Origin: Thiothrix litoralis
GTDB taxonomy: Bacteria; Pseudomonadota; Gammaproteobacteria; Thiotrichales; Thiotrichaceae
Assembly (NCBI RefSeq): GCF_017901135.1
Contig: NZ_CP072801.1
Span: 1,116,001 to 1,180,000 of the forward strand
DNA: 64,000 nucleotides
Direction: 5' to 3'
Part shown: piece by piece, positions 1-64,000 of the stretch
Layout: the number at the start of each line of letters is the position of its first letter
Position numbering within the stretch: the stretch's first letter is position 1
The notes under the pieces: generated by a model
Database searches by the model: none
What the model was told of the DNA's origin: nothing
The model's input: the letters and a program-made list of their open reading frames with translations, nothing else
Program-made: the position numbers and the translations under genes

Positions 1-725
1 TTTGGGATACCGGTAACTTTTCACCGTTAACCAAAAATAACCGCGTGACGGTTACTGATGCGCATGTGTGTTTCGTCGGTCACATTACCTATGAAGAATT
101 GGTGAAGCGCTTAGAACAAAGTGAATATGCTACGGCACTCGCCAGTCGTATTCTGTGGATCTGTGTGCGTCGTCCGAAAATTGTTGCTATCCCAGAAAGC
201 ATCCCAGTCGTCAAAATGCTGCATTACGCGGATGCCGTCGCTAAAGCGGTTCAGTTTTCCAGTGATGTTAACGAATTGTCGCTGTCACCCGAATCCCTGG
301 AATTGTGGAGCACCTTGGCGTTGTCGCTGGCGAAAGTGAATTCTCCGATGTCAGAGCGTTCACGTGTCCAAGTATTACGGCTTGCCTGTATTTTTGCCTT
401 GCTGGATTGTGAAGAGCAGGTTGCGCCGCAACATTTACAGGCGGCCACTCATATCTGGGATTATTGCCTCGGCAGCGTCGCCTACATCTTTGAAGGGGAG
501 CAGAACGAGGACGAAGGCAAGATCATGGCAGCATTGCGTAAACACGGTAAGTTGACCACCACCCAAATTAGGGTCAACGTTTTTCAACAGAATATCAAAT
601 CTGCTGCGATGAATACTTTGCTGAAGTCACTAGAAACACAAGGCAGAGTCAAGCGAACGGTAAAACAACGTTCTGACGGGCGTAGTGGCAAACCAGCTAC
701 CTTCTTTGAGCTAGTAAAAAACTAA
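1..725 (+). CDS. DUF3987-type replication/primase-helicase protein, C-terminal part
   Basis: Only the C-terminal ~240 residues are present; the frame is open from base 3 and the gene starts outside the window. The first visible residues (WDTGNFSPLTKNN, then TDAHVCFVGHIT) match the conserved W-D-x-G ... LT-K ... GHIT segment of DUF3987 proteins, which are primase/helicase-associated proteins of phages, plasmids and integrative elements. The last ~70 residues (from about EDEGKIMAALRKHG) look like a winged-helix domain ending in FELVKN. It lies 163 bp upstream of a tyrosine recombinase on the same strand, which fits a mobile-element replication gene near its integrase. The family call is inferred from motif memory; the exact biochemical role is not shown. 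Confidence 0.65.
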   Translation, partial: WDTGNFSPLTKNNRVTVTDAHVCFVGHITYEELVKRLEQSEYATALASRILWICVRRPKIVAIPESIPVVKMLHYADAVAKAVQFSSDVNELSLSPESLELWSTLALSLAKVNSPMSERSRVQVLRLACIFALLDCEEQVAPQHLQAATHIWDYCLGSVAYIFEGEQNEDEGKIMAALRKHGKLTTTQIRVNVFQQNIKSAAMNTLLKSLETQGRVKRTVKQRSDGRSGKPATFFELVKN

Positions 726-836
726 ATACGTAAAATACTTAATAAGTATTCAATATTAAATCTCACTAAGTAATTACTATGAAAGAGTATTTTTTCTAAA
801 TATGTTTTTACGTAGTAAGTTTTATTATCAATAGTA

Positions 837-870
837 ATAACTTCCGATAAGTGTTATTCTCGGAAGTTGT
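837..870. other. 34-bp loxP-shaped inverted-repeat site upstream of the recombinase
   Basis: Two 13-bp arms, ATAACTTCCGATA (837-849) and TCTCGGAAGTTGT (858-870), are inverted copies of each other at 11 of 13 positions and flank an 8-bp asymmetric spacer (AGTGTTAT). The 13-8-13 geometry is that of Cre/loxP, and the left arm differs from the loxP arm (ATAACTTCGTATA) at only two positions. A weaker outer pair, TTATCAA (825-831) and TTGATAA (872-878), brackets it. Its position 19 bp before the recombinase start suggests a crossover site, and it may double as an operator. Recombination function is inferred. Confidence 0.55.
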
Positions 871-888
871 CTTGATAAGGGGAAATTG

Positions 889-1830
889 ATGGATATTTCG
901 TCGATAGAACAAAAGATACCCTGTGTTAGTGAACAAGCTCATCACTTTGTTGTAGAAGCAACGAGTACAGCTACACGCAAGGCTTACCGTACTGATATAA
1001 AAATTTTTGCTGAATGGTGCGAGGCAAGAAGCCTTTCTATCATTCCTGCTAACGCAGTGACGGTTGCTGACTTTCTTGCTAGCCAAGCGAATGAAGGGGT
1101 TTCTCCTTCAACCCTGAATCGACGGGTTGCTGCTATTCGTTATGCTCATGAAGCGGCAGGATACTCAACACCGACATCTGATAAATTGGTCAGTGTTACT
1201 TTAAAGGGTATCCGTAGAAGTAGCGGGGTACGTGCTACCAAAAAATCAGCGGCAACTATAGATAAAATCTACCAAATGATCGCGCAATGTAATATTAAAA
1301 CCTTGCAAGGCAAACGTGACAAAGCGGTTTTGTTGTTAGGGTTTGCAGGAGCGTTTCGTCGCTCTGAATTAGTTGGCTTAACAGTGGCAGATTTAGAAGA
1401 AGTTTCTGATGGACTAAAAGTCTTAATAAGGAAATCTAAAACTGACCAAGAGAGAGAAGGCCATACGATTGCTATCTTGAATGGACGTTTAAATGTTGTA
1501 GGTGTACTACAAGACTACTTAACATCTGCTGGAATTAAGGAAGGCGCAATTTTTAGACCTATTACAAAAAACGGAAAAATTCGCAAACAAACTTTAAGTG
1601 ATCGTTCGGTTGCTGAGATTGTTAAGCGATATGCAATGGCAGCAGGTTTGAATCCTAATGAATTTAGTGGACATAGTTTACGTTCAGGATTCATTACTTC
1701 AGCGGCTGAGGCTGGCGCTAACCTATTCAAAATAATGGATATTTCTAGACATAAATCGGTACAAACGGTAAAAAGTTATGTACGTAATGCTGAATTATTT
1801 AAAAATCACGCAGGGAATAGTTTTCTGTAA
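889..1830 (+). CDS. Cre-like tyrosine recombinase/integrase
   Basis: A 313-residue tyrosine recombinase. An N-terminal core-binding (SAM-like) domain spans about residues 20-110 and the catalytic domain about 120-310. The catalytic set is visible: R157 (GAFRRSEL), K184 (KSKT), H262-x-x-R265 (GHSLR), H288 and nucleophile Y297. The spacing R265 to H288 (23) to Y297 (9) equals that of Cre R292-W315-Y324, and the segment SGHSLRSGF..AAEAG resembles Cre's SGHSARVGA..MARAG. ATG at 889 is preferred over TTG at 886 because AAGGGGA ends 5 bases before it. It sits between a mobile-element replication gene and aspS, so it probably mobilises or resolves that element. Substrate specificity is inferred. Confidence 0.85.
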   Translation: MDISSIEQKIPCVSEQAHHFVVEATSTATRKAYRTDIKIFAEWCEARSLSIIPANAVTVADFLASQANEGVSPSTLNRRVAAIRYAHEAAGYSTPTSDKLVSVTLKGIRRSSGVRATKKSAATIDKIYQMIAQCNIKTLQGKRDKAVLLLGFAGAFRRSELVGLTVADLEEVSDGLKVLIRKSKTDQEREGHTIAILNGRLNVVGVLQDYLTSAGIKEGAIFRPITKNGKIRKQTLSDRSVAEIVKRYAMAAGLNPNEFSGHSLRSGFITSAAEAGANLFKIMDISRHKSVQTVKSYVRNAELFKNHAGNSFL

Positions 1831-1831
1831 T

Positions 1832-1864
1832 AAAATCATCCTACTGATTCAGCAGGATGATTTT
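1832..1864. terminator. Bidirectional terminator between recombinase and aspS
   Basis: Perfect 11-bp arms AAAATCATCCT and AGGATGATTTT surround an 11-base loop. The T-run on one side and A-run on the other let it act in both directions between two convergent genes. Confidence 0.8.
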
Positions 1865-1877
1865 ATATCGCTAGATA

Positions 1878-3647
1878 TTACTTCTGTGGTAACTGTACCC
1901 GGATATTCAACTCACGTAATTGCTTGAGATTAACTTCTGCGGGTGCATCGGTTAATGGGCAAGCGGCTGTTTGGGTTTTCGGGAATGCCATCACATCACG
2001 GATAGATTGGGAGCCAGTCATCAACATGATCAAGCGATCCAGACCAAAGGCCAAGCCACCGTGAGGAGGGCAGCCGTATTTCAAGGCATTCAACAAGAAG
2101 CCGAATTTCTCATTGGCTTCTTCATCAGAAATACCCAGTAATTTGAATACAGACTTCTGCATTTCCATGCTATGAATACGTACTGAACCACCACCGACTT
2201 CGGTACCGTTCAATACCATGTCATACGCGATGGAAAGCGCTTGACTGGGGTTAGCCAGCAATTCTTCCGGTGTGCCTTTAGGTGCAGTGAAGGGGTGATG
2301 CAGTGCAACCCAACGGTTATCTTTGTCATCCCATTCAAACATTGGGAAATCAACAACCCATAAGGCTGCCCATTCACCTTCGACCAAGCCCCGGTCATGA
2401 CCCAACTTGACCCGTAATGCACCCAGTGCATCGTTAACCACGCGGGATTTGTCAGCCCCAAAGAAAATTAGGTCGCCGGTTTGTGCTCCGGTACGTTCCA
2501 TAATACCACTGACAGTTTCATCCGGCAGGAATTTCAGGATAGGGGATTGCAGACCATCACGCCCAGTAGCAGCATCATTGACCTTGATATAAGCCAAGCC
2601 TTTTGCACCATAACGCCCGACAAAGTTAGTGTAGTCGTCGATTTCTTTACGTGATAACTCAGCACCTTTAGGAAGGCGCATGGCAACGACGCGGCTGTCA
2701 GGGTCTTTGGCTGGTGCAGAGAATACCTTGAATTCAACGTTTTCCATCAGGTCGCTGATTTCGATAAACTCCAGCGGAATGCGCATGTCAGGCTTGTCAG
2801 AACCAAAACGGTGCATGGCTTCGGAATAGGGCATCCGTGGCAGCGGGTTAGGCAATTCTACCCCAAGGGTTTCCTTGAAAGTAGCCCGCATCATGTCTTC
2901 CATCATTCCCATGATGGCATTGTCATCCATAAAGGAAGTTTCAATATCCAACTGGGTGAATTCAGGCTGGCGGTCAGCCCGTAGGTCTTCGTCACGGAAG
3001 CAACGTGCAAACTGGTAGTAACGATCCATGCCGGACATCATCAGCAATTGCTTGAACAACTGTGGTGACTGGGGCAGGGCGAAGAATGACCCCGGATGAG
3101 TACGGCTAGGCACGAGATAATCGCGTGCACCTTCTGGTGTTGCCTTGGTCAGCATCGGGGTTTCGATGTCGAGGAAACCATTGTCTTCCAGGAAACGGCG
3201 CAAAAAGCCAGTGACTTTGGCTCGCATCTGCATCCGTTTTTGCATTTCAGGGCGGCGCAAGTCAATGTAGCGATACGTCAGGCGGGTTTCTTCGTTAACG
3301 TTGTCTTCGTCCAATTGGAAGGGTGGGGTTTCAGACGCATTTAAAACGTTTAATTCAAGACCGAGAATTTCAATTTGGCCACTACGCAGGTTGGCATTTT
3401 CTGTGCCAGCAGGGCGACGACGTACCTTACCCACCACTTGTAATACGTACTCATTACGCGACTTTTCAGCAGTGTTAAAAACATCCACACGGTCAGGGTC
3501 AAATACAACCTGTACCAGCCCTTCGCGGTCGCGCAAATCAATAAAAATAACCCCGCCGTGATCCCGACGACGGTTTACCCACCCACACAAAGTAACTTGC
3601 TGATCCAGCAGGGCTTCATCCACCTGCCCACAATAATGGCTACGCAT
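1878..3647 (-). CDS. aspS: Aspartyl-tRNA synthetase
   Basis: Charges tRNA-Asp with aspartate in the cytoplasm. At 589 residues it is the normal size of the bacterial-type class II enzyme. It begins with the OB-fold anticodon-binding domain ([22 protein letters not shown]). Class II motif 2 ([18 protein letters not shown]) and motif 3 (GLAFGLDRL) are clear, with the bacterial GAD insertion between them. AGGA lies 9 bases before the ATG. In many gammaproteobacteria fmdB lies directly upstream of aspS; here two outer-membrane protein genes sit between them. Whether it also charges tRNA-Asn cannot be read from the sequence alone. Confidence 0.97.
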
Positions 3648-3772
3648 TGCTTATTCCTGTTTGTTTCCATTCGTGCCCGAAAGAGTATTGGGTCGGGAAC
3701 GTTGCCTGTAAAGCCGGGAATGTTAAGCCCTGACAGCCTTATACGCAAGCTGGATAAAGGAATGCGTGTTGT

Positions 3773-4336
3773 TTACAGGGTAGAGAGTGTTGTACCAACG
3801 GAATAAATATTGGCTTCCAGATCACCGCTAACGTGTTCATATTCTCCACGCATTTGCCAATGGTCATTCAGCTTGTAACCTCCACCAACACCGAGCAATA
3901 TGTCTGTACCGCTCATGGCATCAACTCGAATGCCATCGGTATTACCGTCAGCTTGCCAAGCCATGATACCCGCTCGACCAGATAAGGATGTTTTGTCATT
4001 GATGGAGTAAGTTCCAATGCCAGACAAAGCCAAGCCAGAAGCATTAACGGATGATCTTTTCAAGGTAGAGGGATTAGTACCATCATTATTGAACAGATCG
4101 TAGTAACCGCCTTCCACCGCAAGGTGCTCATTGAATTTGTAGCCAGTCGCGAGTTTGTAGCCAGTGCTGTCACAAGCGACACCTTCATAGCTGCATTCTG
4201 CTTCAGACTTAAGCAGGCTGAAACCTGCGTAAAACTGACCGGGTTCAGTCATTGTTTCGTTAAATATATCTTCAGCCTGCACGGCAGAAGGAGCCATCAT
4301 CATGCCTAAGAGACAAAATAACAGAGTAGACTTCAT
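3773..4336 (-). CDS. Outer-membrane beta-barrel protein (paralogue A)
   Basis: About 187 residues with a signal peptide (MKSTLLFCLLGMMMAPSAVQA, cleaved before EDIF). The mature part is rich in short amphipathic strands alternating with Gly/Asn/Asp turns (GYKFNEHLAVEGGYYD, GGGYKLNDHWQMRGEYEH) and ends TTLSTL, typical of small 8-stranded OmpA/Opa-like barrels. Cysteines at CSYEGVACDS may form a disulfide loop. The ATG at 4336 is chosen because it begins the signal peptide and follows GAAGGAAA; a longer upstream frame would add an unlikely basic leader. It is a tandem paralogue of the next gene (shared endings SVGTTLSTL / SAGATFSTF). Function is unknown; structural porin or adhesin-like roles are possible. 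Confidence 0.75.
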   Translation of the reverse strand: MKSTLLFCLLGMMMAPSAVQAEDIFNETMTEPGQFYAGFSLLKSEAECSYEGVACDSTGYKLATGYKFNEHLAVEGGYYDLFNNDGTNPSTLKRSSVNASGLALSGIGTYSINDKTSLSGRAGIMAWQADGNTDGIRVDAMSGTDILLGVGGGYKLNDHWQMRGEYEHVSGDLEANIYSVGTTLSTL

Positions 4337-4353
4337 TGGGGGTTTCCTTCTTG

Positions 4354-4391
4354 AAAACCCCTTCCTTATCGCAAGGAGGGGCTGGGAGTTT
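4354..4391. repeat. Dispersed palindromic repeat (GC-rich), copy 1
   Basis: On the minus strand this reads AACTCCCAG followed by an imperfect palindrome CCCCTCCTT ... AAGGAAGGGG. It lies in the 5' leader region of outer-membrane gene A, and similar elements occur at 11624, 11906 and 23170. It could form an RNA hairpin between the two barrel genes. Confidence 0.55.
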
Positions 4392-4413
4392 AGTAACAAG
4401 GAAATGATAATAT

Positions 4414-5076
4414 TTAGAAAGTTGAAAATGTCGCACCAGCAGAATACAGGTTTGAATTTAAGCCGTCGAAATGCTCAACTTCACCACGTATACCCCAGTT
4501 GTCGTTGATTTTGTACTCGGCACCAGCACCCAGTGATATACCAACGCCATCAGTAGACGTTTCTTGAGTTACCGTGGCAGCGGTAGGGCCAACATTTTGA
4601 ATGGTTACCGCTGTCTTTTTGTCCCACATCATCATGCCTGCTTTACCAAACAAGTTAACTTCATCCGTTGCTGCAACACTGGCAACGCCTGATACGTTAA
4701 ACCCTGTTGCAGATGAAGACAAAGCGGTAGCGTTAGGGACTGCGTTCAAACCGGGGATAACAGGAATAGTACCGCTAGTGGTAGCATCGCCAAAATCAAT
4801 ATAAGAGCCTTCAACCGCCAGATTTGGCGTAACTTTGTAACCGCCAAATATTTTCCAACCACTTGGAGTAGGGCAGTCAACATTACCTAGTAACGCACCA
4901 CCTTGATCAACAACGGAGTTACAGGTGCTATCACTGGTTTGGCCAATACTAGCACCGCCATACATAGCACCAGAGCCAGCACTGTCATCGTCTGAACCAC
5001 CAAAAATTGAACCACCAGCGAACACAGAAGAAGCAGAAAAGGTAGCTAGGACTGCTACCAAAATAGATTTTTTCAT
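4414..5076 (-). CDS. Outer-membrane beta-barrel protein (paralogue B)
   Basis: 220 residues with a clear signal peptide (MKKSILVAVLATFSASSVFA, cleaved before GGSIF). The mature barrel has strand/turn patterns such as GWKIFGGYKVTPNLAVEGSYID and GAGAEYKINDNWGIRGEVEHFD, and ends ATFSTF with a terminal Phe, the usual outer-membrane assembly signal. Two cysteines (TCNSVV, NVDCPT) may pair. It is 77 bp upstream of paralogue A on the same strand, so the two may be co-transcribed, with a palindromic element between them. The family is an OmpA-N/opacity-type barrel; the specific role is not known. Confidence 0.75.
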   Translation of the reverse strand: MKKSILVAVLATFSASSVFAGGSIFGGSDDDSAGSGAMYGGASIGQTSDSTCNSVVDQGGALLGNVDCPTPSGWKIFGGYKVTPNLAVEGSYIDFGDATTSGTIPVIPGLNAVPNATALSSSATGFNVSGVASVAATDEVNLFGKAGMMMWDKKTAVTIQNVGPTAATVTQETSTDGVGISLGAGAEYKINDNWGIRGEVEHFDGLNSNLYSAGATFSTF

Positions 5077-5202
5077 AATGCTTATGACCTTTTATTGTTG
5101 TAATTAAGCAAGCTCGATCATTTTATTCTGGTCTGCGGGCAATACGCAATGAGTCCCCCGTTTTTTCCGATAAGTGGAAGAAAGCCAGCCCAAGCGCTCA
5201 GA

Positions 5203-5466
5203 TTAATCTGTTTTGCTGGCAGGACAAGCCCCTGTGCCGCAAGCGGAAGAGGGCGCATCATTACCCGCAAGATTTTTCTTGTTCCCGCTTTTGAAATCGG
5301 TTTCATACCAACCACCACCGCCTAAGCGAAACGCGGCAGCCGTTACTTTTTTCGTCAGCGCTGACGCATGACAGGATGGGCACTCGGTAAGAGGCGCATC
5401 CGACATTTTCTGTAATGCTTCCATCTCATGACCGCAAGCACTGCATTGATAAGCATAAATAGGCAT
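5203..5466 (-). CDS. FmdB-family zinc-ribbon protein
   Basis: 87 residues opening with MPIYAYQCSACGHEMEALQKMSD, then CPSCHA, the hallmark N-terminal Cys4 zinc ribbon of the FmdB family of putative regulatory proteins. A Gly-rich stretch (RLGGGGWYETDFK) follows, and the tail contains two more cysteines (SACGTGACPASKTD). FmdB is commonly encoded immediately upstream of aspS in gammaproteobacteria, which supports the call although two barrel genes intervene here. Its biochemical role is not established. Confidence 0.85.
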   Translation of the reverse strand: MPIYAYQCSACGHEMEALQKMSDAPLTECPSCHASALTKKVTAAAFRLGGGGWYETDFKSGNKKNLAGNDAPSSACGTGACPASKTD

Positions 5467-5590
5467 ATTTTCACTCTAGTCCGTGTATATTAGCAGGCCG
5501 TGATAATAGGGGTACGGTTGCCTGAATTCAATGAATCACGTTACATTCTCTCCTTTATCTATCGCTTGATGTGCAGAGGACTGACAAAAC

Positions 5591-6430
5591 ATGCGTAATG
5601 TGTTGATTACCGGGTGTTCCAGTGGCATTGGTTATTGTGTCGCGAAAGGGTTGCGTGAACGCGGCTATCAGGTTTATGCCTCTGCCCGCAAACAGGAAGA
5701 TGTGGAGAGGCTGGAAGGCGAGGGCTTCAAAACCCTACAATTGGATCTGGCTGACCCGGAAAGCGTTCAGGATGCGGTTTATGAATTGATGTTGCGTACC
5801 AACAGTGAGTTATACGCCGTTTTCCACAATGGCGCTTACGGTCAGGCAGGCGCTTTGGAAGACCTGTCACGCGAAGCATTGGAAAAGCAGTTTGCGACGA
5901 ACGTGTTTGGTTGGCATCAATTGACCACCATGCTGATGCCTATCTTTCGCCAACGTAACGAAGGGCGGATCATTTACAACAGTTCCTTGCTGGGTTATGT
6001 GGCCTTACCGTTTCGTGGGGCATACAATGCCAGCAAATATGCCATAGAAGGCATGGCAGACACCTTGCGGCTGGAACTGGCAGATACGGACATCAACGTC
6101 TGTCTGATCGAGCCTGGGCCAATTGAGAGCCGTTTTCGCGCCAATGCTTTGCAGTCCCTCAAGGAACAAGTCAGTATCGACCAAAGCGTGCATCGGCTAA
6201 AATACCAGGGCAATATCCAGCGTCTGGAAAAGGAAGGACCAGCAGCACCGTTTACCTTGCCACCAGAGGCAGTGCTGGCGAAAGTGATTCTCGCGCTGGA
6301 AAGCCACCATCCCAAGGCGCGTTACCCGGTGACCGTGCCAGCTCATCTGTTTTGGACGTTGCGGCGCATACTGCCGACCAAATGGTTGGATAAAGTCCTG
6401 TTACGCATATCAAACAAAGAAAATCAGTAG
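5591..6430 (+). CDS. SDR-family short-chain dehydrogenase
   Basis: 279 residues, classical SDR oxidoreductase. The Rossmann nucleotide-binding motif is TGCSSGIG (residues ~7-14), with NG replacing the usual NAG in HNGAYG. The active site is Ser in NSSLLGY and Tyr-x-x-x-Lys in YNASK. The C-terminal extension (VPAHLFWTLRRILPTKWLDKVLLR) is amphipathic and could touch the membrane, as in many retinol/fatty-acid-type SDRs. AGAGGA lies 10 bases before the ATG. It is followed after 8 bases by a small acidic protein gene, so the two are probably co-transcribed. The substrate is not predictable. Confidence 0.88.
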   Translation: MRNVLITGCSSGIGYCVAKGLRERGYQVYASARKQEDVERLEGEGFKTLQLDLADPESVQDAVYELMLRTNSELYAVFHNGAYGQAGALEDLSREALEKQFATNVFGWHQLTTMLMPIFRQRNEGRIIYNSSLLGYVALPFRGAYNASKYAIEGMADTLRLELADTDINVCLIEPGPIESRFRANALQSLKEQVSIDQSVHRLKYQGNIQRLEKEGPAAPFTLPPEAVLAKVILALESHHPKARYPVTVPAHLFWTLRRILPTKWLDKVLLRISNKENQ

Positions 6431-6438
6431 GTTGCAAT

Positions 6439-6861
6439 ATGAATGAAGTACTCGAATACCTGTTTTTTACCCAAGCCATCGCTGACAAGTTTATTGTGGC
6501 GTTACAAGAACACGACTTGCACTTTGAACGTGAAATTGAGCCTGTGCAGGGCGCTATTGTCCTCAAAATAGCGGAAGGGGTCGATGATGACCTGTGGGAT
6601 GAGCTGGACGACCTATACGATATGCTCAGTGACGAAGATCAGGCATTAGTAGAAGCAGGGATAGAGGATGACGACTCGAAGAGTACTGCTGGTATTTATC
6701 TGCAACTGGCAGACGGAAGCCAAACCATCGCGCAGGTAGATCCTGTCATCATGAGCCGGATATTGACGGTCATTACTACCGATGAATTGAATGCTTTCGT
6801 CGATACGATCGTTCGCAGTGTGGAAACACCAGACGATTCACCGATCTGTAAACGCCTTTAA
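6439..6861 (+). CDS. Conserved hypothetical acidic protein
   Basis: 140 residues, very acidic in the middle (EGVDDDLWDELDDLYDMLSDED) and without signal peptide or membrane segment. The N-terminal half (YLFFTQAIADKFIVALQEHDLHFEREIE) looks like an alpha/beta fold that might align with small regulatory domains; no catalytic motif is seen. It starts 8 bases after the SDR gene, suggesting one transcript. I do not recognise a named family. Confidence 0.6.
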   Translation: MNEVLEYLFFTQAIADKFIVALQEHDLHFEREIEPVQGAIVLKIAEGVDDDLWDELDDLYDMLSDEDQALVEAGIEDDDSKSTAGIYLQLADGSQTIAQVDPVIMSRILTVITTDELNAFVDTIVRSVETPDDSPICKRL

Positions 6862-6901
6862 CGACCAAGGTAGATGACGTTCAATGTCATCTACTCTTAC
6901 T

Positions 6902-6974
6902 CTATTACATAACTGCACTTCACTTATATTATGTCAAATTGACATAATATGTATTATGCGTAGTTATGTAATAG
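6902..6974. repeat. 73-bp nested double palindrome between convergent genes
   Basis: Two perfect inverted repeats share one centre at 6938: an outer 13-bp pair CTATTACATAACT (6902-6914) / AGTTATGTAATAG (6962-6974), and an inner 12-bp pair ATATTATGTCAA (6926-6937) / TTGACATAATAT (6939-6950). The 11-base segments between them are not complementary. It lies between two convergent genes; it may be a miniature mobile-element relic or a bidirectional terminator. Confidence 0.6.
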
Positions 6975-6990
6975 GTATCCCAGAAGTCCT

Positions 6991-7368
6991 TCAGTAAGCA
7001 GGATTGGCGGAAGGTTGTTTGAGGAGATCCCCCAACATTTCTTCAATAAATTGTTTGACACGGAAACGGTGCTCACCTGTAAATTGCAAACCGATACCGG
7101 GGCTGGTTCCACGCTGACCTACACCCGGTGCAATCCACACCACTCGCCCTGGAATCAGCAGTTTCTTGCCATCCTCAACTAAGCGCAAGTGCAGAATAAT
7201 ATCGTCGTGCAAGGTGAATTTGTCAGTAGTCGGTACAAACATGCCTCCGTCCTTAATAAACGGCATGTAACAAGCGTGCAATGCAGATTTTTCAGCAATA
7301 GCCATCGAGAGGCTGGCTGGACCGCTATCCTCCTTTCTCTTTTGCTGTATCTGCTGGGTATCGTCCAT
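6991..7368 (-). CDS. PilZ-domain protein (type IV pilus/c-di-GMP family)
   Basis: 125 residues with the PilZ fold visible from CYMPFIKDGGMFVPT through LHLRLVEDGKKLLIPGRVVWIAPG to GIGLQFTG. It matches the short PilZ protein usually encoded after holB in gammaproteobacteria, named for its need in type IV pilus biogenesis. An RxxxR c-di-GMP motif is not obvious, as in the PilZ founder, which does not bind c-di-GMP well. ATG at 7368 is preferred over GTG at 7374 because AGAGAG lies 5 bases before it. It is the last gene of the fabD...pilZ operon. Confidence 0.85.
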   Translation of the reverse strand: MDDTQQIQQKRKEDSGPASLSMAIAEKSALHACYMPFIKDGGMFVPTTDKFTLHDDIILHLRLVEDGKKLLIPGRVVWIAPGVGQRGTSPGIGLQFTGEHRFRVKQFIEEMLGDLLKQPSANPAY

Positions 7369-7385
7369 TAACACTCTCTAAATTA

Positions 7386-10001
<2,616 letters not shown>

Positions 10002-10005
<4 letters not shown>

Positions 10006-10811
10006 GGTAATAATAGTATTTCCGCCTGTAACTCCCTGACTAACAACGGAATGTTATATAAATTTCCGGAAAATTCGTGCACAGGCCACACACCAATCAG
10101 GGAATTGGTCATGAATATTGCTTGAGCCTGCTCGACATCCTTCAACGCCAAAGGTTGAATGTGGCATTCGATGGAGAATTTCTCAAGCGTTTGAGCAATA
10201 TATCGGCGCATTATTCCCGCAATACCGCATTGGCTAAGTTCAGGGGTCGCAACAGTACCATCAGTGCGGATAATAAACAGGTTACTCATTGTGCCTTCAA
10301 TGACATTGCCGTGATAATCGCGAACCAAACCTTCCTGAAATTCGCTGCCGAATTCAGCACGAGCCAGCACTTGTTCCAGCCGGTTAAGGTGTTTAAAACC
10401 TGCCAAGCGCGGCTGCTGGGCGAGACGGGTTTCACATAACGTCAGGCGAATGCCAGTAGCGGTGTAAGCGGCAGGGTATTCAGGCCAGGGAGTAACTTGC
10501 AGGATGCGGGTAGGCGGCAACAGGGTAGGCGGGTTGTAACCGCGCTGCCCCACCCCACGGGTAACAATCAGCTTGAGGATGGCGCGTTCCTCACCTTCAC
10601 AAGCGACACTGATTTCCTCACGAAAGGCATCCCAGTCCAGCGACGCTATGCCCAAAGCCGACAAACCTGTTTGCAAGCGTTCCAAGTGCCATTCCAGCAG
10701 TTGCGGCCTGCCCTGCCGCACACCGATGGTTTCCCACACACCATCGCCGTACAACAAGCCACGGTCGGTTACAGGCAGGTGATCAGTAACGCACCCATTA
10801 ACCTGTATCAT
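10002..10811 (-). CDS. pabC: Aminodeoxychorismate lyase
   Basis: 269 residues; PLP-dependent fold-type IV enzyme that releases p-aminobenzoate and pyruvate from aminodeoxychorismate in folate synthesis. The PLP lysine lies in LAGFKHLNRLEQVLAR; the N-terminal signature VTDRGLLYGDGVWET and the later VRDYHGNVIEGTMSNLF are classic. The ATG at 10811 (MIQVNG) overlaps the pabB stop by 14 bases, which couples both steps of pABA synthesis; a longer upstream frame has no family similarity. Confidence 0.93.
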
Positions 10812-12147
10812 GGCCGATAGCTCGCAGCAAACCCCGTGCTTTGTGGCGAGTTTCCTTGAGTTCGTTGGGTGCAACCGAGTCCATTACGATGCCAGCGCCA
10901 GTGCGGAATTGCAGGCGCCTGCCTTGCAAGGTCATGGTACGGATCAGGATATTCAGATCCATGTCACCGTTATGGTTTAAATAGCCTACCGAGCCGGTGT
11001 ATGCCCCCCTGCCCGTCTGTTCCAGTTCCGCGATGATTTCCATACAACGCACTTTGGGGCAGCCAGTGATCGTGCCACCGGGGAATACGGCGCGGATAAC
11101 TTGCCCCGGCGTCATGCCATCCCGCAGCTTGCCCTGAATATTGGAGACAATGTGATGGACATGCTGGTAACTTTCCACCGTCATTAACTCATTAACCTTG
11201 ACCGTGCCATAGTCGCAGATACGCCCCAGATCGTTGCGTTCCAGATCAATTAGCATGATGTGTTCGGCGCGTTCCTTGGGGTGGGCAATCAGTTCTTCCA
11301 GCAATGCCTGATCATCGGCGGCATTGTCACCACGCGGGCGGGTTCCAGCGATGGGGCGGGTATCGACCGTGCCATTATGCACTCTTACTAAACGTTCCGG
11401 CGAAGAACTGATGATGGCGAAGTCATGGAAGTCAGCCAGACACGCGAAAGGTGCAGGATTGGTGGTGCGCAATTGGCGGTACAAGTCCACTGCACGCTGT
11501 TCGGCGTGTAGCTCCCCCCGCCATGCACGCGACAAGTTGACCTGAAAAACATCACCAGCACTGATGTAGTCGCGGATGCGTTCCACGCCAGCGGTGTAAT
11601 GTTCGGGTGGGTCTTCGGACAAAGAAACCCCTCCTGGCCTCCCCTTATCAGGGGAGGAGGAAGAGGTAGCATCTACCTTGGCAATGGCTTCCAACATAGA
11701 TACAAATTCCTGTTGAAACCCCTCTTCCGCCACCACCGTCGTTTCATTGCGCTGATGATCGACGATGATTGCCGCCGGAATACGCACCGCTAAAGCAATC
11801 GGTAAAGCTTGCGAAGTAGCCGGTAATTGCAGCGTCGGTTCCAACTGCCCAACCAGTTCATACCCCAGATACAGAAACCACCCCCCCCGAAATGGCAGTT
11901 CTTGTCTCTCCCCTGATAAGGGGAGGCCGGGAGGGGTTTCTTCTACCCAAGCAGCATCCAATCGTGTACAGAAGCTCTCTTCACCCAAATCATCTAGGCG
12001 CAAGGTTTCCTGCGGAAACGCAAACAGCAGGCTGTAACGGTTAAGGGGTGAGGTAGCGACACTTTCCAGCAGGAAAGGATAACGGGTAGGATTCTGTTCA
12101 TGCAGGGCGAGCAAATCATGCTCGCCCTTGAAGGTTTGCGTATGCAA
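10798..12147 (-). CDS. pabB: Aminodeoxychorismate synthase component I, with two in-frame repeat insertions
   Basis: About 449 residues; uses chorismate and glutamine-derived ammonia to make aminodeoxychorismate. The chorismate-binding domain is intact: RPIAGTRPRG, HIMLIDLERNDLGR, FPGGTITGCPK and GSVGYLNHNGDMDLNILIRT. The N-terminal half contains two short oddities: residues ~69-83 (EETPPGLPLSGERQE) and ~161-178 (TSSSSPDKGRPGGVSLSE), each encoded by a copy of a palindromic DNA repeat, in opposite orientations. The reading frame stays open through both. The start is probably TTG at 12147, directly after the fabF stop; its ribosome site is weak, so the start is uncertain. A pabB here between fabF and pabC is less common than pabC alone. 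Confidence 0.9.
   Translation of the reverse strand: MHTQTFKGEHDLLALHEQNPTRYPFLLESVATSPLNRYSLLFAFPQETLRLDDLGEESFCTRLDAAWVEETPPGLPLSGERQELPFRGGWFLYLGYELVGQLEPTLQLPATSQALPIALAVRIPAAIIVDHQRNETTVVAEEGFQQEFVSMLEAIAKVDATSSSSPDKGRPGGVSLSEDPPEHYTAGVERIRDYISAGDVFQVNLSRAWRGELHAEQRAVDLYRQLRTTNPAPFACLADFHDFAIISSSPERLVRVHNGTVDTRPIAGTRPRGDNAADDQALLEELIAHPKERAEHIMLIDLERNDLGRICDYGTVKVNELMTVESYQHVHHIVSNIQGKLRDGMTPGQVIRAVFPGGTITGCPKVRCMEIIAELEQTGRGAYTGSVGYLNHNGDMDLNILIRTMTLQGRRLQFRTGAGIVMDSVAPNELKETRHKARGLLRAIGHDTG
11624..11658. repeat. Dispersed palindromic repeat inside pabB, copy 2
   Basis: Plus-strand sequence starts GAAACCCCTCCTGG and continues into the palindrome CCTCCCCTTATCAGGGGAGG. It matches the copy at 11906-11940 (reverse complement) at 32 of 35 positions. 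It encodes the SSSSPDKGRPGGVS segment of PabB without breaking the frame. Confidence 0.8.
11906..11940. repeat. Dispersed palindromic repeat inside pabB, copy 3
   Basis: Inverted copy of the element at 11624-11658; its palindrome is CTCCCCTGATAAGGGGAG followed by GCCGGGAGGGGTTTC. It encodes EETPPGLPLSGE in PabB, again in frame. Confidence 0.8.
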
Positions 12148-13392
12148 TCAGATTTTCTTGAAAATCAGGGTTCCGTTCGTGCCCCCGAAGCCGAAGGAGT
12201 TGCTCATGGCAACATTGACGGTGGTTTCACGGGCAACGTTTGGCACGTAGTCCAAATCACATTCAGGATCCTGATTATCCATATTGATGGTCGGTGGCAG
12301 GATCTGGTCACGGATAGCCAACACGCTGAATACCGCTTCAATACCACCCGCCGCACCCAACAAGTGCCCAGTCATGGACTTGGTGGAACTGACTGCCACT
12401 TTGTAAGCATGATCACCCAGCGCACGTTTGACCGCCATGGTTTCAGCCTTATCACCCGCAGGTGTAGAAGTGCCGTGTGCATTCACATAATCCACATCTG
12501 CCGCATTCAAGCCTGCGTCTTTCATGGCATTGACCATGCAACGTGCTGCGCCTTCACCACCTTCCGATGGAGTGGTCATGTGGTAAGCGTCGCTGCTCAT
12601 GCCGTAACCGACCAGTTCACAGTAGATACGTGCGCCGCGTTTTTTGGCGAATTCGTATTCTTCTAACACCAATACGCCACCGCCATCACCTAGCACGAAA
12701 CCGTCACGGTCAACATCCCACGGGCGGCTGGCCGCTTCTGGATCATCGTTACGGGTAGACAGTGCACGAGCAGCAGCAAAACCACCGATACCCAACGGGG
12801 TAGACCCCATTTCTGAGCCACCGGCAATCATCACATCTGCATCGCCATACACAATCATCCGCGCTGCATCACCGATACTATGAGTGGCTGTTGCACACGC
12901 CGAAACGATCGACATATTCGGCCCTTTCAGGCCAAACATGATGGACAAGTTACCTGCCACCATGTTGATAATACTTGCAGGCACGAAGAACGGGGAAATC
13001 TTGCGTGGCCCACCGTTGAGGAACGTCGCGTAGTTGCGCTCAATCGTGTCCAAACCACCGATCCCGGAACCCATGAGCACACCGATGCGCTCAGCATTCT
13101 CTTCGGTGACTTCCAAACCTGAGTCACGAATAGCCTCAACACCCGCACCGATACCGTAATGGATAAATTTATCCATTTTTTTCTGGTCTTTCGGCTTGAT
13201 GTAATCGTCGGCATTGAAACCTTTGACGTTACCAGCAATTCGTACACTGAAGGCACTGGCATCGAACAGGTCAGAACTAATCCGGTTAATCCCGCTGCGG
13301 CCAGCTTTGATATTGTCCCATGCTGTTTCCAGCTTGGAACCAACAGGTGAAACAATGCCGAGACCTGTTACTACTACACGTCGCTTAGACAA
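12148..13392 (-). CDS. fabF: 3-oxoacyl-[ACP] synthase II
   Basis: About 414 residues; condenses malonyl-ACP with acyl-ACP during fatty-acid elongation. The thiolase-fold catalytic triad is visible: Cys in [11 protein letters not shown], His in [11 protein letters not shown], His in [13 protein letters not shown], and the C-terminal [10 protein letters not shown] place the start at TTG 13392 (encoding the family-typical start before [11 protein letters not shown]) because AGGGG lies 8 bases upstream; the longer frame to 13434 adds a non-conserved leader. It follows acpP after a hairpin and abuts pabB. Confidence 0.95.
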
Positions 13393-13425
13393 ACTTATGC
13401 CCCTATCTTGTCGTGATAAATGAGA

Positions 13426-13458
13426 AAACCGCACCCCATCACAAACGGGCTGCGGTTT
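13426..13458 (-). terminator. Hairpin/attenuator between acpP and fabF
   Basis: Arms AAACCGCA and TGCGGTTT enclose a 17-base loop; read on the minus strand the second arm runs into GGTTTTCTC. It probably ends a fraction of transcripts after acpP, which is usually made in excess over fabF. Confidence 0.55.
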
Positions 13459-13469
13459 GCTGGCAGGAA

Positions 13470-13706
13470 TTAACCCTGCTGAGCCTTGATGTAATCAATA
13501 GCAGCTTGGACCGTTGTGATCTTTTCTGCATCTTCATCAGGGATCTCAGCACCGAATTCTTCTTCCAGTGCCATAACCAGTTCGACGGTGTCCAGAGAAT
13601 CCGCGCCGAGATCGTGAATGAAGGAAGCATCATTAGTGACTTCAGTTTCATCAACACCCAGTTGTTCAACAACGATTTTCTTGACGCGTTCTTCTATATC
13701 GCTCAT
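13470..13706 (-). CDS. acpP: Acyl carrier protein
   Basis: 78 residues, acidic, four-helix acyl carrier protein. The phosphopantetheine attachment Ser is in [24 protein letters not shown] lies 9 bases before the ATG. It sits between fabG and fabF in the usual order; the 80-bp gap to fabG may hold an extra promoter (TACAAT on the minus strand). Confidence 0.98.
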
Positions 13707-13786
13707 GGTCTTATGTTCCTCGTAAATAAAAAATGTTTGTCGCGGTGGACTATTGTATTTAAAACCTCTGCATCATACCAGCAGGT

Positions 13787-14542
13787 TTACGCCATATACA
13801 TACCACCATTCACATGAATTGTCTCGCCAGTGATGTAAGCACCCAATGGGGACGCCAAAAACAGCACCGCACCAGCAATTTCGCCCGGCTGTCCCAAGCG
13901 AGAAAGCGGAATATTTTGCAACAGGTTGTTGCGCTGCTCTTCAGAAAGTTCGCGAGTCATGTCGGTATCAATAAAGCCCGGAGCTACCACGTTGACCGTG
14001 ATATTGCGGGAACCGATTTCACGCGCCAGTGATTTGGAAAAACCGACCAGCCCGGCTTTTGCCGCCGCATAGTTGGTTTGCCCCGGATTACCGGATGCAC
14101 CCACCACCGATGAAATCGAAATGATACGGCCTTTTTTAGCCTTGGTCATGCCGCGCATACAGGCTTTGCTCATGCGGTAAACAGAGGTTAGGTTGGTGGT
14201 GATGATGTCATCCCACTCCTCATCTTTCATGCGCATCAACAGATTGTCGCGGGTAATGCCTGCATTGTTGATCAAGACGCTAATCGAACCAAAATCACCC
14301 GTCACCGCTTTGACAACGCTTTCGATAGAATCCTTGTCCGCCACATCGAGTACCATGCCCTTACCAGCAACGCCCGCTTCTGTCAGGTAAGCAGAAATAG
14401 CATCCGCACCTTTTTCGCTGGTTGCCGTACCAATGACCGTCGCGCCAGCCTTACCCAGCATTTCTGCAATACTGCGCCCGATGCCACGGCTTGCACCAGT
14501 GACCAGAGCAATTTCGCCCTGCAAATTGATGAGTGAATCCAT
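13787..14542 (-). CDS. fabG: 3-oxoacyl-[ACP] reductase
   Basis: 251 residues, SDR-family NADPH-dependent reductase of the fatty-acid elongation cycle. The cofactor motif is TGASRGIG, the NNAG motif is LINNAGITRDNLLMRM, and the catalytic Ser-Tyr-Lys set is ISSVVG and YAAAK. It ends GGMYMA as usual for FabG. The ATG overlaps the fabD stop by one base (TAATG), giving translational coupling. Confidence 0.97.
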   Translation of the reverse strand: MDSLINLQGEIALVTGASRGIGRSIAEMLGKAGATVIGTATSEKGADAISAYLTEAGVAGKGMVLDVADKDSIESVVKAVTGDFGSISVLINNAGITRDNLLMRMKDEEWDDIITTNLTSVYRMSKACMRGMTKAKKGRIISISSVVGASGNPGQTNYAAAKAGLVGFSKSLAREIGSRNITVNVVAPGFIDTDMTRELSEEQRNNLLQNIPLSRLGQPGEIAGAVLFLASPLGAYITGETIHVNGGMYMA

Positions 14543-15489
14543 TAAGCTGCCGCCTCCTCACAAAGTTTCAATGCTTCTTCTAATGTTTTGCTATCCAGAA
14601 TACAAACGCTGGTGAGCTTACGGTCGATACGCTTGTTCAGGCTAACCAACACTTTACCGGGGCCAAACTCAACCGCCGCCGTGGCAGCGTATTGCCCCTG
14701 TAGGTTCAGGATGGTATCAACCCAGCGTACCGGACGATAGAGCTGTTGTTCCAGCGCAGCGCGGGTGCTGTCCACCGTATCGCGAATCGCCGCATCAACG
14801 TTATGCAAAACAGGTATTTGTGCTGGGCTGAAAGGGGTGGCTGCCAAGCGGACGGCCAGCTTTTCGGCAGCAGGTTTCATCAACGCACAATGCGAAGGCA
14901 CGCTGACCGACAGTTTGACGGCTTTTTTTGCCCCCATTGCGGTAGCCGCCTGTATGGCGCGATCAATGGCAGCCGCACTTCCTGCAATGACCACCTGACC
15001 GGGTGAATTAAAATTCACCGCTTCGACCACATCACCTTGCGCCGCCTGTGCGCACGCCGCTACGATTTGCACATCGTCTAGCCCCAAAATGGCTGCCATT
15101 GCGCCTTCACCGTCAGCAACAGCGGATTGCATCAAACGGGCACGTTCCGCCACCAGACTAACCGCATCAGTAAAAGCCAACGCCCCGGCAGCAACCAATG
15201 CTGAATATTCACCAAGACTATGCCCGGCAAACACGACTGGCTGGCAACCGCCCTGCTTCAACCAAACACGCCATACGGCAACGCCTGCCGCCAACATCAA
15301 AGGTTGGGTATTTTCAGTGCTATTAATGGCTGCTTCGGTGCCTTCCTGACACATTAGCCAAAAATCGCGCCCCAATATATCGGAAACTTCCTGAAACGTA
15401 TCACGCACTTCCGCAAAGTCTGTGCCCAATGCCGACAGCATACCGAGCGATTGAGAACTCTGCCCCGGAAAAATACCCGCGATTGTCAT
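14542..15489 (-). CDS. fabD: Malonyl-CoA:ACP transacylase
   Basis: 315 residues; moves malonyl groups from CoA to ACP. FPGQ(SS)QSLGML is the N-terminal signature, GHSLGEYSAL carries the catalytic Ser, and the catalytic His follows in SVPSHCALM. It is the first gene of this operon; rpmF-plsX-fabH, which often precede fabD, are not next to it, because the divergent infA gene lies upstream. Confidence 0.96.
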   Translation of the reverse strand: MTIAGIFPGQSSQSLGMLSALGTDFAEVRDTFQEVSDILGRDFWLMCQEGTEAAINSTENTQPLMLAAGVAVWRVWLKQGGCQPVVFAGHSLGEYSALVAAGALAFTDAVSLVAERARLMQSAVADGEGAMAAILGLDDVQIVAACAQAAQGDVVEAVNFNSPGQVVIAGSAAAIDRAIQAATAMGAKKAVKLSVSVPSHCALMKPAAEKLAVRLAATPFSPAQIPVLHNVDAAIRDTVDSTRAALEQQLYRPVRWVDTILNLQGQYAATAAVEFGPGKVLVSLNKRIDRKLTSVCILDSKTLEEALKLCEEAAA

Positions 15490-15610
15490 GTTGTCTACTA
15501 CTCCAGCGTAAAATGGGCGACTTTTGCACCCTGAATAAAGTAAAATCGTCCTATCCTAATAAAAAAGGGATGCCGTGAAAACTATCAAATGGAGAAATCC
15601 AAAAAAGAAC

Positions 15611-15638
15611 TTGTCATCTGGCGTGTGGCAAGGATAAT
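15611..15638 (+). promoter_or_regulatory. Likely sigma-70 promoter of infA
   Basis: TTGTCA (15611-15616) and GATAAT (15633-15638) are 16 bases apart, placing a start about 30 bases before the infA ATG at 15675. The match is good but untested. Confidence 0.5.
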
Positions 15639-15674
15639 ACGCCGTTTAGTATTCCCAAAGTATTGACAGAACCT

Positions 15675-15893
15675 ATGGCAAAAGAAGATTACATTGAAAT
15701 GGAAGGCATTGTGCAGGAAACCCTGCCTAATACCACATTCCGCGTTCAACTGGATAATGGTCACGTCGTAAACGCCCACATCTCGGGTCGTATGCGTAAA
15801 AACTACATCCGCATCCTGACCGGCGACCGCGTTACCGTACAGCTTACCCCTTACGATCTAACCAAGGGTCGCATCAGCTACCGCAACAAATAA
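15675..15893 (+). CDS. infA: Translation initiation factor IF-1
   Basis: 72 residues, single S1/OB-fold RNA-binding protein that occupies the ribosomal A site during initiation. The sequence [11 protein letters not shown] ... [16 protein letters not shown] ... [16 protein letters not shown] ... GRISYRNK is the canonical IF-1. Start at MAKED is used, since the family begins there. It is convergent with clpA, as in many gammaproteobacteria. Confidence 0.97.
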
Positions 15894-15917
15894 CAATGCG
15901 CCCATCAGGGCGCATTG
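15894..15917. terminator. Hairpin between convergent infA and clpA
   Basis: Perfect 10-bp arms CAATGCGCCC and GGGCGCATTG with a 4-base loop begin right after the infA stop. T-runs are weak, so it may end both transcripts only partly. Confidence 0.65.
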
Positions 15918-15943
15918 AGTGTGTCAGTTTCCACCGATCATGC

Positions 15944-18238
15944 TCAGGCTGGCACGGCTTCTACCCCGTGCATTTCAATCACCAGCCCTTCATCATCTGC
16001 CGATACTTCCACCCGACCACCCTGGCTGAGTTCGCCAAACAAGATGGCATCTGCCAGTGGTTTCTTGATGTGTTCTTGAATCACCCGTTCCATTGGGCGT
16101 GCGCCCATTAGACGGTCGTAACCTTTCGTTGCCAACCAGCGACGGGCGGCTTCGTCCACTACCAGCACAACCTTTTTCGGCTCCAATTGCGCTTCCAGCT
16201 TGATGACAAACTTGTCGACTACTGAAGCCACCACTTCTGCTGTCAGCGGGTTGAACTGGATAACGGCATCCAGACGGTTACGGAATTCTGGTGAGAAGGT
16301 GCGGTTAACCGCTTCCGTTGCATCCAGCACATGGTCTTGTATGGTAAAGCCCAGTGACTTGCGGCTGATATTTTCAGCGCCTGCGTTACTGGTCATGATC
16401 AGAATCACGTTGCGGAAGTCGATCTTGCGTCCGTTAGCATCGGTCAGCGTGCCATGATCCATGACTTGCAGCAGGATGTTGAAAATGTCCGGGTGGGCTT
16501 TTTCAATTTCATCCAACAACAATACCGCGTGCGGGTGCTTGTTAATGGCATCGGTCAGCAAACCACCTTCGTCATACCCCACATAACCGGGAGGTGCACC
16601 AATCAGGCGTGAAACCGTGTGGCGCTCCATGTACTCCGACATGTCGAAGCGCAGCAATTCAATGCCCAGCCGTTGCGCCAGTTGCTTGGAAACTTCGGTT
16701 TTACCCACCCCAGTAGGCCCGGCAAACATGAAGGAACCAATCGGCTTGGTATCATCCCGCAAGCCGGAACGCGCCATTTTGATCGCTGCCGTCAGTTGTT
16801 CAACCGCTTTGTCCTGCCCGAAAATAACCATTTTCAGGTCACGCTCCAGATGACGCAGGGTTTGCATATCGGAGGTGGAGACTGACTTCGGTGGAATCCG
16901 CGCAATCTTGGCAACAATGTCTTCGATGTCGGTGACATTGATGGTTTTCTTGCGCGAAGCAGACGGCTGCATCTGACGGTTTGCACCCGCCTCATCAATC
17001 ACATCAATAGCCTTGTCCGGCAAATGGCGGTCATTGATGTACTTGGCTGCCAATTCCGCTGCTGCTTTGAGGGCGGGCAGCGTATAACGCACGTTGTGGT
17101 GCGCTTCAAAACGTGATTTCAAGCCTTTGAGGATCTCGATGGTTTCTTCCACCGATGGCTCATTGACGTCGATTTTCTGGAAACGCCGCGCCAGCGCCCG
17201 GTCTTTCTCGAAAATGCTGTGGTATTCCTGAAAGGTGGTGGAGCCAATGCATTTGAGATCACCGTTCGACAATACCGGCTTGATCAGATTGGAAGCATCC
17301 ATCGTGCCGCCGGAAGTTGCACCCGCGCCGATAATCGTGTGAATTTCATCAATGAATAGCACCGCATGAGGTTCACTCTTGACTTGCTTCAACACCGCCT
17401 TGAGGCGTTTTTCAAAATCACCCCGGTATTTGGTACCAGCCAGCAAAGCGCCCATGTCCAGCGAGTAAATGACCGCCCCGTCAAGGATTTCAGGCACTTC
17501 ACCATCGACAATGCGTTTTGCCAGCCCTTCAGCGATAGCGGTTTTACCAACGCCAGCTTCACCCACCAACAGCGGATTATTTTTGCGGCGGCGGCATAGC
17601 ACCTGAATAGTGCGCTCGATTTCCAGATCGCGCCCAATCAAAGGGTCAATCTTGCCTTCCAGCGCCATTTCATTCAGGTTGCTGGCGTATTTTTCCAGCG
17701 GCTTGCCGTTATCGCCGCCTTCTGAATCGCCTTCTTGCTGGTTCGCGGCAGGTTGTTGCGACTCATCATCTTGCCCCTGCCCCATCGGCGGCTCTGACTG
17801 CCTGTCCTTGCGGATGCCGTGGGAAATAAAGTTGATGATATCCAGCCGTGCTACCCGATGCCGTGACAGGAAGTACACGGCGTGCGAATCCGGCTCGCCA
17901 AAAATGGCCACCAGAATCGCATCACCCGTTACCTGCCCCTTGCGGGAGGTTTGGGCGCTGTAAATGGCACGGTGAATCACCCGCTGGAAACCCAGCGTTG
18001 GCTGCACCTCACGTTGCACATCATGCTCTGGAACCAGTGGTGTGTTTTCTTCCACGAACATTTCCAGCTCGCGGCGTAATTGCGGGATGTCCACCGAACA
18101 GGCACGCAGCGCCTCCGCAGCACTAGGGTTGTCCAGCATCACCAATAACAGGTGCTCCACTGTGACAAACTCGTAACGCCTGCTGCGAGCATCGCGGTGC
18201 AGGGTCTCAATTGAATATTCTACTTCAGCGCTCAACAT
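15944..18238 (-). CDS. clpA: ATP-dependent Clp protease ATP-binding subunit
   Basis: 764 residues; hexameric AAA+ unfoldase that feeds substrates into ClpP. It has the Clp N domain ([20 protein letters not shown]), two AAA modules with Walker A GEAGVGKT and [13 protein letters not shown], Walker B LFIDEIH and [12 protein letters not shown], and a C-terminal D2-small domain. The start at 18238 (MLSAEVEYS) matches the family and lies 5 bases after the clpS stop, so the adaptor and unfoldase are co-translated. Confidence 0.97.
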
Positions 18239-18243
18239 AAGAC

Positions 18244-18576
18244 TTATGCCTCTTCCATTGTACACAGCAAAGGATGTTGATGTTCCCGCGCAAACCGGCT
18301 GACTTGTGCCACTTTGGTCTCCGCGATATCACGAGTATAGACGCCACAGACACCTTTGCCTCGGGTATGTACGTGTAGCATGATGCGTGTTGCACCCTCG
18401 TGATCCATATCGAAAAACGTTCGCAGCACTTCGACTACAAAGTCCATCGGTGTGAAATCATCGTTTAACAGTATAACTTTAAAGCGCGGTGGCTCTTTCA
18501 CCTCTGGGCGGGATTCCTGCACCGCTACGCCGGAATCCTGATCACTGCCATGATCTTCTTTATGCTTCTGCGCCAT
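18244..18576 (-). CDS. clpS: ClpA adaptor protein, N-end rule
   Basis: 110 residues. The core [23 protein letters not shown] ... [27 protein letters not shown] is the ClpS fold that binds N-degron residues and the ClpA N domain. The ATG at 18576 (MAQKHKED) is chosen over longer frames because similarity begins with the typical acidic/charged tail. It is directly upstream of clpA. Confidence 0.95.
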
Positions 18577-18700
18577 TCCTGATTTACCTTGCCCCAAACT
18601 GACGGGATGTGTGATGTTTATGTTATAAACGTTTTGACGGTCTGGTGTCACTATTCCACACCTAGATTGGTGCATCTTAGCCGAATACAATAGGGTAGAC

Positions 18701-18731
18701 AAAAAACAGGCGACACCAAGGCCGCCTGTTT
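18701..18731 (-). terminator. Rho-independent terminator of icd
   Basis: Arms AAACAGGCG (18704-18712) and CGCCTGTTT (18723-18731); on the minus strand the stem is followed by a run of six T, so it ends transcripts coming from icd. Confidence 0.8.
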
Positions 18732-18764
18732 CGTGATTATTGAGCCGTTTCCTGCACCTTTGCC

Positions 18765-20018
18765 TTACATATGCGCAATCACATTATCGCCGAATTCAGA
18801 GCAGGCAATTTCTTCCGCGCCATCAATCATTCGCGCAAAGTCAAAGGTGACACGCTTGGATGAAATCGCCCCCGCCGTGCCTTTATTGATCAGATCAGCC
18901 GCTTCCAGCCAGCCCATGTGACGCAGCATCATTTCGGCGGAGAGTACCAGTGAGCTGGGGTTTACCTGATCCAGACCCGCAAATTTCGGCGCAGTGCCGT
19001 GGGTCGCTTCAAACATGGCAATGGTATCGGACAGGTTTGCCCCCGGCGCAATGCCAATCCCGCCAACTTGTGCTGCTAGCGCGTCGGATACGAAGTCACC
19101 GTTCAGATTAAGGGTTGCCACCACAGAATAATCTTCCGGGCGTAACAAAATTTGTTGCAGGAAGTTATCCGCGATCACGTCATTGACCAGAATGTCTTTG
19201 CCCGTGTTCGGGTTTTTCATCTTGCACCATGGGCCGCCGTCGATGTCCACCGCGCCGAATTCTTCTTTTGCCAGCTCGTAGCCCCAGTTTTTGAAGGCAC
19301 CTTCGGTAAACTTCATGATGTTGCCTTTGTGCACCAGCGTGACAGAAGGGCAATCATTGTCGATGGCATACTGCATCGCTTTACGCACCAGACGCTTGGT
19401 GCCTTCACTCGACACGGGCTTGATACCGATACCGGACGTTTCCGGGAAGCGGATTTTGGTGACACCCATTTCCTTCATCAAAAAGTCGATGACTTTGTTG
19501 GCTTCAGGAGAGCCAGCCGCCCATTCGATACCCGCATAAATGTCTTCGGAGTTTTCACGGAAAATCACCATATTGGTTTTTTCCGGGTGCTTGACCGGGC
19601 TGGGCACGCCATCGTAGTAACGGATCGGGCGCAGGCACAGGTATAAATCCAGATCCTGACGCAGTTTAACGTTCAGGGAACGGATCCCACCACCAACAGG
19701 CGTAGTCAACGGGCCTTTAATGGAGACAACATACTCTTTAACGGCATCAACTGTTTCATCCGGCAGCCAAACATCTTCGCCGTAAACTTGCGTAGCTTTT
19801 TCACCCGCGTAGATTTCCATCCAGGAAATGCGGCGCTCACCGCCGTAGGCTTTTTGTACGGCAGCATCGACCACCTTGATCATCACCGGGCTAATATCGA
19901 CGCCGATACCATCCCCCTCAATGTAGGGGATAACCGGGTTGTTCGGCACATTCAGGGAATAGTCGGCATTCGTTGTGATTTTCTCGCCTTGTGCGGGAAC
20001 TTGGATATGTTGGTACAT
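18765..20018 (-). CDS. icd: NADP-dependent isocitrate dehydrogenase
   Basis: 417 residues; oxidises isocitrate to 2-oxoglutarate in the TCA cycle. The substrate loop [24 protein letters not shown] contains the Ser that AceK phosphorylates in enterics. NADP-type features include the HGTAPKFAG segment and the E. coli-like length. ATG at 20018 ([11 protein letters not shown]) is favoured because GGAGAG lies 8 bases before it, rather than the frame extending to 20033. It has its own terminator. Confidence 0.96.
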
Positions 20019-20146
20019 CAATACTCTCTCCATTTTGCTGTGTGTCTTTCAGAGCGCAGGGGTGGAGTATAAACAATTCCCTCCACCTTGGCATACACTC
20101 CTTAAACGTGTGAACATGGCGTTTGCAAGAAGGAGGCCAAAAAAAC

Positions 20147-21949
20147 ATGAAACTTGCCACATTTAACCTTTACCAATTTGCCATGCAAGGCTATTACTGG
20201 CATGACCGCATTGAGCACAACACATTCAGCATCGCTGAGTGGGAACAGAAGCAAGCCTGGGTCAAAACCCGCCTGCACCAAATGGATGCAGATATCGTCG
20301 GTTTTCAGGAAGTTTTCAGCATCCCGGCGCTACAAAAGCTTTGCCATGCCGCCGGATACCCGCATTTTGTTTACGTGGATGATTCAGCCTGCCGTGAAGA
20401 TGATCCCGCCGTGTATTGCAAATCGGTCGTGGCGCTGGCCTCACGTTTCCCCATCGAAACAGTGCACCCAGTCACCGTAGCGGAAGACGTGCGGGCTGAA
20501 TTGCCGATTCCTGATGACTTTCGTTTCAGCCGCGCCCCGGTCTGCGTCGATGTGCGAGTGCCCGGCATTGGGCTGCTGACGGTTTATGTGCTTCACCTCA
20601 AATCCAAACGCCCCGCCTCCCTCGATATGCGTTACCCTGCGGACATGAGCTGGCCCAAACGGGTGCTGGATACGTTTCAGCGGATGTCACGCGGCACGAT
20701 TGCCTCCTTGCTGCAACGCGGGCTGGAAGCCACCCTGCTCTACCACCACATGACTGCCCGGCTGGAACAGGATGCCAACCACCCGCTGGTCGTGCTGGGC
20801 GACATGAATGACAGCGAAGATTCCATCCCGCTAGCTGCCCTCACCATGCAAGAACGTGTTTACAGCATCGGCGGGGTGGAACCCGATCACTGGCCGGAAA
20901 ACATCGCCCCTTGGCTGTATGCTTATCGGCTAGCGGACAGTTTCCGTCTGGCGCCGAATATGCGCCAGCGGGTACGCCCGTTTACCAAAATCCACCGAGG
21001 CCGAGGCGGAGTGCTCGACTACATTCTGGTTTCCAACGCACTCAACCCCAAAAACACCGCCGCCAAAGCCGAAGTCGCCCACTACGAGGTCTGGAACCAG
21101 CACCTCGAAGCCGATGGGGTCGACGACCGCTTGCAATCCGATCACGGGCAAGTTTGCGTGGAATTACTGCCCTGCGATGCCCAACCCGACTATGCCGATA
21201 CCATCAACCAGCGCCCCGCGCATACGGTGCGCACCTTGGCGGACATCCATACCCGGCAGGATTTTGTGCAATACGCGGGCGGGATATACCAGTCGCACCA
21301 CCATTTCAAGCAGTGGGACAGCGGCGACAAGTGGAAAAACTTCTGGTCGTTTTTCTTCGATAATGAATACGGCTGGGTAACCTCCATTTACGGTACACTC
21401 CCCGTCAATGAGCTGTATCAGAAACAGCATCACAGCATTGAGCACATTATCCCGCGTGACTTTCTCGACCGCTATCTGGCTCGCAAGCGGGCGCCGCGTC
21501 ATGTGCGCAATGGTGCTACGGTCAACCCCTTCAATTTCGCCCCCTCGGAACGTGGCCTGAATGCCAAACGCTCCAACTTCCCGTTTGACATGGATGACGA
21601 CCGGATCGTGCGCCCCTATAACCTTGAACTGCACCCGGACAACTTTTCAGGCAGCACCGGGTTTGACGCTGACCACGAATGGGTCATCCCCTCACGTAAC
21701 CGAGGCGATATTGCCCGCGCCATTCTCTACATGGTAATGATCTACGAAATCGACGAACTCTATGATCGGCATATTGCGACTCTGGTACACTGGGCCAAGG
21801 TTGACAGCCCTAGCGCTTGGGAGCTTGCTTACAATAACTGGGTACATTCCCGGCTCGGAATTCGAAATCCCTTTATTGATACGCCTGAAAATGCATTACA
21901 ATTGCTGAATAACCGTGACCTGATGGATTCGATTGAATACCAGCAGTAG
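20147..21949 (+). CDS. Fused nuclease: EEP domain plus endonuclease I-type domain
   Basis: 600 residues, no signal peptide. Residues ~1-335 are an endonuclease/exonuclease/phosphatase domain: ATFNLYQF, FQEVF (metal-binding E55), LGDMNDSED and the C-terminal SDHGQV. Residues ~365-590 resemble the EndA/endonuclease I ββα-metal family: HHSIEHIIPRDF with the likely general-base H433, then RGDIARAILYMVMIYEI, LVHWAKVDSPS and RLGIRNPFID. A strong AGGAGG is 10 bases upstream of the ATG. Both halves keep plausible active residues, so this may be a double-action nuclease. The substrate (DNA, RNA or lipid phosphate) is unknown; being divergent from icd it has its own promoter. Confidence 0.75.
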   Translation: MKLATFNLYQFAMQGYYWHDRIEHNTFSIAEWEQKQAWVKTRLHQMDADIVGFQEVFSIPALQKLCHAAGYPHFVYVDDSACREDDPAVYCKSVVALASRFPIETVHPVTVAEDVRAELPIPDDFRFSRAPVCVDVRVPGIGLLTVYVLHLKSKRPASLDMRYPADMSWPKRVLDTFQRMSRGTIASLLQRGLEATLLYHHMTARLEQDANHPLVVLGDMNDSEDSIPLAALTMQERVYSIGGVEPDHWPENIAPWLYAYRLADSFRLAPNMRQRVRPFTKIHRGRGGVLDYILVSNALNPKNTAAKAEVAHYEVWNQHLEADGVDDRLQSDHGQVCVELLPCDAQPDYADTINQRPAHTVRTLADIHTRQDFVQYAGGIYQSHHHFKQWDSGDKWKNFWSFFFDNEYGWVTSIYGTLPVNELYQKQHHSIEHIIPRDFLDRYLARKRAPRHVRNGATVNPFNFAPSERGLNAKRSNFPFDMDDDRIVRPYNLELHPDNFSGSTGFDADHEWVIPSRNRGDIARAILYMVMIYEIDELYDRHIATLVHWAKVDSPSAWELAYNNWVHSRLGIRNPFIDTPENALQLLNNRDLMDSIEYQQ

Positions 21950-22010
21950 CGCGAGGCTAGCTAAAATGCCACAATTTGATGAATCGCCCGCTTTCGAGGA
22001 AAACAATTAC

Positions 22011-23156
22011 ATGACTACACGCAAACAAGCGTCTGGATTTTTAGTGCTTAGCTTCTGTGCAAGCATCTTCTCGGTACAAGCTGCTGAAATTATCCAGGTA
22101 GAAACCACAGGCTCCCGCTCACAATCCGTATTGGGCAGCACGGTTATCCCGTACAAAGAAGTCGCTTTGAGCGCCCAAATCCCCGGTGTCGTGAAATACG
22201 TTGCAGGGCCTGTCGGCACCAATCTGACAGAAGGTGGAGTTGTCTTCAAGATTGACGAATCCCAGTTAATCGCCAAGCGTAATGCCGTCATTGCGCAGAT
22301 TTCCATTGCCCAAGCTGCGCTACAAAATGCCCAGGCACAGTATTACCGCGAACTGACCTCGCCGCGCAGCAAAGACATCGGCGCAATGCCGGGTTTCGGG
22401 ATGCCCGCCATGTTCGACCGGATGGCTGTCAAACCGTTTGCCAATTCTTTCATGGGTGGCTACGACACCGATGCTGTGCGCCAAGGCGACCTCAGCAATG
22501 TGATGGCCAGCGTTTCGCAAGCACAAGGCCAGCTTCAGCAAGCCAACTCGCAATTGCAGGAAATTGATTCTGCCCTGCGTGACGCCAGCGCCCTTGCCCC
22601 GTTTGAAGGCATCATCATGGAAAAGATGGTGGAAGTCGGTGACACCGTACAGCCGGGTCAACCCCTGATCAAATACGGCTACGTCAAATACAAGCGTTTG
22701 CAGGCGGATGTCCCGTCCGGTCTGGTTGGCAACCTGAGCAAGGATATGCTGCTACCGGCACGGATCGACGGCAGCACCAACACCTCGGTACGGGTATCGG
22801 AAATTTCGCCAGTCGCAGACCCTAATCGTCATACCGTCACCGTGAAATTCGACATTCCGATGGAAATCAACACTGCCCCCGGCATGTATGCTGAAATCTA
22901 TGTACCCGAAAACAAAAAGGGTAGCAGTCAGGTAACGGTTATCCCACGCTCTGCCCTGATGAAAGGCAGCAGCTTGCCCGGCGTGCTGGTGGTAAAAGAG
23001 GATAACACCTCCGAGTTGCGTATGGTGCGCTTGGGTTCTGAGCAGAATGGTGGCACTAAAGTGTCGATCATTTCCGGCTTGAACCCCGGCGACAAGATCA
23101 TTGATAACCCACCCGTGGGCGTTACTTCAGGCTGGATGCCAGCGGCGGCGCAGTAA
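22011..23156 (+). CDS. RND/HlyD-type periplasmic adaptor (orphan)
   Basis: 381 residues with a signal peptide (MTTRKQASGFLVLSFCASIFSVQA). The biotinyl-lipoyl hairpin halves are VALSAQIPGVVKYVAGPVGTNL and FEGIIMEKMVEVGDTVQPGQPL, with an alpha-helical coiled hairpin between them (QISIAQAALQNAQAQY ... QAQGQLQQANSQLQEIDS), then beta-barrel and C-terminal membrane-proximal domains (VIPRSALMKGSSLPGVLVVKEDN). ATG at 22011 follows GAGGAAAA. No RND pump or outer-membrane factor gene follows; the next gene encodes an RDD protein. The partner pump must be elsewhere, or it serves another transporter. Confidence 0.8.
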   Translation: MTTRKQASGFLVLSFCASIFSVQAAEIIQVETTGSRSQSVLGSTVIPYKEVALSAQIPGVVKYVAGPVGTNLTEGGVVFKIDESQLIAKRNAVIAQISIAQAALQNAQAQYYRELTSPRSKDIGAMPGFGMPAMFDRMAVKPFANSFMGGYDTDAVRQGDLSNVMASVSQAQGQLQQANSQLQEIDSALRDASALAPFEGIIMEKMVEVGDTVQPGQPLIKYGYVKYKRLQADVPSGLVGNLSKDMLLPARIDGSTNTSVRVSEISPVADPNRHTVTVKFDIPMEINTAPGMYAEIYVPENKKGSSQVTVIPRSALMKGSSLPGVLVVKEDNTSELRMVRLGSEQNGGTKVSIISGLNPGDKIIDNPPVGVTSGWMPAAAQ

Positions 23157-23169
23157 GGCTGAAGAAAAT

Positions 23170-23204
23170 CCTTCCCTAACCCCTCCTTTTGCAAAGGAGG
23201 GGGA
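23170..23204. repeat. Dispersed palindromic repeat, copy 4
   Basis: CTTCCCTAA followed by the palindrome CCCCTCCTTT-TGC-AAAGGAGGGG, in the gap between the adaptor gene and the RDD gene. It resembles the elements at 4354 and inside pabB and could form a transcript hairpin. Confidence 0.55.
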
Positions 23205-23228
23205 TAATAAAACAATAACGAATAAACG

Positions 23229-23918
23229 ATGAGACTGGACACCACTTACACCGTCAATACGCCGGAAGGCATTGCCTTGGAGCTTTCACCCGCAGGCCCC
23301 GTGCCACGCCTGTTGGCATGGCTGCTGGATTTGCTGTTGCGTTCTTTGGTCAACGTCGCCTTGTTTTTGATGCTATCAACACTGGGAAAAACAGGGGCAG
23401 GCATTGCCTTAATCCTGGCTTTTTTATTGGAGTGGTTTTACCCGGTTTATTTTGAATTGCGCCAGCAAGGGCAAACACCCGGCAAAAAAATGCTCGACAT
23501 TTATGTAGCACAAGCCGATGCCAGCCCCATCACACCTTCCGCATCGCTGGTACGCAACCTGCTACGCGTTGTCGACTTTTTACCGCTGCTATACGGTTTC
23601 GGGTTTGCCAGCATGATGCTGAATGGGCGTTTCCAACGTTTGGGTGATTTGGCGGCTAATACCGTGGTACTCCACAAAACCCCGCGTAACCCTCATTACA
23701 ACCATGCCGTCGACACCGACCCGATACGCCCGGAAGTCAGTCTGAGCCTGCCCGAGCAACAAGCCATCATGTTATTTGCCCAGCGCAGCTACACACTCAC
23801 CCCGGCACGCCAAGATGAACTCGCCCGCATGACCGGCTCCTTGGTAGCACAGCAAGACAACCCTGCCCGCTGGCTGCAAGGCATTGCCCGCTGGCTGAGC
23901 GGAGGCGGCAGGTCATGA
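23229..23918 (+). CDS. RDD-family membrane protein
   Basis: 229 residues. Two or three membrane helices (LLRSLVNVALFLMLSTLG, IALILAFLLEWFYPVYF, and a third near LLRVVDFLPLLYGFGFASMML) and the RDD signature residues (PRLLAWLLDLLLRS; GQTPGKKMLDIYV; RLGDLAANTVVLHK). It opens a six-gene cluster (RDD-SpoIIM-DUF4129-DUF4350-MoxR-DUF58) that is conserved in gammaproteobacteria; the cluster's role is thought to be in envelope stress or assembly with a MoxR chaperone. Its stop overlaps the next start by 4 bases. Confidence 0.85.
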   Translation: MRLDTTYTVNTPEGIALELSPAGPVPRLLAWLLDLLLRSLVNVALFLMLSTLGKTGAGIALILAFLLEWFYPVYFELRQQGQTPGKKMLDIYVAQADASPITPSASLVRNLLRVVDFLPLLYGFGFASMMLNGRFQRLGDLAANTVVLHKTPRNPHYNHAVDTDPIRPEVSLSLPEQQAIMLFAQRSYTLTPARQDELARMTGSLVAQQDNPARWLQGIARWLSGGGRS

Positions 23919-24907
23919 AACAGGAACGGTTCATCCACCGATACCAGCCGCAGTGGGATCAATTCGAGGCATGGCTGGATTACCAGCAACTCCCCAAAAA
24001 ACAACGCAAGGCATTGCCGGAACCGGCGCTGGATTTCCCGCAAGCCTATCGCCAACTGTGCCACCACCTGGCCTTAGCACAATCACGCTTGTACAGCCCC
24101 TTGCTGATTGGGCAACTCAATGAACGGGTGACACGCGGGCATAACCACCTGTATACCTCGCGGCTACATTTTGCACACCGTTTTGTCAATTTCTACCTGC
24201 GGGATTTGCCGCAACTGGTGCGCCGTGAATGGCAAGCGGTCTTGCTGGCGGGCTTACTGTTTTTCGGCAGCTTTTTTGCCATTTTGATCGCCATCCAGAT
24301 TCAGCCTGACCTGGTGTATTCGGTGATTGATGGCTCTCAAGTGGCGGGGATGGAAGAGATGTACGACCCGGCACGTACCTCCCGTCTCGGGCGTGAACGC
24401 GAAGCCGACAGCGATATTTACATGTTCGGTTATTACATCAAGAACAATACCGGCATTGGCTTTCAGGTGTTTGCCGGGGGCTTGTTATACGGTTTGGGCA
24501 GTTTATTTTTTCTGTTTTACAACGGGCTGGTGATTGGTGCGGTTGCCGGGCATTTGACCCAGATGGGTTATATCAGCACCTTCTGGGGGTTTGTGGCGGG
24601 GCACAGTGCTTTCGAGCTGACCGCTATCGTGCTGGCGGGTGCTGCGGGTTTCAAACTGGCTGCGGCGTTGATCATGCCGGGGCGCAAATCGCGGGCGCTG
24701 GCTTTGCGTGACAATGCGCAGGAGGCTATCGGCATCGTGTACGGCTCTGCCACCCTGTTCGTTATGGCAGCGTTTGTGGAAGCCTTATGGTCATCGCAGC
24801 CCTGGATTCCGCTCATGGTGAAATACGGCGTGGGCATTGCCTTGTGGCTGCTGGTGATCGGCTATTTCACCCGACTCGGACGCGGGGCTTCGCATGAAAC
24901 TGGATGA
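23915..24907 (+). CDS. SpoIIM-family (stage II sporulation protein M-like) membrane protein
   Basis: 330 residues. After a soluble N-terminus, hydrophobic segments include AVLLAGLLFFGSFFAILIAI, GFQVFAGGLLYGLGSLFFLFYNGLVIGAVAGHL, FVAGHSAFELTAIVLAGAAGFKLAAAL and the C-terminal VKYGVGIALWLLVIGYF. The GHSAFELTAIVLAGAAG motif is the SpoIIM/DUF95 hallmark. The organism does not need to sporulate: the family is widespread. It overlaps its neighbours on both sides, so it is translationally coupled. Confidence 0.85.
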   Translation: MKQERFIHRYQPQWDQFEAWLDYQQLPKKQRKALPEPALDFPQAYRQLCHHLALAQSRLYSPLLIGQLNERVTRGHNHLYTSRLHFAHRFVNFYLRDLPQLVRREWQAVLLAGLLFFGSFFAILIAIQIQPDLVYSVIDGSQVAGMEEMYDPARTSRLGREREADSDIYMFGYYIKNNTGIGFQVFAGGLLYGLGSLFFLFYNGLVIGAVAGHLTQMGYISTFWGFVAGHSAFELTAIVLAGAAGFKLAAALIMPGRKSRALALRDNAQEAIGIVYGSATLFVMAAFVEALWSSQPWIPLMVKYGVGIALWLLVIGYFTRLGRGASHETG

Positions 24908-26378
24908 CATCACCACCAATATTCGCTTGCGTTCGCCGTGGGAAGCCGTTGACCTTGGGTTTGCGATGGTGCAGCACAATGTACGCTGGATTTTCCCGGC
25001 GTGGGCGTTGTTGTTAGGCGGGTTTGCGCTGATCCTGTGGGTCGCGATACCGGAACCTTACAAAGCTTACGTCCCGCTGGCGCTGTGGTGGTTCAAGCCG
25101 CTGTATGACCGGGTATTGCTGCATATCCTCAGCCATCAGATGTTTAACCAGCGGCTGTCCACGGCGGATATTGTCAGTGCGATACCCAAGCTGATACGTC
25201 ATACCGGCCTATTAAGTGCGCTGACATTCCGGCGGTTTTCGTTGTCACGCGGCTTCAACCTGTCCATTTGGCAACTGGAACAGTTACGCGGCAAAACCCG
25301 GCAGGAACGTCAGAACGTATTGCACCTGCAAGCACATTCCCAAGCGGTATGGCTGACGATTGCCTGTCAGCACCTGGAATACGTGGTGATTTTCAGCCTG
25401 TACGTATTGATTGTCATGCTTGACCCCAGCGATGGTTCGTGGAATTACATCCTCAGTACTTTCACCGAAACCTTTGATACCGAGACCGAATATTGGGGCA
25501 ATTTGTTATATCTGGTGTTATACGTCCTGACTGTGCTGGTGATCGAACCTTTGTACATCGCCGCCAGTTTCAGCCTGTACCTGAACCGCCGCACCCAACT
25601 GGAAGCTTGGGATATTGAACTCGCTTTCCGCAATCTCGGCGCACGCCTCAGCCAAGTGGCGAAAACACCGCTAGCGCTGTTACTGGCTGCTTGCTTATTG
25701 GTAGGTTTACCGAGTATCGCCCCCACACCATCATGGGCAAGTGAACGCTTGCCACCCGAAGAAGCCAGCGCCCAAATGGCTGAAGTCATGCAACGCGAAG
25801 AACTGGCGGGAATGCGCACCCGGATGCAGTGGGTTCCGCGCAACCCGGACAAAACAACAACTGACGACAAACCCAGCGAATTAGCCCAATCGTGGCAATT
25901 GCTGTTCGCCAACCTCACCAAAACCGTGCTGTGGATTGCGGTCATTGTGCTGCTTATCGTCGGCTTTGTGTACCGCCAGCGGATTCTGGCCTTGCTAAAA
26001 CCCGCCCAGCGTAAAGCAGCGCCCCCACCACCACCCGACATCCTGTTTGGGATGGACATTCGCCCCGAATCGCTTCCTGACGATATTGCCAGCGCCAGCC
26101 GCCGCTTGTGGGAAGCAGGCCAGCATCGCGAAGCCCTCAGCCTGCTGTACCGAGGAGCACTGATGCAATTGACCCGGCATGAGCAAATGGTGGTACAAGA
26201 TAGCCATACCGAAGGCGACATCCTGCGGCTCGCACACCCCCACCTCGACAGCGCACGCATGGCATGGCTGACGGCTGTTACCCGTGTCTGGCAAGAAATT
26301 GCTTACGCCCATCGCATTCCGGCAGATGCGCAAGTCATACCGTTGTTTGGCTTCGACTTCGCAGGGAAGCCCGCATGA
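24894..26378 (+). CDS. DUF4129-domain membrane protein
   Basis: 494 residues with several membrane helices in the first 300 residues (WIFPAWALLLGGFALILWVA, VVIFSLYVLIVMLD, LLYLVLYVLTVLVIEPLYIAASFSLYL), a periplasmic loop around 280-350, another helix (TVLWIAVIVLLIVGFVYRQ), and the C-terminal cytoplasmic DUF4129 module (ASRRLWEAGQHREALSLLYRGALMQL ... HTEGDILRLA). DUF4129 proteins accompany MoxR/DUF58 operons. Overlaps: 14 bases with SpoIIM and 4 with the following gene. Confidence 0.85.
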   Translation: MKLDDITTNIRLRSPWEAVDLGFAMVQHNVRWIFPAWALLLGGFALILWVAIPEPYKAYVPLALWWFKPLYDRVLLHILSHQMFNQRLSTADIVSAIPKLIRHTGLLSALTFRRFSLSRGFNLSIWQLEQLRGKTRQERQNVLHLQAHSQAVWLTIACQHLEYVVIFSLYVLIVMLDPSDGSWNYILSTFTETFDTETEYWGNLLYLVLYVLTVLVIEPLYIAASFSLYLNRRTQLEAWDIELAFRNLGARLSQVAKTPLALLLAACLLVGLPSIAPTPSWASERLPPEEASAQMAEVMQREELAGMRTRMQWVPRNPDKTTTDDKPSELAQSWQLLFANLTKTVLWIAVIVLLIVGFVYRQRILALLKPAQRKAAPPPPPDILFGMDIRPESLPDDIASASRRLWEAGQHREALSLLYRGALMQLTRHEQMVVQDSHTEGDILRLAHPHLDSARMAWLTAVTRVWQEIAYAHRIPADAQVIPLFGFDFAGKPA

Positions 26379-27427
26379 AACTCCAACACATCCTCATCGG
26401 CCTGTTCGTCGCCCTCGTCATGACCATCGGGGTTTTCTGGTTCCTGAAAAACTATGAATACAAGGAAGTCAATGAATACATCGGTTTGCGTGGTGAAGCC
26501 AAAAGCAACCCGCTTTTCGCTGCCCGGCTGTTTTTGGAAGGCATGGGTATTCCCGCCGAACGCAAAGACAGCCTGCAAACCTTACCCGCTACCGACACTG
26601 TGCTGCTGATCGACACCGAACGTTACACCCTGTCGCGGCAAAAAATCGACGAAATCCTCGCGTGGGTAGAACGCGGCGGGCACTTGATCACCCGCGCTCA
26701 CACTACCAGCAGTGACACCCTCTATGACGATACCGAGGATACCGACAAGGAAGCCGAAAAGTCACCCGTGCCGCCCCCAAGCAACAACGACATGCTGCAA
26801 AGCACCTTGGGCGTCAGTATCGGCGAACACGTCATCCCGGAAGATGATGACCTGCCGCTGGATGCGCAACTCTCCAACATGAGCCACCCGCTGCAAGTAG
26901 ACCCGGAATTTTTCTACGCGCTGCAAACCACCACAGCAAACTACCCGCAAAGCTACAACGATGCTGACTGGTTACAGGAAATCGAACGCGGCAAAGGTTT
27001 AATCACGCTCGCAGCCAACCTCGACTTCATCGAAAACCACTCGCTTGAAGATTACGACCACGCCGCCTTCCTGTGGTACATGCTGCATAGCTTGAGGGAT
27101 GAACCTGCTGGCGTCTGGCTGATACATACAGATGATATGCCACCGTTGTGGAAGCTCATCTGGGAACACGCCTGGGCATTGGTACTCACTTTGGCCTTAC
27201 TGATTCCGCTAAGTATTCTCGCCCTTAGCCCACGCTTTGGACCGATGATCCCCAAACCAGCACTGGAGCGCCGCCGCATTCTGGAACACATCCACGCCAG
27301 TGGTCTATTCATGTGGCAACGTCACCGCCAACACGGCGACACCCAATACAACAGCTTCATCGCAAGCGCCGAACAACTTAACCCAGGCACAAGGAAACAA
27401 CATGACAACAGCAACCCTGACGCTTGA
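26375..27427 (+). CDS. DUF4350-domain protein
   Basis: 350 residues: an N-terminal membrane helix (ILIGLFVALVMTIGVFWFL), an extracytoplasmic DUF4350 domain with ThuA/glutamine-amidotransferase-like features (NPLFAARLFLEGMGIPAERKD, WVERGGHLITRA), a second helix (HAWALVLTLALLIPLSILAL) and a short cytosolic tail. The tail is shorter than I expect for the family (little follows HIHASGLFMWQRHRQHG) and its last codons overlap the moxR start by 26 bases, so the C-terminus may be trimmed. ATG at 26375 overlaps the DUF4129 stop. Confidence 0.82.
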   Translation: MKLQHILIGLFVALVMTIGVFWFLKNYEYKEVNEYIGLRGEAKSNPLFAARLFLEGMGIPAERKDSLQTLPATDTVLLIDTERYTLSRQKIDEILAWVERGGHLITRAHTTSSDTLYDDTEDTDKEAEKSPVPPPSNNDMLQSTLGVSIGEHVIPEDDDLPLDAQLSNMSHPLQVDPEFFYALQTTTANYPQSYNDADWLQEIERGKGLITLAANLDFIENHSLEDYDHAAFLWYMLHSLRDEPAGVWLIHTDDMPPLWKLIWEHAWALVLTLALLIPLSILALSPRFGPMIPKPALERRRILEHIHASGLFMWQRHRQHGDTQYNSFIASAEQLNPGTRKQHDNSNPDA

Positions 27428-28376
27428 ACAAGCCAGCCAACTGGCTGACAGCATCCGCCACGAAATAAGCAAAGCGCTGATCGGGCAAAAACAAGTCGTC
27501 GGCGAAACCCTCATCGCGCTACTCGCCGGTGGTCACGTACTGATCGAAGGTGTGCCGGGCTTAGGCAAAACCTTGCTGGTACGCGCCCTCGCCCGCACCA
27601 TCAGCGGACAGTTTGCCCGCATCCAGTTCACCCCCGACCTGATGCCCGCCGACATCAGCGGCCACGTCCTGTTCGACATGCAGAACCAGCGTTTCAACGT
27701 GCGCAAGGGGCCAGTGTTCACCAACCTGTTGCTGGCGGATGAAATCAACCGCGCCCCCGCCAAAACCCAATCTGCCTTACTCGAAGTGATGCAGGAACAA
27801 CAAGTCACCATCGAAGGCCAGTCATTACCCGTCCCCCTGCCCTTCATGACGCTCGCCACTCAGAACCCGCTGGAACAAGAAGGCACTTACCCCTTGCCGG
27901 AAGCCCAACTTGACCGTTTCCTGCTGAAAGTTTTCATCGACTACCCGGCGCTCGAAGAAGAGGCTGAAATGGTCAGTATTGTCACCGACAAGCAAATCGG
28001 CGACCGTTTCAATCTCAACAACCTGCAAGCCATTGCTACCCCCGAACAAGTACTGGCGATGCAAACCGTCACTGCTGACATTGCGGTGGATGTTCACGTA
28101 CTCGATTACGCAGTGCGCATTACCCGCGCCACTCGCCACTGGCAAGGCTTGCGCTTTGGGGCGGGGCCACGCGGCAGCATTGCCCTGATCCGTGCGGCAC
28201 GTGCCAATGCTTTGCTGGCAGGCCGCGATTTTGTCCACCCGGATGACATCAAGCAAGTGTGCCTGCCGATCCTGCGCCACCGTGTTTCCCTGTCACCGGA
28301 AATGGAGCTGGAAGGCTATAACGCCGACCATTTGCTCACAGCACTACTCGACAAAACCGAAGCGCCACGCAGATGA
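27402..28376 (+). CDS. MoxR-family AAA+ ATPase
   Basis: 324 residues. Walker A GVPGLGKT (residues ~50-57), Walker B LLADEINRAPAKTQSALLEVMQE, sensor 1 ATQNPLEQEGTYPLPEAQLDRF, and the C-terminal lid (GAGPRGSIALIRAARANALL). MoxR ATPases act as chaperones with a VWA or DUF58 partner; the DUF58 gene follows with a 4-base overlap. ATG at 27402 follows AAGGAAA and gives the family-typical start; a longer frame overlaps the previous gene. Confidence 0.92.
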   Translation: MTTATLTLEQASQLADSIRHEISKALIGQKQVVGETLIALLAGGHVLIEGVPGLGKTLLVRALARTISGQFARIQFTPDLMPADISGHVLFDMQNQRFNVRKGPVFTNLLLADEINRAPAKTQSALLEVMQEQQVTIEGQSLPVPLPFMTLATQNPLEQEGTYPLPEAQLDRFLLKVFIDYPALEEEAEMVSIVTDKQIGDRFNLNNLQAIATPEQVLAMQTVTADIAVDVHVLDYAVRITRATRHWQGLRFGAGPRGSIALIRAARANALLAGRDFVHPDDIKQVCLPILRHRVSLSPEMELEGYNADHLLTALLDKTEAPRR

Positions 28377-29680
28377 TGTTACCCGCCCGCCGTGCGTTTC
28401 AATTGCTGGGCGTGAATGCGGCGATAGCCTTGCTTGTCAGCGTGTTCCCTGAACGGATTGTCCTGTGGTATGTGGCAGTGGGGGCAAGCCTGCTGGCGGC
28501 CTTCGTTGATTTGTTGTTAGCGGTGACAGAACCCACACCGCGTGGCGAACGCTTCGTGCCCCATTCCTTGCCACTGGGGGTGAAACGCAACGTGCGTCTC
28601 AAGATCCACAATACCGGCAAGCGCCCCCTAACCCTCGACGTTTTTGATCATTTCCCATTGGAAGTCAGCGCCCGTGGTTTCCCGCTCCGCTTGGGCTTGA
28701 CCGGCGGCACTTTCGCCGAGCCGCTGTATGAAGTGACGGCCAACGAACGCGGTAAACTGTTATTCCCTTGCCTGCAAATCCGGGTACGCTCCCCGCTGCA
28801 ATTCTGGTGGCATGACCTCAAGTTGCCCGTGGTATCTGAAGTGAAGGTTTACCCCAACTTCGCCGCCGTGGCGCAATACGCGCTGATGGCAACCGACCAC
28901 CACCTCAGTCACATGGGTATCATGAAAAAGCGTCGTCGGGGTGAAGGGCAGGATTTCCACCAGCTCCGCGAATACCGCGCCGGGGACAGCCTGCGCCAGA
29001 TCGACTGGAAAGCCAGTTCGCGGATGCGCCGTCCCATTTCCCGCGAGTATCAGGATGAACGTGATCAGGAAATCATTTTCCTGCTGGATTGCGGGCATCG
29101 GATGCTGGCGAAAGACGACAGCCTTTCGCATTTTGACCATACCCTGAACGCCATCCTGCTATTGACCTATGTAGCGCTACGGCAGGGCGATGCGGTAGGC
29201 TTAGGCAGTTTCGCCGGGCAAAGCCGCTGGTTGCCTGCCCACAAGGGGCAACACAATGTCCAGCACATGCTGGATGCGTTGTATGATTTGCAGCCTACCA
29301 CCCAAGCGCCCGATTACGCTCAGGCCGTGACTGAATTACTGGTACGTCAGAAAAAACGCGCCCTGGTGATCCTGCTGACCAATTTACGTGATGAAGATCT
29401 GGATGACTTGCTGCCTGCGGTACACATCTTGCGCAAGCGCCATCTGGTGTTGCTGGCGAGTATGCGTGAACAAGCCATTGATCAAGCGCTGGACAAACCA
29501 GTCGACAATCAGGAAGATGCGCTGCACAAAGCCGCTGTACAGCATTATCTGGCAACACGGGAAGCAACCTTACAACGCATCCGTGCGGCTGGGATCCGCT
29601 GTCTGGATGTCGCGCCCCCGGCGTTGTCGGTTAACCTGATTAACCATTACCTCGATATCAAGCGCAGCGGGATATTGTAA
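28373..29680 (+). CDS. DUF58-domain protein (MoxR partner)
   Basis: 435 residues. Two N-terminal membrane helices (FQLLGVNAAIALLVSVF, IVLWYVAVGASLLAAFVDLLLAV), a beta-rich segment, then the DUF58 signature GQDFHQLREYRAGDSLRQIDWKASSR followed by a VWA-like fold (IIFLLDCGHRM). DUF58 proteins pair with MoxR ATPases. This ends the cluster; the next small gene begins 36 bases downstream. Confidence 0.9.
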   Translation: MMLPARRAFQLLGVNAAIALLVSVFPERIVLWYVAVGASLLAAFVDLLLAVTEPTPRGERFVPHSLPLGVKRNVRLKIHNTGKRPLTLDVFDHFPLEVSARGFPLRLGLTGGTFAEPLYEVTANERGKLLFPCLQIRVRSPLQFWWHDLKLPVVSEVKVYPNFAAVAQYALMATDHHLSHMGIMKKRRRGEGQDFHQLREYRAGDSLRQIDWKASSRMRRPISREYQDERDQEIIFLLDCGHRMLAKDDSLSHFDHTLNAILLLTYVALRQGDAVGLGSFAGQSRWLPAHKGQHNVQHMLDALYDLQPTTQAPDYAQAVTELLVRQKKRALVILLTNLRDEDLDDLLPAVHILRKRHLVLLASMREQAIDQALDKPVDNQEDALHKAAVQHYLATREATLQRIRAAGIRCLDVAPPALSVNLINHYLDIKRSGIL

Positions 29681-29716
29681 GCACTGTAAGACATTGGGAA
29701 CACAAAGGAATACGCG

Positions 29717-29920
29717 ATGATGAGTTTACTGGCGGCTATCGGTTTTGTACTGGTGCTGTTTGGCATTACCACCCTAATCATTGGCATCGTGCGCCATTTT
29801 TTTCCATTCGTGGACGAATACATCCCCGAAGAATTCAAAAAGCCACTGACCATCCAGTTTGCTGCATACTACCTGCTGGGGGGTTTGCTGTTGCTACTGA
29901 TCCAGCCTACCTCGACTTAG
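29717..29920 (+). CDS. Small two-helix membrane protein
   Basis: 67 residues: two hydrophobic helices (LLAAIGFVLVLFGITTLIIGIV and IQFAAYYLLGGLLLLLIQ) flank the polar loop PFVDEYIPEEFKKPL. AGGAA lies 9 bases upstream of the ATG. It trails the MoxR cluster and may belong to it. I recognise no family; its stop overlaps the convergent lipoprotein gene by 4 bases. Confidence 0.65.
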   Translation: MMSLLAAIGFVLVLFGITTLIIGIVRHFFPFVDEYIPEEFKKPLTIQFAAYYLLGGLLLLLIQPTST

Positions 29921-30300
29921 AACTTGTACTGCCATTCCACCCGGTCACGCTTCAAGCGCCAATGCGCCTTGCTGGACGAGTGACCATTGGCAAACAATTT
30001 GCCTGACAGGTTATCGTAAAAATTTTCCCGCACATTGTTCTGCAAACGCTCTTTCAAGCGAGACTCGCTACGCACCGCCGTCTTACAATCACGCATCAAC
30101 AGGTTGCTATTGGCACATAAACGTTGTTCCAGCAGCATATCATTGCGTATCTCATTGGGACGCAGCGCAAACGGTTGTGCCATCAAGCGGATAGAATCAT
30201 AGGGCAAAGACGACGGTGGCGTACCGCACGCGGTTACACCCACCATCGTTGCTGACAGCAGTAAGCCCTTTACTGCCATCATTTTCATAGTCGTTGTCAT
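29917..30300 (-). CDS. Putative lipoprotein
   Basis: About 127 residues. Basic N-terminus and hydrophobic stretch (MKMMAVKGLLLSATMVGVTAC) end in a lipobox-like V-T-A-C, so Cys is the likely lipid anchor. The mature part is charged and contains two more cysteines (LCANSN, DCKTAV) that could pair. ATG at 30300 is preferred because GAGG lies 5 bases upstream. No family recognised. Confidence 0.6.
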   Translation of the reverse strand: MTTTMKMMAVKGLLLSATMVGVTACGTPPSSLPYDSIRLMAQPFALRPNEIRNDMLLEQRLCANSNLLMRDCKTAVRSESRLKERLQNNVRENFYDNLSGKLFANGHSSSKAHWRLKRDRVEWQYKF

Positions 30301-30354
30301 AAACACCTCGCATTCCGGCGCATGTTACCCTTAACACACTGAAATGGCTATTTT

Positions 30355-33300
30355 TTATACAGATAGTTTTTCCTCTATCGCCAGTATTGCCATCACCACC
30401 GGCTGCAATTGCCGTTTTTCTTCCTGAAACTCGCCGAGCATCGTCCGCAGGAAGTTCAAATGCTCGTTAATGAAGCGTAATTGCCGGGGCGCTACACCAT
30501 AACTAATCGCTTGCACGTACTCCGCCACAACTTTTTGCACTTGCGTCACCTCATTCAGGCGTGAACCAACGATGTAATACAGCAGGCTGTATTCCGCCCG
30601 CGTAATCCCAGGACAGAAAGCACCCGTCCCTCTCACCACCTCGGCACATTGCCGTACCTGATCCAGCCAGTGCTTCAGTTCCTGCCGATCCAGTTGTTTC
30701 ACATCCCCGCGCAGGTAGCGCACTACCTTGCACGTCAGCCAGTTGATCAGCGGATAAGCTGCAATGGCATGGGTTTCCTGCAAAGCAAACTCGTGCGCCC
30801 GCTTATAGGCCTTTTCCATTTCCAGCAAGGCACGGGCGCGGCCTTCCCCGCTCACCATCATCGCCTGCCGCTTCCAGAATTTGCCGACTTCCTCAAAGCG
30901 TTGCAGGCTATTCCCTAGACCATCCAGCAACTGGAGGGTTTTCAGGCTGCTTACCATCAAATCAGCCGGGGAAGCGGCTATGCGTGCAGCGGGTGCATCC
31001 ACACTACCCTGCGACCAAGCCAGCGCCCACGCGGTTTGCAGGCTTACCTTGTCTTCCAGTAAAATCACCGGGTAATCAGCCTGTGGCGAATTCAGCGCTG
31101 CCTCATAAGCATCCAATGCAGGGGCGAACATCTCCAACTTGCCATAAGCCCGCCCCAATGCATATAGAATTTCCGCATGACCAAGCCATTCAGCAGGAAC
31201 TGCCCGATGCAATTGCTGCAAGCGTTCCTGCAACCACGCCACATCACTAGCCTGCGCGGTGTCGGCAGCATTGATCAGGTTCTGTAATTCAGCCACCACT
31301 TCAACCTCGGCAACGAAACGCCAAGTATCCGCCGTCGCGTCTCCCCCGCTGCTGCTGGGTTGGCGGCTCAACAACTTGTAATCAGGGTCGCCGTAACACT
31401 GGTAAGCCCCCCAAGTGTTGCCATTCGGGAATTGTTGCCAGGTTTCGCGCCGCGCCATCAATACCGCCATGCCAAACGGGTAGCCTTGCAACAGTGCGTT
31501 GTAACACTGTTCCGCAAATACCTTGGCTGCATTATCATCAATTGCCCAACCTGCCGCTATGATAGCCCTCACACCCATACGGATTAATTCTTGCGCCAGA
31601 CTCGCCGCCAATTTGCTGCGATCCTGGGTCAATGATGCCTGAATATCGGCTTCCATAAAATCCATTTGCGCCAAATGGCAACAGTTGATGAAGGCCAATT
31701 CCGGCACTTTGCGCATTTGCCCAATTTCCACCGGAGTAAGGAAAATGCCATCGCCCAACACCATGCCGCTGACTTCCAGATCGCTGTCCTTATCCGGTTT
31801 GTAGCGGTATACCCCGTGCCCCGCCAGATGCAGCACGCGGTAATCCGCGATATTCAGCGCCTTGAGGATGGATTGCGGGTCTGTGCCAATCTCGCGTCTC
31901 ACTTGGGTAAAACCACCCGCTTCCAACAGTTTGGCAACGGTTTCGGCTTCATGCTTAGCGGCAGGCAGGCGCACAAACTCACCCCCCACGGGCGGGTCGC
32001 CAATCACCAGCGCGGAACGGTCAACCGGATTCACCACTCGCTGGCGATATTGCCCCACCTGCAACTGACGCAACAAGCCAAAACGTACTGCCAACGGTTG
32101 CGACTCGTGGTCAAGGCGGTTGTACAGCAACTCCCACGGGTACGCCGATGAAGCACTGTCCAGCACCATCACCAAATTTTCAGCATTCGGCGCTTGCTCT
32201 TTCATGGCCGCTGGCAACAGCAATTCAAACAAGATTTTGCCAATATCCGGGTCGTCGCTGCTGGAGCTGATCGCCTTGTCGATGAACTGGTCAACCAGTT
32301 TACGCTGGGTAGGCTGCAACACCATTTCTGCCCGCGCCTTATCGGTCAGGGCGGTATATTTCAGGCCGCTGTCACTGGCTTCCACCTGAAGACGCCGCCA
32401 CCAACCGGGCGGATCGTTGTACATCACCCGGCGACGTTTACCCGGCAAGTATTGCATCAGGCTCTTCACGGTAAAATCCGTGCGGAATTCCGGTAGCAGC
32501 ACAAAATCCTGCACCAGCCTTGCCGCCTCCACCGCACGGTCTTCATACAACTCGATGAATTCCACCACCTGTAAGCGCAAACGCAAACCGCGCTCACTCT
32601 TGTCCAGCGCTTGATTCGCCTGAGCAATCGCCCGCAAGATCGCGGTAATTGAATCTGCCAGCGTCACGCTGCCACCGCCTACCGTACCGATCAGCAAGGT
32701 CGCCACATGCACCGGCACGCTGTCACCATCCGTTGAAGTATTCCCGGCACTTTCCAGCGCTTCCTGGATTTTCAGGGAATAATCCATCATCGCCCGCGTA
32801 AAGCTCGCTGTCATCTCCCCCGGTGTCAACTTGCCGACTTCGCCCAAGCCCACAATCACCGCGCCCCCCGGCTTTCTGCCCGGATTCAGGAACACATGCG
32901 ACGTACCCGATGACCCCGGATACAAACCCATGCGGTGCAACTCACTCATGCGCCCATCCAGCCGTTTGTCCAGCAAGGCTTCCGCACTGAGGATGGAATC
33001 CCCCTCATAATGCCCCACCACCACCGGGTGCGCCACTTGCTCCAGATTGCCATGCACCACGCGTACTTCCACGGACGGGCGTACCTCCTCCTGCGTCATG
33101 CGGGTGTGATAACCCAGCGCCGCTGCCAGCAATTCAGCTTCATCCGGGAATAATTCGCTACGAATCTCAGGCAACCACTGATCCCCCGCCTTGCCAATCG
33201 CTGGCGGTTTCTGCTCCAACTGACGCGATACGCCATCATCCAGCAAGTATTGCAAGGTCTGGAAATACTCGCTGTGGCTCGCCATGCGCCCGTGTTCCAC

Positions 33301-35682
33301 CGGCATGAACCAGGTCGGCACAGACTCAGGCAGGCTGCCCCACAAGCTCACCCCGTCACCCTCCCCGCTGGCATGGAAACGCCACCCGCCATCATCCTGA
33401 ACCTGCACATCATCCGGCGTCAGTGCTGAACGCCCGTACAGGTAAATCAGCCGCTGGGCATCCAGTTCCAGCGCCCGCCATTGCTCACGCACCTGAAGCG
33501 CCCCCGCCAGCAAACCACGCCCCGGCCATTCCGCAAAAGCATCACCCAATAGCGCTTGCCAACGCGCTTCCTGCAAATACGCCGCAGGCAATAACTCCAG
33601 CACACCGGGGTAACGCGCAAATTGTTGCGCCAGCCGTTGGTTTTCGCCCTCATCCATACTGCCGTCAAGCAGGTTTAGCAAACGCACCAAACGGTGTTTC
33701 CCCAACAGGATTTGCACCGCCGCATACGTGCCCTGCAACGGCGTGCCCAACATCACCACGCGGCAATCGGCTTCCTCACGCAAACGTCGCCACACAGCGG
33801 GTGCTTCACTCATCATCGCCAGCGCCACCAAGCCGCCGCTCGAATGTGCCAGCAGGCGGATCACTAGCTTGTTGCCCGCCGCTTTCGCCGCATCCAGCTC
33901 CTGTTCCAGCGCATCCCCCAGACGGCGGCCTGTTTCCGCGTAAGAGCGCCGCCAGTCGTAGTCAAATTCCACCAGCTTGTGGCTATCGTCCAGCATATCC
34001 AGTAAGGGGCGGTACAGTGTTTCCAATACGCCAACGGCTTGTATTCCCGCACTATCCATGCCCAACCGGGAAAAATCGCCCCAACCCAGTGCCGACATAT
34101 TCAGCCATACCGGGTTATCCCCCGCCTGCAAGGTTGACCCCATAAAACCGGGCAGGAAATACACTGTGCTGCTTTTAGCCTTCTCCTGCCCACGGCTGGA
34201 ACGCGCCGCCGGACGTACTACAGGCGCTTCCGGCAGCAACGGGCGCAAGCGCAAATCGGTATCCGGGTGCGTCAATGCACTGATCAGGCGTTCGCGCACA
34301 TCACCCTTGCGGAAATAACCAAAATGGCTGCTATCATCGCTTTGATCCAGATAAAAACGCATTCCCTGCAACCGCCGCGCCCCACCGTACATCCCGGCGG
34401 TATTCATCACAAAGTCGTTTTCTTCGCCGAAAAAACGCTGCATCACCCACGCATTGAAACTGCCCAGCAGGTTGGATGCCTTCATATCCCCGGCAATCAC
34501 GGTAAGGTCAGAATCCAGTTGCACATCCGGGCGATTCAACAAACGGATCAGGGGTGAACCGGGCATCATGGCCTCGATCCCCGGCAATGCTGCGGGAGCG
34601 GTGCGCTGGCGGGCAGTCGCCATCAGTACCATACGCACAAATTCCGCCAGATTCTGGTAGCGGGGCGCAGGGATTAGATTCAAGACATTGAACACCAGCG
34701 ACAAGTTATCTTCCAAGCCTGCCGCCGCCAGCACCGTGCCACGCCCAGGGCAGGCGACCCGCACAAAACGTTCCACCCGGATTTGCTTATCCTTGAGCAA
34801 GATTTCGATTTCCTGCAAACCTTCCCGATCGCTGCGGCGAGCGTCGCTGGCAAACATCTGGCGTTCAGCCGGGGTGAAAATGTCATCGCTATCCAGAAAC
34901 TGCTCGGCGGAATCGCGGGTTTTGCGTTTCAGCACCCCTTGGCACAGCAATTCCCCGACCAGACCACCGCGTGAATGGCTGATCACATGCAAACGGGTAT
35001 GCGGCGGCAACAAACGCAACACTTGCAGCGCATTTTGCACCGGGCTAACTGCGAGGGTGTGGTGTTCCAGCGTGAACACTTGCTGGCAATAAGGGGCAAA
35101 CAAACGCTGTAACCACGCAGGCGCGTTGTAGCCTTGGCGCGATTCCCAGAGTTCGCCGAAACTGCCATCCGTGTTAGAAAACGTACCGTGCAGGAACAGC
35201 AGCACCGGCTTGGTGGTGTCGATGTCCGCCGCTTGGGTGATCCGTTGCAAATCGAGCTTGCCGGGGTTGGCGCAACGGTATATGCCCGGCTGGGCAATCT
35301 TGCGGGTTTCCAGCTTGGTCATCAGGGCGGTCAATGTCTGCGTAGCGTCGCCTACTGGGTCGACTTGCAGCAGTCGCAGGTATTTCAGCACCAGACCGAC
35401 CGTGTTGCGCTGTTTGCCTACGTCAAAACTTGTGGGAGTCAGCGGGGCTTGTGCCTGTAAATCCCCCGCCCGCACCCAGCGTTTGAAACCGCCCTCGAAT
35501 TCGAGTTCTACCAGCGTTGCATCCGCCACATCCTTGAGTTCGAGCGTTGCGCCCGTGCTGCGCACGGCTTCCAGCGTCACCTCCCGCTGGCAGGTGATTG
35601 TCAGAATGTCGGCGTAAGCATTGCTGGTTTTGTATGACAAGTCTTGCCCGGTTAACTTGCCACTGATCGTGATGGAATCCAT
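30355..35682 (-). CDS. Giant multidomain protein: two alpha/beta-hydrolases, M17-N-like, CHAT protease, TPR
   Basis: 1775 residues, no signal peptide. Domains in order: (1) alpha/beta-hydrolase ~150-470 with FLHGTFSN and nucleophile elbow SHSRGG (S237); (2) LCAT-like hydrolase ~500-830 with oxyanion motif LPGFMGST, YDWR, and elbow AHSSGG (S614); (3) ~865-1060, a segment resembling the N-terminal domain of M17 aminopeptidases (VGHYEGD, AVIVGLGE, LLIGTVGGG); (4) CHAT caspase-like domain ~1160-1440 with LHLAGHG (H1289) and FINCCHLAQ (C1335); (5) TPR-like helices from ~1495 to the end. CHAT proteases cut protein partners in some defence systems; lipase domains could attack membranes. It is 35 bp downstream of a DUF4143 ATPase and near a CRISPR locus. 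Role inferred only. Confidence 0.8.
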   Translation of the reverse strand: MDSITISGKLTGQDLSYKTSNAYADILTITCQREVTLEAVRSTGATLELKDVADATLVELEFEGGFKRWVRAGDLQAQAPLTPTSFDVGKQRNTVGLVLKYLRLLQVDPVGDATQTLTALMTKLETRKIAQPGIYRCANPGKLDLQRITQAADIDTTKPVLLFLHGTFSNTDGSFGELWESRQGYNAPAWLQRLFAPYCQQVFTLEHHTLAVSPVQNALQVLRLLPPHTRLHVISHSRGGLVGELLCQGVLKRKTRDSAEQFLDSDDIFTPAERQMFASDARRSDREGLQEIEILLKDKQIRVERFVRVACPGRGTVLAAAGLEDNLSLVFNVLNLIPAPRYQNLAEFVRMVLMATARQRTAPAALPGIEAMMPGSPLIRLLNRPDVQLDSDLTVIAGDMKASNLLGSFNAWVMQRFFGEENDFVMNTAGMYGGARRLQGMRFYLDQSDDSSHFGYFRKGDVRERLISALTHPDTDLRLRPLLPEAPVVRPAARSSRGQEKAKSSTVYFLPGFMGSTLQAGDNPVWLNMSALGWGDFSRLGMDSAGIQAVGVLETLYRPLLDMLDDSHKLVEFDYDWRRSYAETGRRLGDALEQELDAAKAAGNKLVIRLLAHSSGGLVALAMMSEAPAVWRRLREEADCRVVMLGTPLQGTYAAVQILLGKHRLVRLLNLLDGSMDEGENQRLAQQFARYPGVLELLPAAYLQEARWQALLGDAFAEWPGRGLLAGALQVREQWRALELDAQRLIYLYGRSALTPDDVQVQDDGGWRFHASGEGDGVSLWGSLPESVPTWFMPVEHGRMASHSEYFQTLQYLLDDGVSRQLEQKPPAIGKAGDQWLPEIRSELFPDEAELLAAALGYHTRMTQEEVRPSVEVRVVHGNLEQVAHPVVVGHYEGDSILSAEALLDKRLDGRMSELHRMGLYPGSSGTSHVFLNPGRKPGGAVIVGLGEVGKLTPGEMTASFTRAMMDYSLKIQEALESAGNTSTDGDSVPVHVATLLIGTVGGGSVTLADSITAILRAIAQANQALDKSERGLRLRLQVVEFIELYEDRAVEAARLVQDFVLLPEFRTDFTVKSLMQYLPGKRRRVMYNDPPGWWRRLQVEASDSGLKYTALTDKARAEMVLQPTQRKLVDQFIDKAISSSSDDPDIGKILFELLLPAAMKEQAPNAENLVMVLDSASSAYPWELLYNRLDHESQPLAVRFGLLRQLQVGQYRQRVVNPVDRSALVIGDPPVGGEFVRLPAAKHEAETVAKLLEAGGFTQVRREIGTDPQSILKALNIADYRVLHLAGHGVYRYKPDKDSDLEVSGMVLGDGIFLTPVEIGQMRKVPELAFINCCHLAQMDFMEADIQASLTQDRSKLAASLAQELIRMGVRAIIAAGWAIDDNAAKVFAEQCYNALLQGYPFGMAVLMARRETWQQFPNGNTWGAYQCYGDPDYKLLSRQPSSSGGDATADTWRFVAEVEVVAELQNLINAADTAQASDVAWLQERLQQLHRAVPAEWLGHAEILYALGRAYGKLEMFAPALDAYEAALNSPQADYPVILLEDKVSLQTAWALAWSQGSVDAPAARIAASPADLMVSSLKTLQLLDGLGNSLQRFEEVGKFWKRQAMMVSGEGRARALLEMEKAYKRAHEFALQETHAIAAYPLINWLTCKVVRYLRGDVKQLDRQELKHWLDQVRQCAEVVRGTGAFCPGITRAEYSLLYYIVGSRLNEVTQVQKVVAEYVQAISYGVAPRQLRFINEHLNFLRTMLGEFQEEKRQLQPVVMAILAIEEKLSV

Positions 35683-35717
35683 GCGTCCCCCGCATTATTT
35701 TTCGGCGTGCTTAATGT

Positions 35718-37034
35718 TTAGTACAAAAAGGGGGGGTTGTACAATAGAAACCGCCATGCGGGGATGACCTCGATAGTGCCCGCTTTAAGCACCATTTGCT
35801 CTTCTTCCTGGCGTGTCACGATGATTCCCGTTGGCAGATTCAACTCCATCATCGCCTCCTCCAACGCGGCTATTTCACGTTTGCGGGTTGTCGGGTTAAC
35901 CAACGTCTCGCACACCTGAACCAATAAACGGGGACGGTCTTGCCACTGCGCGATGAAATCTACCTCTCGACCACCCTTAGTTTTGTAGTAGAAAATATCC
36001 GGTGTGACTCGCCGCAGCGCGGTAAACACCAGATTTTCAAGCAAATGACCGGTATTGACCAAAATCCCCGATGAAACCGATGTCACCATCGCATGGTCTA
36101 TGCAGTAAATTTTTTTAGGGTTGGCATTAGCACGGCTAAGGGATGCATCGAACAGTCGCACAGTAAACAAGAAATAGGCATCTTCAAACCATGCCAGATA
36201 ATCAGCCACCGAAGAGTGAGGTACTTTATGCCCCAGCGATTTCAAATACCCCGTCAATTTGTTCAGGGAATACAAAGATGCCGTGTTATCAACCAACCAA
36301 TGTGCTAAATCCGTCAGTGCCTTGGGGTGAGAAATATCATGGCGTTCCACCAGATCACGAAACAACACCGCGTGAAAATAGTCCTGATGGATTTTTACCC
36401 GCAAATGCCGTTCCAAACTCGCCACTTCGGGGAAACCGCCAGCCTCCCAATATTGCTCGAAAGCATTCTGCACGAACAAACGCTGCTTGGTGGAAAGCAC
36501 CCCATCCCCACCGTCCAACCCTAGATAATCCAGATATTCACGGAAAGAGAATGGGAACACCTCCCACGATAGCGCCCTGCCCCGCATTTGGGTGGCGATT
36601 TCCTTGGAAAGCATCCTTGCTGAAGATCCAGTGATGTACACCTCGCAATTCTCGGTACGCATCAGCCGATCCACAAACGGCTCCCAACCATCAATCGCCT
36701 GAATTTCGTCGAAAAAGCAGTATACCTTTTCACTGTTTTTCTTGTCGGGGTAGAGTGAGTAATACGCATCAAGAATCACCCCCAAGCCACTTTGCTGAAG
36801 CCCGTGCAAACGGTCATCGAAGAAGTTCAGGTACAGAATATTCTGCCGTATTACGCCTTTCCCCAGCAGCCCCTGCATAAGCTGAAACAGAAAGGTAGAT
36901 TTACCGCTACGGCGCACACCGATACAGACAGTGGCCTTGCCGTGGAGAGGCGTAACATCCAAATGGCGCGGAATACCTGAAAAAACTTCAATCTCTTGAA
37001 AATCCAATATTATTTCTTGGAGAATCTTAATCAT
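35718..37034 (-). CDS. AAA ATPase with DUF4143 domain
   Basis: 438 residues. N-terminal AAA_14 module: Walker A GVRRSGKST (residues 39-47), Walker B YCFFDEIQ, sensor ITGSSARML. The C-terminal DUF4143 module has an endonuclease-like fold with TKGGREVDFIAQ ... LLVQVCE, the usual D/E-x-K-like site (final residue not Lys here, so catalysis is doubtful). Such ATPases are common in accessory regions and mobile islands. It reads into the CHAT protein gene after 35 bp, so both may be co-transcribed. Its promoter should lie in 37035-37166. Confidence 0.85.
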   Translation of the reverse strand: MIKILQEIILDFQEIEVFSGIPRHLDVTPLHGKATVCIGVRRSGKSTFLFQLMQGLLGKGVIRQNILYLNFFDDRLHGLQQSGLGVILDAYYSLYPDKKNSEKVYCFFDEIQAIDGWEPFVDRLMRTENCEVYITGSSARMLSKEIATQMRGRALSWEVFPFSFREYLDYLGLDGGDGVLSTKQRLFVQNAFEQYWEAGGFPEVASLERHLRVKIHQDYFHAVLFRDLVERHDISHPKALTDLAHWLVDNTASLYSLNKLTGYLKSLGHKVPHSSVADYLAWFEDAYFLFTVRLFDASLSRANANPKKIYCIDHAMVTSVSSGILVNTGHLLENLVFTALRRVTPDIFYYKTKGGREVDFIAQWQDRPRLLVQVCETLVNPTTRKREIAALEEAMMELNLPTGIIVTRQEEEQMVLKAGTIEVIPAWRFLLYNPPFLY

Positions 37035-37166
37035 AGTGCGTCACTCCCGACAAAAATCCATCATAATCTTTACAGTCATTTATAATAATGGATGATTTAA
37101 TCGAAAAGTGTTGATTTTTTTTAGCACTTTGCGTGATTTTAAGAAAATGTAGCTTCTCCTTAATCA
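37035..37166. promoter_or_regulatory. AT-rich region left of the CRISPR array; candidate leader and ATPase promoter
   Basis: AT-rich, with a perfect TATAAT on the plus strand (37081-37086) and a hairpin AAAGTG (37105-37110) / CACTTT (37125-37130) around a T-run. If the array is read on the plus strand this is its leader; if on the minus strand, the hairpin could end the array transcript. It must also hold the promoter for the minus-strand ATPase gene. Confidence 0.4.
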
Positions 37167-40100
37167 CTCATAACCCCTCATGGGGATTCGTAACGCGTTC
37201 GCGGTGTTGCGCCTCTTCCTGTTTCATCAGCTCATAACCCCTCATGGGGACTCGTAACATCCGCAACGCTGGAAAAGCCGCGCAATACGCCGCTCTCATA
37301 ACCCCTCATGGGGATTCGTAACCACGGATGGATGGCTGAGTTCCAATCCGCACACGTTCTCATAACCCCTCATGGGGATTCGTAACTCAGCATCTTTTCG
37401 GCATCAGCCCGAGCTGTTAACTCTCATAACCCCTCATGGGGATTCGTAACAGTGCCTAGCGGGACTGCCACTTATGACAAATTCGGCTCATAACCCCTCA
37501 TGGGGATTCGTAACGCAAATGGCAGCGGCAGGGCACGATTACGGCTACTGCTCATAACCCCTCATGGGGATTCGTAACCTTTCAGGGTCACTACAACCCC
37601 TTTTCCTTTTATCACTCATAACCCCTCATGGGGATTCGTAACCCATGCCTGAGCCTGCACCAACTCCGACGGAATATCCTCATAACCCCTCATGGGGATT
37701 CGTAACTCCTGTATGCATTGCCGCAGTCCCAGAATTGGTTAACTCATAACCCCTCATGGGGATTCGTAACCCTGTTGCTTGCGTCTACGCTTGTTTTTGG
37801 CGGCATCTCATAACCCCTCATGGGGATTCGTAACACAACGCGCCGATCTTGTCCGCCAAACCGCTGCACTCTCATAACCCCTCATGGGGATTCGTAACAC
37901 TTTTTTAACTGGCTAACTGACGAGGCATATTCAGCTCATAACCCCTCATGGGGATTCGTAACTCAGGCATGGGCGTTGCTCAAAACCTCTACGGCATGCT
38001 CATAACCCCTCATGGGGATTCGTAACCCCCCACAGTTGCGGCGGTGATGATTGCCCATGCTCCTCATAACCCCTCATGGGGATTCGTAACTCATCGCCGT
38101 ATTCGCGGCAATATTCGCGTATTTCTTCTCATAACCCCTCATGGGGATTCGTAACCTAAATTCTTCTTTTCAATTCCAAGCCTTACTGGAACTCATAACC
38201 CCTCATGGGGATTCGTAACTGCCGTCGGAACAGATGAACCGCGAATAGCTGCCACCTCATAACCCCTCATGGGGATTCGTAACTTCTGCCCGCGCCTAAA
38301 AAAATTGGGGCATCAACGCCTCATAACCCCTCATGGGGATTCGTAACGCTGACATTGGCAAATACGGTGCTCAACAATCTATTCTCATAACCCCTCATGG
38401 GGATTCGTAACTGTGCTGCACACCCCAATCATCAGCCCATCACTTGCCCTCATAACCCCTCATGGGGATTCGTAACAAGGATTCGCCCCCGACCTCGACC
38501 CGACAACTCCTCTCATAACCCCTCATGGGGATTCGTAACTAGTACCAGCGATAAAGTAGTGTACCCCGTCTGCAACTCATAACCCCTCATGGGGATTCGT
38601 AACCAGTTGGTCACCAGTGCCAAGCCCCACCTTCACCGTCTCATAACCCCTCATGGGGATTCGTAACTCTGTGGCGGTGGGGGCGACACGACGGGTGGCG
38701 ATGCTCATAACCCCTCATGGGGATTCGTAACTTGTTGACCAAGCCATGGACGAAAGTGAGGTTTACCTCATAACCCCTCATGGGGATTCGTAACTCTTGA
38801 ACGAATGGCGGAAAAACAACCCTATTAAGTCTCATAACCCCTCATGGGGATTCGTAACCTTTATCTGCTGCTACCTTGCTGCGCTCGTTCTCAACTCATA
38901 ACCCCTCATGGGGATTCGTAACCTTTTGTCACGACATAGTTGACGTAATCCGATTCTTCTCATAACCCCTCATGGGGATTCGTAACGGGGTGGGTGCTGG
39001 TAGCCACGGCTGCAAAATGCACCTCATAACCCCTCATGGGGATTCGTAACTAAATCTGGTAGTACCGTCTACATCAAGCTTAAATGTCTCATAACCCCTC
39101 ATGGGGATTCGTAACCTGCTTTGTCCGCGCTACAAGTAAGTGCTGTGCAGCCCTCATAACCCCTCATGGGGATTCGTAACGTAAAAACGTGACGGTGCGC
39201 CTTGTCGGGGTCGACTCTCATAACCCCTCATGGGGATTCGTAACGCGCCTTGCTGACGCCCTAGTGTTAGCAACCCGTACATCTCATAACCCCTCATGGG
39301 GATTCGTAACAAAACCAGCGCTTGATATTAATGCCAATGCTGCGAGCTCATAACCCCTCATGGGGATTCGTAACGAACTTGCCAGCATGTTTGGACTCGA
39401 TCAATCTCACTCATAACCCCTCATGGGGATTCGTAACCGACCGTTTGCGCTCATATGATTTTTTTGTTGACATCTCATAACCCCTCATGGGGATTCGTAA
39501 CAAGCAAAACCAATTCGACGCGGGCGAAGTAGCACACTCATAACCCCTCATGGGGATTCGTAACAAATCACGGATTTGGCGAAAAACAGTCAACAACATG
39601 CTCATAACCCCTCATGGGGATTCGTAACCAAGCCGAGGATGTTATCTACCACCAGAAATTCACTCTCATAACCCCTCATGGGGATTCGTAACGTCGTAAC
39701 CCTGTCCAGCCGCTACGCCCATCAATCCCTCATAACCCCTCATGGGGATTCGTAACTGATGGGCAGGAATCAGAAGCGACACTTGCCGAACTCTCATAAC
39801 CCCTCATGGGGATTCGTAACCAGGCTGTTGGTGAGCGTATCCCGTTTGCTGGTACTCTCATAACCCCTCATGGGGATTCGTAACTATACTTACGTCATCG
39901 CGCTCAGAGTTTGCAAACGCTCTCATAACCCCTCATGGGGATTCGTAACAATGTGAGCGTTGGCTGCTGCGCTTGCCAGCACATCCTCATAACCCCTCAT
40001 GGGGATTCGTAACAATGGATGTTTTCCAGATAAAACAGGCGGTCACGCACTCATAACCCCTCATGGGGATTCGTAACTATCGGCAACTATACGCAAATCC

Positions 40101-41683
40101 TGAAAAAGACAGCCTCATAACCCCTCATGGGGATTCGTAACGGATTTTTGTAAGCGAGTCAGTCGCGTCGTACTCACCTCATAACCCCTCATGGGGATTC
40201 GTAACACTCACGGTCACTTGACGGCTGGAACTATCATGGAGCTCATAACCCCTCATGGGGATTCGTAACTTTAGTCCTGTTGGTTATTTAATTCAATGTT
40301 TGCAAGCTCATAACCCCTCATGGGGATTCGTAACCGATATAGACGAATGCGACCGCCTTGCTGATGCGCTCTCATAACCCCTCATGGGGATTCGTAACAA
40401 ACGTCACGATTTCGGCTTTACCGGCCTCAGCTTTCTCATAACCCCTCATGGGGATTCGTAACGAGCTGGATATTAAAGCCTATGAGGCCGAAACCGCACC
40501 TCATAACCCCTCATGGGGATTCGTAACCCTTGTTCGATCAGATTCCCGTCCTTGTCGTGCTCATCTCATAACCCCTCATGGGGATTCGTAACGCCAGCCT
40601 GATTAATGACTGCCTGCTACAGAAAAACCTCATAACCCCTCATGGGGATTCGTAACATGTCAATTACTCCTTAATTAACTCCCGACTAAGTTCTCATAAC
40701 CCCTCATGGGGATTCGTAACGATTTTGTGGCTATGGGTAACGGTTGCACTTGTTGCTCATAACCCCTCATGGGGATTCGTAACAAAACTAGCGAGAAAAG
40801 AAGAATTAACACACAGCAACTCATAACCCCTCATGGGGATTCGTAACCCACTTTTCCGGCGGCGGACTGATGTCAGCAAGCACCTCATAACCCCTCATGG
40901 GGATTCGTAACCTGATATAACAACTGACAACGTATCTGTGCCCGACTCTCATAACCCCTCATGGGGATTCGTAACGATTCATAGCCCTCAACGTAAGCGG
41001 CCCTCTCTGCAACTCATAACCCCTCATGGGGATTCGTAACGCGGACAAAGCGGCTGAACGGCTGTATGCGCGTTATCTCATAACCCCTCATGGGGATTCG
41101 TAACGCCACGTACTGCCACGCGGGTCTTCTGAGAATCCGTCTCATAACCCCTCATGGGGATTCGTAACCATTCTTTCCGCTCCAACGGGGCAAGGATGAT
41201 AGACACTCATAACCCCTCATGGGGATTCGTAACTCTAAAAGCCTATCTTCAATACTGATCTCAGCGTCTCTCATAACCCCTCATGGGGATTCGTAACTCT
41301 GTATGCGTTTGATGGCAGCCACCCGCGCTCTATTCTCATAACCCCTCATGGGGATTCGTAACATTGATGAAATGGGCGCGGAAGGATTGCCCGGCGCTCT
41401 CATAACCCCTCATGGGGATTCGTAACGCGCAAAATGCCATGATGTTTGTCCATCTCCCATTATCTCATAACCCCTCATGGGGATTCGTAACGCTCGATGC
41501 CATGCGCCGTATCATTGGCAATGTCGTCTCATAACCCCTCATGGGGATTCGTAACGATACGTTCACGCGCCCGCTCAACAATGCCTTGCAGCTCATAACC
41601 CCTCATGGGGATTCGTAACCTTTGCCCGGAATCCACGCTGACCCGGCGTCATGCCCTCATAACCCCTCATGGGGATTCGTAAC
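37167..41683. CRISPR. CRISPR array, 71 repeats and 70 spacers (by hand count)
   Basis: A 28-bp repeat beginning CTCATAACCCC on the plus strand, with the palindromic core CCCCTCATGGGG and the end GGGGATTCGTAAC, is repeated 71 times at ~64-bp intervals with spacers averaging 36 bp. Repeats look identical except the second (37231-37258), which has C for T at 37251. The array lies 123 bp past the cas2 end of a type I-D cas operon. Orientation is unresolved: on the plus strand the 3' end TTCGTAAC resembles the common 8-base crRNA tag ending in AAC, while synteny with cas2 and the variant repeat near the left end favour minus-strand transcription. Confidence 0.98.
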
Positions 41684-41805
41684 GCCCGATTTCAAGCCAA
41701 TTTTGGGTATGACCGCTTGAATCAGACAGTGTAAACATAGCATGAAAGAGTGATAGATATTCATCAAAGGTAGGGAATTTTTACTTCAGTGGCGGGCGAA
41801 GTTGC
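41684..41805. promoter_or_regulatory. Region between array and cas2; alternative leader or trailer
   Basis: 122 bp without a gene. It has an inverted pair TTCAAGC / GCTTGAA close to the last repeat and is less AT-rich than the opposite flank. If the array follows cas2 on the minus strand this is the leader; otherwise it is the trailer. No convincing promoter is seen on either strand. Confidence 0.4.
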
Positions 41806-42108
41806 CTACAAAACCGAGAAATCACGGCGATGGTCATCAACGGGTGTCTGTTTCAGCTCACCCTTGCCAGAGTCACTTTTAGACAGATGATTGACCTCGA
41901 CATTCTGGCGGTTGGCAGCACTGATTTGTGTTACCCGATCACCGGGGATCATAAGCTTGCCCAGCTCACGCCGCAATTTAATCGCCTGCGCATCAGTAAT
42001 GTCGCCAGTAAACACCGAATACTGGTCATGATTCAGATAGCGACGTAGCAGCTTCTTGAATTTGTCGGTGCGTTTGGCTTCGACATCGTAAGTCATCAGC
42101 ATAAACAT
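41806..42108 (-). CDS. cas2: CRISPR-associated protein Cas2
   Basis: 100 residues. The ferredoxin-like start MFMLMTYDVEAKRTDKFKKLLRRYLNHDQYSVFTGDIT carries the conserved Asp after the first strand. The C-terminal tail is longer and more polar than a minimal Cas2. With Cas1 it forms the spacer integrase. Its ATG follows the cas1 TGA with no gap, and GGAGGG in the end of cas1 serves as ribosome site. Confidence 0.93.
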   Translation of the reverse strand: MFMLMTYDVEAKRTDKFKKLLRRYLNHDQYSVFTGDITDAQAIKLRRELGKLMIPGDRVTQISAANRQNVEVNHLSKSDSGKGELKQTPVDDHRRDFSVL

Positions 42109-43077
42109 TCATACCCTCCGTTTGAACGCTTCATATTCCCCGGCTCCCAGCACTTCGCGTTCCAGCCCTAGTGCCTCACGGTAAATCCAATTGCGGAAAC
42201 TGCGCCCCTGATACTGTTCTTCCAGCCGCAAGGAGAATTGTTCCGCCACATGCCGCCGCCCAGTTTCCGACAGCAAACAAACGTTGTCATGCTGCTCAAA
42301 CCAACTTTCATCCAACATCCGCCGTTGCACCATGCGGAAAATCAGCATATCCGTCAGCACCGGCTTAAAAGGCTCCGCCAGATCCAAACTCAATGACGCA
42401 CGCCCATAACCGGGGGAATGCAACACACTGAACGTTTCCTCCAGATGCGTCTTGCTGATTTCATGCCGCACCACGGTATAAACCAGTTGGTTCAAGAACG
42501 ACAACAAGCAATTGATCGGGTTATTCGGCGGACGCCGTACCCGCTTACCAAAATCCAGTTCCGCATGAATAGCAGGCCAAGCAGCGTAATAGTATTGATG
42601 CAACTGCCCCTCAATCCCCATCAAAGTGTTGGTATCCACCGCCCGTGCAATAGTCGCCAACAGCTTCTGCATATCGAACACCGGCTGTTTCATCGCCTCA
42701 TTACCGCGATACTGGTAATAACGCAAGTTCGCCAACATATTGTGAGCTGCACCCCGTACAACCTCCCGTGCCACACTCATGCGTCGCACATCATCCAGCA
42801 GTAATTCGGCCTGTTTGAGCTTCACCTTACCCGCCGGATTGTGATCGTAAGGCTCAAATGCCCCCTTGAAATAGCCGTAGTAATCAAACACCGACAGGCG
42901 TACCCCGTGTTTGCCACACAAGCCCAACAGGCGCGAATTAAGACGGCTTTCCGACAGCAATACCACATGCGACAACTTTTCAATCGGCAATGAGCGCACT
43001 TGATCGCCCATTTTGATTTGCAGCGTGTTTTCGTGCTGCCTGAGCTGCGCTTCGCGTGAAATGAACAACGTTTCCAT
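42109..43077 (-). CDS. cas1: CRISPR-associated endonuclease Cas1
   Basis: 322 residues; the integrase that inserts new spacers. The metal-binding Glu is in GIEGQLHQYYYAAW, His in VLHSPGYGRASLSLDL and Asp in the following DLAEPFKPVLTD. The N-terminal beta-domain starts METLFISREAQLRQHENTL. ATG at 43077 is used because GAGG stands 5 bases upstream; a longer frame overlaps cas4. Gene order cas4-cas1-cas2 is the normal adaptation module of type I-D. Confidence 0.95.
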   Translation of the reverse strand: METLFISREAQLRQHENTLQIKMGDQVRSLPIEKLSHVVLLSESRLNSRLLGLCGKHGVRLSVFDYYGYFKGAFEPYDHNPAGKVKLKQAELLLDDVRRMSVAREVVRGAAHNMLANLRYYQYRGNEAMKQPVFDMQKLLATIARAVDTNTLMGIEGQLHQYYYAAWPAIHAELDFGKRVRRPPNNPINCLLSFLNQLVYTVVRHEISKTHLEETFSVLHSPGYGRASLSLDLAEPFKPVLTDMLIFRMVQRRMLDESWFEQHDNVCLLSETGRRHVAEQFSLRLEEQYQGRSFRNWIYREALGLEREVLGAGEYEAFKRRV

Positions 43078-43084
43078 CATATCC

Positions 43085-43633
43085 TCAATCAAAACCACAG
43101 AAGGCAGCCAGTGAACAGGTCTCACACAAGCTGATTTTTTTGGCGACTGGAACCGCTTCCAGCTCGCCCAACTGCTCCAATCGTCCCGAAGCATCCCAGA
43201 GTTTCTGCAAACGAGCCGCATCCAGCACCACTTCACGGCGGCGGCGTGAACTCAGCACATGCGTGTAAGCCCGCCACTGTTTGCCGGTACTGATCGACAA
43301 CATCAGGGCATAAAACGCCGTTTGGTTGCTGGAAGCCTCCACTGCGCCCCCCGTCCCCTTGTTTTCGTACACAATGCACTCGTCCCACTCAATCCGGTCA
43401 GGAGCCAGCCCAAACAGACCGCGCACCGAGTGATCACGTTGATAACTGGTATCATGCAACGCACTACCCGTCTGTACCCGTGAATACCATTGGGCAAAAT
43501 TCACCTTGTGCATGTACATCCAGGCGCGGCGCTCGCACAACTCCACATGCTGAAAATGCAGGCCATGCAGGTTGAGGCGTTCGACCCGCTCCAGAAAGGC
43601 TTGGGCATGTTCCCAAAAGAAAGCTTCGGGCAT
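43085..43633 (-). CDS. cas4: CRISPR-associated exonuclease Cas4
   Basis: 182 residues, RecB-like nuclease that trims prespacers and helps choose the PAM. Cys in ELCERRAW and three in SLCETCSLAAFCGFD form the iron-sulfur cluster ligands. Nuclease motifs are GSALHD, the Asp in RIEWDECIVYENKG (E-x-K) and QTAFYALML. It starts 9 bases after cas3. Confidence 0.93.
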   Translation of the reverse strand: MPEAFFWEHAQAFLERVERLNLHGLHFQHVELCERRAWMYMHKVNFAQWYSRVQTGSALHDTSYQRDHSVRGLFGLAPDRIEWDECIVYENKGTGGAVEASSNQTAFYALMLSISTGKQWRAYTHVLSSRRRREVVLDAARLQKLWDASGRLEQLGELEAVPVAKKISLCETCSLAAFCGFD

Positions 43634-43642
43634 GGCAGCACC

Positions 43643-45637
43643 TCACAGCACCAAACTGGTGGTTGAAGCGGAAAGATCGGTATCGTTACCTGGTATAAGC
43701 CCCGTCAAGCTAACCAGCAACTCGGCGGCTTTCATGGCTTCTGGGTAATCATCCCACGCGGCTTCGGCATCCATATCCCGCTTGTTCTGCAAATGCTTGA
43801 CCCATTCCCGTAACAAACCAGCACTGGCTTCCAGCTCTCCGGTGCGTTTGGTATGCGGGAAATACACCATCAGACGACGACTGGCACGGTTTTTCTCATC
43901 CAACAGGTAATGTTCAAGGTCAGCCTGTAGCTGGAAAGACAGCTCATCATTGGCATCGTACTGTCCTGTGATTCGGGTCATGATGTCAGTTTCTCGCTCC
44001 AGCCAAACACGATCCACTAGCAAACGCCGACCATCTGCTTCAATGACCTTGACCCGTAGCCCGATATTCCTCAGGTTGAGTGCTTGGGCAAATAACTGTT
44101 CATGCCATTGGGTAGCGGACTCCCGGTAATAATCATCGGTTTCCAGCGCGGAATACTGTTTCAGCAGGGCATAGATGTGTTTACTGCTGGCGGGCTGGTG
44201 CTGCAACAGGTGTGCGCGGCGGTGTCTATGGCTGCTTTTGTGCCCTAGCAATACCTGCCAGTACAAGCCGCTGGTATACACAGCCTGTTGCGGCAATGAA
44301 CCGAAATACAGTGTTTCGCCTGTTTCACCCTTGAATTGTTGCTGGGCTTCTCGACTGAGCACTTCAGTCAGTTCACGGATGGCAACCTGCTGGCTCTGGT
44401 GTGCGCTGATCCAGCTACCCAATTCCCGCAACCACGGATGGCGATCTTCCAAAGCAGCATCGGTACGCACCACCACGGTTCCATCTTCTCCACGCCGTGC
44501 AGCCCGCCCGTAGCGTTGCAGGAAATTCATCGGCGCAAACCCTGGCTCCATCAACATGACATTGGCAGCACGGAAAGTTACCCCCATTTCCACACTGGCA
44601 GTAGCAATCAGGACATTGAAATCGTCGGGGTTCTGCCGCCGCCCGGTATGGAAGCCGTAACCTGACTGGCTGTTGTCCCCGCTATCGTCAATGCTGTTGA
44701 TAACCAGCACGTTATCTGCGGCGATACCTGCACCTTTCAGCGACCGCAGCAAAGCAGGCATGTCACGTTTCAAGGCAGCAAGGGCGTTGTAGATCAGCAC
44801 TACCTGCCGGTTCTGTGCAACTTCTGCCTTGACCAGTGCTAGATTTTGCTCCAACACCGCAGGCATACCCGGTAAGGATTCCAATACAAGTCGGACATCC
44901 CCATGCAATGCCCGTCCGGTGTCGGTGATGACTTCATGCAATTCAGCAATCTGGGTTTCAGGCACACCCAATGTCACCAATGTCGGCTTAACATCCAATG
45001 GGGTAGCAGATAGCAGGCTGACTTTAGCACCTCCGTAACCCGTCGTTCCCCCATCGGTTGGCACACTGGCAAGTTTGGCAAACAGTGCAGCCAGCCCAAA
45101 ACCACGCGCTTCAATAGTGTGGAATTCGTCAAACACAATGTGGTCAAAATCATCCAGCACATCGAATACGCTCGTACCTGCTTGCCCCTTGTCCAGCCTA
45201 TAACGTTGTAAAAGCTGGCTGACCACTTCAGGAACCGCAATAATCATTTCCCCACCGGAACGGGTAGCATCCAATGCCTGCATCTGCCTGATCCGATAAC
45301 CACGGATATTGGCGATACCTTGCTCACGTAATACGGCTGTTTGGTCGGAACTCCAGACCTGCACCTTCTTTTCTGCCACTTCCTTTTGCCATTTGGCATT
45401 CACCACCAAATCGTCAATCAGGCTGGCGGCAATGTTTTGTGCCAACCGGCGGGTCGGCACGATAAACAGGATGCGCTGATCCTGTAATAAGGCTTTCTGG
45501 AAAGCGTAGGTTTTGCCTGCCCCGGTTGGGGCATCCACAATCCGCACCCGTTTAGGCTCATGCAGCAAGGCATGTTGCAGTGGTGACAAACCATTCTCGC
45601 GTTGTGCCACACAATGGCGGGTGACGGTCAGTTCCAT
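43643..45637 (-). CDS. cas3: CRISPR-associated helicase Cas3 (type I-D, no HD domain)
   Basis: 664 residues, superfamily 2 helicase. Walker A APTGAGKT lies near residue 40, motif II is VFDEFH, motif III LLSATP, and motif VI QRYGRAARRG. There is no N-terminal HD nuclease domain, as expected in type I-D, where the HD domain sits on Cas10d. It overlaps csc1 by 10 bases. It unwinds target DNA after Cascade binding. Confidence 0.93.
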   Translation of the reverse strand: MELTVTRHCVAQRENGLSPLQHALLHEPKRVRIVDAPTGAGKTYAFQKALLQDQRILFIVPTRRLAQNIAASLIDDLVVNAKWQKEVAEKKVQVWSSDQTAVLREQGIANIRGYRIRQMQALDATRSGGEMIIAVPEVVSQLLQRYRLDKGQAGTSVFDVLDDFDHIVFDEFHTIEARGFGLAALFAKLASVPTDGGTTGYGGAKVSLLSATPLDVKPTLVTLGVPETQIAELHEVITDTGRALHGDVRLVLESLPGMPAVLEQNLALVKAEVAQNRQVVLIYNALAALKRDMPALLRSLKGAGIAADNVLVINSIDDSGDNSQSGYGFHTGRRQNPDDFNVLIATASVEMGVTFRAANVMLMEPGFAPMNFLQRYGRAARRGEDGTVVVRTDAALEDRHPWLRELGSWISAHQSQQVAIRELTEVLSREAQQQFKGETGETLYFGSLPQQAVYTSGLYWQVLLGHKSSHRHRRAHLLQHQPASSKHIYALLKQYSALETDDYYRESATQWHEQLFAQALNLRNIGLRVKVIEADGRRLLVDRVWLERETDIMTRITGQYDANDELSFQLQADLEHYLLDEKNRASRRLMVYFPHTKRTGELEASAGLLREWVKHLQNKRDMDAEAAWDDYPEAMKAAELLVSLTGLIPGNDTDLSASTTSLVL

Positions 45638-46257
45638 TGTTGCACCTCATGCAAGGCATCCTTGGCGGGCATCCGCTGAGTCAGTTGCAACCCGTAAAGC
45701 AAGTAACGCTCAACAGACAGTTCACGTCCAAATAAGGCCGCCGTAGCCGCATTCAACCGCACCTGTTCAACTTTCACAGGCCGTAGGCGTAACATCCCAT
45801 TACGGTGTAGGCCGATACGGATAACCAGTTCATCCTGCCCACTGTAAGCAAATGGATCAAAACCAAATAATGCGCCCGTAAAGATCACACCCGGTGGTAC
45901 TTCCTGCGTAGTGAAAAAATCCTTGAGATTGCCTTTTTTCACCACATCCTGAATCCGGCGCTTATAGCCCGCCTCTTCGGTCAGATTTAGCCGCCTGACT
46001 ACCGGGGACAACAGGCGCGGATGATCTGTTGTCAACACGGAAGCCCGCCACGGCATGGCATCCAGATCACGGCGGTAATCCTTTTTGGGTAAGCAGACAC
46101 TGGAGCGCATCATGCCCAATGTTGCCGCCAGCCCAAACATCAGCGCATGGTCACTGACCAGTTCGGGCAGGGTTGCCGTGCCACCCTGTACCATCAGGGA
46201 GTGGTAAGCAAACGGCGTCAGGGTTTCTGCCTGAATGCCGGTGATGATGGCTTTCAT
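45628..46257 (-). CDS. csc1: Csc1 (Cas5-type subunit of type I-D Cascade)
   Basis: 209 residues, a Cas5-group RAMP protein that caps the 5' end of the crRNA in the effector. The N-terminal KAIITGIQAETLTPFAYHSL, mid-region LPKKDYRRDL and later VPPGVIFTGALFGFDPFAYSG fit Csc1. GGAG lies 8 bases upstream. The call leans strongly on operon position between csc2 and cas3. Confidence 0.88.
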   Translation of the reverse strand: MKAIITGIQAETLTPFAYHSLMVQGGTATLPELVSDHALMFGLAATLGMMRSSVCLPKKDYRRDLDAMPWRASVLTTDHPRLLSPVVRRLNLTEEAGYKRRIQDVVKKGNLKDFFTTQEVPPGVIFTGALFGFDPFAYSGQDELVIRIGLHRNGMLRLRPVKVEQVRLNAATAALFGRELSVERYLLYGLQLTQRMPAKDALHEVQQWN

Positions 46258-46266
46258 GGCAAGCTC

Positions 46267-47250
46267 CTATTGAAACCACTGGTCAAACAGCCCTGCTACT
46301 TTGGGTTGTGCCTGCTTGTATTGCTGCTCCAGTTCGCTACCACTTTGGTTGAACGCTGCAATCAGGTCAGCCTGCCATGCGGCAACCTCATCCCCCTGAA
46401 TAGCAAGGTCATGGGCAGCTTGCAGCAACTCATGCAGGCGGGCTTTGGCTGCAAGCACGTCGCTACCATCCCTACCTTGTAAACCACGCAACAGTTCGTA
46501 AGGTGAAGTAATCGCCTGTTCAAACTTGCCTCCATACAAACCCACCACATGGGTACGAATATTGATGCCAGTCACGGAAGTCTGCCCGCCATAGCTACCC
46601 GCCATGCCCACACTCAACAGCAGGTGTTTTAAACCGATTTCAGGCAGTACCTGCCCACGGGTGCTGAGCACCTGTACCATCAAGGTTCCCGGTTTGATGA
46701 AATGGCGGGTAAACAGATTGTCGCTGTTCTTTTTGCTTTCGGCATCAAACAACGTACCGTCTTCCATTGCCCGATTGTGGAAAGTTTCATCCACGCACTT
46801 ATCCTTCGGTAACAGGCTAAGTGCATCGGAATAGTTGACGGCTGCACGTACCGGCAAAACCCGGTTGTCGTAGTTCGCAGAATCCCCAAATACCAGCGTA
46901 TTCAGGTCGAACGCATCCGAAGGGTTTTGGCCTTTATACAAAACAGTCTTGTTTTGTGGCAAACGCCCCCCTACACCTAATGCCCGCAGGATTTGCAAAC
47001 CACGGTTACGCTCAATGTATTTGAATTTGTTGGGTACGGCACGAACATACAAATCGTCCAGCCATTCAATATCGGTGATTTCCTGCTCGGCATTGCGGAA
47101 GACTACCGGGGCAACCGCTTCGCGAATCAGCACCAAACTGACAGACCCCAGATTTTTCAGTTTGGGGTGGATATAGCTTTTCTTGTCATCAATTGGGCTT
47201 TCAGTCGTCAGGCCATCAATGCTTGCCAAATAAGGGGCGAGTGCTTTCAT
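46267..47250 (-). CDS. csc2: Csc2 (Cas7-type backbone subunit of type I-D Cascade)
   Basis: 327 residues. Cas7-group RAMP that polymerises along the crRNA spacer. The start DKKSYIHPKLKNLGSVSLVLIREAVAPVVFRN and the segment FTRHFIKPGTLMVQVLSTRG ... GMAGSYGGQTSVTGIN agree with Csc2. It overlaps cas10d by 4 bases (ATGA). Confidence 0.92.
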   Translation of the reverse strand: MKALAPYLASIDGLTTESPIDDKKSYIHPKLKNLGSVSLVLIREAVAPVVFRNAEQEITDIEWLDDLYVRAVPNKFKYIERNRGLQILRALGVGGRLPQNKTVLYKGQNPSDAFDLNTLVFGDSANYDNRVLPVRAAVNYSDALSLLPKDKCVDETFHNRAMEDGTLFDAESKKNSDNLFTRHFIKPGTLMVQVLSTRGQVLPEIGLKHLLLSVGMAGSYGGQTSVTGINIRTHVVGLYGGKFEQAITSPYELLRGLQGRDGSDVLAAKARLHELLQAAHDLAIQGDEVAAWQADLIAAFNQSGSELEQQYKQAQPKVAGLFDQWFQ

Positions 47251-50159
47251 AACAATTCTCCTTGTGCCGGTTCGAGGGTGGCAGTGTCTTCAATCGATTG
47301 GTTGGTTTCGTTAGCGGTGGTGTTACGGAATGCTTGCAAAAAAGCCATACGGTAAACACTACCCAGCAAACGGCGGGTTTTCTGGGCAGGGGGTTTGCCG
47401 TGCAGCACGCCTAGCCAGACTTCATGGACAAATTGGCTGGCGAAATCCATACAGGCGGCTTCCAGCGATTGCTCATCACGGTGTTTTCTGGCGGCAGCCT
47501 CATCTTTACGTACCAGATTGGTTTCCAATTCACCCGCAACCCCGTGAATCAGTGAGGCAGGATCAGTCTGCCCGGCACTGCGTAAGGCCAGAGCACTATC
47601 GAGACAAATCTTGAATACCCGCATTTCTACATTGGTGGACACCTGCCCTGTTGGTCGACGCTGGATACGGGTAGCGGCCTGCCCCAGCCGCACTAATGCC
47701 CCATCGGAATCTGACATAGCTTGTTGCTCCTCTAATTGGTGAAACTCTTTGAAAAGACGCGCAGCCAATTGCTTCATGGCTCCGATTTTTTGGTTGTTAG
47801 TGCGCTTTAACTCATCATGCGCATGACACCACGCCAAGCAGATGGCACTAAAGCGGGTACGCTGGAAGGCATAAAGGTTGAGTACGTCGTAACCCAGATT
47901 TGGGGTATCAACCAGTATTTGCGCCATGTTCAAATTAGCGATGGCATCCGGGATTTGCTCCAAGCGCAATGCCTGATAGCCGATCAAAGCCTTCAAAACG
48001 GGCGGCATGGCATCAAAGTAGAAAAAAGCTTTTTGGGGTGTCGGTAAGCCACGGAATACATGAATCGGGCGACCAATGCGTAAGCAGGCAGACAACAGCA
48101 AACGCAGCATATTGATCTGATCTTCCGTTTTTTCCGGGATGCGTTCCAGCCGCGCCATACGGTAACGATGCATGTAAGCTTCCAACCCTTTGTAATAAGC
48201 CTTGCCCGGTTCGACCTTCTGGCGGCTCAGGTCATACACAGACAATGCTGAAAACATCTGGTCATTGTTCATGATCAAAGCACCAAACAAACCTGTAGTC
48301 ACAGGGGAGGACAACAAACTCGGAACACCGGAAGGCTTGCCTCCCTGAATGCTATAAACATCACTTCTGAGTTTGTGTTCCGCAAGAGAAACATGCCCAA
48401 TCGGCACTTGCCCATTCGCGGGGGCAGTAATGGAATCGGGTTTGCCATCACGCCCACTAAAAGCGGAGACTTTGACTTCGTACAAACCAAGATTACTGGC
48501 TATCAAAGTACTAGCTGGTTCATCCGTAAACAAACAACGGCCTGCAATTGCTTCATCGTGGGGATAGGCACGTTGTTTTCCCAGTAGCTGCCCAAAATGC
48601 CGTTCTACTGCTTGTTGGACAGCGACACCTTCGCCTTCAAAGAATTGGCTAAAACCAACCGTTTCCTCTGCTCCCTCCAACCATTGTTGCAACAGGCCAT
48701 TCTCACCCCAAACACGCGGACTTAACTCCTTATTGCTACTGCTAACTGCCACCAGCCACAAACTCAATAACACCCGGCGGGATTGATCATCACCGATATC
48801 CAGAAGCCAGTCCGGCAATGGGATACCAATAACCGCCAATAGCTGCCGTTCACGCTCGGCATAATCCGGCAGGCCATTTTTCTTGCTGACAGGTAACTTC
48901 AGGTTAATAAGCAAGGCAAGATGAGCAGCCTTCAGCAAAGGCTGTTGCGCCGACGACTCCAAAATATCGGGATCAGGATAAGGTGTACTGGTTTGACCAC
49001 TTAACTTAGGCCAACGAGGTGCAAGGCCAATGGACTTCAGGCAATCATCCATTGGCTGTTTGATGTGTTCAATCAAACTATTGCTGATGCGAAACAGTTG
49101 CCCAATGGTACGGCGTGGTTCTTTTTCCAGAAATTCTTGCAGTCCCAGATGGTCAGGCTTGCCATTCAACAACTCGGGCAAACCACGGTTGGAAATGCTG
49201 ATTTCGAGCTTGAAAGGCAAATGACTTACCAAGCGTTTCAGCCCATCAGCCTTGATCTTAGCGGCTTGTTCTCTCGGTAACAGCATGAACAAACGCCCAT
49301 CCTGATGCACTTCCAACAACGGCGGAATTCCGGCAATGCGCTGACAGGCGAAGGATAAACGGCGTTGCAGTTCATCCAGTAAAAACGGGTGATGTGGGTC
49401 AAACACATCCACCGTTTCCCACTGCGCTAGTAACGCTGAATTAAAACTTTGCTCTTGCTGCAAGCGCTTGATAATGGCTTCCAGACCACCGTGCGCCCCA
49501 TGTTCCTGCCATAAACCATCCAACTTATCCGCCAGCTTGACGTAACGTTCAACCGCATGTTTGTAGGCACGCGGCGGCGCAATAACCGCTGGATGACGGT
49601 AACGCTGGGAGTCTTCCGCCTGTTCAATCAGGAAACGCATTTGGTCGCTGGAAAGTTCAACACCTTCACTAGCAAGAAAGTCGGTAATACCATAACGCTT
49701 CACCGCTTCATCCACATGAACCAATGTCAGTTCCGCATCCCGTAGTAGTTGTAACATCTTGTCGAGATCGTGCAGGAATGCAATCGCAGCCAGTACCGTC
49801 AGGCGTTGGCGTAATTCGCCGTCATCCATGTCCGGGTTTTCCAGCAACCAGTCCAGTGCTGCCAGCAGCAATGCACCACGTACCACTGAAAGCAAATGAT
49901 CCAACAGCGTAACATTTTGGTTTTTTAGGTAGCGTTCGCGCTTACCTGCATCATCATCCCAGCCACCTTTGCCGCTGATACTCATCAGGTAAATAACACG
50001 CGGGTCTATGGATTTGCCTGACTGGATGTTTTTCTTTAACTCTTCACCTAAATGACCACCCGCCCGTTCCTTCAATACATGCTTTTCCAACACATTTTGC
50101 ATAAAGCGGCTGTAAATCTCGCCAGCCACAGCATTGGCACGCTTCATTCCTGTGTTCAT
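47247..50159 (-). CDS. cas10d: Cas10d/Csc3, large subunit with HD nuclease
   Basis: 970 residues, the type I-D signature protein. An N-terminal HD nuclease domain (TLLDHLLSVVRGALLLAALD ... FLHDLDKML, HD at residues ~130-131) is followed by Cas10-like palm and small-subunit-like regions. In I-D this protein supplies the HD activity that Cas3 lacks. ATG at 50159 overlaps the cas6 stop by 4 bases; a longer frame would run into cas6. Confidence 0.92.
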   Translation of the reverse strand: MNTGMKRANAVAGEIYSRFMQNVLEKHVLKERAGGHLGEELKKNIQSGKSIDPRVIYLMSISGKGGWDDDAGKRERYLKNQNVTLLDHLLSVVRGALLLAALDWLLENPDMDDGELRQRLTVLAAIAFLHDLDKMLQLLRDAELTLVHVDEAVKRYGITDFLASEGVELSSDQMRFLIEQAEDSQRYRHPAVIAPPRAYKHAVERYVKLADKLDGLWQEHGAHGGLEAIIKRLQQEQSFNSALLAQWETVDVFDPHHPFLLDELQRRLSFACQRIAGIPPLLEVHQDGRLFMLLPREQAAKIKADGLKRLVSHLPFKLEISISNRGLPELLNGKPDHLGLQEFLEKEPRRTIGQLFRISNSLIEHIKQPMDDCLKSIGLAPRWPKLSGQTSTPYPDPDILESSAQQPLLKAAHLALLINLKLPVSKKNGLPDYAERERQLLAVIGIPLPDWLLDIGDDQSRRVLLSLWLVAVSSSNKELSPRVWGENGLLQQWLEGAEETVGFSQFFEGEGVAVQQAVERHFGQLLGKQRAYPHDEAIAGRCLFTDEPASTLIASNLGLYEVKVSAFSGRDGKPDSITAPANGQVPIGHVSLAEHKLRSDVYSIQGGKPSGVPSLLSSPVTTGLFGALIMNNDQMFSALSVYDLSRQKVEPGKAYYKGLEAYMHRYRMARLERIPEKTEDQINMLRLLLSACLRIGRPIHVFRGLPTPQKAFFYFDAMPPVLKALIGYQALRLEQIPDAIANLNMAQILVDTPNLGYDVLNLYAFQRTRFSAICLAWCHAHDELKRTNNQKIGAMKQLAARLFKEFHQLEEQQAMSDSDGALVRLGQAATRIQRRPTGQVSTNVEMRVFKICLDSALALRSAGQTDPASLIHGVAGELETNLVRKDEAAARKHRDEQSLEAACMDFASQFVHEVWLGVLHGKPPAQKTRRLLGSVYRMAFLQAFRNTTANETNQSIEDTATLEPAQGELL

Positions 50160-50896
50160 CGCCCAATCCCCTCTTCCAACAACCCCAGACAGCCAAATCC
50201 ACTGCGGGTCTTTTCCCCAATTCCGGCATACCACGCCAACCGCAAGTCTTCCTCACTGCCTTGCAATAACACGGGCGCTTGCATCCCGATGACAAAGCTT
50301 TTGCGCCCATCCTGAAAGATTTTCAGGTTGACCAGCACCGAATGTTTGGGGTTAGCACGCAAATACAGGGAATCAGGGTGAAGTTCCAGTTTGACTTCCC
50401 GACCTGCCATAAAAGACAGTTTGCGATTGATGATCTCGCTTAAACGTAGTTCCGGTGCATCCAGCTTTTGATGCCAGTGTTTGTTTTTACCGGGGTGCGT
50501 TTCGTCCCTGAGAACCAACGGGGAATAAAAAATACAACCCAATTGAGTCTGTTGTGGCAGGATGGGGTCAGGTTCGATATGCACACTAGCCGCCGAGAAA
50601 TTGACAGATTCCGCGTCCCAACGCCGTTTGACAATGTGTTCCGGTTTGATACGCGACAATACCCGTGCCAGTTCAGCGTTGGGAGTAGAAACAATCAAGC
50701 CATGGGCAAAACCGTTATGACCACGATGCCAGCCGAGCACCGCAAAATTCCATGGCTTGGCCTGGTAGCCGATGATGTCCGAACTGTTTGCACCTGCTTC
50801 AACCAGTGCATTAACTAACGCATCATGGATAAGATCCTGATGGGAATAAACCTGTAGGGGTGAGACCTTGGGAAGTTGTATACGAAGTCGTAACAT
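50156..50896 (-). CDS. cas6: CRISPR RNA endoribonuclease Cas6
   Basis: 246 residues, RAMP-fold enzyme that cuts the repeat to release crRNAs. The C-terminal Gly-rich loop GIGEKTRSGFGCLGLL is the Cas6 hallmark; N-terminal residues MLRLRIQLPKVSPLQVYSHQDLIHDAL start the first ferredoxin fold. ATG at 50896 follows AGGA at 7 bases. It is the first gene of the cas operon, divergent from the WYL gene. Confidence 0.9.
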   Translation of the reverse strand: MLRLRIQLPKVSPLQVYSHQDLIHDALVNALVEAGANSSDIIGYQAKPWNFAVLGWHRGHNGFAHGLIVSTPNAELARVLSRIKPEHIVKRRWDAESVNFSAASVHIEPDPILPQQTQLGCIFYSPLVLRDETHPGKNKHWHQKLDAPELRLSEIINRKLSFMAGREVKLELHPDSLYLRANPKHSVLVNLKIFQDGRKSFVIGMQAPVLLQGSEEDLRLAWYAGIGEKTRSGFGCLGLLEEGIGR

Positions 50897-50971
50897 TGCT
50901 TTGTCCTGCCGCTGTAATTTGTGCAAAATAGTATCTACCTATAAAATTAACTATGCAAATCCATACATGTT
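50897..50971. promoter_or_regulatory. Divergent cas6/WYL control region with a dyad
   Basis: 75 bp between divergent genes. The imperfect dyad TGCAAAATAGT (50922-50932) ... ACTATGCA (50950-50957) surrounds an AT-rich core. A plus-strand TTGTGC-17-TAAAAT could serve the WYL gene, and a minus-strand TACTAT could be the cas -10. Operator role for the WYL protein is a guess from position. Confidence 0.4.
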
Positions 50972-51829
50972 ATGAATCGTGACACATCCAGACGTTTTGC
51001 TTACATTGAGACTTGTCTATACTGGGGAGTCGGTATCACTGCTCGACAGTTAGGGGAAACCTTTGAAATTGCACGTCCAAATGCGCAAGCCAGCATCACT
51101 GCTTACCGGGAGTTGCACCCGAACAATCTGTGTTACAACGCTTCACTAAAACGCCACGAAGCCAGTAATACGTTTGCAGCACATTACATCAGTGATAAAC
51201 CAGAGATTTATTTGAATTATTTACGGGGTAACTATTTAACCAGTAAATTTTGGAAGGACGAGGACTGGAGTGAATTACCTATCCATGACGTAGACACCTT
51301 GTTCCGTCCCCATCTGCAAAGCGACATCACGCAAACGGTGGTCAGTGCTATTCAGACCCAACAAGCTCTGCACTTGTATTATCACGCCAAGGCACAAACT
51401 CATGACCTGACCGTTGCCCCCAATCAACTGGTGTATGCCAGTCGCCGTTACCATATACGCGCTTACAGTTACGATGCTAACAAATACATCGACCTAGTGT
51501 TGTCACGTATTCTGGAAGCTGATATTTCTACAGAAGACTGGGTTTCATCTGATGAAGACAAGGAATGGAATACGTATATCGATTTAAACTTCAAGCCTAA
51601 TCCCGAATTACCGGAACAGCTCAGAAACACCTTATTGCTCGATTTTCGTTTGAAAGGAAATCTTTACACCATCACGGTACGCAAAGCCTTGCAAGCATAC
51701 GTGCTGCGCGAAATGGAACGGATAGATTGGCAGCATAAAATTCCACTTTGGTTATATGTCCCCGCTCAAGAACGTTATGAGACATTATTCCAAAATCTCG
51801 CACTTGTCCCTAGTCAACAAATCATGTGA
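50972..51829 (+). CDS. WYL-domain transcriptional regulator, 3' end replaced by an IS
   Basis: 285 residues as read. N-terminal winged helix (ITARQLGETFEIARPNAQASITAYRELHP), then the WYL domain (ALHLYYHAKAQTHDLTVAPNQLVYASRRYHIRAYSYDANKYIDLVLSRI), then a WCX-like C-terminal domain ending IPLWLYVPAQERY. From base 51780 onward the reading frame is inside the left terminal repeat of an IS, so the last 16 or so residues (ETLFQNLALVPSQQIM) are IS-derived. Divergent from a type I-D cas operon; in Synechocystis the WYL protein Sll7009 represses the I-D CRISPR locus, so a similar role is likely. Effect of the truncation is unknown. Confidence 0.8.
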   Translation: MNRDTSRRFAYIETCLYWGVGITARQLGETFEIARPNAQASITAYRELHPNNLCYNASLKRHEASNTFAAHYISDKPEIYLNYLRGNYLTSKFWKDEDWSELPIHDVDTLFRPHLQSDITQTVVSAIQTQQALHLYYHAKAQTHDLTVAPNQLVYASRRYHIRAYSYDANKYIDLVLSRILEADISTEDWVSSDEDKEWNTYIDLNFKPNPELPEQLRNTLLLDFRLKGNLYTITVRKALQAYVLREMERIDWQHKIPLWLYVPAQERYETLFQNLALVPSQQIM

Positions 51830-51893
51830 AAAATCAATGGGAATGCGCTACAACCTATGATCATCATTTTCACCAAGGGAACCGGAACAACTC

Positions 51894-52388
51894 ATGGCAG
51901 AGTACAGCTACCACGCTCTCAAAGGCAAGAGCAAAACCTTTCGCGCCATGACGGGCATTGATTTGGGTGAATTCACCCAACTGTTGCCCCATTTTCAACG
52001 GGCATACACGGTGCAGTTGATTGTTGATGGTCATGATAGTGAAACGAAGCGAGGTCGCCCCGGAAACCTGACAACGATCGAAGATAAGTTGTTCTTTATT
52101 CTATATTATTTGAAGACTTACCCCCTGCAAGAAGTGTTGGGCTACTCCTTCAATATGTCCCAAGGGTTAGCCAATCGGTGGATACATCGCCTGTGTCCCA
52201 TTTTACAGTCAAGCTTAAAAAGCATGGGACATTCCCCCGCCAGACTTCCCGAAGAGGTCTTGGAACGCCTAACGCATGAAATGCCGCAAGCGCTTGGCTT
52301 GGATGCGACCGAGCGCCGTATCCAACGCCCAATTGACGTTGGGGTTCAGGAGGAATACTACAGTGGGAAAAAAAATTCCATTCGGTGA
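51894..52388 (+). CDS. IS transposase, frame A (N-terminal half)
   Basis: 164 residues: N-terminal helix-turn-helix region (LTTIEDKLFFILYYLKTYPLQEVLGYSFNMSQGLANRWIHRL) and the start of the DDE domain (GLDATERRIQRPID, first Asp). The frame ends at YSGKKNSIR after an A8 run at 52368-52375. A -1 slip there (A-AAA-AAT) joins it to frame B, giving the expected YSGKKKFHSVKN. Confidence 0.85.
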   Translation: MAEYSYHALKGKSKTFRAMTGIDLGEFTQLLPHFQRAYTVQLIVDGHDSETKRGRPGNLTTIEDKLFFILYYLKTYPLQEVLGYSFNMSQGLANRWIHRLCPILQSSLKSMGHSPARLPEEVLERLTHEMPQALGLDATERRIQRPIDVGVQEEYYSGKKNSIR

Positions 52389-52801
52389 AGAACAACGTAA
52401 TAGCAGGCTTAGAAGATCGTGAAATCAAATACTTGGGCGAAACTCGACGCGGCAAAGATCATGACAAACGTATCGCGGATGAGGAAGGCGTGAAAGTACC
52501 GGAAGGGTATGAGATTTACCGGGATTTGGGCTATCTTGGGCATAATTCGGGTGACGGGGCAGTTGTCCACCAACCTAAGAAAAAGCCACGGGGTAAACCC
52601 TTGAGTGATCAGGATAAAGCGCATAACCGCGCCATTTCCAGCATTCGGGTGGTCATTGAACATGTGAACAGCGGTATCAAACGGTGTCGGTGCGTCAAGG
52701 ATATTTTCCGCAACTACGTGGAAGACTTTGATGATTTAGTGATGGAAATCGCTTGTGGCTTGCACAATTTACGCACTGCCATACGAATCAAAAACTACTG
52801 A
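52385..52801 (+). CDS. IS transposase, frame B (C-terminal half)
   Basis: 138 residues beginning at a GTG but probably made only by frameshift from frame A. It holds the second Asp (YRDLGYLGHNS) and the catalytic Glu (VVIEHVNSGIKRCRCVKD) of a DDE transposase. No separate ribosome site is obvious, which supports expression as a fusion product. Confidence 0.8.
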   Translation: MKNNVIAGLEDREIKYLGETRRGKDHDKRIADEEGVKVPEGYEIYRDLGYLGHNSGDGAVVHQPKKKPRGKPLSDQDKAHNRAISSIRVVIEHVNSGIKRCRCVKDIFRNYVEDFDDLVMEIACGLHNLRTAIRIKNY

Positions 52802-52847
52802 ATTCATTTAACCATCAATCAGTTGAGATTTTTGAATAATGTCTATT

Positions 52848-52915
52848 GATGTCTCCCCGCAGCAGCGGTGATCCTGCCCGGCACAGCCGACGTTCGTCTG
52901 GAAATCATCAGCTAA
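52848..52915 (+). pseudogene. Likely 3' remnant of the WYL regulator gene
   Basis: Short open stretch ending at TAA (52913-52915) that reads CLPAAAVILPGTADVRLEIIS. If a 3-bp target duplication is removed, it fuses in frame with the WYL gene broken at 51779, giving ...VPAQERYGCLPAAAVILPG.... The final strand resembles the usual end of WCX domains. A hairpin follows at once. Assignment is inference. Confidence 0.45.
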
Positions 52916-52919
52916 CAAA

Positions 52920-52945
52920 CCGGGGTGAATAGCAAAACACCCCGG
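52920..52945. terminator. Hairpin after the WYL remnant
   Basis: Perfect 8-bp arms CCGGGGTG and CACCCCGG with a 10-base A-rich loop. No strong T-run follows on the plus strand, but position right after the presumed WYL stop fits its original terminator. Confidence 0.5.
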
Positions 52946-52996
52946 CAAGGTATACAGTAATCAACATAATAAAGATTATTACCGGAGCACAAGCCC

Positions 52997-53980
52997 ATGA
53001 AAACGCCTTTCCCGCAGGTGTTACAGTTGCCGTCAGCACGCAGCTTTAGCGCCCTACCCGTTATCCTCGTAGTGCTCGGCATTATTGCGTGGTCATCGTG
53101 GTATACCGTCCCCAGTGATTCTGTCGCCATCCTGCAACGCTTTGGCAAACTTCACGCGGAAGTCCCGCCCGGCCTGCATTTCAAGATTCCGTTGGGGGTG
53201 GATGTTGCTACCATCCTGCCCGTCAAGCGCCAGTTGAAACAGGAATTCGGCTTTTATACCGAAGGTGCCAGCAACCCCGACCAGTATTCTGATACCCCAA
53301 GAGACGAATCCCCGATGGTCACCGGCGACCTGAATGTCGGGCTGGTCGAATGGGTGGTGCAATACCGCATATCCGAACCCACTCACTACCTGTTTGCGGT
53401 GCGCGAACCCGGCGCAACCCTGCGCGACGTGTCCGAATCGGTGATGCGTGAAGTGGTCGGCGACCGCACCGTCGATGAAGTGCTCACCATTGGGCGGCAG
53501 GAAATCGAAGTCGAAGCCCTGCTCAAGATGCAAAAACTCGCCACCCTCTACACCATGGGCATCAGCATTGACCAAGTACAACTGAAAAACATCAACCCAC
53601 CCGCCCCGGTGCAGGAATCCTTCAACGAGGTCAACCAAGCGCAACAGGAAAAGGAAAAACTCATCAACGAAGCCCGCCGCGACTACAACAAGGTCGTGCC
53701 CTTGGCAGAAGGTGAAAAAGACCAGCGCATCCGCGAAGCCGAAGGCTACCGCCTCAAACGCATCAATGAAGCCGAAGGGGATGTTTCACGCTTCAATGCC
53801 GTATTTACCGAATACCAAAAAGCCCCCGCCATTACCCAGCAACGCTTGTATCTGGAAACCATGCAGGACATTTTGCCCGGCGTCGAAAATAAGGTAGTGG
53901 TCGATGAAGGCATGAAAAACCTGCTGCCCCTGCTCAACCTTAACCAAAAACAAACAACCCCAGCGGAGGCGCAACCATGA
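52997..53980 (+). CDS. hflK: FtsH protease modulator HflK
   Basis: 327 residues: one N-terminal membrane helix (ALPVILVVLGIIAWSSWYTV), then an SPFH/band-7 domain (VPSDSVAILQRFGKLHAEVPPGLHFKIPLGVD), a coiled-coil stretch (QEKEKLINEARRDYNKVVPLAEGEKDQRIREAEGYRLKRI) and a C-terminal tail. With HflC it forms a membrane complex that controls FtsH. GGAG is 11 bases upstream of the ATG. It overlaps hflC by 4 bases. It lacks the long Gly-rich N-terminus of the E. coli protein. Confidence 0.9.
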   Translation: MKTPFPQVLQLPSARSFSALPVILVVLGIIAWSSWYTVPSDSVAILQRFGKLHAEVPPGLHFKIPLGVDVATILPVKRQLKQEFGFYTEGASNPDQYSDTPRDESPMVTGDLNVGLVEWVVQYRISEPTHYLFAVREPGATLRDVSESVMREVVGDRTVDEVLTIGRQEIEVEALLKMQKLATLYTMGISIDQVQLKNINPPAPVQESFNEVNQAQQEKEKLINEARRDYNKVVPLAEGEKDQRIREAEGYRLKRINEAEGDVSRFNAVFTEYQKAPAITQQRLYLETMQDILPGVENKVVVDEGMKNLLPLLNLNQKQTTPAEAQP

Positions 53981-54999
53981 ACCGCTTACTCATTATTGTT
54001 GCCGGGCTATTGGCCTTTGTGCTGTTCAATGCCTTTTATACCGTGGGTGAAGCCCAGCAAGTCATCCTCACCCAGTTTGGCAAGCCGGTGGGCGAACCCG
54101 TCACCGATGCCGGGCTAAAAATGAAAGTGCCCTTCATTCAGGACATTAACCGCATCGACAAACGCATCCTCGAATGGGATGGCAGCCCTTCCGATATGCC
54201 CACCAAGGACAAGCTCTACATCTCGGTAGACCTGTTTGCCCGCTGGCGCATTGTCGACCCGCTGGCGTATTTCCTGCGTTTGCGTGACGAACGCAGCGCC
54301 CTGTCACGGTTGGATGACATCCTCGGCAGCGAAACCCGCAACGCCGTCGCCAAACACGAGCTGATTGAAATCGTGCGCACCACCAAAGGCCGTGTGCCAC
54401 TCAAAGACGTGGTGCTGACCGAAAGCGACGTGGCGAATGCCAACCCTTCCGTGGGCGCATCCATAGGCGAACTTGTCCCCATCAGCAAAGGGCGGATCGT
54501 GGTAGAGCAGGAAATTTTCAAAGCCGCCGCCGAAAAGGTAAAAGTCTTCGGGGTGGAATTGCTCGACATCCGCTTCAAACGCATCAATTACAACGCCAGC
54601 GTCGAACCCAAAATCTACGAACGCATGATCAGCGAACGCCGCCAGATTGCCGAACGTTTCCGCTCCGAAGGTAACGGAGAAGCCGCACGGATTCGTGGCA
54701 ATATGACCCGCGACCTGGATCGTATCCAGTCCGAAGCCTATCGCAAAGTGGAAGAAATCCGGGGCGAAGGCGATGCCAAAGCCGCTGAAATCTACGCCAA
54801 TGCTTACAACCAAAACCCGGCAGCCGCCAAGTTTTACGCCTTCACCCGCACGCTGGATGCTTACAAGTCCATCATGACGCCGGATACCAGTTTGATATTG
54901 TCCACCGATAGCGATATCTTCAAACTGCTTAAAGACATGGGTTCCATGCCGAATGCGGTGCAAAATGCTGCGCCCCCGCCCTCAGCGTTTCCCCAGTAA
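53977..54999 (+). CDS. hflC: FtsH protease modulator HflC
   Basis: 340 residues: N-terminal helix (LLIIVAGLLAFVLFNAFYTV) and SPFH domain (QVILTQFGKPVGEPVTDAGLKMKVPFIQDINRIDKRILEWDG). The family signature ERMISERRQIAERFRSEGNGEAARIRG and AEIYANAYNQNPAAAKFYAFTRTLDAY are clear. Partner of HflK. Its 3' end overlaps the convergent NYN gene by 18 bases. Confidence 0.94.
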   Translation: MNRLLIIVAGLLAFVLFNAFYTVGEAQQVILTQFGKPVGEPVTDAGLKMKVPFIQDINRIDKRILEWDGSPSDMPTKDKLYISVDLFARWRIVDPLAYFLRLRDERSALSRLDDILGSETRNAVAKHELIEIVRTTKGRVPLKDVVLTESDVANANPSVGASIGELVPISKGRIVVEQEIFKAAAEKVKVFGVELLDIRFKRINYNASVEPKIYERMISERRQIAERFRSEGNGEAARIRGNMTRDLDRIQSEAYRKVEEIRGEGDAKAAEIYANAYNQNPAAAKFYAFTRTLDAYKSIMTPDTSLILSTDSDIFKLLKDMGSMPNAVQNAAPPPSAFPQ

Positions 55000-55464
55000 C
55001 AAAGCCTCTTCAATCGGCACGAAGCGGGTCGCCGCATTGATCAGGGAATTAGCCGTCAAACGCGGCACACCATACACTTCGGTTTCCACGCCGTAGCGTT
55101 GGTATGCCCGCAGCAGCAACTGGTCGAAATCACCATCGCCGGACGCCAGCACGATAATATCCGTGCTGGCGGCGGCTTCGATCACATCCAGCGTAATGCC
55201 CACATCCCAGTCACCTTTGGCAGAACCGTCACTGCGCTGGATATAGGGTTTGAGTTTCACCTCAAAGCCAATCGCCCGCAGGATATTCTGGAACTGCATC
55301 TGCTTTTCATCGCCGCGCCCAATGGCATAGGCACACGCCTGCACCACTTCTCGCCCGGCAGTTGCCTGCGCCCAAAAACGGTTGTAATCGAAACTGCGCC
55401 CGTAGGCGTCGCGGGTGGTGTAGTAGATGTTTTGCACATCCACAAACAGGCTAACTTTTTTCAC
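54982..55464 (-). CDS. NYN-domain (PIN-like) putative ribonuclease
   Basis: 160 residues, single NYN/LabA-DUF88 domain. Conserved acidic residues are in LFVDVQNIYY, GDWDVGITLDVIEAA and LASGDGDFDQLL, making a metal site as in PIN-like RNases. Length is normal. It is convergent with hflC and divergent from the flavin oxidoreductase. RNA substrate unknown. Confidence 0.88.
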   Translation of the reverse strand: MKKVSLFVDVQNIYYTTRDAYGRSFDYNRFWAQATAGREVVQACAYAIGRGDEKQMQFQNILRAIGFEVKLKPYIQRSDGSAKGDWDVGITLDVIEAAASTDIIVLASGDGDFDQLLLRAYQRYGVETEVYGVPRLTANSLINAATRFVPIEEALLLGKR

Positions 55465-55534
55465 GGCATTCCTTGGAAAGGGGGTATAAGATTATTTGAC
55501 TGCAAGCATCATAACCATACGAGGGCACGCCATT

Positions 55535-56974
55535 ATGCAGGACATCACTCCCAACCCCAACCGGCGGTGCTTTTTGCTGGACTCATTGGCAATGGCTGCC
55601 AGCATTCCGGCCTTTTATTACCCGATCGCAGCATTTGCCGACGCTAGCATCCCGGTTTCCAGCGGCAACGTGCGTTTCTTGCAACGCCATGACGCGGACT
55701 ACGCCAAACACCGCCAGATTTTCAACAAACGCATTACCAACATGCCCAAGTTCATTGCGGTGTGTGCCAATGAAAAAGGCGTGCAAGAAGCAGTGGCCTT
55801 CGCCCAAACCAACAAACTGCCGATAGCGGTCAAAAGCGGCGGGCATAGCTTTGAAGGTTTTTCCACCAATGACGGCGGCTTGATGCTGGATTTGTCAGGC
55901 ATGAACAAGCCCACCTACAACAAAACCAGCAAACGCCTAACCATCCAACCCGGTGCAAAATTGGGTGGCGTGTACGAATACCTCAACCAATACGGGCGGC
56001 TGATTCCGGCGGGGTCGTGTGCGGGCGTGGGAGTGGCGGGGTTAACTTTGGGCGGTGGCTACGGCTTTTTTGCCCGTCAACGGGGGCTGACCTGCGACAG
56101 TTTGCAACGGGTGCGCATGGTCGATGGTCAAGGCAAGGTACACGATTCCAAGGACAATGCCGAGTTGCTGTGGGCGTGCAAAGGCGGCGGCAATGGTAAT
56201 TTCGGCATTATTACCGAGCTGGAATTTAAAACCCACCCTGCCCCGGCATCGTTCAGCAGTTACCGCTACAAGTACAAAAACCTGACACCAAGTAGCGCAA
56301 CCCAACTGGCGGAACGCTGGTTTGAACTGACCAAGACCTTGCCCAACAGCGCTTACTCAGCCTGGGTATTGAATGGCACACATTTAACCATCTTGCTGAC
56401 CGACACCAGTGCAGCACCTTCCGCTGCCTTGAAAACCATTCTCGCCAAACTGAAGCCGGGTGCAACCGAAATCATGACACCGCGCAAGGATGCGTTCCTG
56501 CGCGGTATCCAGCGTTACAGGGGCGGCACTGAGCCGATGTATTTCAAAAATGTGTCGGCGGGTTATTACAGCGGTTTCAGTGACCTGAAGGCAATGTTGC
56601 CGGAGATTTGCAAGAAAATGGCGGCTGCCAAGGTCAACACCATCCTGCAAATCAACACGCTGGGCGGGGCTATCAACGACCCAATGCTGGAAACAAGCGC
56701 TGCCTACCCCCACCGCCGGTTCGGCTATCTGGGCGAGCTTCAAACCTATTACGACAAAGCCAGCCAAACCAATACGGTGGAACAGACCGTGCGGGAGATT
56801 CAGGGAGTGCTGACCACAGGCGGCATCAAGGCGCATTACCGCAATTACCCTGATGCCGAATTATCTGATTGGGAAACGGCCTATTACGGCAAAAACTACC
56901 CGCGTTTGCAGGCACTCAAGCGCCAGTTTGACCCGCACAACCTGATCCGCCACCCGCAAAGCGTTAAGTTGTAA
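55535..56974 (+). CDS. Tat-exported FAD-binding oxidoreductase (berberine-bridge type)
   Basis: 479 residues. N-terminal NRRCFLLD plus a hydrophobic stretch fits a twin-arginine signal (R10-R11). The FAD_binding_4 domain contains SGGHSFEGF (H104) and GSCAGVGVAGL (C162), the two residues that usually bind FAD covalently in this family, then LGGGYGFFARQRGLTCD. The C-terminal BBE motif is FGYLGELQTYYDK ... NYPDAEL ... YYGKNYPRLQALKRQFDPHNLI. ATG at 55535 follows GAGGG and gives the Tat signal. Substrate unknown; family members oxidise sugars or phenolics. Confidence 0.88.
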   Translation: MQDITPNPNRRCFLLDSLAMAASIPAFYYPIAAFADASIPVSSGNVRFLQRHDADYAKHRQIFNKRITNMPKFIAVCANEKGVQEAVAFAQTNKLPIAVKSGGHSFEGFSTNDGGLMLDLSGMNKPTYNKTSKRLTIQPGAKLGGVYEYLNQYGRLIPAGSCAGVGVAGLTLGGGYGFFARQRGLTCDSLQRVRMVDGQGKVHDSKDNAELLWACKGGGNGNFGIITELEFKTHPAPASFSSYRYKYKNLTPSSATQLAERWFELTKTLPNSAYSAWVLNGTHLTILLTDTSAAPSAALKTILAKLKPGATEIMTPRKDAFLRGIQRYRGGTEPMYFKNVSAGYYSGFSDLKAMLPEICKKMAAAKVNTILQINTLGGAINDPMLETSAAYPHRRFGYLGELQTYYDKASQTNTVEQTVREIQGVLTTGGIKAHYRNYPDAELSDWETAYYGKNYPRLQALKRQFDPHNLIRHPQSVKL

Positions 56975-56977
56975 GGC

Positions 56978-57610
56978 TTACACCTTGAGGATGTCAGCAA
57001 GCTGCCAGATACAAGCGTCGGCATTGCGTTGCTGAATTTCGAGACGTAAGCCCTGCTCTTGGGCGCTCAACAAGTTTTCCAGCAAGCGGATATGGTGTAC
57101 CCGCAGTTTCAGCAGATCGACACTCTGGGTCATCGGGGACAGCAAGGCTTCGGCTTCATTGATATTGTCGTAAACATGGCGTCTGACCTGCTCGGCATAA
57201 GCAATAATGCTGCCGCAGTCGTCGTATTGGGCGGCAACCTTGCTGGTGTGTAACCCGTGACTGTCAGCATCGTCTTCCACATGTGGCTCACGCTTGCTGA
57301 GTGCAGATAAGTCGCGGATTTGCTGGCGGACTTCGGCCAGTTCATGCCGGGTGGTTTGAATCGTCTGTTTGTTGGTTACCAACTGTTGCAGCAGATCGCG
57401 GTATACACCCAAAGCCGAAGACAGCACGGTGTCATTCGGCAGGGCTGGCGGTGGCTTGGTATCAACGGCTGCTTCGGCTGCTTCGGTGGGTTCTGCTGGC
57501 TCAATGGATTCAACCGTTTGAATAGTTTCAACGGCTTCCACCAGCTCTGCGGGTGCGTCGGAGGGTGCGGGTTCGGCGGGCGTTGAATACATTTCGGTAG
57601 CATCAGACAT
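56978..57610 (-). CDS. Coiled-coil protein of unknown function
   Basis: 210 residues. The first ~60 residues are low-complexity, rich in Pro/Glu/Ala (PAEPAPSDAPAELVEAVE, EPAEPTEAAEAA) and probably disordered. The rest is helical with heptad-like patterns (LLQQLVTNKQTIQTTRHELAEVRQQIRDL; SVDLLKLRVHHIRLLENLLSAQEQGL). ATG at 57610 follows GAGGAA. No recognised family. Confidence 0.65.
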   Translation of the reverse strand: MSDATEMYSTPAEPAPSDAPAELVEAVETIQTVESIEPAEPTEAAEAAVDTKPPPALPNDTVLSSALGVYRDLLQQLVTNKQTIQTTRHELAEVRQQIRDLSALSKREPHVEDDADSHGLHTSKVAAQYDDCGSIIAYAEQVRRHVYDNINEAEALLSPMTQSVDLLKLRVHHIRLLENLLSAQEQGLRLEIQQRNADACIWQLADILKV

Positions 57611-57737
57611 GAACAATTCCTCGTTAACATTATTGTTCCCATGATGCGAGCCTTGGTGGGGTTTGTCCGTTGGCTTCTTCCTGAGCCAGCGTGATATTCA
57701 GACAATCGGCATATGGCTTCAACTACGCTCAGCCATC

Positions 57738-57781
57738 AAAAAAAATCCCCGTCACGGTGGTTGCGTATCCGTTGACGGGGA
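57738..57781 (-). terminator. Rho-independent terminator downstream of degP
   Basis: Arms CCCCGTCACGG (57747-57757) and CCGTTGACGGGG (57769-57780); on the minus strand the stem is followed by A then eight T (57738-57745). Confidence 0.85.
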
Positions 57782-57836
57782 AAGTGGCTTGGAGTGTGCC
57801 AAGAGAGTGTTGAGAGTGAAAGAGTGTGTGTTTACC

Positions 57837-59273
57837 TTACGGTTTGGGAATCGCAATAAAGCGGGTTTGATCGCCTTGCATGATCAATAGGGCAATCGGC
57901 TTGCCTGCCGGGGCAGACTGCACCGCCGTTTTCATATCTGCCGGGTTGGTGACGGGCTGGTTATTGACTGACATGATAATGTCGCCATTTTCCAAACCGG
58001 CTTGTTCCGCCGCACTGCCTGCCAAGACTTCTTCAACCATCAGGCCGTTGCTCAGTTTGTGATCCTTGAGATCGGCACTGCTCAGGCTGGAAACCGCCAG
58101 CCCCAACATACCCGTATCACCACCAGCCAGCACCGGAGCAGCGTCTTCGTCGCCGTTATCGAGTTTGGCAATGGTGACATCCAAGGTCTTTTCTGCACCA
58201 GCACGCAGCAATTTGAGCGGAACCTGTGTGCCAATCGGCGTATTACCCACCAGCAATGGCAAATCGGCGGAAGATTTCACTTTACCCGTGCCAAAGCCCA
58301 CGATAATGTCACCGGCTTGTACACCAGCCTTGTCTGCCGGGCTACCCGGTTGCACGCTGGAAACCAAAGCACCATCGGGCTGGGTAAGGCTGAATGAGCT
58401 GGCTAAATCCTGGCTCATATCCTGAATGGCAACACCCAACCAGCCCCGCTCGACTTTGCCCTTATTCTTGAGTTGCTCGACCACGGTTTTCGCTACATTC
58501 ACCGGAATGGCGAATGAAATACCCATGTAACCACCGCTGCGGCTGTAAATCTGTGAGTTCACCCCGATTACCCGCCCCGCCAGATCAAACAGCGGGCCGC
58601 CGGAGTTACCGGGGTTGACGGCTACGTCGGTCTGGATAAAGGGCACGTAAGTACCATCCGGCAAGCTACGTGACAGGGCGCTGACAATTCCTTGGGTCGC
58701 GCTATGGTCAAGGCCGAACGGCGCACCAATCGCCACTACCCACTGCCCAACTTCCAGTGCATTGGAATCACCCATCTGCACGACCGGCAGGTTGTCTGCC
58801 TTCACTTTTAACAAGGCGATGTCACTCAGGGTATCCACCCCGATGATTTCAGCAGGCAATTCGCGGCGGTCACTCAGGCCGATCGTGACCGACTTGGCGT
58901 TTTCAACCACATGTGCATTGGTGACGATGTAACCATCAGCGGAGATAACAAAGCCAGAGCCGGTTGCCTTGGTACGACGTTCTGGTTCTGCCATTTCTGG
59001 CATACCCCGGAAAAAGCGCTCCAGTTCTGGTGGCAAACCTTCGGGCAGGCCGCTGCGCCCGCTGGTGCTTTTACCCTCAACGCTGATATTTACCACCGCT
59101 GCCCCGTTTTGTTTGATTAAGGTAGTCAGTTCCGGTAAGCCATTCGCAGCAGCCGGGGCTGGTGACAAAGGTGACACACTGGTTGTTTCTGCCATCACAG
59201 GCAAATTACCCAACACCAATGCAGAACTCATCAATACACCTGCGACCAATACCAACTTGTTACGTGTGAACAT
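57837..59273 (-). CDS. DegP/HtrA-type periplasmic serine protease
   Basis: 478 residues. Signal peptide (LVLVAGVLMSSALVLGNLPVMA), then trypsin-like domain with H121 (NAHVV), D151 (SDIALLK) and S224 (GNSGGP), and two PDZ domains (GWLGVAIQDMSQDLA ... and LMVEEVLAGSAAEQAGLENGDIIMSVNN). It is the Do/MucD type of envelope quality-control protease. ATG at 59273 is chosen because GGAG lies 10 bases upstream and TTG at 59282 is too close to it. Own terminator downstream. Confidence 0.93.
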   Translation of the reverse strand: MFTRNKLVLVAGVLMSSALVLGNLPVMAETTSVSPLSPAPAAANGLPELTTLIKQNGAAVVNISVEGKSTSGRSGLPEGLPPELERFFRGMPEMAEPERRTKATGSGFVISADGYIVTNAHVVENAKSVTIGLSDRRELPAEIIGVDTLSDIALLKVKADNLPVVQMGDSNALEVGQWVVAIGAPFGLDHSATQGIVSALSRSLPDGTYVPFIQTDVAVNPGNSGGPLFDLAGRVIGVNSQIYSRSGGYMGISFAIPVNVAKTVVEQLKNKGKVERGWLGVAIQDMSQDLASSFSLTQPDGALVSSVQPGSPADKAGVQAGDIIVGFGTGKVKSSADLPLLVGNTPIGTQVPLKLLRAGAEKTLDVTIAKLDNGDEDAAPVLAGGDTGMLGLAVSSLSSADLKDHKLSNGLMVEEVLAGSAAEQAGLENGDIIMSVNNQPVTNPADMKTAVQSAPAGKPIALLIMQGDQTRFIAIPKP

Positions 59274-59428
59274 GGATTGCAAACTCCTATATCAAATAGC
59301 TTGTTTATGGCAGTGATTATGACAGACAAAACATTACCGGGGGTTTGCGATAACGTTACGGAATGTTCATGTTTTGTTGCATCATGCCATAATCACGCGA
59401 TCAGCATTATTCACCCAAGGCGGCCATT

Positions 59429-60217
59429 ATGACGACGCTTAGCATGACTCCCGAAGACCTTGACGACCTGCGCTACGCCAAAAACCTGCTGGAAAATCCG
59501 GGGCTGGCGGCGCGTATCACCAACGTTGTCGGCACGCCTATCGAAAAAGGGCTGGCGATGTTGCCCGAAAGTGCCCACGCCATGATTGGCAAAGCTACCC
59601 AAAAGGCGCTGGAAACCTCGCTGGATATGGCCGTTTCCACGCTGGAAGAACAACCACAACTGGCTTCCAACTGGCTGCATAAAACCTTCGTGGGGATCAG
59701 CGGTGCAGCGGGTGGGGCATTTGGTTTGCCTGCGCTGGCGTTTGAATTGCCGGTTTCCACCACGATCATCCTGCGCTCGATTGCTGACATTGCCCGCAGC
59801 GAAGGTGAAGCCATCAAGTCACCAGAAGCCCGGTTGGCCTGTCTGGAAGTGTTTGCCCTCGGTGGCCCCACCACGCTTGATGATGCCAGCGAATCCGGCT
59901 ATTTCGCGGTACGGGCAGCACTGGCAAAATCGCTGTCAGATGCGCTGGAATACATCGCGCAACAAGGCATTACCCAAAAGGCTTCCCCGCCGTTGGTACG
60001 TTTTGTTGCACAGATTGCGGCACGTTTCGGCATTCCGGTCACGGAAAAAGCAGCGGCGCAAGCCCTGCCTGTGGTGGGTGCTGCCGGAGGGGCATTGATC
60101 AATACCCTGTTCATCGACCACTTCCAGAACATGAGCCGAGGGCATTTCATTGTGCGGCGTTTGGAGCGTGGTTATGGCGCGGTGGCGGTGAAGGCGGCTT
60201 ATCTTGCACTGCCTTAA
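59429..60217 (+). CDS. EcsC-family protein
   Basis: 262 residues matching the EcsC family: LENPGLAARITNVVGTPIEKGLAMLP, a hydrophobic Gly/Ala-rich core (GISGAAGGAFGLPALAFELPVSTTIILRSIADIARSEGE), ACLEVFALGG and the C-terminal AQALPVVGAAGGALINTLFIDHFQNMSRGHFIVRRLERGYG. The family is named after a Bacillus ABC-transporter-linked protein; function is unclear. Divergent from degP, with a possible CATAAT -10 upstream. Confidence 0.88.
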   Translation: MTTLSMTPEDLDDLRYAKNLLENPGLAARITNVVGTPIEKGLAMLPESAHAMIGKATQKALETSLDMAVSTLEEQPQLASNWLHKTFVGISGAAGGAFGLPALAFELPVSTTIILRSIADIARSEGEAIKSPEARLACLEVFALGGPTTLDDASESGYFAVRAALAKSLSDALEYIAQQGITQKASPPLVRFVAQIAARFGIPVTEKAAAQALPVVGAAGGALINTLFIDHFQNMSRGHFIVRRLERGYGAVAVKAAYLALP

Positions 60218-60283
60218 ACATCACCGTCAAAACGGCCTGCAAACTGTGCTACCCTTGCCGTCTTTTAGCCGAGGTTAAACCCC

Positions 60284-60625
60284 ATGAGCACTCTGCCAGC
60301 CTGCCCCCAATGCGCTTCTGAATACACCTACGAAGACGGCGCCATGTTCGTCTGCCCGGAATGCGCCCACGAATGGCCACAAGTCGCCGCTGCCGATGAC
60401 ACCGACAAAGCCCGCGTGATCAAGGATTCCAACGGCAATATCTTGCAAGACGGCGATACCGTCACCGTCATCAAGGATCTGAAGCTGAAAGGCTCATCAC
60501 TGGTGGTCAAGGTCGGCACCAAAGTGAAGAATATCCGTCTGGTTGAAGGCGATCATGATATTGATTGCAAAATTGACGGCATCGGCGCAATGAGCCTGAA
60601 ATCCGAGTTCGTCAAGAAGATCTAA
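60284..60625 (+). CDS. yjdM: YjdM/PhnA-type zinc-ribbon protein
   Basis: 113 residues. N-terminal zinc ribbon [25 protein letters not shown], then the conserved PhnA domain ([55 protein letters not shown]). Historically called PhnA for phosphonate use, but its function is not proven. Ends before a strong bidirectional terminator. Confidence 0.93.
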
Positions 60626-60640
60626 GTAGCCTGAAAAAAG

Positions 60641-60679
60641 ATGCTCAATAATTTTTTATTATAAAATCTTATTGAGCAT
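60641..60679. terminator. Bidirectional terminator between yjdM and metH
   Basis: Perfect 11-bp arms ATGCTCAATAA and TTATTGAGCAT around a 17-base AT-rich loop, between two convergent genes. Confidence 0.75.
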
Positions 60680-60713
60680 AGAAAACTATACAGATGTCAA
60701 TGCATCAAGACAA

Positions 60714-64000
<3,287 letters not shown>

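Follow-up and report, generated by a model that had tools for sequence, protein, structure and literature searches.

Two of the systems most like the gene described here couple a protease of the caspase superfamily to a hydrolase or to a TPR region. According to Kaur et al. 2020, the caspase-superfamily VMAP components always have a neighboring α/β-hydrolase gene, and joint action of the two is suggested (PMC7159879). The first-pass annotation of this DNA knew of no described system with its domain order, a claim that was too strong given those pairs of caspase components and α/β-hydrolase genes. The Craspase TPR-CHAT protease of type III-E has a Lys in place of separase D2151 and cuts Csx30 after Leu; separase cuts after ExxR, and its D2151 recognizes the P1 Arg (PMC9729208). 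Bacterial orthocaspases cleave after positively charged (basic) residues (PMC6426788).

The window is a 64,000-nucleotide stretch of Thiothrix litoralis contig NZ_CP072801.1, and its minus strand holds a single intact open frame of 1775 codons at 30355-35682. The plus-strand frame across the same interval has many stops. The reading frame together with Pfam and profile matches bore out the earlier description of one 1775-residue chain with two hydrolase modules, an M17-N-like segment, a CHAT domain and TPRs, of which the TPRs are weak; S237, S614, H1289 and C1335 had been named correctly. All parts of the gene given below are on the minus strand. Residues 1-92 (35407-35682) form a fast-evolving N-terminal variable domain, a proposed pro-segment delimited by Arg motifs at R41 and R92. 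Lipase 1 (residues 93-494, 34201-35406) contains S237, D423 and H453, has a DUF7379 α/β-hydrolase match at residues 161-255 (Pfam, E = 1.1e-32) and matches bacterial lipases weakly by profile (E = 7e-4). Lipase 2 (residues 495-841, 33160-34200) is weak by single-sequence search. The family profile matches group XV phospholipase A2 (PLA2; E = 1.3e-11) and LCAT (E = 1.8e-8) over the DWR motif (residues 576-578) and the triad of S614, D776 and H797, which identifies the module as LCAT/group XV PLA2-like. The boundaries of both lipase modules are those suggested by the Arg motifs.

The Peptidase_M17_N-like segment at residues 888-961 (32800-33021; Pfam, E = 1.4e-5) resembles the aminopeptidase N-terminal domain 3jru (E = 3e-5). 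The CHAT caspase-like domain spans residues 1148-1432 (31387-32241; H1289, C1335 and D1383) and was found by Pfam (PF12770, E = 3.6e-28); it resembles 8tl0, a CHAT protein of known structure (E = 0.002). A score of 99 bits against a cut-off of 24 and the His-Cys dyad place it among CHAT domains, with proteolytic activity as a prediction. The C-terminal helical region, residues 1440-1775 (30358-31365), is a proposed sensor with weak TPR matches beyond residue 1484, such as TPR_1 at 1503-1530 (E = 0.006, under the Pfam cut-off), and the same region of the homologue L062 has a TPR-S match (E = 7e-9). AlphaFold models of residues 1-1145 and 870-1775, made from an alignment of the window protein and four close Thiothrix proteins only, had pLDDT values of 34.4 and 42.5, too low for the models to be used; the C-terminal part alone reached 60-92, as helices. 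Searches of the protein against PADLOC-DB (E = 0.01) gave no match and against NCBIfam no strong match.

Catalytic residues were compared across family members of 29-95% identity. The CHAT residues H1289 and C1335 are invariant in 62 of 62 and then 21 of 21 full-length members (83/83), and D1383, D423, H453, D576, D776 and H797 are also invariant in the 62. The invariant D1383 follows a conserved Trp in a stretch that we take to match the one containing separase D2151, a candidate equivalence only. The lipase serines are nearly as constant. S237 is replaced by Gly in four of the 62 members, and S614 by Gly or Ala in four; the 21 further members have one S614G and otherwise keep the serines and the other residues compared, so that S237 is retained in 79/83 and S614 in 78/83. 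The catalytic residues are thus conserved over the family, a point in support of the first-pass annotation. Among 27 members it had seemed that at least one lipase serine is always kept, an idea refuted in the larger set by L141, which has lost both. Whole-gene dN/dS against three Thiothrix orthologues is about 0.08-0.10, and that of CHAT is 0.01-0.07. By this measure the gene is under strong purifying selection (dN/dS about 0.09). CHAT is the slowest evolving part and its His and Cys never vary, which marks it as the least dispensable one.

Orthologues were present in 15 of the 15 other Thiothrix genomes searched, one of them truncated (G009), and this distribution and the low dN/dS indicate a real gene rather than a chance open frame. 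The gene is core in Thiothrix, with neighborhoods that differ between genomes; the closest named copy, in T. lacustris DSM 21227, is 94-95% identical. A second copy, a paralogue of 2000 residues, occurs in four of the 15 genomes. The truncated copy (L050, 8393-12217) encodes a 1274-residue form without lipase 1, and an upstream remnant is absent. Synonymous divergence to the T. lacustris gene (L036) climbs from 0.04 at the N terminus to 0.98 at the C terminus, a gradient that suggests recombination of the lipase half. Beyond the genus the family is patchy, with homologues in 4 of 398 genomes sampled at the level of the phylum, 13 of 369 in the class, 20 of 300 in one order, 31 of 201 in one family and 1 of 197 in another. 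Homologues are plasmid-borne in Paracoccus, Azotobacter, Ensifer and Rhizobium. None were found in the phages and viral contigs searched, and on that basis a phage origin was rejected. Among the natural variants are proteins with M17N-CHAT-TPR alone and a split arrangement in which a DUF7379 lipase and CHAT are encoded by adjoining genes (L064, L065).

The variable segments that flank the lipases contain conserved arginines (a slash marks the candidate cut). R41 (35560-35562) lies in a variable loop as VR/S and is Arg in 94% of 52 nr members, and R92 (35407-35409) precedes lipase 1 as QR/N, usually R/G elsewhere. Few conserved residues of the chain stand as isolated as these two, which reach 94% conservation against an average of 27% for the neighbors of R41 and 27-31% overall. 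R494 (34201-34203, AAR/SS) and a second candidate, R497 (34192-34194, SSR/G), lie between the lipases, and R841 (33160-33162, EIR/SE) follows lipase 2. R494 failed as a single conserved column in a larger alignment, and a segment test was used instead, in which members having Arg followed by Ser, Gly, Ala or Asp in a given segment were counted and compared with composition shuffles. In 51 nr members the frequency of Arg-[SGAD] was 92% in the R41 loop, 90% in the R92 segment, 96% in the lipase 1-2 linker (residues 480-505) and 84% in the linker after lipase 2 (residues 822-846), giving z values of 3.6-5.7 for the four segments. Ten variable segments elsewhere in these proteins showed no excess (z = -4.6 to 2.2). 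The motif had been found on these same data, and held-out members were therefore fetched for replication: 18 new loci, drawn from further genera and families, and four fetched loci, none of them aligned before, which together yielded 19 nr members. The motif occurred in 95, 95, 100 and 95% of them at the four segments in the same order, with no excess in the 10 control segments (z = -2.5 to 1.6). The restriction of an Arg-small motif to four lipase-flanking variable segments, replicated on a held-out set, is a new observation from these alignments.

The residue before the Arg (P2) is Ala, Ser or Thr at 56% of the sites in the four segments compared with 27% of R[SGAD] elsewhere, so the motif is often [AST]-R-[SGAD]. 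This shared preference indicates that four unrelated linkers carry one motif, the outcome that would be expected from repeated cutting by one Arg-preferring protease. A usable R92 site is missing (deleted, or with Pro after the Arg) in 3 of 3 nr lineages that have S237G compared with 1 of 67 that have S237 (Fisher p = 7e-5, from three events only). Members with a dead lipase 2 retain their linker Arg. In the window copy only R494/R497 fit the strict [AST]R[SGA] pattern; its other sites are QR/N at R92, VR/S at R41 and IR/S at R841. Domain and profile matches support the fusion of a caspase-like protease to phospholipase-like modules proposed in the first-pass annotation, and the linkers resemble protease sites.

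A six-frame search identified a stand-alone Peptidase_C14 metacaspase gene with intact His and Cys adjoining the family gene, or within 1.5 kb of it, at 13 of 71 loci; there it lies upstream in the same orientation, in most cases overlapping the family gene or within 25 nt of it. The new loci had a metacaspase gene in 7 of 18 cases (six upstream, one downstream), and about 0.03 were expected from a density of 0.41 C14 genes per Mb. The total of 20 of 89 loci is well beyond chance. Mapping the metacaspase label on the tree required at least 11 changes, fewer than in shuffles, yet the label is spread over many clades. No metacaspase gene was found near the window copy. The basic-residue preference of orthocaspases (PMC6426788) agrees with the Arg motif. 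Some TIR genes are also linked to family loci. The AAA_14/DUF4143 ATPase gene on the minus strand at 35718-37034 (PADLOC candidate PDC-S01) is 35 nt upstream of the giant gene, and this gene pair recurs in T. fructosivorans (L037). A small putative lipoprotein gene (29917-30306, minus strand) lies directly downstream, is conserved in four Thiothrix species and could be an operon partner. A TGase_elicitor (PF16683) gene adjoins six copies on the same strand, upstream in L045-L048 and downstream in L060 and L062; in all five TGase_elicitor proteins examined, an [AST]R[SA]A motif lies some 75 residues into the chain and could be a substrate site. A conserved protein of about 500 residues with no Pfam match is encoded by a divergent gene near the family gene in L045-L047 and L051.

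We propose that the giant protein is a self-contained polyprotein zymogen in which CHAT, a partner metacaspase or both cut after Arg and free the lipases, a reading to which we give a probability of roughly 0.5. The TPR-like region at the C terminus, possibly aided by the M17_N-like segment, would sense a trigger and switch on CHAT. CHAT, joined by the adjoining metacaspase where one is present, would then cut after Arg in the linkers and part the N-domain, lipase 1, lipase 2 and M17N-CHAT-TPR from one another. The released lipases would attack membrane phospholipids, and the cell would most likely be killed or arrested in an abortive, conflict-type response. The placement of the Arg motif, the co-loss of R92, the metacaspase linkage and the invariant CHAT dyad support this reading, as do the resemblance of lipase 2 to phospholipases and the existence of the lipase and CHAT halves as two adjacent genes. 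Published precedent also favors it, namely the pairing of caspase components with α/β-hydrolases reported by Kaur et al. (PMC7159879) and the Craspase TPR-CHAT protease (PMC9729208). The reading is weakened by the linker Arg kept in members with a dead lipase 2, by the mostly non-strict motif of the window copy, and by a metacaspase partner that is found in a minority of loci and not near the window copy. A one-operon, apoptosis-like cascade, in which metacaspase and CHAT process the giant at the Arg sites and release two killer phospholipases, is a more tentative extension. Such a protein would amount to a caspase-activated lipase zymogen that carries its own executioner protease.

The Arg motifs could instead be structural or compositional features of the linkers, with CHAT cutting other proteins or nothing and the lipases acting within the intact chain. 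R41 could start a hairpin loop, the linkers are rich in Arg, Ser, Ala and Gly, and the Craspase CHAT cleaves after Leu (PMC9729208). We regard this explanation as unlikely because the excess over composition shuffles is confined to the four lipase boundaries, recurs in held-out members with a common P2 preference, and R92 is lost with a dead lipase 1. A rather unlikely alternative is a physiological core Thiothrix protein under proteolytic control with no anti-phage role, acting in envelope lipid turnover, a stress response or developmental filament death. Presence throughout the genus (with one truncation) in differing neighborhoods, purifying selection and the absence of copies from phages and viral contigs favor it. 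The enrichment near defense genes that the first-pass annotation proposed to look for also did not materialize: PADLOC matches were no commoner among 97 neighbor proteins than among 97 from control regions. This result favors a physiological protein and, with a core distribution, unusual for a defense gene, weakens a defense role. The patchy occurrence elsewhere (4/398, 1/197 and 31/201 genomes), the copies on plasmids and a genomic link to metacaspase genes and to some TIR genes count against a purely physiological protein. A defense or cell-death role is a plausible hypothesis.

Proximity to CRISPR was the other contextual claim of the first-pass annotation, and the locus itself is real. A type I-D locus (37167-50234; Cas10d, Csc1, Csc2, Cas3d, Cas4, Cas1 and Cas2) includes an array of 71 repeats of 28 nt at 37167-41683, 1.5 kb from the giant gene, with the AAA_14/DUF4143 gene between them. 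That the giant is the effector of this type I-D system is extremely improbable, since the window cas genes have no homologue in 31 other family loci compared, the 95%-identical T. lacustris copy among them. The missing CRISPR-Cas beside the T. lacustris orthologue points to insertion or loss at the site. Without recurrent cas linkage a role as type I-D accessory or partner was rejected, and by these comparisons the adjacency is a local accident; the genetic context that held up in part is the linkage with metacaspase genes. A secreted antibacterial lipase toxin, such as a type VI effector, is very improbable despite the lipase modules and the transglutaminase-elicitor gene beside six copies. 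Hydropathy suggests neither a signal peptide nor a transmembrane segment, secretion genes are not among the recurrent family neighbors, and a protease and a sensor in one chain suit an intracellular switch better.

Earlier work noted hydrolase genes linked to caspases in bacterial conflict systems but, to our knowledge, gave no mechanism for them. The present family fuses the caspase and hydrolase parts, and its conserved Arg sites, with R92 vanishing when lipase 1 is dead, mark where cuts would be expected. These sites make the question of killing by bacterial caspases approachable on a gel. The arrangement may offer a counterpart of gasdermin cleavage, enzymes here taking the place of pores.

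Our literature search, which was partial in coverage, found no description of this architecture or of the Arg sites, and each related system differs in definable ways. CHAT is the bacterial relative of eukaryotic separase, which has no lipases. Group XV PLA2 and LCAT share the profile match, the Ser, Asp and His residues and the DWR motif with lipase 2, but they are eukaryotic, lysosomal or secreted, and not linked to a protease. Metacaspases and orthocaspases (Peptidase_C14), encoded beside 20 of 89 copies, are partners outside the giant chain. The Craspase TPR-CHAT shares a CHAT protease with a His-Cys dyad and a TPR region; there, TPR precedes CHAT, lipases are absent and gating is by gRAMP and RNA, whereas the giant has the order lipases-M17N-CHAT-TPR (PMC9729208). 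The gRAMP and Csx30 partners and the TPR-CHAT order of type III-E are absent here, the window cas genes being type I-D, and the partner genes and motif of the giant point to Arg in contrast to the Leu cut of Craspase. The VMAP, or MoxR-vWA ternary, conflict systems are alike in coupling a caspase-superfamily protease with an α/β-hydrolase, a pairing that the giant family also has. Their protease and hydrolase are encoded separately, alongside MoxR and vWA partners, whereas the giant family fuses two hydrolases to the protease, and Arg-punctuated linkers are not mentioned in the available portion of that paper (PMC7159879). MoxR, vWA and VMAP partners are not among the recurrent neighbors of the giant family. 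MoxR-DUF58 genes at 27-29 kb of the window were rejected as VMAP partners, as they belong to an RDD-SpoIIM-DUF4129 type cluster that only the sister species shares. Gene pairs of a caspase and an α/β-hydrolase in conflict systems are therefore already described, and this family is set apart from them by the absence of MoxR/vWA, by a second, phospholipase-like hydrolase and by the fusion of these parts in one chain.
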